Below, in pieces: positions 1 through 64,000 of a stretch of 64,000 nucleotides of DNA. The notes below the pieces were generated by a model. The model saw only the letters and a program-made list of their open reading frames with translations. It did no database searches and was not told the DNA's origin. Position 1 is the first letter of the stretch; every line of letters begins with the position of its first letter. The translations under genes and the position numbers were made by a program. This stretch comes from Owenia fusiformis (Eukaryota; Annelida; Polychaeta; Sabellida; Oweniidae), in NCBI GenBank assembly GCA_903813345.2, contig CAIIXF020000006.1:6002989-6066988 (forward strand), read 5' to 3'.

Positions 1-678
1 TCTAAAAAAGGTTATAAAACACAATATATATTACGGAACAGTTTATCTTATCTTCTTCAATCTCTTATATAGGCAAAATAAAATGAAAAATTTTGAAACA
101 GATAAAATCTGAAGTGAACGCATAGAACTTTAAGAATAAAACAGTATACATATTACGTTGTCAAAATATTTCGTCGCATTTAATTTCTTAGTCTCTGTCT
201 CAAAGAACAAAACATTCTAAACTTAATCAATTGGGATTTATTTTTCGGCATTCGTTTCCGGCATTTGTTACGTTCTTCTCCTGAAATGTATTTGCTTGAC
301 AATAATCAGAGAAAGTGTACATACGTATTTTGCGTGGCATATTCTGTCATGCAAACACGGGTGTGACTTCAATTTCTTGTCTGTCTGAGGACGTATTGGG
401 AACGAGGTATAATTAAAGAATTCTTATGAACGAGTCATGCAAGATACTAGAACTAATAAAGTAATTTATTGGATAAGTTAATTTCTGATGGATCTAGATA
501 AAATATGTTTCAAAACTTTGTGAACACTAGATAACTAGATTATATTTGGCTATCATGCGTTTAAAATACGTTCCTAAAACTATGAAGACAATTAAAATAT
601 TATTACGTTAGGTGAGAAATATTGCTATTGTACGTTCGGAAAGTATTTGGTTGTATTTTGATAATAATATATCACTTG

Positions 679-936
679 CAGGGGCGGATCTGGGAACCAA
701 TAGGGGGGGGGGCCAAATTTCAGGTCAGAGAAAAAAACTTCTGGGCCCCTAAAACCCAAAAGCGGGCCCAAATTTTAACATTTGAGGCCCATTTTCTTCA
801 AAATTTGGCCTGAAATTTAAAAATAAGGCCTTTAAAGGCCCAGTTATGACAAAAAAGGCCCACTATTTGGTGCCTTAAACTATTTGGTGCCTTTTTTGGA
901 CCCAATTTCTGGGGGGTCCCCCCAGATCCGCCAGTG
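679..936. mobile_element. Short non-autonomous TIR element (MITE-like), 258 bp
   Basis: The ends are inverted copies: the left end reads CAGGGGCGGATCTGGG and the right end is the reverse complement of a near-identical CACTGGCGGATCTGGG. ACTTG occurs directly on both sides (674-678 and 937-941), which looks like a target-site duplication. The interior is low-complexity text with GGCCCA-type blocks and G/C runs and has no coding potential. Family assignment is not possible by eye; hAT-like ends are one possibility. Confidence 0.7.
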
Positions 937-1939
937 ACTTGCGATATCGCTAATGAGGTATCAAAATTATTTCGACTTGCATTTAATCCATTGCAAGCTT
1001 GGATGGTCTAGATGGTATCCAAATTAGCTAGTGTAAGGTCAAAACTCCAGCCTAGTAGATGCCATCCATATTCAACCGACCACTGAACGACCTCTAAAGA
1101 CAATGAAACAATCCAGTCAGTCTGAGCAGTAGCAACAAACATAAGGGAACGCATGGGAATAGCGAGGGAATAGCCAGGCCTTAAAGAGGCGAGGCAACTG
1201 CTGCACCAACATTTTTCAACTGTGGAAAACTTGTACATGGTGAGCAAAAACTTGAGGTAACCCAAAAATGTGAATCAGATCAGCATGTGTTTTAAATACA
1301 GCATTAGACTATATGACTTCAAGTTCAAACCCATGCTGAATGACTGAGTTATAAACATTTGTTTGATTGAAGGCACATGTGTAAACTTGTTTTGGCTCAC
1401 CCTGTACACCTATTTACATTTGGCTCGCCATATTTTTTTATCCTGGCAACGCCTCTAGAAAACAAAAATTTTCTAATCTAACTACACGCCTGTGACACCT
1501 CCCCACACTATATACCTCTCCCCAAGTTACGTAATGTTTTCATGTCTACCATTGATAAAATTCGAAATTCATGAAAGCTGCCTGTCTATTCAAATACTTG
1601 AAAATTTATTCCGAGTTCTTTGTTTTTTAACTTTTTAGTCAATCATTTACGTTTCACGACAGTTCTTGTAAATCTGTTTTGTTTTGATCGGAACTTTCAT
1701 AAACATAAAATATAGGTTGTCAATTTAGACAAATATTGTCTGCACGTTTCAAGGTAAACCGTTTGATTGATTGATCTGAGCGATGTTTCTTTGTATGAAA
1801 GTCAAGAACTGATTAGTTTGAGGCATCTTTAGAAAATGTTCTATTTTTCAGGGATTTTCTTTGTATAATCTAGAACCGATTAGTTTTTGTTATCTGTTTA
1901 AATGTTAAAGGCGGTTATTTTGGATTTTCAGTCCTAGAA

Positions 1940-2265
1940 TTCGATTGAAAAAACAAGTTACAACTGTTGTGAAGTTAATGACTGGTCAATTAGGTCTAAA
2001 CGGTCTCAAAAAGTGGGATATAGCAAAAGAAAATGGTCGATTGTGCAATGTCTGCAGCCTAAATTAAATAGAACCAATCGAACATTTTATTTGCCATTGC
2101 GAGATGTACGATCAAGAAAGGCTAGCACTAAACGAAATCTATGAATATAACGATACAACTAGTGTTGAAGATCGTATCAATTTGATCTTAAATTGTACAA
2201 ACGATGATCTTGCATTGTAACTCTCTTATATAAGAGGTAAATAAAGAATACAATACAATACAATT
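1940..2265 (+). pseudogene. 3' end of a decayed non-LTR (LINE) retrotransposon with ATACA-type tail
   Basis: A plus-strand frame over about 1960-2130 shows the C-terminal signature common in RNase-H-bearing LINE ORF2 proteins: a KLMTGQLGLN-like stretch, then C-x2-C, then EH-x3-C. It is broken by an in-frame TAA inside that motif (about 2063). The copy ends in an AATAC/ATACA short tandem tail near 2243-2262, typical of some LINE 3' ends. It is a 5'-truncated dead copy. It is not a close copy of the intact LINE at 22517-27419 but shares the general C-terminal architecture. Confidence 0.6.
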
Positions 2266-2454
2266 AAGGGAGACATTTTCGATTTCCCGTTCATCTTGTC
2301 TGTCGTATTTTCTACACGTTTCATGCCAAATTTTTGGGATTGATTTCAGAATGTTTCTTCTATATACTTCTTCTTGTATTGATACCATTTTGGGCATTCT
2401 GAACTATTGAGGAGGCCATTTTGGGTAAAATCTTGCCTGTAATTTTTAATGATC

Positions 2455-4385
2455 TACAGGGTGGTCCAAAAAAGGTGAACCCCTGCAACATGCTATATGT
2501 TCCTTAACACTTGCATGAATAGAATCATATTATCACATGTTGTAGAGAAAGGTCTAAAATTTTGGTTGATGCCATAATTTAATCTCAGTTTTAAATTTTA
2601 AAGAAATTACAAGAGTTTAGCAAACATGCCTGAAAATTAGATATTGTGCAAAATTTTACCAATGTGATTCACAGAAATTGTTGAAACACATTGGATGATC
2701 TTAAACAGATTTCAGTTAGAGATAAAAGTTTAAAACCATACCATATGACAAAAGGGGCAATATTAAAGCAGAAAACACATTTCACACTTTCATTGATCAT
2801 TTTGAAGTAGTTTAAACCGTTCAACAGTTCAGGGGTATGTTACCTACACTAACAGTTAGAGGAGGGCCTTTTGTGGAAGGAAGTTGCCCCCTGTGACCAG
2901 GAATCTGAGAAGCCCTTCATCAAATATCTTTAACAAGGCACAGACGTGAACAATATCGTACCTAAAACACAGCAGTGTGACAGTGAAGAATTTAGGACGG
3001 AAAATCCAAAATGGCCACCTTAAAATTTACCAAGAATGCCCAAAAATTAATCAGTTCTTAACTTTGATACGTAGAAACATCTTTGAAAATTTCGGATGAA
3101 TCCGTCAAATGGTTTGGCTGGAAACCTGTAGACAAGTCTTGAAAGTAAAGATTTTAGGACGGAAAATCCAAAATGGCCACCTTAAAATTTACCCAGAATG
3201 CCCAAAAACTAATCAGTTCTTAACTTTGATACGTAGAGACATCCCTGAAAATTTCAGATGAATCCATCAAATGGTTTGGCTGGAAACCTGTAGACAAGTC
3301 TTGAAAGTAAAGATTTTAGGACGGAAAATCCAAAATGGCCACCTTAAAATTTACCCAGAATGCCCAAAAACTAATCAGTTGTTAACTTTGATATGTAGAA
3401 ACATCCCTGTAAATTTCAAATGAATCCGTCAAATGGTTTGGCTGGAAACCTGTAGACAAGTCTTGAAAGTGAAGATTTTAGGACGGAAAATCCAAAATGG
3501 CCACCTTAAATTTTACCCAGAATGCCAAAAAACTAATCAGTTCTCAACTCTGATACGTAGAAACATCCCTGAAAATTTCGGATGAATCCGTCAAATGGTT
3601 TGGCTGGAAACCTGTAGACAAGTCTTGAAAGTGAAGATTTTAGGACGGAAAATCCAAAATGGCCACCTTAAAATTTACCCAGAATGCCCAAAAACTAATC
3701 AGTTCTTAACTTTGATACGTAGAAACATTCCTGAAAATTTCAGATGAATCTGTCTAATGGTTTGGCTGGAAATCTGTAGACAAGCTGAAAAGTGAGACGC
3801 CGCCCGCCCGCCGCCCGCCCGTCAAGCTGACGACAATATCGTACCTTTATTAGGTACGATAAAAAATCAAAAGAAAATCGAATATTCAATGTTTTTAGCC
3901 ATATTTCATTAGAATCAGTCCATGATTTATGAAGATACTGACATTTCAAGATCATATAGGGTTATGTTCGCGATTTCACTGGAAAATGTTATCGCCTATG
4001 GAAGCTAAGAACATTTCTTTGGATCACAAGAACTTTGCAACTAACAAAGGTAGGATGCTAGTTTTAAGCCATAATGTGCGGGATTCAAGATTGAACAAAG
4101 TGAGAAAATATTAGTTCTTTAAGACTGCAGCTTAAAAATGTCAGTGGAACGGTGTTGAAGGGTTGAAGAATCGCGTATATTGAAAATCACATTTTATCCA
4201 TTTTCAGTAATATTTGGTTAGGGCTTATAATTTCTGCAAATTTCAAGACTAAGAAAAATGTATGGTGCCAACATAAATTTTAGACCTTCCTCTACAACAT
4301 GCAAAAATATAAAAAAAGAATTCCTGCAAGTAATAAGGGAAACATGGCCCATTGCAGGGGTTCACTTTTTTTGGACCACCCTGTA
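2455..4385. mobile_element. Mariner/Tc1-like non-autonomous element, 1.93 kb, long diverged TIRs
   Basis: The left end TACAGGGTGGTCCAAAAA is mirrored at the right end, including the terminal TA that such elements duplicate. The similarity of the inverted repeats continues inward, with mismatches, for well over 100 bp; for example the ATGTTGTAGAG..AAGGTCTAAAATTT block occurs in both arms. No transposase reading frame is visible. The centre holds a tandem array of five 162-bp units and a short palindrome around ATCGTACC..GGTACGAT. Confidence 0.75.
2985..3790. repeat. Tandem array, five copies of a 162-bp unit
   Basis: The string TTTAGGACGGAAAATCCAAA recurs at about 2991, 3153, 3315, 3477 and 3639, an exact spacing of 162 bp. 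Copies differ by a few substitutions each. 162 is divisible by three, but I see no long open frame through the array. The array is followed by a GC-rich CCGCCCGCCCG run at about 3800-3822. Confidence 0.93.
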
Positions 4386-5134
4386 CATTTCCAGACGAAC
4401 GGTTTTATGGATTTTATCAAATTTTCATGGATGTTTATTTGTATTCATATCCAGGACTAATCACTAAAAAACAATAAACAAATGCTCAAAATTAAATTAA
4501 AAGCATCGAATTATTGAACAAAACATAGTTGTCAAATTAAAGATGCAAACTACATCCAGGAGATGTTATATTGAAATTGACTTAAGAGCGAACATGCGCA
4601 TAAAACAAAATTCAAAATTGAGTTCATTATTCATGATTATTTATTCATCATCATTAAATAAGAATGACATATTTTGTCATTAATTTAAATATTTTAATTT
4701 GATTTACATTCAAAACTCTAATATTCTTCGTTGCATCAGTCTATCATAAATGCCAAAAATGTACTAATAAGTGACTTGAAGAATTCATTGCACTTTCTAC
4801 TTCTCACATACTAACCGAATAAACTCTAGATTTACAATACCTTAAATGGACGTGTAATCAAGACGGATTGCAAAGAATGCACATATATGTATAAGTAAAG
4901 CACAGCTATGTACTTTTACTGCAAATAATGCTCTGTTATGTTCTTTTCCGCAGTCAATGAACATACATACATGTATGTGTACTCCAATGTACATAATACA
5001 TGTATGTGAACTCCAATGCACATAATACATGTAATACACAGAGCTGGGATAAATACTGCAAGTGAAACACATACACATACAAGTACTATTTGAATTCAAG
5101 TAATGCACAAATATGTCCTGGCACAATAACAGTT
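4386..5134. other. Downstream flank / probable 3' UTR of Drosha
   Basis: No gene is visible here. The part next to 5134 should include the Drosha 3' UTR (minus strand). It contains ATACATGTATGTG-rich direct repeats near 4965-5035. I could not single out one convincing polyadenylation signal. Confidence 0.4.
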
Positions 5135-8100
5135 TCACTTTTTATAACGTTTTGGTATTTGAGGTTTATATTTCCTTCTGTTTTTAGTGGGATCATCCTT
5201 TGGGAGTCCTGTTTCCCATATGGAGTTCTGCCATATGTCCTTCTTGTCTGTTGGGTCTAACGCTGCCAACTTCCGTCTGTTCTTCACAAATGATCTCTGG
5301 TATTTGAGATGTGGGAACATGTCTGAAATAAGAGCAGCATAGACGGAATAATTCAAAATAAACAACATATAGGCCTACTCAATTAATTAGTATGAAAATT
5401 GAGGCATATCAATGTGACAAAAACAATAGTGCTATCCAAATGGTTGTGGGTTCAAACATTTAAAAAACATTAACTCTGACATAAAAGCAAAGGATTTTTT
5501 GTCCCACTTACACTCTTTATCAGTTAATGCATTCATAGCTGCATGCATCTCTCCCTGTTGTATACTGTGTCCTGTTCCACTAGCCAGTCTTTCACCACGG
5601 AAGTAGACGGCCACGGTGTATCTGCGGCTGTTTGTTGCACCATGGGATTCAATAATCCTGAAGAAATTCAATTGAATTTATTTCATAATTTTATATTACA
5701 AGGTGGAAGACCATACCTGTATGTGGGAATACATCCACATACAACATAGCAAATATATTTTTCGATTAAAAGTCATCTATTCAAATAGATATTCAAAGAA
5801 TATTTTAAAAATATATGAATCAATCAAGCATCAATTGTCATTCATCTCAACAAAGAATTGTGTAAATGTTATATTTTGAATTAATAAAAAAAAATGTTCG
5901 AGACAAAATACTCAAATACTTATTTGAATTATGCATACATGTATTGAGTGTTAATTATCATGTTTCCTATTTGTATTACTTCAAAATCCATGAAACAGTC
6001 ATATTTTATATACACTACAGAGGAGATATTGTTAGAGGACATAAAATTGATATCCAATGCTGTTTTGGGATATCGCTTTCCTGTTGAGTTACAGCATATG
6101 AGATATGATGAGAAATTAATATCCTATGCTGTTTTTTGATATCCCCTCCTGTTGTTATTACTGACCTATATGTTGGAATATCTGGTTCTCCCTTATCCAG
6201 CTCCCTCAGAGTTAAACAACATTGCTGCAGATGTGACTTGGGGTCATTCCAATCTTGGGTCAGGATAAAGTGCTGGAAATATAATAATGTGGGTGAAATA
6301 GATACATTTCAGTTCAACACAGCCAATTAGCAAGATCATCCACTAAATGAACAGTGTATGGCTTTTTTTACCTCATCTTACATAATTCGTTTTGAGAAAA
6401 AATGACACATTAATAATTGACCCAGCCCCTTAGAGATGTTGTTAACATAAGAAGCATTACCTTAAGTCTTGGGAAGAAGCAGACCTTGCAAAAGGCTACC
6501 ACAGTGTCTAACCCTTGGTCTATGAACATGGCAGCTATGAAGGCTGGAAAAAACAACACAAAGGACTTAAACACTGCCAATAGAGGACAGAAAACTCACC
6601 AAGTGTTGGATAGAAAAAATTAATTAAAAAGCTATCATTGGTGACAAAAGTTTAATAATTTGTTGGAAGTTATTGAGTGTTGATCACTGACTTCTGAATG
6701 CTGATACTGAATGCCAGTCACAAATAATAAATATGACACTTAACCTATGATGCTGACATGACAAATTGGTAAAAGTTAAACCAAAAGGTGAAAAATACTT
6801 TTTCTGGTCTGTAGATATGTGAGTCCTTTCCACTTATAAACTACATCACTGTTTGTTCATTCAACTCCAAAAAACTAAGTTCGTATGAAAACAGTACCTT
6901 CTAGCAAATCGGCTTTTTCCTTATATGAAATTGATTTCTTGTTCCTGCAGGCTATATCAGCAGTTGGATTGATTCTATATTTGGTGAGATCTAGTTCATC
7001 ACAGACTATTGACTGGGTTCTGTTGTTCACTAAAGAGCTTCTAAGCAACTAAATAAATAGAACAAATTAGAAAATATATAAACATATATATAAAGTAATT
7101 AATCAAAAATTCAAATTCACTTATCTTGTGAATGGTACAATTTGTAAATTTTACTAGTCACAAATTAGTATTTCATCAAAACTCTAAAAAGGCTAAAGTA
7201 TTTGGATTTGATGATTAACAATAATGCATTTGCAAATCAAACACATTCTTTAGTACTTTAATAGTGAAAATATATGCATGCATTTTACACCTGGCAGAAG
7301 AATGTTACAGATGAAGAAACTCAATGATGTTATTTTTGATTTACAATATCCTATCTTACATACTATAAGACGCGTACAGGTAAAGAATGTCAAAACTGAT
7401 CAGATTAAAACTAATTGACAGTGAGGCTTTGTTTCAATTTTATTAGTGATGAGAACTTACAGATAGATGGCCCTCATGATGATTGGGAAAATGGTTGAAG
7501 AGATAGAGGGATGCAATAAACTGTAAGATGCTGTCTCCAAGGAACTCCATTCTCTCATTGTGGCCACTGAAAAATTGAAATACAATTTTGTATATTGTAT
7601 TTTGAAATACAATTCTGTATATTAAGAATCAAGCACATTTCTACCTGAACATTTTCTACCATTAACATATAATGATGATAAAGAGGGAGAAATAACATTC
7701 AATCAAACCATGGCCCTATCTTCATGTAAAGATGAACCTCTATTTTAAAAGGATATGACTGACATCATCATCATGTCAGTAGATGTGATGCCCCTTTCCT
7801 TCCTGGTATGAAACACTGTTGCTCATATACTTGGAATATTATTGGGCCTGCTACGTTTAATGAAACATGACATATATAAGAGCATGCATATGTTGCATTT
7901 GTGAGCATTGGAATTTTTAAGACTATTTCACATGCTGGATAATTGAAGGACTACTTACAGGGTTAGATTATTGTAGCCAACATATTTTGGCGAGAGTGAC
8001 CTGGCTAGAAGTCTAATCCATTTGAACTGTAAACCTGTTACCTCCTCAAGCTCTGTAAGGTTCTAAAACACATAGATCATTAGAGAGGTGAATTTTGCAC

Positions 8101-11100
8101 TGTTTTGAGGAGTGAACGTGAAATGCGTAAATTGATAATCCCTGGGACTATTTTCTCTCTTTGTGGCATTTATTTCCCCAAATGAATGTGGGGGTAAAAG
8201 TGAAAGAGTTGTAACTGGTCCAAATATAAACCAATTGAGAGAGAGACATAATATTTAAGGAATAAAGAATCTTGTATCATTCTTAAATGGATTCAAAAGC
8301 ATGACATGTGCCTGCCTCGCAACATAATAAATGTACATGTATAGCAGAAGTGTGGATAAGGCCATTTCAAATACAGGACAGATTCCAATCTGTTTATACT
8401 TTGGAAAAATAATAAATACTTTTCAGTTGAACAGAACTCCCAATTCATGCAATTGGTTACATTTTTAATGATTTTAGTTTTTCCTGATAAGTTTCATACT
8501 ACAGATACCCTTATATTTAATGTTGGCCACACAGTTCTGAATTCCATCATAACCTTGGAAGAAAACTACAAATTGTATAGTGTATACCTGGAGCACTGGG
8601 CTAGAAGATATCCAGTGTCTATCACCATCAGGTTCATCATCCTGTAAAGGATCAGGTCTTGGGTTTGTCCATATGTCATGAAGATGAGCATCTTCTTCTC
8701 TACCAAATAAACACTTGGCCATCACCTTTTGGGCAACATGAATACCTCCGTCTAAATACAAGGCACCTAGAAATATACAACATATCATTATTGTACGGTG
8801 TATGATCGAAATTAAGTTTTTATAATATTTGCACTGTTAATCTAGAGTTTTCTCATTAGGGAATTATAGAGTAAATCAGGACATGGGCAATGAGAAAAAT
8901 TAAAATAGGATTTTTCGTAGGATTGAGACTCTAATAATGGTGGTTTCATCATTTGACACTTGAACTCGTTATGACCAAGGGTATAACCTTAAACATAAAG
9001 ATACCCTCAAAACAGTCAGCTACTAGTAATGCAATATTCATATAATGCATAAAATAGACTCAAACTAATGTGCCAATGCAATATTCACACTTACATAACA
9101 TAGCCTCAAAGCAGTCAGCTAATGCATGATTTAGATGTAAATCATGGCAAAGCTCAGCACCATGGGAATACAAGAGGTACTTCTCAAGTTGAAGATTCTG
9201 GAAAATCAAAACGCATTTAATTTGAAAATAGCATCTATGTTTTTACACATAAACACTTAATTATCACCACTACATACAGAAGAGATCTATCTGTATGAGG
9301 CTGTTCATTCTGAAGACTTGGATAATAAATTGGTAAAATTTTCACTCTTAACCATACTTTGACTTACACATGCACTGTAAGATATCAATGCTAAAAAGTA
9401 CCTTGGCTAATTCTCTAAGATGTCAGTTCTGAATATACCTTGCCCAATATTGGAAGATGTCAATTCTGAGCACACTTGTAAAATGTCAGTTTTGAATATA
9501 CCTTGCCCAATACTGTAAGATGCCAGTTCTGGACATACCTTGGCTAATACTGTAAGATGCCAGTTCTGGACATACCTTGCCCAATACTGTAAGATGCCAG
9601 TTCTGGACACACCTTGGCTAATACTGTAAGATGCCAGTTCTGGACATACCATGGCTAATACTGTAAGATGCCAGTTCTGGACATACCTTGCCCAATACTG
9701 TAAGATGCCAGTTCTGGACACACCTTGGCTAATACTGTAAGATGCCAGTTCTGGACATACCTTGGCTAATACTGTAAGATGCCAGTTCTGGACATACCTT
9801 GGCTAATACTGTAAGATGCCAGTTCTGGACATACCTTGCCCAATACTGTAAGATGCCAGTTCTGGACATACCTTGGCTAATACTGTAAGATGCCAGTTCT
9901 GGACATACCTTGCCCAATACTGTAAGATGCCAGTTCTGGACATACCTTGGCTAATACTGTAAGATGCCAGTTCTGGACATACCTTGGCTAATACTGTAAG
10001 ATGCCAGTTCTGGACATACCTTGCCCAATACTGTAAGATGCCAGTTCTGGACATACCTTGGCTAATACTGTAAGATGTTGATTCTGAACATACCTTGGCT
10101 AATACTGTAAGATGTTGATTCTGAACATACCTTGGCTAATACTGTAAGACGTTGATTCTGAACATACCTTGGCTAATACTGTAAGATGTTGATTCTGAAC
10201 ATACCTTGGCTAATACTGTAAGATGTTGATTCTGAACATACCTTGGCTAATACTGTAAGATGCCAGTTCTGGATATACCTTGGCTAATACTGTAAGATGT
10301 TGATTCTGAACATACCTTGGCTAATACTGTAAGATGCCAGTTCTGGACATACCTTGGCTAATACTGTAAGATGCCAGTTCTGGACATACCTTGGCTAATA
10401 CTGTAAGATGCCAGTTCTGGACATACCTTGCCCAATACTGTAAGATGCCAGTTCTGGACATACCTTGGCTAATACTGTAAGATGTTGATTCTGAACATAC
10501 CTTGGCTAATACTGTAAGATGTTGATTCTGAACAATTGCAGATCTAAATGTGGCAAGAGCACCTTCATCCAAATGTGGGAACATGAAGTACAGATGAACA
10601 CTGAAATAAAATAAACACTTCATATATTTTACATGGTAGATGAAACTTCTGGACAAAATGAATTATGAATGCCCATCTTAATCTGTCTTCTGTATTTCTA
10701 AAGAAAGTCAATGGAAGCTCAGTGTGACAAATACTCTGGATTTATGTTATGAGAGCCTACATAGGGAACAATTTATCTCATTTTGAAAAGAACTCCATAA
10801 CAGTTTGTCTTAACAATATAAACACTGAAACAAATAGACTGAAACACAGAGCCACAAATATTTCTATGCAACACGGTCTATGTGTCAACTAGATAACGGC
10901 AACTCCGCGAAGTAGCAAATCCCAACGAACAAAATATCAATTAGCGAATTCCAATCAATTATACTCATTACATTGGTTAAAATTGAAAAAATTAGATTTT
11001 AGAATTGCGAATTCCTGCAAAGCAGCCATTTTGAATTTTCTGAGATACAAATCTGAAAAATAATACCATAATTGTGATCTACTCCAAAATTCCTTCAATT

Positions 11101-11597
11101 TGAGTATAATATAGCCATACTTTGAAGGGATCAAAAAATTATTGCGAAATCGTACATTAGACGGCCATTTTGAATTTTACGAGGCTCAAATCAGAAAAAA
11201 AGATACAATATTTGCAATCTACTCTTAATTGCCTTTCATTTGAGTATAATAAAGCTATACTTAAGAAAGATCTAAAAATTAGCGAAAATTTCTGTTTTCC
11301 TGTCCCCCCATACACGGACCCTGGGGGTCAGGATGAAAAACACAGAATATATGTGAAATAGATAAATGTTGTGAATATACTACCAAAATTTCAAACAATA
11401 ATATTAATTACTTTGGTTCGGAATGAAAAATTTATGATTTTTGCGAAAAAGTCCCGTCATTTTTAAAGCGGCGGCCATCTTGAAAAAATCTTTTTTTGCG
11501 TAAAACTATTTACCAATATACATCTTTCAACTAAATATGAAGAAAATCCGTCTACTAGTATTTGAGTTATCTTCCGGACAGACGGACGGACTGACTG

Positions 11598-11629
<32 letters not shown>

Positions 11630-14600
11630 ACAGACGGACGGACGGAGGGCTTCACTATATCCCTACCGAACTTCGTTTGTTGGAATAATAAAATGGTGCA
11701 CTTACGTGATAATGCACTTCAAGACAGCAATAAAATGATGCACTAACATGACCATTCACTATAAGATGGCCATAAAATGATGCACTTACGTGACGATGCA
11801 CTCCAAGACAGCATCTCCAAGGTGTTCATACCTCTCATTGTGACTTATATCCGACAGTGTTGGTTGTTCATTGCCCATTTGAGACATTATCTCAAATAAT
11901 ACATTTATACCTGCAATAAACATAAATAATGAATTTTTATGAACTGGGTACTAGTACAAAGCTGCATTACCTCCCAACAGATAGTTTGTGTTATATTCTG
12001 CCCAACCAGGGTACTATAGAATACCTGAATAGACTGAACAAAAAAAACAAAATTTGAATATTAAAAGCAGAACTTAATCTGGATGAGAAAATTTAATGTG
12101 TTTAAACTTACATATGTATGTGTTATTTTCAAAAACATATACTTTAATATATATGACTATCTAAAAGGTGTTTAACAATATCTCTGAATCAAATTTGTTA
12201 TATGAATTTGTCATGATGTAGCATAGTAATACTTTTTAAGAGACCTGATTTATTAATCCAATTATTCAGTCTAACTTACCTCTCTTTCTGTGAGTCTTAA
12301 GTTTGGTTGCCACACCAGTCCCATAGTTAGGGCTCCTGATGCCGCAATTGGAGAGTGTGTTGCGACCGTGATCTGAGGTAGTGCCAAAATTCACTTTGTG
12401 TGAGGGATGAGTCAATGCAAGCTTAAGTTAAATGAAACATAAATGATAAAACAAATATTTAATTCTTTTAAAGTGAATGCCTGTGCATCTTTCATAAGTG
12501 ATATTCCATGAGGCCCGAATGGCTATTGGAATATCGTTTTGTGAAAGTGTCACAGATATCCACCAAAAATAGAATTAAATATTTGTTTTATTATTCACTG
12601 TTATATTCCTCACTCACATTAATGGAATAACATGAATAGAATTAAATATTTGTATAATATTCAACGAAAGTCATTTGATGAATATTTAGTCACATGTAGG
12701 ACATGGACCAATCAGAGAGTGAGGAATATGACAGTGATGTAATAATGGTCTTTATTTAACAAAAGCAGTTTTGAAGAATCATGGATCAGCAAGAAAAATG
12801 TAGCATTTAACCATTATTTTTTAATACCTAATAGCTAAAAGAAAGGTGGCAATTGATTTTATAGTTACAAAGAACAGCTGTAGATGATGAAATCTTGTAA
12901 AAAGAATTTTGCACTCAAAAAATCCTTGAGAGCAAACTGAAATCTATACAACAATACAGGGTGTTCCAAAAGTAACAGGACTGGTGCTGGCATTGTGTCA
13001 ATTTTGCATCGAGTGTCTTCAAATTTTTACAAATTGTACGTTAAAGTATTGCAACAAAAATTTTAAAGTTCCAGAAAAAATGATGAAATGAGTGTAGAGT
13101 TATGGTTACTATAGTAACATGCCATCACAATACCCGGGGCAAATTCTTCCTGAAAATGTGATATCTAATATTTTTGTATTACTGAAGAAAGTATCTAATT
13201 CACCTATTATAATACAACATTTCTTGTTTATTTTATTAGTTGCTTTGTTGTACAGGTGTTGCTATACAACTCAGATTCAAGTATAATTTCATCATCGTCA
13301 TAATAATAATATTCATTCAATTTCCTGAAATATCACTATGTATAACAGTCTGAACAATTTACGGTTGAGTTTTTGAAAAGACCCAATTTGAAGCCAGTTA
13401 TCCACCTTGATAACCAGCCTGCCCGCAGGTCACCGTTAAAGAGCATGCAGCTATAGAGGAGCTAGGTCTTGAGGTCTAAAACCATGCACCATATTCTTCT
13501 GATCATACAATATCTAATTTTTACTTATATTGAGAATAGAATGCTAATCAGTGCTGTAAGACCTTTAAAGTTGAGAATAACCTTCTTCAAATTGTTCAAT
13601 CGACCCTGCGTGACATGTCCTCAAATGGGTTCACTCATGTGTTTGGGTCATGGATACAGAGTAGTACTCTTGTACTGACCAAGAGGAGCCTACTTTTCAA
13701 AGTAGAGGATACATAGAAATATCAAATGATGTAAAAAATGTAATTCACACCAGTTGTTGCATTTCAACTTTGATATGGGATGTACAAAATGCTTAATGTC
13801 TCTGTAACTTTCCGCGTGGAATGTTGCCCCGGGTTTTGCGATGTCATGTTACTATAGCAGCAATAACTCTACCCGAGTTTCATATATTTTGTCGAAACTT
13901 TGCAGTTTTAGTAACGATACATATAAGTACATTACGTAAAATTTTGAAGATGATTGGTGCATATTAAACAAAATGCCAGCACCAGTCCTGTTACATTTGG
14001 AACACCCTGTAGTTTTACCTGCAGTTTGTATCTATCTTTGAACTTATATTCCAGAATATCCTCTAAGTTGTTGAGGCAATTATGGAAGCGGAGGTGGCTG
14101 ATGAGAACTGGCATAAAGATGGCGTGTTGGCATATATCAGAACGAATTCCTGTCCTCATACAACCCTCGCTACTTAGCTCTGTAGTGATCTCTTTCTTCA
14201 TGTTGCTGAAAAAAACAAATGCTGATGGTTTGGATCATGTCAAACTTCAAATGTTATCACAAAATGTAATAATAAATTATGTTTCGGGTTCAGACTCTGT
14301 CCCTCCTAAAGCATAAACAGGTTATTCATTGATGCATGCTACAAAAATGTAACAGACTCATCCCAGGTAAACTAAAAATTGTTTTTTATTATTTGTCAAA
14401 GCAAAGATCATAGTTATAATCATGAGAGATCTCAATTCACTTATAGCATGTTTATTATTCCCACCGATATTATTGCAAATCATCGTCTATATGCAAGATT
14501 ATTACAATTATGGACATATAGAGCTGCTCGATAAATGATGACATAATCAAACGCTTCATAAGTTATATGTTATGCGTGAATAATAAATATGCCATAAGTG

Positions 14601-17600
14601 AGTTGCAAAATCTATCTAGTATGACAGATTTAAGAGTATAGTATTAAGTCTTAGAGAATGTGTACTCACGACTTTGATTTCAGATCTGACAATTCATCCT
14701 CTTTGCCCCATAGTGCCTCTTTATCAACAATAGACACCTTTGGTTTATTAGCCAATAAATGTTTCAGCTTTAAATATTTCTTGAACAATTTCTGAAAATT
14801 CTGATCACCAGCATAAGTCAGTTGATGTGGCCTCATACCAAAATGTACCAACATTGGGTACTTTGGCTCATTGTCCTCTACGACTGGTCGATCAATCTGG
14901 TCGACTCTAAATGCACCTGGTCGCATTCCCGGCACTGTTACCAACATTCCTTGAACCTCATCTACAAACTCCTGCCATTCATGTTTTTCTAATTTTGCCA
15001 ATAGATGGAGCTCAGATTTCTCTAACAATGGTTTATTGTTGTCTAGGAAATATTTCAAAACTGCATCAATTGAAAGTAGTTCCTTGCCATTTTCAGGAAG
15101 CTCTCGTATAAATCGTGGCACAAGATGGAAAATACGGCAAGTTTCATCATCTAATTCTTCGAAGCAATCAAGATCTATGAATTCCAGCAGTTCTTTGTAG
15201 ATAAAGTCAGTCACCATATCTGCACTTTTTATGTTAAAGTTCTAAAATAATATACAATATAACATGTCAAATCTACATACTAAGCCAAGACTCTAATTGA
15301 TACACCTATTTAAAACTTAAGATCAAGACATTTCCAAAAATTTACTTCAGGACAGAACCATACAGTCCAGTGGAGTGCAGTAGAACATGTGTATTTCTAA
15401 AATTAATGTTTTTTCAAAAACTATTATCATGACTCCTTTTCAGTTTAACTTACAGTACAAAACAAGGGAAAGGTAAGCACTGAGGTGGTCAAATTGCACA
15501 TTTTTTCTTGATGGGAGGAGGTTACATCAAATTTTGAAGAATTTTCACCATATTTTTTTTGTTAGGTAAATACCTCTGGTACTGGCTCCTGCTTCCAGAG
15601 TATGGTGTAGTCAATATTGTACCTCAATACTGAACACTTTGGGATCTGAAAGAATTAATAAAATTGTTATTAAAGACAAACTTGAACATCATTAGAACAG
15701 GTAATAAGAAATCTTTCAGATTAGCATTGTTGATAATATTCCTGAGACACAGAGTATATAGAGTGTTTTTATACCTGTCCTATAGGAGCATGAGAGAGCA
15801 ATGAGAAGCCCTCAAATATGTAGCTGTGACCATCATGACTAATCGTAGATGGAGTTCTTGCCTGCAATGATAAAAAAGATTAAAAAACTATGTACCAACA
15901 TTTATAATTTGAGAGAATAACACATTTTTGCACATTGACTCTTAAATAAATTCATTATTTGATTTTCAAGGATTTTTCCAGAGATAATTTATTTGAGATA
16001 GTATAGAATACATTGATATGTCAATTGTACATGTAACTTGTTATTTTATCATCCCTGGCCTTATTAATCTCTGACTCTGCTTTTAAATAAGATATGAAAC
16101 AAGGGTGTCTTACTTTAAAGTTTGTTTCTGGTGTCATGGTGATGTGATAGTTGTAGAGACTACGTGCGTTGTTGCTGTCTGGATTGCACTTGGGCGCCCT
16201 CTATTCAATGGAACCATATCATGTACGTGTATTATATCAAATTGTTCTTTGTCTATTCTTTTCTACATTGCAATTGTAATATGAGGAGACATTTTGTGGT
16301 TCTTTAATAGAATAAAGCCCATATTATCAGAATCATTTTATATTGGCTGCAGAGTCTCTTTACTCTTAAGATAACAAGATATAATAGAGCCAAATCGGTA
16401 ATCTAATTCATGTGCTTGGGTCTTCATGTGTTTACTGTCATCAACTGGACTAATAAGAAAACATGAAGAGCCAAAAATGGCATTATGTTGCAGACAACAT
16501 GTATATCCATGTTACTCCTTTTTGAGGGTTAATATATCCAATTTGCTTGAGGGCAATAATAAGTTAATTCATTTACATCATCAGTCATCAATAGCAACAA
16601 AATGAAACAAAATTTACGTGAAAGAAATTAAATCCACGGTCTGTTACTTCTTAACATTTTTGGAACTTTGACCACGCTCGTAAAATGTTCAATTAGCAAA
16701 TAGGATCTCACCTTCTCTCCTGGGTAAATATTATGACGTATTCCAAATTCCTTCTGTTCTGCACTGCAGCGGCACCAGGGGCCATCATTTTGCTGTAAAA
16801 AGCAATATGAATTAATTATACAGGGTGAGTAATAAAATGGGACACTGTAAGAATTTAGGATCAAACAGATAAACTATGTGTTATATACCAAAAGATGGCA
16901 AATTTAATGAACTTTAACAAAATATAAAATTATATGACTTATTTTCAATGATTTAGAAATTTTGACAATTTTTGATTCATTTAGATGTCACAATGTCATT
17001 AAAACAGATTTTACAATCTAAAAATGAAGCAATTCATGAAAATGGATGTCCAATGTGTAATATCACTATCTGTGATAATAATTTCATGTCATCTCATCAT
17101 GTACAACATGGCTATTAATACCAAAGCATTTGAAACAAATTTATAAAAGAACCTACCTGTCCAGGTTCATTGAACCAGAGATCCTCATGGAGACGGTCAG
17201 GATCATTAAGCTTTCTCTCAAGCTCTTTCCTCATGTATTCAAAGTGACACTTCCCCAGAACATCATCATCGTCATCATCATCACTTGAACTCTCTCCACC
17301 TTCAGCTACAACCAAAGATCAAGGCAACTATAATCTGGTTGACATCATCAAGTAGACTAAAGGTACCCCTGGTGACTGATTCAATTTACTCAAATTACTT
17401 ACTTAAATCCTCAAAATTAAACTCTGAGAAAATAAAACATTTTAACTAAAATTAAAACAAAGTTTAGAAATAACATTAGCTCACCCAAATGGATCAATAT
17501 TACGTGGCAAGTCTCTTAAATCACAGAGAAAGGTGTTTTAATGATATGCTGCCTATTTTGTTTTTAGAATGAAATATTTGTCATACATGTACAGGTACAT

Positions 17601-20600
17601 GTATACCTGGATTTTCTGGATCAGCACTATGTGTATGCATTAAGCTGATAAGATTCGTTGTACAAGTTGAAGGATCTGGCTTTGGTTTAGAAGCTCGGAT
17701 TTTCTTGGCTCGCAGTAGTAGATCTTCCTCAAATTTTTTCTGTAGGTCCTTCATTTTCTGTGTGGTTCCCATACTGCCTGTCTAGGATACATTATCAAAA
17801 AGGTTAATACATATTTCATTTGCAAAGTTCATATTTTAACAGTTCAGCCCAAAGTTGGTCAAATTACAATGTGTGTTGTATGTCAAGTTTTTAGGAATTT
17901 TTCATTTTCTAAGTGGCGCCAATATGTATTGGTTTTCATTTGAGCACAAGCCTCTAAAATAAGAGCAGCAATTTTTTCTTCATTCCTATTAAATACACTC
18001 AAATATACAACACATAGACTTCCAAAGTTAATAATATAAGGAGCAGCATTCACTATGCAGAGGAGATATCTGAAATTACCTGTTCATCTCGCTGGAAGTA
18101 AAGGTCAGCAGGTGCACATCTCACCCACACAGGCATTTCCTTCTTTTTCTCTTTGGGTTTCTCCATCTCAGCTGCTCTCTTTTGTTCTAGAAGTTTCTTT
18201 TCTTCTAAGAGTTTCTTAGCTTCAGATTTCGGCTGGTTTTTACGACGATCATATCGGGATAGGGGTGAGTTGGTTCTTTCAGGGCCTTTCTCTATTCTGA
18301 AGTAAGAATGGTGATACAGGTGTTGATTTTGGGAATCCAGCTCTGTGATAGTATTACATGCAGCATTTTTATATTTTTTGGCATAAAAGTCATTTAATCT
18401 ATGCAAATCAATCGTTAGCTTCTTGAAAAATTAGGAAACTTTGGCATGTATATACAGTTGTACTTCGTAAAATATTATACATCAGACAAAGTCAGTGTTA
18501 TTGGGCTGAAGTGATATGATATGAGATTTTGTCATGGTGAAGTATTATTTTTACTAGCAATCTACCTGTTTGAGTGGAATAGAGCATCCAAACAAATACC
18601 TAGTTATTGACCTTTACCTTGGAACGACCTAGACCCATAAAGTTGACCCTGACCTCAGGTTACCTAATCAGTGGTCATCAAGGGTAACAGCAGGCTCCAA
18701 GGGTCTTAAATGCCGAATAAATTTGCTATAAATTTACAAAAAACTGTTTTTAATTCTTCTCTTACCTTTCATGTGGTCTCCTTGGAGAGCCATCCATTCT
18801 CCCAGGTTTTCTATCTCTTGAATAATCTCTTCGGTCATTGTCCCTTCTGTCGTCTCTTCTGTCATTGTCCCTTCTCTCATTATCCCTTCTATCATTGTCC
18901 CTTCTGTCGTTGTCTCCTGATCTTGAATTATTTGGTCGGGACCCAACACTTCCTCTGTATGATGATTCTCTTGAGCGATCTCTAGACCTGGATCGGTATC
19001 TATTATTTGATCTTTCATTTGATCTTCCGCTTGATCTGATGTTGTCACGTTGTCTGGATCTTGAGTTGTGATCTGTCCTTGACCTTGTCGCACTGGAGTC
19101 ATATCTGATGAAAAAGTCAAAATAGTTCTAAAATCTTGTACATGTTTTTGACAATTAATTATTCAAACTTGTCGAGACTACAACATGAAAGATGTCAGTT
19201 GATGTCTATAGCTATTATTAAGTCATAAGTGGATCTCAAAAACGGTCTCAATCTGGATATTAAAAGACAAGATAGAAATGGAATTTGCATAATTCCAATT
19301 ATACAGACAATGAGTAAACTTACCTATTTGATGCCACACTGATTCCACTGTCAAATGACCTTTCTCTGGACATTGATCTTGGTGACCTTGAACTTTGAAC
19401 TGACCTCCAGTGACCTCTACCAGAACTGCAAATACAAGGTACATTTTTGCTAAATTGATAATTATACAATACTGGGATTAAATGGTGGCCCAAAAATTAG
19501 TGCTCATTTATATTCAAGCTCTACAGACTCAGACTGCTTTTTCCAGGGCTTTTGCAGGGTGATCCTGTATATGAATGTAACAAATAGATTTGAATCTGAG
19601 TCCCAATGAAAATAAGCCTATGGTTTCAAAATCATATTGTCAAATCAAAACACCTTTCATCATTCATATGTTTATATGTGGAAGGTGAGATGATTTATCT
19701 CATCCATTCTATCATTATGTTACTAACCTGTTGTCTCTGTCTGTCTCTCTATCCCATTTAGACCTACTCCTGTTGTCAAATTTATCATAATGTGATCCTG
19801 ATACTCCTGGATTTTGTTGTTGTGGTTGCGTTTGGGTATTAGGAGGAACCCTCATGTCAACATCCCCAAATGGTGCATTCAAAGGGGGTGGTGGGGCCAG
19901 GGGTGGCCCTTGCATAAAACTGAATGCAGGGGGTTGTGACATGTCACTACTTGGCCCAGGGGGTGGAATATTGAATTGACCCCCTGGGGGTAATCCTGGA
20001 GGGGGACCGGGTGGAATCCCAGGGGGAGGGCCTGGGGGTAAAGTTGGAAACAAAGGAGTCTCTCCCACATATGGACCAAATGGGGGAGGGGGTACATGAA
20101 TTTTAGGAGCAGGTGGTGGAGTTTGCTGCCATGCTCCTCTTGTGGCATCATTCTGAAATAAAACCATGACATCTTTTTTATTTTCTGGAAACGTTTCAAT
20201 ATGTAAATGTTTGAGGCGAGGTTTGAAGACTGTTCAAAGCATAGGCCCCAGGCACATGTATAAAAATCGAGTTGAGTTACTTAAGAAAAGAGCTCAACTC
20301 AATTTTTTATAGATGTTCCCTATTATAGTTCAAACTATAAATAGCAAACAGTCTAGACTTTAACTTTCATTTAAAAGCTGTCATTTCATTTTTCTGACTG
20401 GTACCAGTCATCTCAATTTAATTTACCTCAACTCAATTCAATTTCAACTCAAACTGTCTCGTACTCAGTTTCAAAACTATTCAATAAAATACTGTAACGA
20501 CCCTTGATAGTTGCTACTACAGTCCAGCTGTAGTGGCCTAAGCCTTTATAGCTCAGTATTCAGTAAAGTAGAGCATCAGACTTTAGGTCCAAGGTTCCTA

Positions 20601-21211
20601 GATTCGATTCCAACTCGGGGCATTGAATTTAGCACACTTTCTCTCAATTTCTTTATCTGGCTTGTTACACTATGCTTGTTAGTAAGTCATTCCCCCAGGG
20701 CACCCTCGGGTCATTACAATACCAAGGGATGTCACTTCATTGGCCTGACCATGGGCATGGCCACACTAATCACAATCATCAGTAATTTCTAGAAATTTCA
20801 ACTGATGAACCTGAATCATTCAAGACATCTAAGCTTACAATGTTGGCTAAGGAACTTGTATCGCGACAGCTTATTCCGAAAAAAGCAAAAATATCTATTC
20901 AAATATTCTCTCTAAAAGGGGAATGGTCAAGTGACAGGTTACCACTAATCTTCCAGGTGGGCCACTTTAGATATCAGCTGTTGATATAAGTTCTTATGAG
21001 GCTAAGCTTAGCCTAGATTTCTACAATGTAGGCTCAAGGCTAGCCTAGCCTAGAAGATTCAGAAAATTATTGAGAAATTGTGATCATCGACCATGAACTG
21101 TTAGTATATTTTTGCAGCATCACAGCTTACCAAGCGACCATCTTGTGTGTAGTTTTGTTGCTGGGCGTTCGAACCATTATCATTTGGTCTAGAAGATCCC
21201 CGGAATGCCAT
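5135..21211 (-). CDS. DROSHA: Drosha, class 2 ribonuclease III (complete, 25 coding exons)
   Basis: Nuclear RNase III that, with DGCR8, cuts primary microRNA hairpins. Exons, from start to stop: 21131-21211, 19728-20152, 19324-19425, 18766-19104, 18080-18398, 17607-17781, 17157-17305, 16712-16792, 16114-16200, 15775-15861, 15574-15645, 14670-15241, 14019-14205, 12280-12421, 11790-11910, 10501-10600, 9095-9197, 8588-8766, 7959-8062, 7461-7566, 6898-7048, 6461-6543, 6166-6272, 5512-5657, 5135-5322. Phases agree throughout, giving 4,206 nt and about 1,401 residues (human about 1,374). In order: a proline-rich segment (residues 28-130), an RS/RD-rich segment (170-316), the acidic and Cys/His-rich central domain (480-640), RNase IIIa (about 870-1065, NERYEHLGDAV then ADCFEAML), RNase IIIb (about 1118-1255, NERMEFLGDS then ADLLEAFIAAM), and a dsRNA-binding domain (about 1280-1350). 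Acidic catalytic residues are present in both RNase domains. Individual boundaries may be off by a base or two. The intron after exon 16 carries a 37-bp minisatellite made from the exon end. Confidence 0.96.
9400..10537 (-). repeat. 37-bp minisatellite derived from a Drosha exon end and its 5' splice site, about 30 copies
   Basis: On the minus strand each unit reads GTATGTTCAGAATCAACATC followed by TTACAGTATTAGCCAAG. The second part is the very end of Drosha exon 16, and GTATGT is its splice donor. Two variants exist: one identical to the exon (CAGAATCAAC type, mainly 10060-10260 and 10470-10530) and one diverged (CCAGAACTGGC type), with a further GGCTA/GCCCA alternation. The distal copies near 9400-9500 are the most decayed. 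Because 37 is not a multiple of three, units read in rotating frames, which produces several spurious open frames. The exon-like copies lie nearest the real exon, as expected for serial duplication. Confidence 0.95.
10895..11690. mobile_element. Interspersed repeat family R1, copy 1 (in a Drosha intron)
   Basis: It begins near ACGGCAACTCCGCGAAGTAG and AATCCCAACGAAC and ends with CTATATCCCTACCGAACTTC followed by GTTTGTTGGAATAATA. The ends contain a short inverted match (CCCAACGAAC against GTTTGTTGG). Just before the end is a CTGA/GGAC tetranucleotide microsatellite (about 11577-11645). Further copies lie at about 53125-54648 and 61298-62165. The superfamily is unknown to me. Confidence 0.75.
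12437..12740. repeat. Nested inverted-repeat (palindromic) element in a Drosha intron
   Basis: AAACAAATATTTAATTCTTT (about 12451) recurs inverted at about 12570-12590, and CACTGTTATATTCCTCACTC (about 12596) recurs inverted at about 12717-12737. The result is two overlapping hairpins without coding capacity, resembling a palindromic MITE. Confidence 0.55.
12955..14011. mobile_element. Mariner/Tc1-like MITE, 1.06 kb, abutting a Drosha splice donor
   Basis: The left end TACAGGGTGTTCCAAAAGTA continues AACAGGACTGGTGCTGGCAT; the right end is its inverted copy with few mismatches. The inverted similarity extends about 110 bp. Terminal TA dinucleotides fit a TA-targeting transposon. The interior has no transposase frame. 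The right end stops seven bases inside the intron, next to the 5' splice site of Drosha exon 13 (exon edge at 14019). Confidence 0.8.
20541..20725 (+). mobile_element. tRNA-derived SINE, copy 1
   Basis: The head has an A-box-like TAGCTCAGT..GTAGAGCATC and a B-box-like GATTCGATTCC. The body contains ATCTGGCTTGTTACA and ends near GGGTCATTACAATACC. Two other copies of the same head and body lie at about 42100-42300 (inverted) and 42525-42645. It sits in Drosha intron 1. Confidence 0.7.
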
Positions 21212-22516
21212 ATCAAAGAGAGATAACGAAAAATAGGAGCCGAGTGTGAATCTTGGAAAAGACTACTTCCGGTTGTGAAAACGAGGTTGTTAGCCTATTT
21301 AGTTGGAGTAATCTTCACAAATTGTCTCAACTAATATACAGGCCCGTAGCCAGGGGGGGTTCGCAGGGTTCGGGCGAACCCCCCCCCCTGGCCAAAAATT
21401 CTTTCAAAATCATGCAGTTTTTCACCATTTTGAGCACTTTTCAAGTGATTTTAGCCATATTTGGGGCAAAATTGTCAAATGTGAACCCCCCCTAGAATAG
21501 GGGGGGTTCACATGGATAGAAAATATTGAAATCAGAGCGTGAATGTGGGCGAAGTTCTTGTGATTTTCTCAATTTTACTACACAATTAAAACCATATAAA
21601 CAAAACTAAGACACGACAACAACTTGTGAAAACCTGGGGCAACTTCAGCGTAGAAAAGATAGCGCAAAACGAGTACAGAAAAGGAGGAAATTCGTATCGG
21701 AAAGGTCAATTTTTAGTGAACAAGAAAATTTGAATTCGCCATCTTGAATTTGAACTTGGAAATTTCCACACATGAATTGTTCCGAAAACTCGTATTGCTT
21801 AATACTATTGACTCTCTGCTACATTTGTGTGCCTATCCAGCCATCCAGACGTGTCACATCACAGACGGGAAACACTAACACAGATGCCACAATCCTAAAA
21901 CAGGGAGTACTTTCTGACAGGAAGACTGACAGGAAGAATCCTAACTTGCAAACAATCTCACATTCCACATTCTGGAAGACTTACCACCCAAAACACACAA
22001 CTCCACTGGTTAGGTAGCTATATATAGTTAAGTAGTTAAGTAGCTAGCTGTGTGCCGTCTGCTTTTGGTGTTATTGATAGATAATTTAGTACTTTTATTT
22101 GGTAGGCAGGCTTGCTCAATTTTAATTTTTTTCTTGCTTGATTAACACTGTGCCAAGATAAATGCCACACATTGTGCAATATTAACCAAACGCATGGTGC
22201 CGAACACAATTGTGGCCCACTACATGGTGACCGAGAGGAAACAGTGCTAGCAGAGTACACTGCAACACAACAAAATTAACATCTGCTTTCAGAATAGATA
22301 CTGTACACCTCTGGAATACTCGACTTAGACGAGGCCACATTTCAGATCAACTCTGCTTGTAAACATTTTGCTTTCAGTATACTGTAGGATATCACCCACA
22401 AATTTGGTTGCGCTTTGCTAGTAAAATCTGCCTTCAGCTGGGCTAAAAATTAGAAAGCTCCTTGCAAATCAATAACAGCTGTATACGTAGTCAAGCTTAG
22501 CTTTTAACACTAACCA

Positions 22517-23602
22517 ATGGATGCTAACACTTGCCCTTGCAAAAAAACGCTCACCGCTGGAAAAGGAAAAAAGCAAAAAATTGCATGGATTTGCTGTAGC
22601 GATTGCGACCAATGGTGGCATAGTGCTTGCGTTTCGCTAACAAACCAAATCTGTAACATTTTTGAAAAACAAAATTTAACTTTCCATTGTCCTTTGTGTA
22701 TAGTCAAAAATATTCAAACTCAGGATAAAGAAAAGCCCATCACTGATACAGACAATAGAATTTCTGAAAAAGTCAATGATGTAGAATCTCAAGATCTATC
22801 CAAAGAGACCAAGCCTAAAAGCAAAAGTTGGAGAGATACTGACCCTGACAGTAAAAATTACAAACAATCCAACATACTGATCATTGATAACATAAAATCT
22901 AGCTCATTTACAAATAGTTGTAGCATTAAACAAGAAGTTAATAAATTTAAACCTAAAGTAAAAATAGCATACTGCTACTCTTTGCCACGTGGAGGTATAG
23001 CAATTCATTATTGCAGGGAGGAAGATAAGGAAGAACTCCTAGGAAGCTGGCCGGAGGAAGCCTTCAACAACAGAGGGAATCTCATCCATGTACACGAGCC
23101 CAACTCCAACTACAGGTGCATAGTGAAAAATGTGAACCCACTATTCTCTGACTCTACAATCGAAGAACTAATTACAGCACAAACTGGGATCACAAATACA
23201 GTGAGAAGACTTACTTATACTGACACAGGTAAGCCTATGCCAGTTATCAGTGTCACATGTAACAGTAGATCTGATCTTAATGATTTATTGTGCAAAAACA
23301 TAATCATTGACAACAAGACTTGTAATTTAAAAGTTCATATATCAGCTAAAAACAGAGTTACAAGGTGTTTCAATTGTCAAAGGTACAATCACATAGCCAA
23401 TACATGCACAGCAACAAAAAAGTGCCATAATTGCGGAAACACACATGATGATAGCCAGGAATATACAGCCTGCAAAAGACCAAGCAAATGTGCAAACTGT
23501 GGGGGGGGCCATAAAGCATCCAACCCAAAGTGTCCCTCTTTTGTTCATAGAAACAATATTGCTAATCCTCCTCCTGTCAAATCAACTAACAATGAGAATT
23601 AA
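22517..23602 (+). CDS. LINE ORF1: PHD-like finger plus three zinc knuckles
   Basis: A 361-residue nucleic-acid-binding (gag-like) protein of a non-LTR retrotransposon. The first 65 residues form a Cys/His-rich PHD-like finger: CPC, then CCSDCDQWWHSAC, then FHCPLC. A charged linker follows and then an RRM-like or unassigned middle. The C-terminus (about residues 284-342) has three knuckles: CFNCQRYNHIANTC, CHNCGNTH..C and CANCGGGHKASNPKC. The start ATG is the first in the frame. Its stop overlaps the ORF2 start by eleven bases. PHD fingers in ORF1 are known from some CR1/Jockey-group and related LINEs. Confidence 0.9.
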   Translation: MDANTCPCKKTLTAGKGKKQKIAWICCSDCDQWWHSACVSLTNQICNIFEKQNLTFHCPLCIVKNIQTQDKEKPITDTDNRISEKVNDVESQDLSKETKPKSKSWRDTDPDSKNYKQSNILIIDNIKSSSFTNSCSIKQEVNKFKPKVKIAYCYSLPRGGIAIHYCREEDKEELLGSWPEEAFNNRGNLIHVHEPNSNYRCIVKNVNPLFSDSTIEELITAQTGITNTVRRLTYTDTGKPMPVISVTCNSRSDLNDLLCKNIIIDNKTCNLKVHISAKNRVTRCFNCQRYNHIANTCTATKKCHNCGNTHDDSQEYTACKRPSKCANCGGGHKASNPKCPSFVHRNNIANPPPVKSTNNEN

Positions 23603-26600
23603 CCAAGCCAATGTTAGATCAGTCAACACTTCAGTTCAATATATTGAAAAACTATGTACAAATGACACAAAAATTCTGTGCTTATCTGAAATATGGCACC
23701 CAGATTTTTCCAAATTCAAAATTCTCAAACATTGGAATTGGGTCAAATCAACAAGATCTAACAGACAAGGAGGAGGAACTGCAATTGTAATATCCAAGGA
23801 TGTTAAATTCATAGAAAGAAAGGACCTGGTCAGACCAGACATCGAGGCTGTGTGGACCAATGTGTACAATGGCAATCACAGTTTCTTACTATGTTCGGCC
23901 TATGTTCCTCCTGAAGATCACGATGGCATGATCAACTTGCTCGAGATTGTCGATATTGCCCTAAAAGGCTCATTACCCATAATCCTCACAGGAGATTTTA
24001 ATGCCAAACACATCTCATGGCACTGTACAAAAAACAATAGAATGGGGGATATACTCTTGAACTATATCAATTCAAATCAATTATACATGGCAAACAACAA
24101 GTCTCCAACAAGGGGTGACGAGATAATAGACCTAACAATTACTTCAGGTAACCTATGCAACAAAATAAGCAACTGGTGTGTTAGAAGCGAAATCTACCTA
24201 AGATCTGACCACTTTCTAATTGAGTTTGAAATAGGTTTGAAGGATGAAAACCCTGTCATAGAAAAATGGGATTTCAAGAATGCAAACTGGTATGAATTTG
24301 AGAGAGTTTGCACTGAAAAAGCTAATTTTCTGCTTGCTAATATTACAGATTCCTCTAGTGTTGACCAGGATTACAACAGCATATGTGAAGCGATACTTGC
24401 CACTGCTGAAGAAACTCTGAAGAAGAAGAAGACCAGTAAATACAGCAAGGGATGGTGGTGTCCTGAACTTACAAAGAAACTAAAAGAAGTAAGGAAGGCA
24501 AAACGCAATTTCAATAAAAGGTCGGATCCCAATAATTGGGACAAATACTCAAAACTAGCCAATGAATTCACTAAGATGGCTGATCTATACAAAGACCAAT
24601 ATTGGTATAATCTGTTCAAGCAACTTGACTCGAAAAACACTGATAAAATGTGGAAAGTTGTCAAAAATTACAACAAGTCAGGTACAACCAAACCCAGTGT
24701 ACAACCACTAATACGAAAGGATGGTTCTTTTGCAATAACAGATAGTGAAATTGCCAATGAATTTTTAGTGAAATACGGCAAAGAGGAGCTATCCATTTGT
24801 AACAAAAACTGGCAAAGTCAAATAGAGATCGGCTCTAAACTAGCTGTCAATTTAGAAAAACTTGAAATCAGCTTGCCTAACTATAGCAGCGACTGTAGTA
24901 TTGAAAACAAAGATCTTCACATTGGGGAACTCATAACAGCCATAAACAAATCAAACAGCTTATCTGCCCCGGACCCCAGAGAAAAGATATTTTACATTTT
25001 TATTAAAAAGGCAGGTATGAATTTCATCAAGGTAATACTTAAGCTTTTCCAAAAATGCTGGAAAAGAGGGATCATGCCTTTGGAATTCAAAATTGACCCC
25101 AAAAACATGATCCCAAAACCATCCAAACCCAGCTATAATGTAGATGGGGCATACAGGCCAATTACCCTAGAGTCTATTCTGGGCAAACTCTACGAGCACA
25201 TAACTTGTGACAGATTTGTCTGGTTTGCAGAAACAAATAACCTTTTTTCTGAATTCCAGGACTCTTACAGAATCTACAGAAGCTGTAACCACACAATCCT
25301 CAGAATCACACAGGCGGTGCAACAAAGCTGGAACAAGCAAGAGACTGTAATTGCGGTAACAATAGATTATGACTCTTGTTTTGAGAGGGTGTGGAGGGAC
25401 GGGCTCATAGCCAAGCTCTACAATAACGGAGTGAGGGGCAGACTCCTATGCTATATCTCGGAATACCTGAACAACCGCCAATACTCTTTAACTGTAAATA
25501 AACATACATCAGAGCTGAGGACATCAACTGTAGGATTGCCTCAGGGAGCTGTGGTGTCCCCATCCCTCTGTAATGCTTACACCGCAGACGCCCTAGCAGG
25601 AATAAAGGCAAGCCATGGAGAGTATGCGGACGACATAATTCTATGGCAGTCTGGGAAAGACCATAACATCATAGAAGAATCACTCAATGAGGACCTAAGT
25701 AAACTACAATCATGGTGCGAGACATGGAATATGAGCATATCTTTGCACAAATGCAAAGTTATAGTATTCTGTCCACCAGGAAAAACTAAACCTATAGTTG
25801 ACATTAGGTTAAACAATATCTCATTAGAAGTAACAGAGTCAACCAAAATACTAGGCATCACTCTAGACCAAAACCTCAAGTTCGATGAACACATTTTAGA
25901 AAGACAGAGAAAAGGCTTCAGTGCTCTGAAACAGATATCCAATTTCACTAACACTAACACAGGTTGCTCACAGTCAGTGTTCTGCAACCTATACAAGAGC
26001 CTTGTTCAGCCAAACTTAGAATATGGAATTAGTATAATTTCCACTGTTACAGATAAAGCCATATCTGCCTACAGATCTGTACACAGACAGGCACTATTAA
26101 GAGCAACTGGCTGCTTACAATCTACAAGTACAGAAACTCTCGAAGTACTGACTAACACACTGCCACTAGACATACTACTCAAGGCCAGACAAGCACAAGA
26201 ACTTGCTAGAATTAAACTGAAGACGAACTCCAGTCCCATACACAGAGAACTAATACAGTGGACCAACAACACTACAAATGAGAAAAAACCTACAACATTC
26301 AGTATTCTCAAATCAAGACTCAGAGAATTCTGCAGAAACACTCCGCTAAACAACTTGGAAATTGAGTTCTCATATTCTAAAGAATTCAACAATTTTGAGG
26401 AACTCCAGGTCAAAAGGGAAGTCAACGAATTCTCGAGAACAAAGTCTGCACAGCGTAAAAGAATAGCAGACATAATTAACAATTGCCCTGACAATACAAC
26501 TGTAGTGTTCACAGACGGCTCTGCACTAGGAAACCCAGGCCCTACAGGAGCAGCTGCCATTGTATATTTGCAAGGCCTCAGAGGGGAACCAATCTGCTTA

Positions 26601-27419
26601 GAAAGTCCCATAAGCTGCTCTAGCAACAATTACATAGGAGAAGTCAGAGCAATAGAGCTCGCCCTCACATACGTTGATAAAACACCACTGTGTAGGGATA
26701 TACTACTTTTTGGCGACTGTCAGCCCGCTCTAATTTCTGCGTTTGAGACCTGTATACCCAAAAATCAAATTGAATCCATCAACAAGATCAGAAATACATG
26801 TAAAAATCTCACTCAAAAGGGTATCAAAGTTAACTATTACTGGGTACCAGGACACCTTGATATCAAAGGAAACGAGCTGGCTGACAAACATGCCAAGCAG
26901 GCGGCACTAAATGCTAAGGCACTAAGTCAAGATAGCAGAATAGTTACTAAAAGTGAAATATATAAACAAATACACACATCATCAAAATCAAAGTGGCAAA
27001 GGCAGTATAACAACTCGAAAAAAGTTGGATACATCCAGAGGTCTATTGATTCTGTTGGGACAAGAACCCTACTAGGTGAATCGAACAGAAAAACCTTCTG
27101 CATCACTAACCAACTTTTGAGTGGACATACCAGATTAAACAGCCATATCAAGAAAATTAACCCAATCCACGACACCAACTTATGCCTAGACTGCAACAAA
27201 CCAGAAACAATAGATCACTATTTATTCAAATGCAATAAACTCCAAGAATTACGGGAGAAAGTGCTTCACGATGCAGTCTGTATCTTACTTGAGTGTGAAA
27301 TTATATACACACTAGACTTGAAAACCCTGGCTGGAGAAAATCAAAAACTCCCCAACAAAATCAACAGGAAACTGAACGATCTATTCAGAACTTTTATCAT
27401 AAAGAGCAAAAGATTTTAA
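23592..27419 (+). CDS. LINE ORF2: endonuclease, reverse transcriptase, RNase H
   Basis: A 1,275-residue replication protein. The frame is open upstream to 23445, but the ATG at 23592 starts exactly at the endonuclease domain and overlaps the ORF1 stop (ATGAGAATTAA), so I choose it. An APE-type endonuclease comes first (LTGDFNAKHISWH and SDHFLIEF). Next is reverse transcriptase (LPQGAVVSPSLCN, then EYADD near residue 678). RNase H follows near residue 975, with FTDGS, a GEVRAIEL glutamate, GDCQPA and the late NELADKHAK aspartate, so all four catalytic acids are present. A C-terminal C-x2-C..DH-x4-C motif closes the protein. RNase H suggests an I-group type LINE (I, Nimb, Outcast or similar). 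No internal stop is seen, so it looks recently active. An A-rich tail follows at about 27469-27500. Confidence 0.93.
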   Translation: MRINQANVRSVNTSVQYIEKLCTNDTKILCLSEIWHPDFSKFKILKHWNWVKSTRSNRQGGGTAIVISKDVKFIERKDLVRPDIEAVWTNVYNGNHSFLLCSAYVPPEDHDGMINLLEIVDIALKGSLPIILTGDFNAKHISWHCTKNNRMGDILLNYINSNQLYMANNKSPTRGDEIIDLTITSGNLCNKISNWCVRSEIYLRSDHFLIEFEIGLKDENPVIEKWDFKNANWYEFERVCTEKANFLLANITDSSSVDQDYNSICEAILATAEETLKKKKTSKYSKGWWCPELTKKLKEVRKAKRNFNKRSDPNNWDKYSKLANEFTKMADLYKDQYWYNLFKQLDSKNTDKMWKVVKNYNKSGTTKPSVQPLIRKDGSFAITDSEIANEFLVKYGKEELSICNKNWQSQIEIGSKLAVNLEKLEISLPNYSSDCSIENKDLHIGELITAINKSNSLSAPDPREKIFYIFIKKAGMNFIKVILKLFQKCWKRGIMPLEFKIDPKNMIPKPSKPSYNVDGAYRPITLESILGKLYEHITCDRFVWFAETNNLFSEFQDSYRIYRSCNHTILRITQAVQQSWNKQETVIAVTIDYDSCFERVWRDGLIAKLYNNGVRGRLLCYISEYLNNRQYSLTVNKHTSELRTSTVGLPQGAVVSPSLCNAYTADALAGIKASHGEYADDIILWQSGKDHNIIEESLNEDLSKLQSWCETWNMSISLHKCKVIVFCPPGKTKPIVDIRLNNISLEVTESTKILGITLDQNLKFDEHILERQRKGFSALKQISNFTNTNTGCSQSVFCNLYKSLVQPNLEYGISIISTVTDKAISAYRSVHRQALLRATGCLQSTSTETLEVLTNTLPLDILLKARQAQELARIKLKTNSSPIHRELIQWTNNTTNEKKPTTFSILKSRLREFCRNTPLNNLEIEFSYSKEFNNFEELQVKREVNEFSRTKSAQRKRIADIINNCPDNTTVVFTDGSALGNPGPTGAAAIVYLQGLRGEPICLESPISCSSNNYIGEVRAIELALTYVDKTPLCRDILLFGDCQPALISAFETCIPKNQIESINKIRNTCKNLTQKGIKVNYYWVPGHLDIKGNELADKHAKQAALNAKALSQDSRIVTKSEIYKQIHTSSKSKWQRQYNNSKKVGYIQRSIDSVGTRTLLGESNRKTFCITNQLLSGHTRLNSHIKKINPIHDTNLCLDCNKPETIDHYLFKCNKLQELREKVLHDAVCILLECEIIYTLDLKTLAGENQKLPNKINRKLNDLFRTFIIKSKRF

Positions 27420-27719
27420 AATTTTAAAAACACATATGTTAGTTCAACTAGATAAGGATTTTAAGTAAAATAAAAAAAAAAAAAAAGAAAAAAAAAAAGA
27501 GACTTCTACAAACCATCAGTGTAAAACTTACAAGTGATAGCACAGTGTGGAAAACAAGCACCAGAGACTAAACAAAGGTGGCATCAAAGCACCTATTACA
27601 GATGGACATAAACAAACAAACCCTTGGCAAATCCTGGCTACGGGCCTGATATAATATATGATAATGCCGTATTTAGAATAGATAAATAGTTCAGATAGTG
27701 TAATGGGAATTGCCTTAAT

Positions 27720-30700
27720 ATGGCTTCAGTTTTAGATCGCAAAATAGGATGCATCCTTGGCAGTGCGGTGGCGGATGCAGCCGGTAATTGTATATTCACC
27801 TAATATCGCCCACTACAAACTTTTGTAACTTATGTAATTTGTAAATGTTATGATATTTTGACTTTATACCTCATTTTATACAGCTCTACCCCTGGGTCAC
27901 ATACCCGTAGACAGCCTTTTGTCAATGGGGGTTCTCTCAAAAAATATCTTCTTTTTCCTTTAGGTTTCTGTGTCTGAAACATATTGGCACTGTAATGCTG
28001 TCTTTGGACACTTGCTACAGTTTGTCACTTGTACTAAAATGCTTGTCACTGGTGCTTTTCACTTATACCTTAAAAAATTCTACGGGGGTTCACTTGTGAC
28101 AACTTTGGCCCAAAAAATCAATCAAAAGGTTCGCTCAATCCCCAAAACCATTCCTGGCTATGGGTCTGCACCGTCTGTACCTACTACTTTTTTCAAGGCC
28201 TGACTGCGTCGCTAACATGCTAAATATAAGAGTTAGCTGACGTTTGGGAGTCTGACTTACCTTCTAAAGGTTAGAACCCGAATCTTAATGAAACCATATC
28301 ACCTTTGTTGCGTCGATGATGATGCATAAACATAGCATTTGATAGAAATTAGCGTAAATGCTTTTCCGACTTTTTCATTTTTCATCAATGTTGACTTCAG
28401 GGAAGGCGTTGTAGTTATCACGAAATAACGCATTGACCCTTGAACTTTACTTTGTTGACGTGTCAACCAAGCATGTCTGGTGTGAAAATTAAAAGAATAT
28501 TAAGCAATGTTCTACATCCGCCAAGCTAAGTGAAGTAGTCAATATTTAAAATTACCAATTTCAAGTGAAGTACGCAACGAACGAAACTGCGTGATCTACA
28601 CTCCCACTATTGGTCTGAATGAAATGCTACGTAGAAATATGAGCCGTCTGCTGTATTAGTCGATTAATAGAGTAAGACCTGTTGGTGATGCTTTATAATT
28701 TAGACCAAAACATTGAAGAACAAACGAACCTGTAAATCGTGAAAACAACGAACAAATATTCGGTTTTCACATATGTTCGGTAATTTTTCATCTGGAAACT
28801 TCTGGAACTTACAAGGAAATCATTCATTTTCTCGATCCATGATTTACCTCTTGGATGTTGTGGCAAATGCTCCATGGTTGACGGAACAAAGGTGATATGT
28901 GTTTCATATTGTATTGTACTTGTGATACAACCCCTCTTAAAACATATCCTATGTCACGTGATAGTATAGTTTGTTATTAGATTGTATTACATACACACCC
29001 TTCACTTGTATGCTTGTAAGCTACCAATAAACAGCTCTTATTAGAAATAGATATTACAACAACTATATGACTCGACTCTTGTTTCATATGTAGTAATATT
29101 ATGTAACATGGCGGCAGCGGAGCAGAACTGACTGTATCTCTCTGGATAAAACTCTAAAAATGTAAAAAGTCTCTCTGGATTTTACATTAATAACTCAGTC
29201 TCTGGATAAAAAGAACTCTTGCTCAAAATGGCTGAAGCTGAACAATTACAAGTCGAAACGGAACCAGCAGACCGTAGATATCAGAAAGTCAGTGGACTTC
29301 ATCCTCCAAACAAACTGGATATAGAGAATCTCTCTGAAAACTGGAAACTTTGGAAACAACAGTGGGAAAACTATTGTATACTGGCAAATGTTGAAAGCCA
29401 AAGTGAAAAATACAAGATTGCACTATTTCAACATGCAATAGGAGCAGATGCCCTAAAAATCTATAATGGACTTCCATTGGCAAATGCGGAGATGATGACA
29501 CTTGAAGATATCATAAAAGCATTCACGGACTTTGCGCTTGGTGAAGTCAATGAAACCTATGAACGGTATAAGTTCAACTCTAGAAAGCAAAAAGAAGAGG
29601 AATCTTTCGATACATATTTGTATGAGTTGAAGGCTCTCCAGAAAACCTGTGGTTTTTGTGATTGTTTACGTGAATCACTACTACGTGATCGTCTTGTGCT
29701 TGGTATCAAAGACTCCAAGGAAGGTACCACAAGGAAACGTCTGCTGGAGGAACGTGATCTCACTCTAAATCGGTGTATTGACATCTGTCGTAGTGCCGAA
29801 AGTACCCAACTTCATTTGGACAATATTCAAGGACTATCTATATCTACTACAGTGAATAAAGTGCGCAAAATGAAGTGGAAAAAGAAGCCGAAGGCTAATA
29901 CTGATGCCATAGATGGGAAATGCAGATACTGCACGACGCACCATAAGCTCAAAAAGGAACTCTGTCCGGCCTGGGGTCGTACTTGTAATAACTGCAAAGA
30001 GAAGAATCATTTTGCAGCGAAATGCCCCAAGCAAAAGCGTGTGCGTATTGTTGAAGACTCGTCAGATGAAGACAATTCATCAGAGGACTATGTTGATGCT
30101 CTAACATCAATAAATATGGCAAAGTCTCGGACAAAACAGGACTCTGTGGGTGCAATAATGAAGGTAGGCAAATCTCTTGTTACTTTCCAAGTAGATACTG
30201 GTGCTACACCCAATCTCCTCCCTGTGAAATATGTCCCAGAAAATGTCTCAATCAAATGTACTGCTACTACTCTTAAGATGTGGAACTCTTCTACATATAA
30301 ACCCAGGGGAAAAGTCTCTCTCACTCTGAAAAACCCCAAAACAAAAACTAGATACTCTGTAAAATTCATTGTTGTTGAAAATGACCAGACTCCTCTCTTA
30401 GGGTCAAAGACTGCACAGTTAATGGACCTCATTACTGTAAATGATGATAAATTCTTATCAGCACCTGTTCTTAAAATGACGGCTGAAGACCTGTGTACAG
30501 AGTACAAAGACGTGTTTGAAGGTGATTTTGGTACATTACCTGGACGTGTTACTCTTAGAACTGATGATACTGTAACTCCGAACACAGTGACTAGACAGAC
30601 TGTGCCTATCTCAGTTAGACGTAAGCTCAAAGAAAAGCTTGACAAAATGACATCTCAAAATGTTATAAAACCTGTTGACAAACCTACTAAATGGGTGAGT

Positions 30701-33700
30701 AGCATAGCTTTGCCACCCAAGAAAAATGGTGATATTAGGGTATGTGTGACGGAGTGATTTTCATGTTGTATTTTATAATTAATATCTTATACTTTTACTT
30801 TGTTTTTACTTTGTAAATTAATTAATGGAAACATGATACAAAAAGCATTTAGATAAACAACAGGTCATGTAGTACACCTGGGATATCTCTGGTCAGTTTC
30901 TCACATTAAATATGCAATCATTACAATTGTTCAGAGCATCTTCAGACTTACAAATGTTTCTTTAATTTACATTTAATTTACATTTCTATATCTTGGATTC
31001 TAATTAGGATTTGAAGCAGTCTTCCTATTGTTAAACTTTTTACATAACAGATTTGAAGTGATCATGTGATGTCTGGTTTTGAAGAATATACTATATGCCA
31101 TGTGAGATTTGGGTCACTTTCGGCCTAGACTTCAAAAAGACATAACTAGATTTAGCAGTAGATTAGAAGTGAAAACAAGTGAAATAAATAAAAGATAGAA
31201 ATTAAAACATCACACTATTGTGTACATTTAATATAAAGAAAGCCCGGTCATATTTTGGTGGAGCTGCCTGAGGTTTAACAACAATGGATTTATCAATATT
31301 GGACAAATTCCATGGAAAATCAGAAGAAAACGTTATTATTTGGTTAAACACTATTGACACATTCGCAAATTTAAAGAACTGGAACCAACAAAGAAAATGT
31401 AGTTTAATCCCACTTTTAGTCAAAGGAGAAGCAGCAAAATACTTTGAACAATTAGAGGAAAATACAAAGAACGACTGGGAGGAATTGACGGAAGCACTTA
31501 AAGAAAGGTTCCCACCCAAACAATCGGAAAGATGGGAGTTGTTGGATAAATTGGATACTCTCAAACAAAATGATATGTCTGTGGATGAATTCCACAGCAA
31601 GCTCATGTATTATACCAGCAGACTAAAAAAGGATGCTGAGGATGTTAAAGAACTCTTTGTCCAAGGATTGAATACATCTACAAAGAACTTTGTAAGGCTC
31701 AAAGAACCTGAAAATTTAGAACAAGCTGTTAAGTTCGCAAGGATTCATAGCAACATGCCCCAAGATTCAGCGCCAGAGATGTTAGCAGCCTCGATTAAAA
31801 TTCTCACGGATAAAGTCGATAAGCTATCCGTTGCTGCAGTCACAGTCGATGCCATGGGTCAACGCTATGCCAACAATAACCAGTTTCCAGTGCAACAAAG
31901 TGCCCAAAGACAGCAGAACCAGTATCAACCGCAGAATCAGTACCAACCGCAAAAGCAGTATCAACCGCAGAATCCGTTTCAACAACAGAACCAATTTCCT
32001 GGGAATCAACAGTTTACGCAACAACAGAAACGGTATCCCCAACATGACCAACAATTTATGCAGCAAAATTCATCAAGCAGAAACCAGTGTGAGAGGTGCG
32101 GTAAGTCAAACCACCTTTCATTAAATTGTTATGCTAGGTTTAAGCAGTGCTTTCAGTGTGGTCGCGGGGGGCATTATTCGTATATGTGTCGAAACGTTGC
32201 TAAATGAGGACTCGCGCCTGTTCCTCATAGGGATGGGCACCTTGAAACTAAAGTTGACAATCAAAAGTTTAAAAAAGTGAAAAGTGATAGTGGCAAGGTG
32301 GCCATCCCTGCAGTTCAATCAGTCAAGGTTAATTTGCAAAGATCAGTTTCAAACATAATTATTCATACAAACATAGTTGACAATAATATCAAAGCCTTGG
32401 TAGATACTGGTGCAGAACAATCCTGTATGAGATTAGCACTCTATGAAAAATTGAACTTGCACAAGAAATGTCCTATCAGTCCAACTAATATTGAGTTATA
32501 TGGGGCTGGGGGAGAAGCGCACAAGCTAGAAGTACTGGGTGTGGCAAATGTTCCTCTAAAATTTGAAGATATTGAATATGTTCAACCAATGCATATCCTC
32601 AAAAGTGCAAATCATGATGTAATTTTAGGTGAGGACTTTTTCTCACAAAGTAAAGCACTCATAGACTTCACACAAAAAGTTGTCATTTTACAAAAGGGAG
32701 ATCCTACTAAACATAGTACATATACTACTAATGAACCAAGACTAACAGCATGTGTAAATAATGTAGCTATTGGTAGTGAAGTACAAACATCAGGTATCAA
32801 TCTAGAGAAATGTAAATTACCAGAGGGGGAAAAGACAAAATTGATAACTTTCATTGATAAAAATAAAGATGTCTTTTCTCAAAACATGAATGAGCTAGGC
32901 TGTGCAAATAGTACATATGAGCATGTTATAAGAACAAAATCAGATAAGCCAGTCCAGCAAAGATTCTATAGGTATTCTCAAGAACAGAAAAATGAAATTG
33001 ACAAACAATGTGACCAAATGTTAGAATATGGCATAATTGAACATTCTGTGTCAGAATATGCTAGCCCTGTTGTGTTAGTGAAAAAGAAGTCAAATGAGTA
33101 CAGGTTAGCAATAGACTACAGAAGGCTCAATAAAAACACAGAAGCAATTCATTACCCTCTTCCACAATTAAATGACATTATAGATTGCATAGCGCATTCA
33201 AAAGCAACAATATTTTCAGTTTTGGACATGCATAGTGGGTTTTGGCAATTACCTCTTAGTGAAACCTCAAAGCATAAAACAGCATTTGTAACCCACAAGG
33301 GCAAATTTCAGTTCAACAGAATGCCTTTTGGCCTCAAAAATGCACCAATGTCATTTCAGAGGGTCATGAATGATGTTTTGAAAGGTCTTACATGGGACTT
33401 TGTGTTGGTTTACTGTGATGACATAATTGTTTTCAGTAAAGACATGAAAGAGCATTTAAACCATTTAGATCAGGTATTCACAAGACTTAGAAAAGCAAAT
33501 TTGAAGCTTAAACCCTCAAAATGTAAACTAGCACTGGAAAAGGTTGTTTATTTGGGTTTTGTCTTCACCAAAGAAGGTATAACAGTAGACAATGAAAAGA
33601 TCAAGGCAATTCTATCATACCCACAACCTACAAATGTCACAGAGGTAAGGGCATATTTGGGACTTTGTAACTTTTACCGCAGATTTGTTAAGGGTTTTAG

Positions 33701-36700
33701 TAACATAGTAGCCCCACTAAACAATCTTATGCGAAAAAATGTCGAGTTTGTTTGGGATGAACAATGTGAAAATGCATTTCAAGAATCAAAAATTATGTTG
33801 ACTACAGAACCAGTGTTAGTATATCCTGACTTACAAAAGCCGTTCATTATATCATGTGACGCTTCAGGTACAGCTATTGGTTACATATTAGGTCAAATAG
33901 ACGAACAAGGGAGAGAGAGAGCAGTTAGCTATGGAGGTAGGTCACTCTCAACAGGAGAGAGAAAGTGGTCCATTACTGAGAGAGAATGCCTTGCTTTAAT
34001 TGAAGCAATCAATGAATACCACATATACATAGCAAATACACATTTTATAGTTTACACTGATCACATCTCATTAAAGTACCTGCAATCAATTAAAGATCAT
34101 ACAGGTAGGCTAGGTAAGTGGTCAATCAAACTTCAAGCATATGATTTCACCATTGAGTTCAGGTGTGGCAAATCAAACTCAAATGCAGATGCATTAAGCC
34201 GGAGACCATATGAAGTAAATGAATGTAAACAAATGTGTCAACAAACCACAACAATACAAACAGAGGACTCAGGTATTACACAAGACAACTGCACTGATGA
34301 ATGGGTAGCTTATAGTATTCCAAGCCCTACTACAATGCAAACAGGTAATATAGGGTCAGAAGGTCAAAATGTTAAGTGTCCAATAAGTGAATCAAAACAA
34401 CAAACAGGTATGTGTAGTGACCTAAGTGCCCTAAGTTCAATATGTGAAATTACTCAATCATCAAATGAGGTGTTTCAAAATAAACAAAGACAAGATCCCC
34501 AACTGCAAATATACATAAAGTATTTAGAGCAAGATGAGTTACCAGACAAAGAGAACTTAGCAAGAAAGGTAATACTTGAAAGTCAGGATTTTCTTATCAA
34601 AGATGGTATTCTATATCATATGTATTATCCAAGGGGAAAGGGTCATAAATCAGACAGAGTTGTAATACAATTAGCAATACCACAACAATTGAGAGAGGAT
34701 GTTCTACAGTGTTATCATGACTCCTTAATGGGAGGGCATCAAGGTCAAGATAGGACATACAACACAATCAGGTACAAATATTACTGGCCAAAAATGTATT
34801 CTGACATAGAGAAATATGTAAAATCATGTGAAATTTGTCAACAATCAAAAAGGTATCATGGCCAGAGAGCACCCTTACAACCATTACCAACAGGAAGTCT
34901 ATTCAGTCGTGTCCACATGGATATACTAGGACCTATACACAAGGTAAATGGATTTCAGTACATTCTTTTGATTGTAGACTCATTTTCGAAGTGGCCAGAA
35001 GCGGTTGCCTTGAAATCTATAGAAGCAACAGAGGTAGCCAGGGTATTGTTTACAGAATTCATATGTAGATATGGTTCCATGAAGACTTTAATTACAGATA
35101 GAGGCCAGAATTTCATGTCAAAAGTTATTCAAGAATTGTGTAGAATGTTTGGTATTGAACACAGGGCAACCTCAAGTTATCACCCTGAGACCAATTCAAG
35201 CTGCGAAAGGATGAACAGTACAATCAATCAAGCATTTAGGTGTTTTGTTGATAAACAACAATCTAATTGGCCACAACTTCTACCAGGTATTTTAGCCTCT
35301 TATAGGTTTTCACCAGCAACTGAGTCAACTGGGTATTCCCCTTACTATTTGTTGTATGGTAAGGAACCCCTTATGCCACTAGATACTATGGTACCAGTAA
35401 GTATGGGACAAAGTACAGTCACAGACAGACTACAAGATATACAGACTAACTTAGAGGTAGCAAGGGATATAGCTAAAGAGAATCAAGAAGCTGCAAAGAT
35501 AAAGACTAAAACCCAACATGATAAAAAGGCGAAACTACCACAGTTCAAGGTAGGTGATAGAGTATGGTTACATGTGCCTAAAACTCCAACAGGTCTAACA
35601 CCTAAACATTGTAGAAAATATCATGGTCCATATTACATTGTAAGGGCTAATGCTAACATGACATACAAACTAATAAGGTGTAGTGATGATCGTTTATTGA
35701 GGTCTTTGGTACATGCAAATAGATTGAAGCCTTATGTAGATCCAGAGACAAGACCAACAAATATACCAAGAGTTCAACAGGGACAGGTATTACAGGATGA
35801 CAATCATATTGATCAAGGTAGTAGTAGTATTAGTGATAGTAGTAGTGAAAGTGATCAGCAGCCACCTCAGGTACAAGAAGTTGAGCGACTCTTGGCATGT
35901 GGTAAACACAATGGAAAAAAGTGTTATAAGGTGAAGTGGCGTAATGAGAAAAAGAGTACATGGGAGTATGAAGAAAATATTCCAAGAAATTTAATAAGGG
36001 AATACCATATCACCAAAACAAACACTGGTAAAGTAAGAAAAAGGAAAACTAGATAAGAAAGCAAATCGATACATCATGCATGCATTTAAGTCCCATATTA
36101 GTTAGTTGTTTGAGTAAGTACATGTAGGCATTATATGATGTATGATATGGTATTGTAAAGAAACTATAGCAGTTTATTGTTTGATATATTCTATGGTACA
36201 AGTATACAGCACAGGTGAGGTATAAGAGATGATGCTATTAAATTAAGGTAAGGGTATCAGGTGTAAATGTAAAGATAAAAGAGTATTAAGTGAGAAATAA
36301 TAAAGTAAATGCAATGTAATAAAGCAAGTGAAATGATAATAAAGCAAGTGAAAAATAAAGAGAATATCTGGTTCCAATCAAGAGGATTAAAACACAGGTC
36401 TATTTAATGTACAAGTAGATCTGCGGATCCCAGGAAGATCAAACCTTAAAGAAAAGGTTAACCTAGGACAGCGTGCGACCTAGTCTGAGTTATTTAATGG
36501 CTAAAACCCCACATTACAAATGCAGTAATAAGACGTTGTTATCTGTGTATGTAATTGTGTAGCCAGTGTCTTAACGTCTAATTAAAGGGGCAGGTAGTGG
36601 CTCACGAATGCGGCAACCCCACCTTGCTGTCATTTATACAGTAAGGTAAGTCCAAGTTCTGACATAAGCACGTAGTACATATAGTGTGTAGAAGTGTTAG

Positions 36701-39700
36701 TTAGAATAATATATGTAGTTCAAGTGAAAGTAAAACAAATGTAGTCCAAGTGAAAGTGAAAGAAATGTAGTTCAAGTGAAATCCTAATGAAAAAGGATAA
36801 GACAGTGAGCCAAAATAAAAGTGTCAATATTGCATGGCCAACCCTGCTAATATTTTTAAATGTCTTAACCTGTAAACTAATAAAGTGTTAGGATTATTTA
36901 CTAATATTTAGTTTAGTGCCTTCTGGTAAATATAGTTACTGGGTGCAAACTACTTCCTGGGAGCTAGACACTAATTGGGACCAGTTAATTTGAGAATGAC
37001 AACTTATAATAATCTTAATTGTTCAAAATATATAATTAATTAATCCTAAATTAAATATCTATGTACAACTTAAATTGAATTCATGGACTGCTACAGTCAG
37101 TTTACATTGTTTAAGAAGTTCAATTGCAAGGGATTATTTGCCTTACTTCTCTTATACTTCATCAATGTGAGTTTCTCATTATTATTTAAATGTGCCAGAC
37201 AAAGGTCATATACCAAAGCATTATGGTAGAGATAAAGTTTGCACAAACAATTATGATGTGCATCATTAACAGTGTTTATAAACAAAACTTAGTAGAAAGG
37301 TAGGATTTAGTGCAAGTTACTTTTAACTAGATATGGTTATAATAGGCCATAAAAGATTTTTTTTCTCCTGTACATATGATTGTAATTTTTAACTCAAGAA
37401 AATACAGGATTGGATTGTGCCAAGTTGATACGTTTTTACTGGCAACAGAATCATACGCGTAAAATTCTGTGCTGGTGCATAATGAGTGATCAATTACCTT
37501 TGTTGGTTGTTAATTGCAGTTTGGGTATTTTCAAAAAGAAATTGTCCTGTTTATAATTGTTTTATTGAGTTTAATAATTATTATGGTAGTTTATGATGAT
37601 TTTAGTTAGATAAACAGTATGTAAATTGTAAAGTAGAGTATACAAATAGGTGTTTAAAAAAAAACAACAAAAATATATATATGCGACCACTCTGAACACT
37701 AAATTGCTTAAAATAAGAATTGCTAGCAGACAATTTGAAAGTTGGTAGACTTATGGCCTCAAAAATTTATGGAGGAGTTATTAATCTTCTAATATGATGA
37801 ATTTCTTGATTAATGAAAATGATGCTGAATTATATTAACTCTGATAGTGCAACAATTAATACTATAAACAATGTGACTTTACTTCAGGAAGGAAGGACAA
37901 TATGACACATCCTCATCTTCAGGCGCTGACATCAACATTGGACGATGACATCAACGTTGGACGTTGATATAACATTTTTACATTATTTTATACTTTGATA
38001 GAATTTAACATTACAGGTTATATATTTTTGACTTTGGACTGATTAAACGGAGTGATTTTCATTTAGAATGCGGGACGCATTCTTTGGAGGAGAAGCAAAT
38101 GTGACGGAGTGATTTTCATGTTGTATTTTATAATTAATATCTTATACTTTTACTTTGTTTTTACTTTGTAAATTAATTAATGGAAACATGATACAAAAAG
38201 CATTTAGATAAACAACAGGTCATGTAGTACACCTGGGATATCTCTGGTCAGTTTCTCACATTAAATATGCAATCATTACAATTGTTCAGAGCATCTTCAG
38301 ACTTACAAATGTTTCTTTAATTTACATTTAATTTACATTTCTATATCTTGGATTCTAATTAGGATTTGAAGCAGTCTTCCTATTGTTAAACTTTTTACAT
38401 AACAGATTTGAAGTGATCATGTGATGTCTGGTTTTGAAGAATATACTATATGCCATGTGAGATTTGGGTCACTTTCGGCCTAGACTTCAAAAAGACATAA
38501 CTAGATTTAGCAGTAGATTAGAAGTGAAAACAAGTGAAATAAATAAAAGATAGAAATTAAAACATCACACTATTGTGTACATTTAATATAAAGAAAGCCC
38601 GGTCATATATGTATAGACCCTAGACCTCTGAATAAGGCTCTGAAACGTGAACACTATCAATTACCTGTGCTTGATGATGTGTCACACAAACTCTCAAAAG
38701 GCAAAAAGAAACTTATGAGTATTTTTGACTGCAAAAATGGATTTCATCACCTAGTACTTGATGAAGACTCTAGTGAACTGACAACATTTATGACTCCTTT
38801 TGGAAGATACAAGTGGCTCAGACTTCCATTTGGTTTGAATGTTTCTAGTGAAATCTTTCAAAAAAGACTCAATATGGCACTTGAAGGCCTAGAAGGTGTT
38901 ATCTGTATAGCTGATGACATACTGATTTATGGTCAAGGTGAAACTGACGAAGATGCAAGTATTGACCATGACAAAAAACTGAAAATGTTCTTGCAAAGAT
39001 GTCGGGAACAAAACATTGTCTTGAATAAACTCAAAATGAAACTTAGACAAACTGAGGTCAAGTTTATGGGTCATCTTTTGACAGCTGATGGTTTAAAGGC
39101 GGATCCTGAAAAGATAAAGGCTGTGATTGACATGCCTAGACCAACTGATGTAACTGGAGTACAAAGAATTAATGGCTTTGTGCAATACCTGGCAAAGTTT
39201 CTCCCAGGTATATCTGATGTACTTGAACCGATCAGACAATTGACTAAGAAAGATATAAGCTGGTACTGGGGACCATCTCAAGAAACTGCTTTCACTAAAA
39301 TGAAGAAAATGGTCACAAACACTCCAATCTTACAATACTATGATCCGACAAAAGAACTGACTATACAATGTGATGCAAGTCAAACTGGACTTGGCGCATG
39401 TCCTCTGCAAAATGGACAACCAATTGCTTATGCAAGTAGAGCATTAACAGACACTGAAACTCGATATGCTCAAATAGAAAAAGAACTTCTGGCAGTATGT
39501 TGGTCTGTGGAAAAATGGCACCACATGACTTATGGACGTAAAGTAGTCGTACATACAGACCATAAACCTTTAGAAAGCATACTGAAAAAACCACTAGATC
39601 AAGCTCCTAAAAGACTTCAGCAAATGATGATGAGATTGCAAAGATATGACATTGAAGTTAAATACCAACCTGGTAAACTCATGTATTTGGCTGATACTCT

Positions 39701-42700
39701 TTCTCGAGCTTATCTCAAGTCTGACAGTTCTTCTGACAAAACTGAAAGAGTAAACATGGCATCTTACCTGCCTATTACTTCAAAAAGACTTGATGACATA
39801 AGACTGAAGACAGAAAATGACGAAACTCTCCAAGAACTAAAAAAGGTCATTCTGAATGGCTGGCCTAATGAAAAAATTCACTTACATAGTCTTGTTCATC
39901 CCTATTTCAACATGAGAGATGAGTTATCTGTTCAAGATGGTCTTATCTTTCGTGGTGAACGAGTTATCATTCCTGAAAAACTCAGACCTCTAATGAAAGA
40001 AAAAATACACTCTTCACACTTGGGAATAAATGGTTGCCAAAGACGTGCTAGAGAATGTATATACTGGCCCAGCATGCAATCTGAAATCAAGCAATTTGTC
40101 TCTGAATGCTCTATCTGTAGAGAATTTGAAACATCACAGACAAATGAAAAGCTGATGAGCCATGATATACCTGATCGACCTTGGCAAGATGTGGGCACTG
40201 ATTTGTTCGAATTTGAAAACAAAGAATATTTAGTGACAGTTGACTACTTCAGTAGCTTTTTTGAACTTGACTATATACCTGACATGAAGTCATCTACAGT
40301 GATCAGAAAGCTAAAAGCAAACTTTTCCAGACATGGCATACCTGATAAGGTAATTAGTGACAATGCAGGACAATTCATCTCAGATGAATTTAGACAATTT
40401 TCTCATGAATGGGATTTTGATCATTTTACTATTTCTCCACATAACAGTAAGGCTAATGGGAAAGTCGAATCAGCCGTGAAAATTGCTAAAAAACTGTTGA
40501 GAAAATGTAAGAAGTCAAAATCTGACATATACCTAGCTCTTCTGGACTATAGAAACACACCTACTCAGGACATGGACAGTAGCCCCTCACAAAGGCTCAT
40601 GAACAGGCGAACTAAAACGTTGTTACCTACTTCCAATAGTCTACTGATGTCAAGAGGTTTTAACAAAATTGACAGAGAAAAATTGAAAAATAAACAAGAA
40701 AGACAACAAAAATATTTCAATAGAAACACCAAAGATTTGAAGCCTCTTGAAGAAGGTCAGACAGTTAGAATGAAACCTTTCAAATTAGGTGACAAAAGTT
40801 GGAAAAAGGCAACTATTCATAGAAGATTAGATGAAAGATCTTATGAGGTTGAAACTGACAAAGGTGACTTATTGAGACGGAATAGAGTTCATCTGCGATA
40901 TTCCTCAGAGAAACCAACCCCTCCCATTTCAAATTCCAATTCATCATGCCCTGAACCAAAACCTGTCCAATTATCTCCAACTAAAATCTCTTCTCCAACT
41001 CCAATAAAATCCAAACAAGCAACACCAAAGATCTATCAAGAAAGTAATAGGGAAACGCCTAACTTTAGCAATAGCCCTACTGTGAAAACACCTGTGAAAA
41101 GCAGACCTAGTAGAGATAAAAAACCACCCAATTATTTGGCTGATTATGATACAAAGTTCTCAAAGTAATATGATACTAAAGTGATATGAACTGATTTATA
41201 TGATGACTACTGCTATGGAAAAGGACTATGAGAATAAACATTATAATCGCTTATAATCAATTGCATAGTGCATGAAATTATTATCTGAACTCTGGAAAAT
41301 AGCAACAACTTCTAAGAACATTAATTTGTGAAAATTCTTAGTTACACCCAAAATTCTTGAGTTCATACATGAAGCAGCTAAAAATTACTTTTAGAGGAAC
41401 ACTTCTTTATATTCCAATGTTAAAGCTTGAAAACAATGAAGCCATACATGTATTTGGTTTATAGCAAGATTCAAGGACATTATATATCATGTTTAATTGA
41501 CAGCTTGTTTATGCTTCCTTGCAAATGCTGATAACTGAGTTCTGGTACCAGGAATATGTCACATTAATCAACCTACTTAGATGGTGTGGTCACCAGATGT
41601 TTTAATTAACTATCCTAGTAAACCTTTAACCATGACCTTAAATAATTAATTGAAACCGAGAACTTAAATCAGGTCACCTATATTTTCTAATTAAGGGATT
41701 ATCTCAAACTTTCAGAAAAGGAAGGATGTTTCATATTGTATTGTACTTGTGATACAACCCCTCTTAAAACATATCCTATGTCACGTGATAGTATAGTTTG
41801 TTATTAGATTGTATTACATACACACCCTTCACTTGTATGCTTGTAAGCTACCAATAAACAGCTCTTATTAGAAATAGATATTACAACAACTATATGACTC
41901 GACTCTTGTTTCATATGTAGTAATATTATGTAACAATATGGTTTCATTAAGATTCGGGTTCTAACCTTTAGAAGGTAAGTCAGACTCCCAAACGTCAGCT
42001 AACTCTTATATTTAGCATGTTAGCGACGAAGTCAGGCCTTGAAAAAAGTAGTACTGTAGGATATACACCAAGGCAAATCATCCCACATGGGACACCAGTG
42101 TAACCACCCAAGGGCGCCTATGGAGAGCTGTAGTGTAACAAGCCAGATACAGACATGAAAGTCTATGTCAATAATTTGCAAAAGACTGATAAGCCCATTT
42201 TAAGCAAAGCGTATGCTCAATTTAATGCCCTGTGCATTAATCAAACCAAGGACCTTCCAGTAGAGTCTGATGCTCTTCCCATGAGCCATCAAGACTTTTA
42301 AGTCGACACAGCTGAACTATAATAGGAACTTGCTATCCAGGGCCGTTACAATCTATACAATTTCAGATTTGAAATCATTCAGAGGTGCTGAATTGGAAAA
42401 GTCTCTAATCTAATAATTACCAATTCATTTTCTTACATGTATATGTGACAATGGGTAGCCAGAATCTAACAGAACAGCACTTAATTGCATCTCATAGATT
42501 TTACATGTTATACCAGTGTTGATAGCTCAGTCGGTAGAGCATCATACTCTTAACTGGAAGGTCATGAATTGAGCACACTCCCCTTCAGGTCTGTATCTGG
42601 CTTGTTACAATATAGCTCCCCAAAGTCACTCTTGGGTTGTTACACCAGCAACATGTATATGACTCTTATTTGCAGCACAACCATTACATTGGATATACAA

Positions 42701-45700
42701 CACTGACAAACTTGATGACCTTATTAGAGATGCTGAGGAGATCGAGTTTTGGGAGCCATCTGCAAACCCTTTCTATTGTATCCCAACAGGAAGCCAGAGT
42801 TGCTATGGAGATCAGGCATTTGTAATGCTGGAATCACTGGTGGCTTGCAAAGGTATATATATTTAGTATCTTGGTTGCTTATATTAGAATCTATTCTATT
42901 CTAGATAATAATCTTTCAATTTGAATGGTTCCATAATTTTTTAACACAAGGATTTTATTGATTAGATTTAAATCAGTACTATTGATGATGAGTTCTAGAA
43001 TCAACTGCTATTTTAGATGTTAGATGTCTGTTAAGTCTTGGTCTTCTTTCGTTTTAAAAATACATGAACTGTAACTTTGTGGCACATGTGGTTATACAAG
43101 TATATTCAGTCATTCTGCTAAATGAAATTTAATTAATTTTGGAATAAACAGTAGAAAATTAATTTTGTGTTCGTATAAAAAAGAATTTATGATACTCAAG
43201 GGGTGTATACACTGGCAGGCGAAATGCTTGAAACGGCGGCGAAAAGGCTGATTGCTTGAATTGATTGAAATGAAAGTGAAAGTAGATTAGGCGAATTGAT
43301 TGAAATGCTTGAAACGATTGAACTGATTGAAACAATTGTTCATATATAAACTCTCAAAAGTGTTGAAACATCATTGGGGGGACCATGGTATACACCATTA
43401 TGAGATTGGCTTTATGCTTATATATTCAAAAGGGTGTATTTATGACATTAGTGGCATTGTTTATAACATTACTTTTTAACTGATTATTTACTGGATGTAT
43501 GTATGTGCATTTAGGTTATAATGAAGAAGACCTGAAGCAAAGGATGTACAAGATGTTTGGTCCAGGCTCTCAGTATGATAACCCAATAGTTGACCAGTAC
43601 ACATGGAAGGCAGGTATGCAGATTAAGTATACATACCACTACTAATATCTAGTATATTATTAAATACATTTACTGAAGGCCTACATGTATTATTAAGTGT
43701 CTTTCTGGAATTCATTTCTATTTTTCCCTCCGTTACAATTTGTCACTACATGTATATTAAATATATATACATGACTAATGGATACAGATGGATTTGATAA
43801 CTATCTTGTATGTTTAGATTTAAAGAAGGAGTACCCCTTAAAGACACCATGGAAACACTTCAGCATCAAACATTTCCTGAAATGCTACAAGGCTGGCAAT
43901 CCAAAAACAGGTGTGCAAATCAACTATAACTGAAATAAGTAAAAGTTCATTTCAGTAATTTGAATGATATTTGATTCATTGAAATACATATACAAATACA
44001 TGTATGTAGAAGATATTAAAAATGCTGGCTAGAAAAGGTTTATTTATGTAATTTACATTGTGACCTTAAAGGAATTCTAGGCGATAAAAATAACAAAATA
44101 TTGCTTCTGGGACAAGGTCAAACAACTTTTACATATTCTTTACCCTACCTATTTTGTAATTTAACAATCAACACAAGTATACATACCATATTTCAGCAGA
44201 TATCGAAAAAAATCAAAAATATATTTTTTGATCGATAAAATCATGGATTATAAAACTGTGTGTTTTCTCTGAAGTCCGTGTGGACACACACCCTAAATGC
44301 ACTTCTCTTTTGCAGGCCTGGAGACTGATGAGCAAATAGACTGTTGTGCAAAGATAGCCCCCTTAGTGGCATGGTATGCTGGGGACCAAGAAATGCTAGA
44401 AAGAGTGGAGGATTTTGTAAGGGTCACTCAGGACTCTGACCTTGATGTGGCCCTTGCTCTCGCATATGCAAGGTATATTTAAAGATTTTATCAACATTTA
44501 TTCCAATTTTTTCAGTTCAGTTCATTCCATTCATTATGTACACTTAGATTAGTAAAGTGGAACACCTGGATAAGTGGAAATCTTTTTTAAGTCCCATTAC
44601 CCATGAACTTAAAAATTAATTCTGTACTGTAAGTTGATTGCCTCTGAAGAGAAATATTATTTTGAGATATCAAAGGTGTTCCACTTTCACAGTTTCCACT
44701 GTAGGTGCACATGTATTTATGTGAAGCTGAGTTTTTGGTACAGAATTTCCACTCCTTTTAATTTAAAGGTAATGCAGTAAAACCTGTTTAGAGCTGCACA
44801 TCGCTCTAGAACACAATCTTGGGTTGTTCAAGGGCCAACTGTAAGATTTTTAGTTTTAATGAAAGTATATACAATGGTGAACAAATGGGGCAAATCTTGT
44901 TTACAAATACTCACGATAAATGTGTCATTATGAAGATTGCTCTTTGAATTGCTTTGATTGTCGCAGACAATATTATTTTTGGAAAGTTTCTAAATGTGAC
45001 ATCACTACAGAATTAGAACGTTCAATATTAGTAGCATAAATTATCCTCTTAGTTTCATAGGTTGATGTTGGTCTTGTGGTAGAATGCTCGCCGTGGGCAC
45101 CCGGGAATTTATTTATGTTTTTTAACTTAATGATTGTGCTTTGATATTACGCAGAAAAACAGTTTTTAATCATGTCAAACACTATACTTAGCTTTAGTAA
45201 TCTTGTTGACTGTATGGAAATATGAAAATAATGTATGTCGAAATATTGCTTTTTAGAGTGATGTGCGGGTGTAAGTGGAACACCGTCGGAACCTCTACAA
45301 AGTGTTTTACTTGGGAGGTGTTCCACTTATAAAGGTTCACTTAACATTAAGTTAGTTGGCTGGTACTCTGAAAAATGTTACACCAACAGAAGTGTTCCAC
45401 TTGTAGAGGTGTTCCAATTTACAGGTTTCACTGACAGTACAAGTAACATAATTTTTTGCAGGATACTGGAGAAGTACATTCTCGATGGTCCAGTTGATGA
45501 TGTCATAGAGCATGTCATCAGAGAGCTGAACAATCCAAAGCGTAACTACCCACAAGATTTAGACAAGGGGGTGGTAAATTTCTTGCGCCAAGTTCTCAAT
45601 GTTAAAGACAGAGACCATTTGGAAGTGGCAAGGAAGGAATTTAGAAATGACTGAGGTTAGTTTTGATTTTAAACCTTTGATTTTGTATAAAATATGGCAT

Positions 45701-46413
45701 ACATTAGACAATGCTGATGTAAAACATTTTAAAACCCCTCTTTTATTTTCTTGTTTAAAGTAGATGGTTAAAGGATGTTTTAGTTACTTAGTAACAATCT
45801 TCAAATAAATACGAGGGGTATCATTAATTATTGAGAAAAGTACCATAACTTTTTAAGATTTGCTTTAATTGCATTGATATTTTTACCAAATAAAATCTAT
45901 GCTCGTATATCAATATCTTTATTAATCTTATTACTTGACTACTGGATCTGTGTTCTAGTGTTGCCGGGGAGTTTTCAGTCAGCACTACATGGTGTCATCA
46001 CAAGCCAGGATTTGATTGGTGGTGTGAGGCAGACCATACGGGTGGGTGGCTGTAACTCTTCCCGGAGCTCTATCATAGGTGCATGTATGGGGGCCAAGGT
46101 ATGTAGCTATTAGTTGTCACAAAATTGAAAAAATCCCCAGTAATAGGAAATTGAGCTTTATAATGTCTCTTTAGTTGAGTATAGAAAATAAACTCATGTA
46201 TCTCATATTTAAATTGATTTAGGATACATTACATCTGGAAATATTTAAATTTAAATTATCTCTTGAGTTGATTGAGATCAGGAAATAAACTTATTATTAT
46301 TAACAAAATATTTTTCTATTATATTCCAGTTTGGGATGGAGGCTATTCCAGAAACTTGGAAGAAGAGAACATTGAGACTTCAACAATTAGAGAATTTAAC
46401 ACAAGAAATGTAG
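27720..46413 (+). CDS. SELENOJ: Selenoprotein J / J1-crystallin type ADP-ribosylglycohydrolase homologue with in-frame UGA
   Basis: Exons: 27720-27783, 42676-42852, 43515-43613, 43818-43910, 44316-44472, 45462-45655, 45959-46098, 46330-46413. Phases agree, total 1,008 nt, 335 residues including one encoded by TGA at 45652-45654 (residue 261). The N-terminus GCILGSAVADAAG leads into QPLHWIY, the usual start of this family, and the C-terminus has GGCNSSRSSIIGACMGAKFG. In true ADP-ribosylhydrolases this last region carries metal-binding aspartates (GGDTD); here they are replaced, as I recall for crystallin-like members, so hydrolase activity is doubtful. The TGA is followed, after splicing, by VLPGSFQSALH; related proteins have Cys-x-x-Pro-Gly-[AS]-Phe here, so TGA most likely encodes selenocysteine. 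A normal stop (TAG) lies in exon 8. Intron 1 is 14.9 kb and full of transposons. If TGA were a real stop, the protein would lose its last 75 residues. Confidence 0.92.
28900..29108 (+). repeat. 5' LTR of element A
   Basis: A 209-bp LTR starting TGTTTC and ending GTAACA, with CAATAAA near its 3' part. It is followed by TGGCGGCAGCGGAGC, the likely primer-binding site region; I did not assign the tRNA. Confidence 0.93.
29228..30744 (+). pseudogene. Element A gag-pol, first part (interrupted)
   Basis: The first true ATG is at 29228. Gag-like capsid comes first, then zinc-finger motifs around residues 225-265 (CRYC..H..C and CNNCKEKNHFAAKC), then an aspartic protease (VDTGATPN, about residue 325), then the start of the reverse transcriptase up to a KNGDIRV motif. 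The natural frame is cut by element B at 30744; the few residues after that point are LTR sequence. The rest of the polyprotein lies at 38612-41168. Gag and pol appear to be in one frame. Confidence 0.9.
30745..31252 (+). repeat. 5' LTR of element B
   Basis: A 508-bp direct repeat beginning TGTGACGGAGTG and ending GGTCATA. It is followed by TTTTGGTGGAGCTGCC, the probable primer-binding region (tRNA not assigned). Confidence 0.93.
31284..32207 (+). CDS. Element B Gag
   Basis: A 307-residue capsid protein starting at the first ATG after the LTR. The N-terminal two thirds resemble the retrotransposon gag capsid (KGEAAKYFEQL region). A Gln/Tyr/Pro-rich spacer follows (about 205-265). Two adjacent zinc knuckles end the protein: CERCGKSNHLSLNC and CFQCGRGGHYSYMC. 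It ends with TGA, after which the same frame stays open into pol. Confidence 0.92.
   Translation: MDLSILDKFHGKSEENVIIWLNTIDTFANLKNWNQQRKCSLIPLLVKGEAAKYFEQLEENTKNDWEELTEALKERFPPKQSERWELLDKLDTLKQNDMSVDEFHSKLMYYTSRLKKDAEDVKELFVQGLNTSTKNFVRLKEPENLEQAVKFARIHSNMPQDSAPEMLAASIKILTDKVDKLSVAAVTVDAMGQRYANNNQFPVQQSAQRQQNQYQPQNQYQPQKQYQPQNPFQQQNQFPGNQQFTQQQKRYPQHDQQFMQQNSSSRNQCERCGKSNHLSLNCYARFKQCFQCGRGGHYSYMCRNVAK
32208..36056 (+). CDS. Element B Pol (protease, RT, RNase H, integrase, chromodomain)
   Basis: The frame is continuous with gag except for the single TGA at 32205-32207. There is no ATG upstream of the protease, so synthesis as a Gag-Pol readthrough product is likely. In order: protease with VDTGAEQS; reverse transcriptase with YCDD near 33411; RNase H (SCDASGTAIG); integrase with an H-H-C-C finger (CEICQQSK) and a D,D,E core (HMDILG, TDRGQNF, a Glu in SSCERMN); and a C-terminal chromodomain (VERLLACGKHNGKKCY, then VKWRN, then WEYEENI). 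About 1,282 codons without internal stops. Confidence 0.93.
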   Translation, partial: GLAPVPHRDGHLETKVDNQKFKKVKSDSGKVAIPAVQSVKVNLQRSVSNIIIHTNIVDNNIKALVDTGAEQSCMRLALYEKLNLHKKCPISPTNIELYGAGGEAHKLEVLGVANVPLKFEDIEYVQPMHILKSANHDVILGEDFFSQSKALIDFTQKVVILQKGDPTKHSTYTTNEPRLTACVNNVAIGSEVQTSGINLEKCKLPEGEKTKLITFIDKNKDVFSQNMNELGCANSTYEHVIRTKSDKPVQQRFYRYSQEQKNEIDKQCDQMLEYGIIEHSVSEYASPVVLVKKKSNEYRLAIDYRRLNKNTEAIHYPLPQLNDIIDCIAHSKATIFSVLDMHSGFWQLPLSETSKHKTAFVTHKGKFQFNRMPFGLKNAPMSFQRVMNDVLKGLTWDFVLVYCDDIIVFSKDMKEHLNHLDQVFTRLRKANLKLKPSKCKLALEKVVYLGFVFTKEGITVDNEKIKAILSYPQPTNVTEVRAYLGLCNFYRRFVKGFSNIVAPLNNLMRKNVEFVWDEQCENAFQESKIMLTTEPVLVYPDLQKPFIISCDASGTAIGYILGQIDEQGRERAVSYGGRSLSTGERKWSITERECLALIEAINEYHIYIANTHFIVYTDHISLKYLQSIKDHTGRLGKWSIKLQAYDFTIEFRCGKSNSNADALSRRPYEVNECKQMCQQTTTIQTEDSGITQDNCTDEWVAYSIPSPTTMQTGNIGSEGQNVKCPISESKQQTGMCSDLSALSSICEITQSSNEVFQNKQRQDPQLQIYIKYLEQDELPDKENLARKVILESQDFLIKDGILYHMYYPRGKGHKSDRVVIQLAIPQQLREDVLQCYHDSLMGGHQGQDRTYNTIRYKYYWPKMYSDIEKYVKSCEICQQSKRYHGQRAPLQPLPTGSLFSRVHMDILGPIHKVNGFQYILLIVDSFSKWPEAVALKSIEATEVARVLFTEFICRYGSMKTLITDRGQNFMSKVIQELCRMFGIEHRATSSYHPETNSSCERMNSTINQAFRCFVDKQQSNWPQLLPGILASYRFSPATESTGYSPYYLLYGKEPLMPLDTMVPVSMGQSTVTDRLQDIQTNLEVARDIAKENQEAAKIKTKTQHDKKAKLPQFKVGDRVWLHVPKTPTGLTPKHCRKYHGPYYIVRANANMTYKLIRCSDDRLLRSLVHANRLKPYVDPETRPTNIPRVQQGQVLQDDNHIDQGSSSISDSSSESDQQPPQVQEVERLLACGKHNGKKCYKVKWRNEKKSTWEYEENIPRNLIREYHITKTNTGKVRKRKTR
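36057..38099 (+). other. Untranslated 3' region of element B
   Basis: About 2 kb, AT-rich, no open frame of note and no recognisable envelope gene. Its last bases repeat CGGAGTGATTTTCAT, which also occurs at the start of the LTR. Confidence 0.7.
38100..38607 (+). repeat. 3' LTR of element B
   Basis: Same length (508 bp) and, by eye, the same sequence as the copy at 30745-31252. Confidence 0.93.
38612..41168 (+). pseudogene. Element A pol, second part (RT, RNase H, integrase)
   Basis: Continuation of the frame that was cut at 30744; it is open to the stop at 41168 without frameshift. It shows RT motifs (LRLPFGLNVSSEIFQ; an ADD box in CIADDILIYG), RNase H (QCDASQTGLG), an integrase H-H-C-C finger (CSICREFE) and the D,D,E core (GTDLF, SDNAGQF, a Glu in GKVESAVK). 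It cannot be expressed as one protein in its present state because element B lies between the two parts. Confidence 0.9.
41727..41935 (+). repeat. 3' LTR of element A
   Basis: A 209-bp direct copy of 28900-29108, followed directly by the ATATG duplication and the right arm of the surrounding TIR element. Confidence 0.93.
42100..42300 (-). mobile_element. tRNA-derived SINE, copy 2 (inverted)
   Basis: Read on the minus strand it has GATGGCTCATGGGAAGAGCATC, GGAAGGTCC and the body motif ATCTGGCTTGTTACA. It lies head-to-head with copy 3, which is less than 250 bp away. Confidence 0.7.
42525..42645 (+). mobile_element. tRNA-derived SINE, copy 3, just upstream of SelJ-like exon 2
   Basis: GATAGCTCAGTCGGTAGAGC is a clean A-box-type tRNA head; the body has ATCTGGCTTGTTACA and ends near GGGTTGTTACACC. 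It ends about 30 bp before the 3' splice site of exon 2 and so lies near the branch-point region. Confidence 0.75.
45652..45654 (+). other. Probable selenocysteine codon (TGA)
   Basis: TGA is the last complete codon of exon 6; the exon ends one base later at a GTTAG donor. The neighbouring donor, acceptor and phase leave no way to splice around it. The next exon is open and family-like, so a stop here would remove a conserved segment. Confidence 0.85.
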
Positions 46414-46458
46414 ATGCAATAGTGAATTAACTGACAATCAGCAATAGAAAAATACACA

Positions 46459-46515
46459 GCATAGAATATGAGCCTGCTCTAAAGGGGGAAACCAGGGTGA
46501 AAAAATATACAATGC
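46459..46515 (+). promoter_or_regulatory. Weak SECIS-like hairpin candidate in the SelJ-like 3' UTR
   Basis: An ATGA (46468-46471), an AAA (46481-46483) and a TGA (46498-46500) occur in the right order. Outer arms GCATAG.AT and AT.C.ATGC (46459-46468 and 46505-46515) can pair. The distance between quartet and loop and the inner helix are shorter than in usual SECIS elements, so this is only a candidate. An AATAAA follows at about 46769. Confidence 0.25.
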
Positions 46516-46809
46516 CATTACAGCTGAAACTTTTAGTGAACTTAAAAAAAGCACACAATTACCATGTGTTTTAGTCAAGTAATGAAAGCAACATAGTTAA
46601 CACATATATTCATATTATGTTTTATTCTTATTATTGCAAAGCAAATGTAAAGTTAAATTGGTGAATTGTATGATGAAAGTTGATTTAAAGTTTCAAATAT
46701 TAAAAAAAATTATCCTTGCAGGTATTAACATCATTTGTGTATAGATCATTGATCAGAGGCAAATGCTCAATAAAAACAAAAAAAACAGGGTAAAGCCAAA
46801 CTTCACTTA

Positions 46810-46990
46810 CTTGGCTTATTTTGCCCATATACTAAAACTTGGCTAATTTTGCCCACATACTAAAACTTGGCTAATTTTGCCAATATACTAAAACTTGGCT
46901 AATTTTGCCCATATACTAAAACTTAGCTTATTTTGCCCATATACTAAAATGTGGCTTATTTTGCCGATATAATCGAACTATTTTGCTTAT
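46810..46990. repeat. 28-bp tandem repeat, about six copies
   Basis: The unit TTGGCTAATTTTGCCCATAT followed by ACTAAAAC is repeated about six times, the last copies diverged. It lies just past the probable poly(A) signal of the SelJ-like gene. Confidence 0.9.
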
Positions 46991-48855
46991 ACACTCAAAC
47001 TATATTAGTTCTGGTATACTAAAACTTTGTATTGAAAAGTTATCCAAGAAATATTGTGCATATCCTACTATATGGTGAAATGGAATATAAGAAATGATGT
47101 TTTGCATTTTATGAAGGCTTTATTTTAAACATGTAAATGTAAGTAACAGCTGGATGGTTTTATGTTGGGAACTTATTTCTTGTATTCTACTCATATATTT
47201 TAGGGTCAACTTCATTTCAGTTGAGTAGTATCTTATGTCTTTACTCAGTTGAAACAAACATGCATGTTAGCTTAGAATTCCTTGAAAAGTTTTATCAGTA
47301 TATTGTTTGTATTTGATCCCAGTGTCTTATTTTTTACATTTATTTATACTTTGTCAGTAAAATACTTTAATGATTTATGAAATTTACTTTTACTTGATGA
47401 ATGTACTTTAAGAGATAGAAAATGGTAAACTGAGTACATTATATGTATTGAATGCCAGTATCATGTTTTAAAGATATATTTATACTATGTGTGCATGTCT
47501 TGGATAGTTCTATAGATTTATGAATTTTATTTTTACATGATAAAAGTACTGCTGGTCGCTCCACAAACTGAGGAGATACGTGGAAAGAGAAAATAATGAG
47601 ATATATTCAAATCATTTATATACATGTTGTCAGGGTAAATGAAATTCATCTTTGTGATAAACTTTTGTTGATAAAATACTATGCATTCCTAATTTCCTTT
47701 GTTCAAGGAATTTCACACGAGAATCAGAGAAATTAGATTTAGGAGTGTTGTAGCAAAACCTATAATACAAGCAGTTAAATAAGTGTATGTATACAATGAT
47801 TTATAAAAATCAAAATTCAGTGATTAATATACCAAATATATTCCTTGCATAGTTATTATAGTTGTTTTTCTTGATTTAATATAGTACATGTATATGAGAA
47901 ATGAACCTGCTCCCGATGTAAAAATAGCAAATGGTGCAAACTACTTGACAGTGCTTTGACGCAAATGTTATCGATCATTTTTTTTTGATAAACACCATCT
48001 GTGTTCAAAGACCATATTAAATCTGAATAAGTGTTATGAGTCAAAATTGAATGATGACGACATGCCAGGCCCAAAAAAAGATTTAACAAATTTATAATGT
48101 TATATCAATCGATCAAATAGATTGTAGTTTCTGGACCTGTGTAGTTCTTTTTACTCACCCTCCGTGCTAAAAATTAAGCTACAGGTTCCTCTCAAAAGTT
48201 TGGGTCTGTTCTCAAGTTCACATCAAAAGTAATTTAAAGTAACAATTTTTGGTCCTTTCCCTTTTGCATATGTGCATACATTTTCAACAGTGGGGTATCA
48301 TCATTCACTGTCATAGTGTCGGACAGTGTCGGTACTGGGAAATCTCTTGGATTTCAGTGGGTCCAATGGTATTAAAATACACAAAATTATTGATCTTTTG
48401 TTTATATATTTTATATATTAAGCTACATGTAGATATATGTACACTATACATGGTTGAAAAATGAACTGTACAATGAAATATACAATTTCCATTGGGAAAA
48501 TAATAATACTGTTACTACATAATTTTGCTAAAATTCTGTCAAACCTCAAAATTTAAATAATAAAGTTGGTTACTACAAAATAATTACATGGTTTCTATGA
48601 TTGATTAAATATCACCAGATTTAATCCAAACGTTACATTACATTTTGTGCATTTATGTAATGGTATAAACAGTTATTTTCTTGCTTTGATAATATTAAAT
48701 AGAATCAAGTTCAGTATCTGTAGTTTGAATATATTGGTAAATTAACAGCTTGTTGAATCTCCCTTGCATCACAATCTCGTACTCATTAATCATTACACAA
48801 CAGCTTGTACAGCAGAATTGATCAACGAGAATGAATGTGTATTGTTCAGTTAAAT

Positions 48856-51800
48856 TCATGGTTGCTCTGAAGGTGCATTTTTGTAGACAGCATGATATGC
48901 ATTGCGTAGAAGTGCGTATGGGAAGCATGATTCCAATAAGTCCATAGTTAAAAATGGTGATTCTTGAACAATCTGCAAAAAAGTATTTCCATTTGAAAAT
49001 TACACATACTTGTAACCATCTTCTAAACATATTTTAGAAATTCAAATGTTAATGTTAACTTAAAACTAACTCTTAATTGCTATAATTTTTTCTCACACAG
49101 TATTAAATATCAGATTTGGAATGTGAAAAAATATATCAGCATCTGGTCATCATACTTGAATATTTCCAAAACAACTTACCAGATCTAAGAGTAAATAGAT
49201 GGAGTCTCTGTTCTTCAGAACCTGAACCTCTTTTTCATTGTTCTCCTGGCCGAGACGTAATAAACTTTGTGAAGTCAGCTAGAAATAATCGGATCAGAAA
49301 TTAAAAAGGATTGATAATTGCAACCAATTGTATTGATAGACAGCTTCTTCACAGGCTCGAGGTAAAGGAAGCATGGCTGACCACACTGACTCTAAAATTG
49401 GCTCAGCCTCATTAAAATGTCTTTTTTCTATGGAACTTATGAATTTTCAATAGATTCAGGTTTCCTTCTTGTTTGTGAATACAAATTTACCCATCTCCCT
49501 AATAAAATTATTTCTTGAAAGAATGACATATTGGAACTTGACAACCGGGTCCTAATAATACACCACAATGGAATGTTTAACTTTTTAATCATATTAATAC
49601 ATAATCCATGCATGAAACTATTGAATGTACTTACAGCTAAGAACTCCTTTAGTCTTTCTTCTATATCCCCAGGGGCATATATTGTAAATAGAGCACCTGC
49701 TAGACTGTTGATTGCTTTGGCTAGACAGTGGATATTGTTCATGTGACCTACAAAAATATGTGATTTTCAAATAGAGTTCCATTCTTTTATCACCAAACTT
49801 CCAAATCTGATTAAATAGCATTCATTATAATATAGAAAAGAGTACAAGATTTAAATTTTTAAGGTGCAATAAAAACCACTTTTGCCATATCACTATTATA
49901 TGATATTCAAAAAATAAGGTTGAGAGTGATACAATCCCAGCAAGACAATAAAATAATTTCCATAAGTTAACTCTAGCTTCCACACTGAGAAACAATTCAT
50001 GCAAGACAAGTCTCTCGAATGAAACCCATCATTTATATTGTTCCTTTTATTTTACTTAAAACTACCTGTAACACCTACAGGTGATTGATTGCAAATATTT
50101 GTAGGAAATTACTCAATGGAAAAAAGCTAAAGTCAAATAAAACACACAGATGAAACAATAAGTATACACTAAATAGTTACTAATGCTGATCATTAAAAAT
50201 TAATTTTTTTAATATAGGTGAATACCTAATCTTTTAATAGACAAAGACATACCTTCAAATGATGCTCTATATATTGCTAGATCATTCCTTGCCAGCTTCT
50301 GCATTGACACTGCTATGAACACCATCAATAGGCAGGCTGTGTTGTACTCATTTTCTCCAGTTTCTGGCAATGAACAACAACAAGGTATTAACATGTCAAA
50401 TGTCACCACGTGATCAATACCGCAAATGGTTACAAAAGCGTAACAATTTGTAACAGACACTGAATGTCATTTTCTGAAACTGAATGCAACTCACAAGAAC
50501 AGTGTCTTAAAGTAATAAGTCAATAAATAAGTAAGTCACCAGTTCTCAGTTATACTTATTCGTATATAAAACATTACAGAAATTATTAGGAATCTGGTAA
50601 TTGCGTGATATCTGAAGGATGAGTTTAACATACCAGATTTCTGTGCACGTATTGCTCCACATAATGCAGGGTCCACACTACATGATAGTCCAGCTGCTGA
50701 CGCCATCTCAGTGACAATCTTCAACAACAATGCTCAGATGTTAGATTTAAGGATCACCCTTTCTTTTATACACAAGGACTACAGCTAAGGATCTGATTGT
50801 GGCCAGTCAAAAGATTATTACAGACTTAAGTTGCAACTATACGTTGTTTTCCTATAACTGACGATGCCCAAAGGTAGGGGCCTTAGCCCAAGCCCTGTAT
50901 ACCATATATAAATGTAATGTCACACGACAGCTATTACTCAATATGAGGTATTCAATGGTTTTTAGAAAATGCAACATTGTTTGGTTAATCCATACCCTGT
51001 AATATTCCACGACCCTTGTTTTGCTAGCTAGTTGAATGCACTTTTTGAGGCTACATTCAACCAAGATCAAAGGTATGAGCTAAATATATTAAGTTATTAA
51101 ACATTCAGAAAATCCACTTGATACATGCAATATGATAAACAAGACCAAACATCAGTTCTACAGAATACATGTACTGTAAAAATATAAATGTCCAAGATTT
51201 TGTAAGAATCAGGGCCCCATCTTAGGTTAGCTGTATTCATTGGTCATGGTAGAAATCACCCGCTGTTCTCTTAACATAATGCAGATAAATGGAGAGATGT
51301 GTGACATGTGTAATAATATCACTCATTAGCTATGCATTGCACTTTATAATATTGCAATTCAATGTTAATTTAATGGTAAATCAAAAATGAGTGTAATATT
51401 GAACATCATTTATTCATATTCTGCAATGTTACTTTGCTGTAAATGATGAATTGAGTACAGAATTCATACTAGATATACACATGACACAAATTATAATATA
51501 CTGTATCAAAAAGCTATAATATATGGCATTGTAAACTAAATAAAACATATTTTCAGAAACATTTATAATGACTTTCAAACCAGTTATACAAATAAAAAAC
51601 AATATAGCCCCAGAAGGGTGATTTAAAAATACATGTGACAAATGACTGTTGAGTTTTATTGACTACAACATAGCTAAAAGGCTGCTGTTATCCACAAGGC
51701 AAAGCTATAATCATATAAAATGGAGTTACGTTAATTAACGGGTAACTGTCAATATAAGGTTAGAAGCTGGTAACAAGGAGAAGGTTGATTTAAAGCAAGC

Positions 51801-54800
51801 AACACTTTTATTCACTATTTAAATAATTCAAGCCAGAAGTGAATAAAACATGATCAATGATTGGAAGAAAAAACCAATGAAACACCACACATTATGCTTT
51901 ATATTATTAGCTGTAGCTTTCAAATCTATACACGTTTGATAAAATTAGAATATATTACCATTAAAGAAAACAGAAGGTTTTGATTTTTAAATTTTTTTTG
52001 TCTGTCAAATAGTTCAAGGACATTTTAGCAAGAAAGCAAGCGGACTAAATTCCCAATCTTAAGGTTTTTTGAAAATGGGATTGTGAAACACACGGGCATG
52101 TGTTTTTTGAGTGTATTGAATAGTAATGGTACATGAACATTTCCAAAGTATTTAAATTTACGAGACTGTCGGTATTCTGGAAAGACTAGATGCAATCCAG
52201 TAACTTCCAGTTAGCTAGACCAGATTTATGTCCTCCATTTTGAATGTAAATCTAATATAACGCTCACTTGCTATCCTTAAGGAATGTACAAACTATGTTT
52301 TTCACAAATCAGACACAAAGATATTCTACTCTTGATTCATTAATTTTTGCGCCTTTTGTTGGATTGCATCAGCCTTAGCCAGCGTAGTCTAAAAACTAAA
52401 TAAAGCATAGAGGGATAGAGAGCGGTGGATTGAGGGAGTAAGACTTGGGTCAAACCTTGTCTTTCTTCTCTTGGACATCCTTGGGTAAATCCTAAAGACA
52501 AACATCATTTCAAGTGATATATCAACAAATCAAAACTTTAGCTAAATGTTAATACTGTAGCTACTGTTCTGCATAATGCATCTGGGTTTAGGTAAATTTA
52601 GTAGCTACACAAAATATCATCATTAGGTTGTAAGCAAATAAAAATAAATAATTCTCAAATGGACATTACCTCCAAATAAGTTTGGCAACCAGTGAAGTAG
52701 TTGAATTGAATAGCAATATCAAAGCTTGTTAATTTTGGAATCTTAGTTTTGTTCCTTGATGAATTGCTTAAAATTGCCAGTTACCAAACTTATGGAGGGG
52801 AGTGTATGTATGTAATTTAGCTTTGAGGGATGGGGTTGGCTCTATATCAATGAATCCTGCAAACAAATGGTAATAAGTCACACTAAACAGCAGATCACAC
52901 AAAACATGCATGGCATATACCAAAAGTTCCACTCAAACAATGATCGAGTGATTTACGGTACAAAGTGTGTGAAGTGATATTGGAATTTAATATTTAAAGA
53001 TCTGTGAAAAAACAGTAAGTGCCGAAAGTAGAATTTCAAATAGAAATGTAGAGTTGAGTAAAATGATGGCATTAATGCCCTAAAATGTTACAAGTGTTAC
53101 ATTGCCAATAATAACAACCAGAACAACGGCAACGCCAAAGCGTAGCGAATCCCATCGAACAGCCATGGATGGCATTTTTACAAACAAAGGATATAGCAAA
53201 AATGGCTGCCATTTTTCAAAATGGTCGCCTTCTACCAAAAGTGTCATTAGACCATGTGCCATGCTTATAGTATTCACATACCAAATATGAACAAAATCGC
53301 TCCACTACTTTTCAAGTTATAAAAATACATTAAAATGGCGGCCATTTTTCAAAATGGCTACCTTCTACCAAAAGTGCATTAGACAGTGTGCTGTGCTTAT
53401 AGTATTCACATACCAAATATAAACAAAATCGCTCCACTACTTTTCGAGTTATAGTAAATTACGTTAAAATGGCGGCCATTTTGAAAAATGACCGCTTTCT
53501 ACCAAAAGTGTAATTAGACAGTGTGCCATGCTTACAGTATTCACATACCAAATATGAACAAAATCGCTTCACTACTTTTCGAGTTATAGTAAAATACGTT
53601 AAAATGGTGGCCATTTTTCCAAATTTTTTTCAAAATGGCCGCCTTCTACCAAAAGTGTCATAGGACAGTGTGTCATGCTTATAGTATTCACATACCAAAT
53701 ATGAACAAAATCGCTCCACTACTTTTCGAGTTATAGTAAAATACATTAAAATGATGGCCATTTTGAAAAATGGCGGCCATTTTTCAGAATGGCCGCCTTC
53801 TACTAAAAGTGTCTTTAGACAGTGTGCAATGTTTATAGTATTCACATACCAAATATGAACAAAATCGCTCCACTATTTTTCGAGTTACAGCAAAAATCGT
53901 AAAATAACGAGTAACAAAATGGCCGCCTTCTACCAAAAGTGTCATGGGACAGTGTGTCATGCTTATAGTATTCACATACCAAATATGAACAAAATCGCTC
54001 CACTACTTTTAGAGTTATAGTAAAATACATTAAAATGACGGCCATTTTGAAAGATGGCGGCCATTTTTCAAAATGGCCACCTTCTACTAAAAGTGTCTTT
54101 AGACAGTGTGCAATGTTTATAGTATTCACATACCAAATATGAACAAAGTCGCTCCACTACTTTTCGAGTTACAGCAAAAATCGTAAAATAACGAGTAAAG
54201 ACCGCCATTTTTCAAGATGGCTGCCATGTGCTTCTTTAGTATCTACATTTCTAGCTTTATTAATGTCCTATATACTTTTTTTACATCTAAAACATATTGC
54301 TATTACAGTTTTACATATTGCACCTAAATTACAGTAAATTCGGCACTAAAATGGCCGCCATTTTGAAATGAGCGGCCATTTTGAAAATCGGCTTTCGAGC
54401 AGAACTTCTACCCCCATAGGGTATATGTGTACAAAATATGAACAAAATCGGGCCAATGGTATTTGAGTTATTGCCCGGACGGACGGACGGACGGACGTAC
54501 GTACGGACGGACGGACGTACGGACGGACGGACGGACGGACGGACGGACGGACGTACGTACGGACGGACGGACGGACGTACGTACGGACGGACGGACGGAC
54601 GGAGGCGTTCCCTATATCCCTCCGAACTTCGTTCGATGGGATAATAAAAATGAAACTAATATGACAAAATTGTACAATGAAAAACTAATTGTAAATTGAA
54701 ACAGTAATTGTAAAAAGTGCATTTCCACAAAGTTGATAATTGAACAAAAATCACCATTTGGGCCTTGAGCTGCATTTTAACAACACTCAGCTATGGGGAA

Positions 54801-57800
54801 TAAAAATATTTACTATTATTCTTCATATCTAATTAAAATATCCTAAATGTTATATGTTAACAACAATAATTTTACATGAAACTATAATCACTAACTGCAC
54901 AAACACATATCAATGGTACATCATTTGACATATTTAATGATAAATTGAAACCTATTTAACAAAATGAAATTCTACACATTGAACATTATATGAACAACAT
55001 CACTCCTGGGGTTGTATGCAGTCAAACTAAATGAACAAACACACTTTGTACAAATCAATAGATAATGAACAATTCAAAGATAAATAAATTTGCCTCGTAT
55101 CACTGTTAGGGCTCATTGAAGGGCATCAAACAGAGAAGAACTTGGGATTATTGATGCTACTAAATTGAATAGAGCTCAATTTTGGTTTACAACAATGGAT
55201 GCTGCCCCAATCATGGAAAAGATAATATACAGATATACAATAAATCTTGCAAGATGAAGTGTCAGTTTGAGTTATCTGATTTTCTTCATTAAAGTGCATG
55301 ATAAGAACCGAAAAACAAAACCAAACCGAAAAGATTAAAATGTGAACTGAACAAAAAAGAGAAATTATGAAACTGTTAGAGCTCTAATTATCGTATAATT
55401 TTTTGACTTTGGCTGAATAGATGTCCTAGAGGTGCATTTGCATCCATTGTAGTGCTAAGTAAAATATGTGTACATGTTTATGACTTTATTTCATTTATAA
55501 TTTATTTTGAATAAGTTAAAATTCTTACTCTTTAAATAAGCACAATTTTAAATAATCTTAAAAAAGGGGATTTCTAATGATTTGTACAATTTCAAGTTAT
55601 TAAAATCACATAAATTGTGAAATAACAGCAAAATAACTGCAACCATTCTCATACTGCATTCATACACAAAACCTTGACAATCAATAGAAAGCAGGGAACT
55701 GAAAACCTTTATGTACTAATAAGCAGATCTACAGGGTATCACTAAAAGGTGGGATGAATCTTAGTTTGTAAATCCCAGTTTATTCTCACAATCAATGACT
55801 TCATTTTAGTAGATTTGATAGAAAAATAGCTAAATGTATTCAAAAGATACATGTTCTAATTTTTGATTATATCCAATGGCCGACCCATGCATTTTAAAAA
55901 GGATGAAAATACATATTTAAATGGACACCCTGTAGAATACTTAGATAGGATTTTCAGTTTCATGCTATGTACAGGGTGAGCTTCCACTAATGTCCTCTAA
56001 CCTGATGTTTAACATTGTTCATCTAAAATAAAATACAAGAACCATGTACCAGCTTTAAAGCTAAAGTCACCTTATCATATTTCTAAAGAGATCTACAGTG
56101 GTGAAGTAAAACTTGCAACATGTAAAATGAACTAAAAATATATGTTTGCAATCAATATGTAATAGAAGAGTTATAAATAAAGGAAAATATAGATTTATAT
56201 ACAAAACATTAGAAAAGATTTGACATAAAATTTAACTTTTAATACAAAGCAGTTGACTTAACCAAGAAATACACCAAGAATTCCAAAAAGTCTAATTGTA
56301 CCATTAGATACACATTAAAGATGAAGAGACAGAAAAAGTCTAGTTTCAAAAATACAATGGGTGATATCTTACCATAGCATCGTGCCCACTGGGCACATGG
56401 TGTTGGAAGTCTCTAATAGAGCTCATTAAGAATGGAATCCTGTCATCAAGGACCTACAAGCAAAAAGGGCAAAGAGCATGTAAAACAAAGAGCAAATATT
56501 TCCTTGAAGGTTTCAAAGCCACTTAGAAACCAGACTGAATATACAATACAAAGGCATAAAAAACATTGCCACCAAATATAGTACATCTACAGGTAGTACA
56601 TATTTGAGTTGAAACAATACAAATTATTTTTTTGTATAATTTGATCATTTGTTAGTGATTTTGCAGAGGAATTGATTTTAAAAGAGTACTAAAGAATTAA
56701 AGTACTGAGGTTAGGCTGACTATTCATACTTTCAGAAAATATGTCAATTTCTGTGAGAAATTCCGCAGAAATTGTTGCTTAAGACTAATGAATTAAAGAA
56801 AACGTCCTTTAGTATATCCATTCACTTTGCTCATTGGGATAACAAGGAAACAACATTTTTTGTTGTTGTGAACTGTCAATTTATTTTAAATAAAATTTTG
56901 GTTGTCACACCTATCTTTTGAAAACCAATAGTTTACACCAATGCTTGGCATGTCATCTTAAATCTTATACCACATAAATGCATGAGATATTACGATCCAC
57001 AATCTATATAGTATACTTTATTTTTTTCTCCTCTCATACACTATAAATCAGATGGTCTTACAGGTTGTCTCAATATACATGCCCTCAATTCCTCACCTGT
57101 TGTAAGGCCTCTTGTGCTAGACCCCTAAAGGACAGTAGTACCCCAATAATCGTCAACCTCTGAAGTAACTTATCGACATCTGAAATACAATAAAGCATCA
57201 TTATGTCTATGATTTATAGGGGTTGTCTGCTGTTTATGTAACTCTATGAATTATATAAAGTTTCTTACAGCAAGTTTAAGTTAAGGTATATTATGAATAT
57301 AATACAATACATTGACTATGATTATTATTAGAAAAGCCATCACTTGTCCCTGTCTTATAATATATTATGTGCATCTGGTATAATATCTCAGCTCATGAAA
57401 CCATCAGAGGCATTAAAATCAGAGTTAAGATTATTGACATGCTTGGCGCTTGCATCATAAAGTCAAGAAGTGAATAGGATGAGACATCAAATTGGCAACA
57501 ACAACAGATGATTCTGTTCATTAAATCCTCCAAAAACTTTACATAAAAAAGATTTATAAACACTTCTCAATCTCAATTTAGGTCAAATTGCATATTGTTA
57601 AAATCTGGAGAGACCAATTGCTTCAATATCATGTTCTATTTGACTATTCTGACTCAAATTATTCAATATCTTATAGAGAACCATTAATTTTCAAATTAAT
57701 TACATGAAAGACCAATGGTTCTTGAGGCCTGATCCTAGTTGAGATATAAAGTAAGAACAAATTGATTGTTTTTAAATCACTTATGATATCCTCCAAATTA

Positions 57801-60800
57801 AGTAAGCATTACAATATTGAACATACAGAATGTCACCACCTGTCATTTGTTACACTTGTTACAGATGCCGAACACCAACCACTTACTGCCATCACAAAAA
57901 AAGTTTGAGAATATAACAATATGTCAACACTGGTGGTGACATAAATGTACAGCGTTTGATGATTCTGTCTAGTGATCTTTGTTTCAACCTCGTAAGAAGA
58001 TACATGTTGAGCCAATGGAGGATGAAACAATAACACATAAAGCTAGACTACAACACCAGAATATACAATGAACACTGAACATATAAAGTAATATGGAATC
58101 TAGTTTACATAAACAACAATTACAAACAACATCTCTTTATAGCACTGCTTACTTGGGTTCAATTTTGGTTCTGAATAAAAACAAAATTAAAAGTTTAAGT
58201 TTTATATTTGTAAAAAGTGAAATTCTATGAAATGGAATAAAGGTATGAACTAAAACATAACTCAAAATCATACTGGCAATCAGAATTCCAGTTCTATAAT
58301 ATCCTTAAAAATCTGTTACTTCACTTACCGCAAATACAATAATTTCACTTACCATAAATGTATCTATAATCTCACTTACTTTGTACAAAATCTATATTTG
58401 TAATATCGTTTTTGTTAAAATAGTTCAGTTTGCAAAATTATTACATCTAAAAAGTACATTTAGCATTACTTCAAAAGTCTTGTCATATGATTCAGTTTAC
58501 TTACTTTCTAGTCTCTTATAGAGCTCTTTCATCTCTTCTGGGTTGTCAAAGTTTGTTCTTAACTGGGTCAGTGTGTCTTTGTTCTGGACTACAAGCCTCT
58601 GAAACATTGAATAATGAACAAGTAAAAGAAGTGATATGTTGATTACAAAAAGCTAAATTCTCCAAAAGGAAGACATTAACATGACAAAATGTCGCAACCT
58701 TGTAATTGCAAAATCACAGGCTGGTATCGAAATATTTGTTCGCTGTGACGGAGCATGCTATTTTTCTTAAAAACACTAAGAATACTTCACGATTTATTTT
58801 TTAACTCATATGAAAATGTCACAACCTTGCAAGTTATTGCAAAACCTTGCAAGTTATTGCAAAACCTTGCAAGTTATTGCTTTGTTACAGACCCTGAACT
58901 TGCAAAACAAAAGGAACTAAGACAAATGGAGTAAATACCAGTACCAATATAAAAAAAACAGCTCACATTTTTACCAATGAGGTATACTTGTCTGGTATTG
59001 GTCCTTACGTTTCTGAACATTATTTATTGATAATTATTTGTTATACACAAGTCAAATGATAAAAATTTGATTCTTCACAGTCACATTGAAAATGTTCACA
59101 TTCTCAATGATTCACATTCTTAACAATTAATACATATTTGAAATCAATAATGTAATGGTGATGGCTCATTCATGTGGTACTTTAATGAAGTTAAACCATT
59201 TAATAAAGCTGATGAGTTGGTATAATACACAAGCAATGAAACTTAAAACAACTTGTGTACACAGAGAGATGTCAAAAATGCTAATTACGAAGTAATACAT
59301 TAACTATGGTAATAATAATCCTTGTTGTTTGTTCTCTACTTGTTTAAACTTTCTGATATTATTAGTTACAATTTAGTTAATTTAAACATATCATCCTCAA
59401 ACAAAGGGCTAAAAACCTGTTCCTCCTATAGACACTCTACTATACCTAACACCTAGAAATGCATAAGATACTTTGTTTGTCTAATTGAATTGTTTAATAT
59501 ATTTTTGAAAGTGCCTTACTAACATCTAACTTTTAACCGATAAACCATTCATAAGGAACAGACAAATAAAAACAAATACATAATCATTACTAATAAGCCA
59601 AATGAGTTGCTCATGAACACCAAATGCAAGGTATAGTAGAGTGATAGAATGATGAGAAACAACTTCATCAGCAACTTCTAGCAATAATTTCAACTTATTC
59701 AATGCCCTTTCTAATTTAATATCTCATTTTCAAGATATCTAAGATAAATAAAGTTTCACTCAATTACAATTATCATTCAGGTATCTCATCATATGATTTG
59801 GACATGTATATATTTGAATGTATTAATATAATCAATACTTTTAAATGGGCATTAAATAATCTTAAAGTAGTTATAATGTCAACTTGTACAATAAAAGTAA
59901 TATATTTCATCATATTATTGGCAACATATGATCTTTATTACTTTGTTTACATCTAATTTCATTGATTCTAAGAAACTGAAGATTTTGAGGCTCTTTTGCA
60001 TTAATACACCCCCAATTCACACTCTAAAATCATGGTACATTAAGAGTATGGTACCATATGGTACCGTTGGAGTATAGTGCCGTACAGTGTTCACGGTACA
60101 GTGTGGTACCACTTTAATCTACAGTGCTGTATGGTACCATATTTCACAGTACCGTATGGTACCATTTTAGTCTACGGTACCATATGGTACCATATTTAAC
60201 GGTACCATACAGTACCATTTCCAAAACAGTACCACACAGTACTGTTGCAGATTGGCTGTGTATAAAAAGCAATTTTTTAAAACTTTTAGGGATGGTGCCC
60301 AATTATCAAGAGTTGTGGAAAAAGGAACTTAATTTTGTTATGGTTCAACCCCTCTACACTCATATAATGAAATTCTAAAAATATTTATCTGTCTTTCACA
60401 CAAAACACCATTCACTAACAGAATTATAATTTACCCCCTCCCCCTAAGGAAACTACCTTTATTATTCTAATAAGTTTTATCTCATAATATTGTTTCATTT
60501 TTGTTTGCTATATCATCAGAGAAGGAACACTTTAAAATTTAATTAATTTAATACTTAATACAGTGTGTGTTTTTTCGAGACAATAGGCCTAATAGACTAT
60601 AATAATAAAAGCCACAACTTGAAATGATGTCTAAGCTCAGAGACATGATTTAATGATGAATACAATATCAGTAGTAATGAAAATCCCTAACATAGCAACT
60701 TAGCAGCAGAAAACCATAAGTTTCTGACCAAGACACATCTTGAAAGAACCATGTATTCTAAAGTGCTACTAATGTTATTACTCATTGGGCTTGTCCATGT

Positions 60801-63800
60801 GGACAATGCTGAAGGAAAGAAAAAGAGAGGCAAGAAGCCATCTGGAAATAACATTGCTACTTGCAAGAAAACACATATTGACAACCTTGATACACATTTG
60901 AGCACACAGATTGATGAGTTAAAAACTGAAACACAGAATTGCTGCACCAAAAATGAGGAAAATGTTGAAGAAATTAAGAGTAATGTAACAAGGACCATTG
61001 AAAAGGTAAATAGTAGAGCTGAAGAAATACAAATTGATGTTGAGGAGATGAAAACAGATATGCAAAGACTCAATACAAAACTGAACAATTTCAAAACCGA
61101 GACACAAGATTCTGTCACCAAAAATAATATTGAAGTGAACAACAAGTTTGAAGAAGTGTTTAATAAGGTAGATGAAATAAAAGATGATGTCACTCTTATA
61201 AAGGATCACTTGGAAAGGATGCAGAACAATTCACAATGTGAAACAACAGGTTAAGTATTTAGTATTCAGATTAATTTTCAGTTCAAGCTCTAACTAGAAA
61301 ACGGCAACTCCACGGAGTAGCAAATCCCAACGAACACTATATAAATCATGAATCTGTACTGCCACAATGTAAGCAGCACAATTCACAATGTGAAACAACA
61401 GGTTAAGTATTTAGTATTCAGATTAATTTTCAGTTCAAGCTCTAACTAGAAAACGGCAACTCCACGGAGTAGCAAATCCCAACGAACACTATATAAATCA
61501 TGAATCTGTACTGCCACAATGTAAGCAGCCATTTTGAATTTTCTGAGGCACAAATCAGAAAAACAATACCATAATTGTGATCTACTCTGAAATTCCTTCA
61601 ATTTGAGCATAATATAGCCATACTTTAAGAGATCAAAAAATAATTGCGAAATCCCACATTAGGCGGCCATTTTGAATTTTACAAGGCCCGAATCAGTAAA
61701 ACGATACTATATTTGCAATGTACTCTAAATTGCATTCATTTGAGTATAATAAAACTATACTTCAAAAACATCTCAAAATTATTGCAAATTCCTGTTTTCC
61801 AAACCCCCCATTCACGGCACCTGAGGATCAGGGTGAAAAACACAGGATATATGTGAAATAGATAGATCTTGTGAACATACTACCAAAATTTCAAATAATA
61901 ATATTTATTATTTTTGTTTAAAATGAAATCATAGACTTTTGCAAAATATTCCCGCCATTTTTAAACTGGTGGCCATCATGAAAAAATTTTTTTTCGTAAA
62001 ACTATTCACCAATATACATCTTTCCACCAAATATGAAGAAAATCTGTCAGCTAGTATTCGAGTTATCTTCCAGACAGACGGACGGACTGACTGACAAACT
62101 GATGGACTGACGGACAGACGGGGGGCTTCACTATATCCCTACTGAACTTTGTTTGTTGGGATAATTAGAAATTCTTTAAGTATGACACAAGAAACTAAGG
62201 AGATGAGACAGATTGAGCTTTACAATTAATTTAGAAAATATAAGACAGTCACACTGATATTGCATACTAAAATTTCTATTTTCAGGTACCACCACAGAAA
62301 CCACTGATCAGAGCACACATCCGCAGCCACTAAGCAACAGTACAACACCAAGTTCAGGTAACTTTGTTTTTTCCATACTGAAGACTGTTACCATAATGTC
62401 ACCACCAAAATGCCTATATCTACTTTAAGCAGTAGGGCTGAAAATTCAACTGCGATGCATTAACTGTGAAATATCGTAACTTGTCCAAAAATTGAAATTA
62501 TACATTATGGGACTTTCTAACAAAGATATATATACATTATGTACCACATTTTGCTGTATATAAAAATGACTGCAGATTCAGCCCTATATTGTTTTTTCAA
62601 GTTGCTCGTGACTGCAGTGACATTAAACACTTTACTGGTGTCAGAACAATCCAACCACAAGAACAAAATGCATCCAAAGTGTACTGTAGTGGCGGGTGTG
62701 TCTACATGGCCAGGCGCTTTGATGGGAGTGTTGATTTCTACAGAGGCTGGACAGAGTATCAAAAAGGATTTGGTAATCCAGAAGGAGAATATTTCATTGG
62801 CCTGGACAACCTTCATGGTTTAGTAACTCAAGGGAACTATAAACTCAGAGTTGAACTTACCATGTGGCCCCCACAGAGTGAAAAACGTCATGCTGAATAC
62901 TCCGTATTTGATGTGAGTGATGAAAAAGATAACTACAATCTGACAATTGGAGGATATAGTGGAGATGCGGGGGACTCACTAGGCATTTACCACAATGGTA
63001 TGCCATTTAGTACAAAGGACCATGGAAATAGTAGAAGCGTTTGGTCAGGTAGAACAAGTTGTGCTGTTCAGTTCAAAGGGGCTTGGTGGTATAAACAATG
63101 TTATCATTCAAATTTGTTTGGTTTATACAGTACTGGCCCTAAGTGCCAAGTTCCTGGTGAGTGCGCATCATGGAACAATTGGCCAAACACAATTGGCACA
63201 CCTGACAATGCTAACTATTCTTTCAAAAAGATTGACATGAAAGTTTGTCCAAAATAAAAGTTTCCCTCCTACTCTGATATGATACACAATGTCACATACA
63301 ATACACAAAGGACATTTTAATTGGGGCTAAGGGGAGAAGAACATATTGGAGTGATTAATGACTTCTGAATTTGTTAAATGACCTCCAAATGTACTGTAGA
63401 AATATATAGATTGAGAAGTTGTTTATTATAAGAATCATAACAAAGACTTTTGATTCTATGATTTATTCTGCACATTCAATGCCACTTCATTTGTTAGAAA
63501 ACTCAGATTTTATTTTACCTTTATCAGACTCCCAAATATGCCATTTTAATCTTTTAACAATTGCAACAAAAATCAGCTGTCATAAATTAGAACAATTAAT
63601 TACGGAATATTGGCTTGTATAACTGTAATGACTACAAAAGTTAAAGGAAATAAATTAAATGCAACTTTCAAGAATCTTACAAGAATAATATGATGATGAC
63701 ACCAATATCCCTAAAATATGGCTTAAAATAAATTCTCTCATTGTAGCAAGTTGTTTTATTTTATATCAGCGGACCAGTTTAGTAAGTTTCAATTTAGAAC

Positions 63801-64000
63801 TGTTGAATTTTATAACATAGCAAAGTTTCTCTGCATAATTCAATTACAAAGCAAAATTCCACAGTTTCAGTGCCAGATGTCTACACAACTTTCTCTTACC
63901 TTAAGTTCCTCAACTTGACCAGCTATATGGTGCATCACCTTTTCTCCCATGTATTTCATCCCATATGGACCTATCAGCTCTGCTAGGGCCCTCAGCTCTA
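48856..64000 (-). CDS. NCKAP1: NCKAP1 (HEM/NAP1 family, WAVE complex subunit), C-terminal part
   Basis: A scaffold subunit of the WAVE regulatory complex, which drives Arp2/3 actin branching at the cell cortex. Exons in the window, in transcript order: 63900-64000 (continues past the edge), 58505-58598, 57097-57179, 56373-56453, 50634-50718, 50253-50363, 49635-49747, 49180-49278, 48856-48972. Phases agree. Recognisable motifs: [107 protein letters not shown] and the end [12 protein letters not shown]. About 294 residues of a protein that is usually about 1,120 long. An alternative cassette exon may lie in the 5.6-kb intron. Another intron hosts a gene on the opposite strand. Confidence 0.95.
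52326..52491 (-). other. Two exon-like segments of unknown affiliation in an NCKAP1 intron
   Basis: 52456-52491 (36 nt, phase 0, [12 protein letters not shown]) is preceded by a good TCTTTAG acceptor; its donor GTTTGA is weak. 52326-52388 (63 nt, [20 protein letters not shown] then stop) is preceded by a TTTTTAG acceptor. They are joinable in frame to each other and to the NCKAP1 exon at 56373-56453. They could be an alternative C-terminus or a separate small gene; I do not recognise the peptide. Confidence 0.3.
53125..54648. mobile_element. Interspersed repeat family R1, copy 2, with internal satellite expansion
   Basis: It starts ACGGCAACGCCAAAGCGTAG and AATCCCATCGAAC and ends CTATATCCCTCCGAACTTC then GTTCGATGGGATAATA, so the ends match copies 1 and 3 and are short inverted repeats. 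Inside are about seven irregular units (130-155 bp), each with CATACCAAATATGAACAAAA and several AAAATGGCGGCCATTTT palindromes. A GGAC/GTAC microsatellite fills 54477-54603. No coding capacity; frames such as GRTDGRTD come from the microsatellite. Confidence 0.8.
58599..60750. other. NCKAP1 intron, upstream flank of the FReD gene
   Basis: No gene is seen. A 20-bp repeat (AACCTTGCAAGTTATTGCAA, three copies) lies at about 58822-58880, and a GGTACC-rich palindromic cluster at 60030-60245 about 500 bp upstream of the FReD start codon. Confidence 0.5.
60030..60245. repeat. GGTACC-rich palindromic cluster
   Basis: ATGGTACCATATGGTACC-type palindromes and TACAGT/ACTGTA variants repeat about ten times, so the single strand could fold into many hairpins. 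It is not a regular tandem array. Confidence 0.8.
60751..63257 (+). CDS. Secreted coiled-coil fibrinogen-related protein (FReD), nested in an NCKAP1 intron
   Basis: Three exons: 60751-61249, 62286-62357, 62602-63257 (1,227 nt, 408 residues). Exon 1 encodes a signal peptide ([20 protein letters not shown]), a short basic patch and then a heptad-rich coiled coil (about residues 45-160) that probably drives oligomerisation. Exon 2 is a Ser/Thr/Pro-rich linker. Exon 3 is a fibrinogen-like domain with [32 protein letters not shown] and [15 protein letters not shown]. The usual calcium-site aspartates after FST are changed ([11 protein letters not shown]), and the acetyl-binding site is uncertain. 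The overall plan resembles invertebrate FREP/ficolin-type lectins with a role in recognition, but ligand and role are inferred. The exon 1 donor lies inside a 152-bp tandem duplication. The exon 3 acceptor ends in AAG, which is less common. Confidence 0.88.
61224..61527. repeat. 152-bp tandem duplication across the FReD exon 1 splice donor
   Basis: CAATTCACAATGTGAAACAA through CACAATGTAAGCAGC is present twice in a row with period 152 bp and, by eye, without differences. The unit contains the last 25 bases of exon 1, the GTTAAG donor and the beginning of an R1 repeat. A second potential donor therefore lies at about 61402. Confidence 0.92.
61298..62165. mobile_element. Interspersed repeat family R1, copy 3 (in FReD intron 1)
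   Basis: Starts ACGGCAACTCCACGGAGTAG, contains the GGCGGCCATTTTGAATTTTA block and a GGAC/CTGA microsatellite (about 62077-62120), and ends with CTATATCCCTACTGAACTTT then GTTTGTTGGGATAAT. It is closer to copy 1 than to copy 2. Confidence 0.75.
63258..63899. other. NCKAP1 intron downstream of the FReD gene
   Basis: Holds the FReD 3' UTR; AATAAA motifs occur near 63648. Nothing else is recognised. Confidence 0.5.

Follow-up and report, generated by a model that had tools for sequence, protein, structure and literature searches.

An apparent selenoprotein J-type gene with an in-frame UGA codon in the annelid Owenia fusiformis

Selenoprotein J (SelJ, SELENOJ) is a protein of ADP-ribosylglycohydrolase fold and patchy distribution, for which, to our knowledge, no biochemical function has been described. 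Its founding description is said to be that of Castellano in 2005, which reportedly dealt with sea urchin and with the J1-crystallins. The cubozoan J1-crystallins carry Cys in place of Sec, and the context of the Sec/Cys site in the family is presumably C-x-x-P-G-[AS]-F. SelJ has been reported as a selenoprotein among vertebrates in fish only (PMC3316567); of six invertebrates surveyed it is one in amphioxus alone, and none is listed for Lottia, Capitella, Nematostella, Trichoplax, or Amphimedon (PMC3473315). Other sources report SelJ in both Sec and Cys forms in algae (PMC7539508), describe the cubozoan J1-crystallins as lens proteins (PMC4989536), and name the hydrolase fold the 'ADP-ribosylation/Crystallin J1 fold', together with the bridging Asp316 of human ARH3 and the adenine-stacking Tyr212 of DraG (PMC7050489). 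Among the papers listed by literature searches, we recognised none on SelJ in molluscs or in any other lophotrochozoans.

Gene structure and surroundings

The window, i.e., the whole stretch of 64,000 nucleotides that was analysed, contains a gene of eight exons on the + strand (27720-46413), which join into a single frame of 335 codons ending in a TAG stop. Each of the seven introns has GT-AG borders, all splice sites are intact, and the joined frame contains no stops other than codon 261 (TGA) and codon 336 (TAG). The features are as follows.

27720-27783, + strand: exon 1, with the ATG at 27720 and the donor CCG/GTAATT, encoding MASVLDRKIGCILGSAVADAA
27784-42675, + strand: intron 1, 14,892 bases, containing nested LTR retrotransposons
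42676-42852, + strand: exon 2
43515-43613, + strand: exon 3
43818-43910, + strand: exon 4
44316-44472, + strand: exon 5
45462-45655, + strand: exon 6, with the donor GAG/GTTAGT, ending one base past the TGA
45652-45654, + strand: in-frame TGA, codon 261, the proposed selenocysteine
45959-46098, + strand: exon 7, preceded by ...TTCTAG, with VLPGSFQSALH ... GGCNSSRSSIIGACMGAK
46330-46413, + strand: exon 8, with the TAG stop at 46411-46413

The joined translation around the TGA, which lies one base upstream of the exon 6/7 junction, runs ...RND-UGA-VLPGSFQSALHG..., and the probability that the 74 codons past the TGA are open by chance alone is about 0.0035 at the base composition of the window. 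The GC content of the exons is 0.36-0.54 versus 0.348 for the window. This join reproduces what the sequence-only reading had described, namely eight exons in one frame with a sole internal TGA and an exon 6 ending at 45655, and the open exons after the TGA carry both motifs that it had named, VLPGSFQSALH and GGCNSSR..GAKFG. The span given there, 45462-46413, holds for exons 6-8, whereas the start of the gene lies at 27720, beyond the long first intron. A tblastn search of the window for a SelJ paralogue (E up to 5) returned the gene's own eight exons, all else having an E of at least 0.65.

The gene is flanked by DROSHA and by NCKAP1, both on the - strand. Since NCKAP1 converges on the gene and ends at 48856, the gene can extend its 3' region over approximately 46414-48850. 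The DROSHA features are as follows.

5438-5677, - strand: double-stranded-RNA-binding exon of DROSHA
14672-15241, - strand: DROSHA, matching Drosha chains (best E 3.9e-46)

Elsewhere in the window, an apparent long tandem repeat array at 9410-10662 was recognised solely from repeated peptide units in the - strand translation, and a reading frame for a fibrinogen C-terminal domain (PF00147, E 5.2e-48) lies at 62496-63251, with which the frame at 60691-61251 possibly forms one gene. The intron-rich genes of the window, together with DROSHA, NCKAP1, and this fibrinogen-domain protein, point to an animal host. Upstream of exon 1, the + strand at 22520-27420 looks retroelement-like by eye, with a first frame that is zinc-finger-like and others that resemble reverse transcriptase and RNase H. 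Just upstream of exon 2, a weak tRNA-like match is found at 42516-42577 (24 bits against a cut-off of 29), which, along with a stretch near 20551 judged similar by eye, may represent a tRNA-derived short interspersed element; ARAGORN, run with the bacterial code setting, found no tRNA genes in the window.

Most of intron 1 is filled by nested LTR retrotransposons (28900-41935), the inner of which splits the pol region of the outer. The repeats of the outer element, at least 28900-29108 and 41727-41935, are identical at 209 of 209 bases, and those of the inner element, at least 30746-31253 and 38101-38608, at 508 of 508; both insertions therefore look recent. Alternatively, the TGA could be a plain nonsense change, in a gene that has recently become a pseudogene or through a mistake in sequencing or assembly, with another codon at this place in the working allele. 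The two fully matching LTR pairs, as marks of recent insertion into intron 1, would fit such a history, as would the distance of a single base between TGA and the Cys codons. Against this stand the 335 codons without any other stop, the uniformly intact splice sites, and the SECIS candidate downstream, while an intron of 14.9 kb is not in itself enough to disrupt a gene; we regard this explanation as distinctly improbable.

The fold across the TGA and splicing around it

With residue 261 entered as Cys, the Pfam family PF03747 (ADP-ribosylglycohydrolase) spans residues 10-316 of the product (E 9.1e-38). Residues 1-260 by themselves match positions 1-206 of this profile (E 6.6e-23), and the 74 residues past the TGA by themselves match positions 233-286 (E 3.5e-9). 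Because both halves match PF03747 independently, the tail frame is a coding sequence of this family. Residues 226-335 also match ARH3 chains (best E 2.7e-6, with the best stretch at residues 287-331) and, more weakly, DraG chains (E 0.0075 and 0.053), and NCBIfam gives two matches, DraG and Tri1, both far below the cut-off.

The TGA might instead be a genuine terminator, such that the main product would have 260 residues, or exons 7-8 would serve isoforms that splice the TGA out. The skipping of exon 6, which the sequence-only reading had raised as a way of avoiding the codon, was computed for all 15 contiguous skips within exons 2-8 that remove exon 6. The frame is broken by 11 of them, including the skip of exon 6 alone (stop at codon 229), but is kept to the final TAG by four, which cost 117 to 240 residues: skipping exons 5+6 leaves 218 residues, 4-6 leaves 187, 3-6 leaves 154, and 2-6 leaves 95. 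Thus, exon 6 is skippable in frame together with exon 5 but not by itself, and even this mildest of the frame-keeping skips takes its 117 residues out of the central part of the fold. Furthermore, two of the 11 GT dinucleotides in exon 6 upstream of the TGA (45487 and 45541) would keep the frame as donors; by a crude count of fit to the nine-base donor consensus they score 4 and 6, respectively, versus 7 for the donor in use, and they would delete 56 and 38 residues. A splicing detour around the TGA therefore exists on paper, at the cost of much of the domain, and ending at residue 260 would lose the last part of PF03747. We consider termination or bypass at the TGA very improbable.

A SECIS candidate and the proposed decoding

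The sequence-only reading had made its interpretation depend on a SECIS element in the 3' region. A candidate is present there, found by Rfam scan and pattern scan, and it is an addition beyond that reading. It lies beyond a tandem repeat that separates it from the stop codon.

46809-47003, + strand: tandem repeat, a 28-base unit x5.8 (91% matches), then a 22-base unit x2.1
47103-47166, + strand: SECIS candidate, matching Rfam RF00031 (SECIS_1) over the full model length

The candidate comprises AUGA at 47111, 698 bases past the stop codon, an apical UAAA, GA at 47153-47154, and GGAU on the 3' side, and its helix has 10 pairs with one bulged C and a small inner hairpin. This form can be compared with AUGA_AA, which PMC3473315 gives for nearly all SECIS elements of invertebrates outside sponges.

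The SECIS_1 match reaches 24.8 bits, below the curated cut-off of 35, with an E of 0.091 over all families in 46300-49300, where it is the best of five Rfam matches obtained with an E-value threshold. Over the whole 64 kb on both strands it has an E of 1.9, and of the 15 Rfam matches whose E does not exceed 10 it alone is a SECIS; a default Rfam scan of the window gave nothing above the curated cut-offs. The pattern scan, which called for AUGA, a helix of at least nine pairs interrupted by no more than one mismatch or bulge, AA, and GA, found two matches on the + strand of the window (47111 with 10 pairs and 2204 with nine) and none on the - strand. Among dinucleotide shuffles of 46414-48850, 51 of 1000 contained the pattern with at least nine pairs and 26 of 1000 with at least 10. 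The folding energy of the 79-base SECIS stretch is ordinary (z 0.04; 96 of 200 shuffles at least as good). An AATAAA at 46769 precedes the candidate, and an mRNA ending there would be without it; poly(A)-like hexamers past the candidate include 47356 (AGTAAA), 48016 (ATTAAA), and 48559 (AATAAA). We regard 47103-47166 as a good candidate for a SECIS element, not proof of one.

The weakness of this match is what speaks for a third explanation, in which the UGA is read through as an ordinary amino acid and the SECIS-like stem is a chance match. A SelJ-like gene would then carry its single UGA in the presumed Sec context of the family by mere coincidence. Moreover, UGA is a normal stop nearby, in NCKAP1, and the codon is followed by GUG rather than by CUA, the read-through context after a stop codon. 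Ordinary read-through is hardly credible here. The adjacent NCKAP1 ends in TGA as an ordinary stop, which also speaks against a changed genetic code.

We therefore favour a SelJ-type selenoprotein gene of 335 residues, with the UGA at codon 261 decoded as selenocysteine, at a probability of roughly 0.84. Such decoding, already proposed by the sequence-only reading, gains support from the agreement of the lone TGA, the homologous tail, the costly exon skips, and the downstream SECIS candidate. In the proposed mechanism, the 3' UTR would recruit, through its stem-loop at 47103-47166, a SECIS-binding factor, which would bring the elongation factor with Sec-tRNA to UGA 261, and translation past the UGA would then run through exons 7-8 up to the TAG. 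Under selenium shortage, translation would terminate at the UGA, which lies 141 bases ahead of the exon 7/8 junction. By the usual rule, a stop so far upstream of an exon junction makes a message a decay target, and the message should therefore be prone to nonsense-mediated decay under these conditions.

Comparison with known relatives

In alignments to ARH3 chains, the C-terminal metal-binding motif GGDTDT of active ARH/DraG hydrolases is absent, GGCNSS standing in its place; we take the second Asp of GGDTDT, aligned here to Ser295, to be Asp316 of human ARH3. This replacement makes it unlikely that the protein is a standard Mg/Mn-dependent ADP-ribose hydrolase, and a selenium-thiol or structural role seems more likely.

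Two DraG chains align with the product over stretches of equal length, 215-276 of 2woe_A with residues 260-321 and 214-272 of 3g9d_A with residues 264-322. By the end coordinates of these alignments, residue 293 falls on 248 in 2woe_A and 243 in 3g9d_A, and residue 262 on 217 in 2woe_A and, by a two-residue extrapolation, 212 in 3g9d_A. Positions 248/243 are taken to be the aspartate of GGD and 217/212 to be Tyr212 of DraG, with a numbering offset that relies on a five-residue tag presumably carried by 2woe_A. Read in this manner, Cys293 would occupy the metal-binding Asp column and Sec261 would sit beside the adenine-stacking Tyr column, which hints that selenium and thiol chemistry may have been fitted into the ligand pocket. 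That a hydrolase fold has been refitted for redox work is a speculative proposal that we consider rather doubtful; if true, Sec, with Cys293 or another thiol, could act on a bound ligand that resembles ADP-ribose or a nucleotide.

Relatives of the 335-residue product were sought in contigs, where pattern searches gave three viral and 23 genome contig stretches, none of which was confirmed by tblastn. Another 14 stretches in genome contigs and one in viral contigs fitted a degenerate DNA version of [C/U]xxPGxFQxALH in which related codons were also allowed. The best tblastn E around the motif in these 15 loci was 0.048, and they were treated as chance; the others were short motif matches or chance matches elsewhere, with three of the 15 lacking any tblastn match. 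The contig searches, at this sensitivity and for this motif form alone, turned up no SelJ in prokaryotes or viruses.

The gene is of a kind that annotation cuts short: according to PMC12822975, less than 1% of the SELENOE, SELENOL, and SELENOJ genes in Ensembl vertebrates are well annotated. A further invertebrate SelJ gene with its 3' element helps to map where Sec has been retained and where it has been lost.

Among the known systems, the PF03747 fold is common to the present protein and the ARH3/DraG ADP-ribosyl hydrolases, from which it differs at the metal site, with GGCNSS versus GGDTDT and Ser295 versus the second Asp of ARH3. The cubozoan J1-crystallins, after which the fold is named, likewise have it in common with this protein; unlike these lens proteins, the gene has no known link to the lens. 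The closest likeness is to SelJ, with which it shares a single C-terminal UGA open on both sides, a SECIS-like element downstream, and the ADP-ribosylglycohydrolase/J1-crystallin fold, a likeness of architecture and fold from which we infer membership at the residue level. SelJ is a kind already known, to which this gene seems to add a further member.
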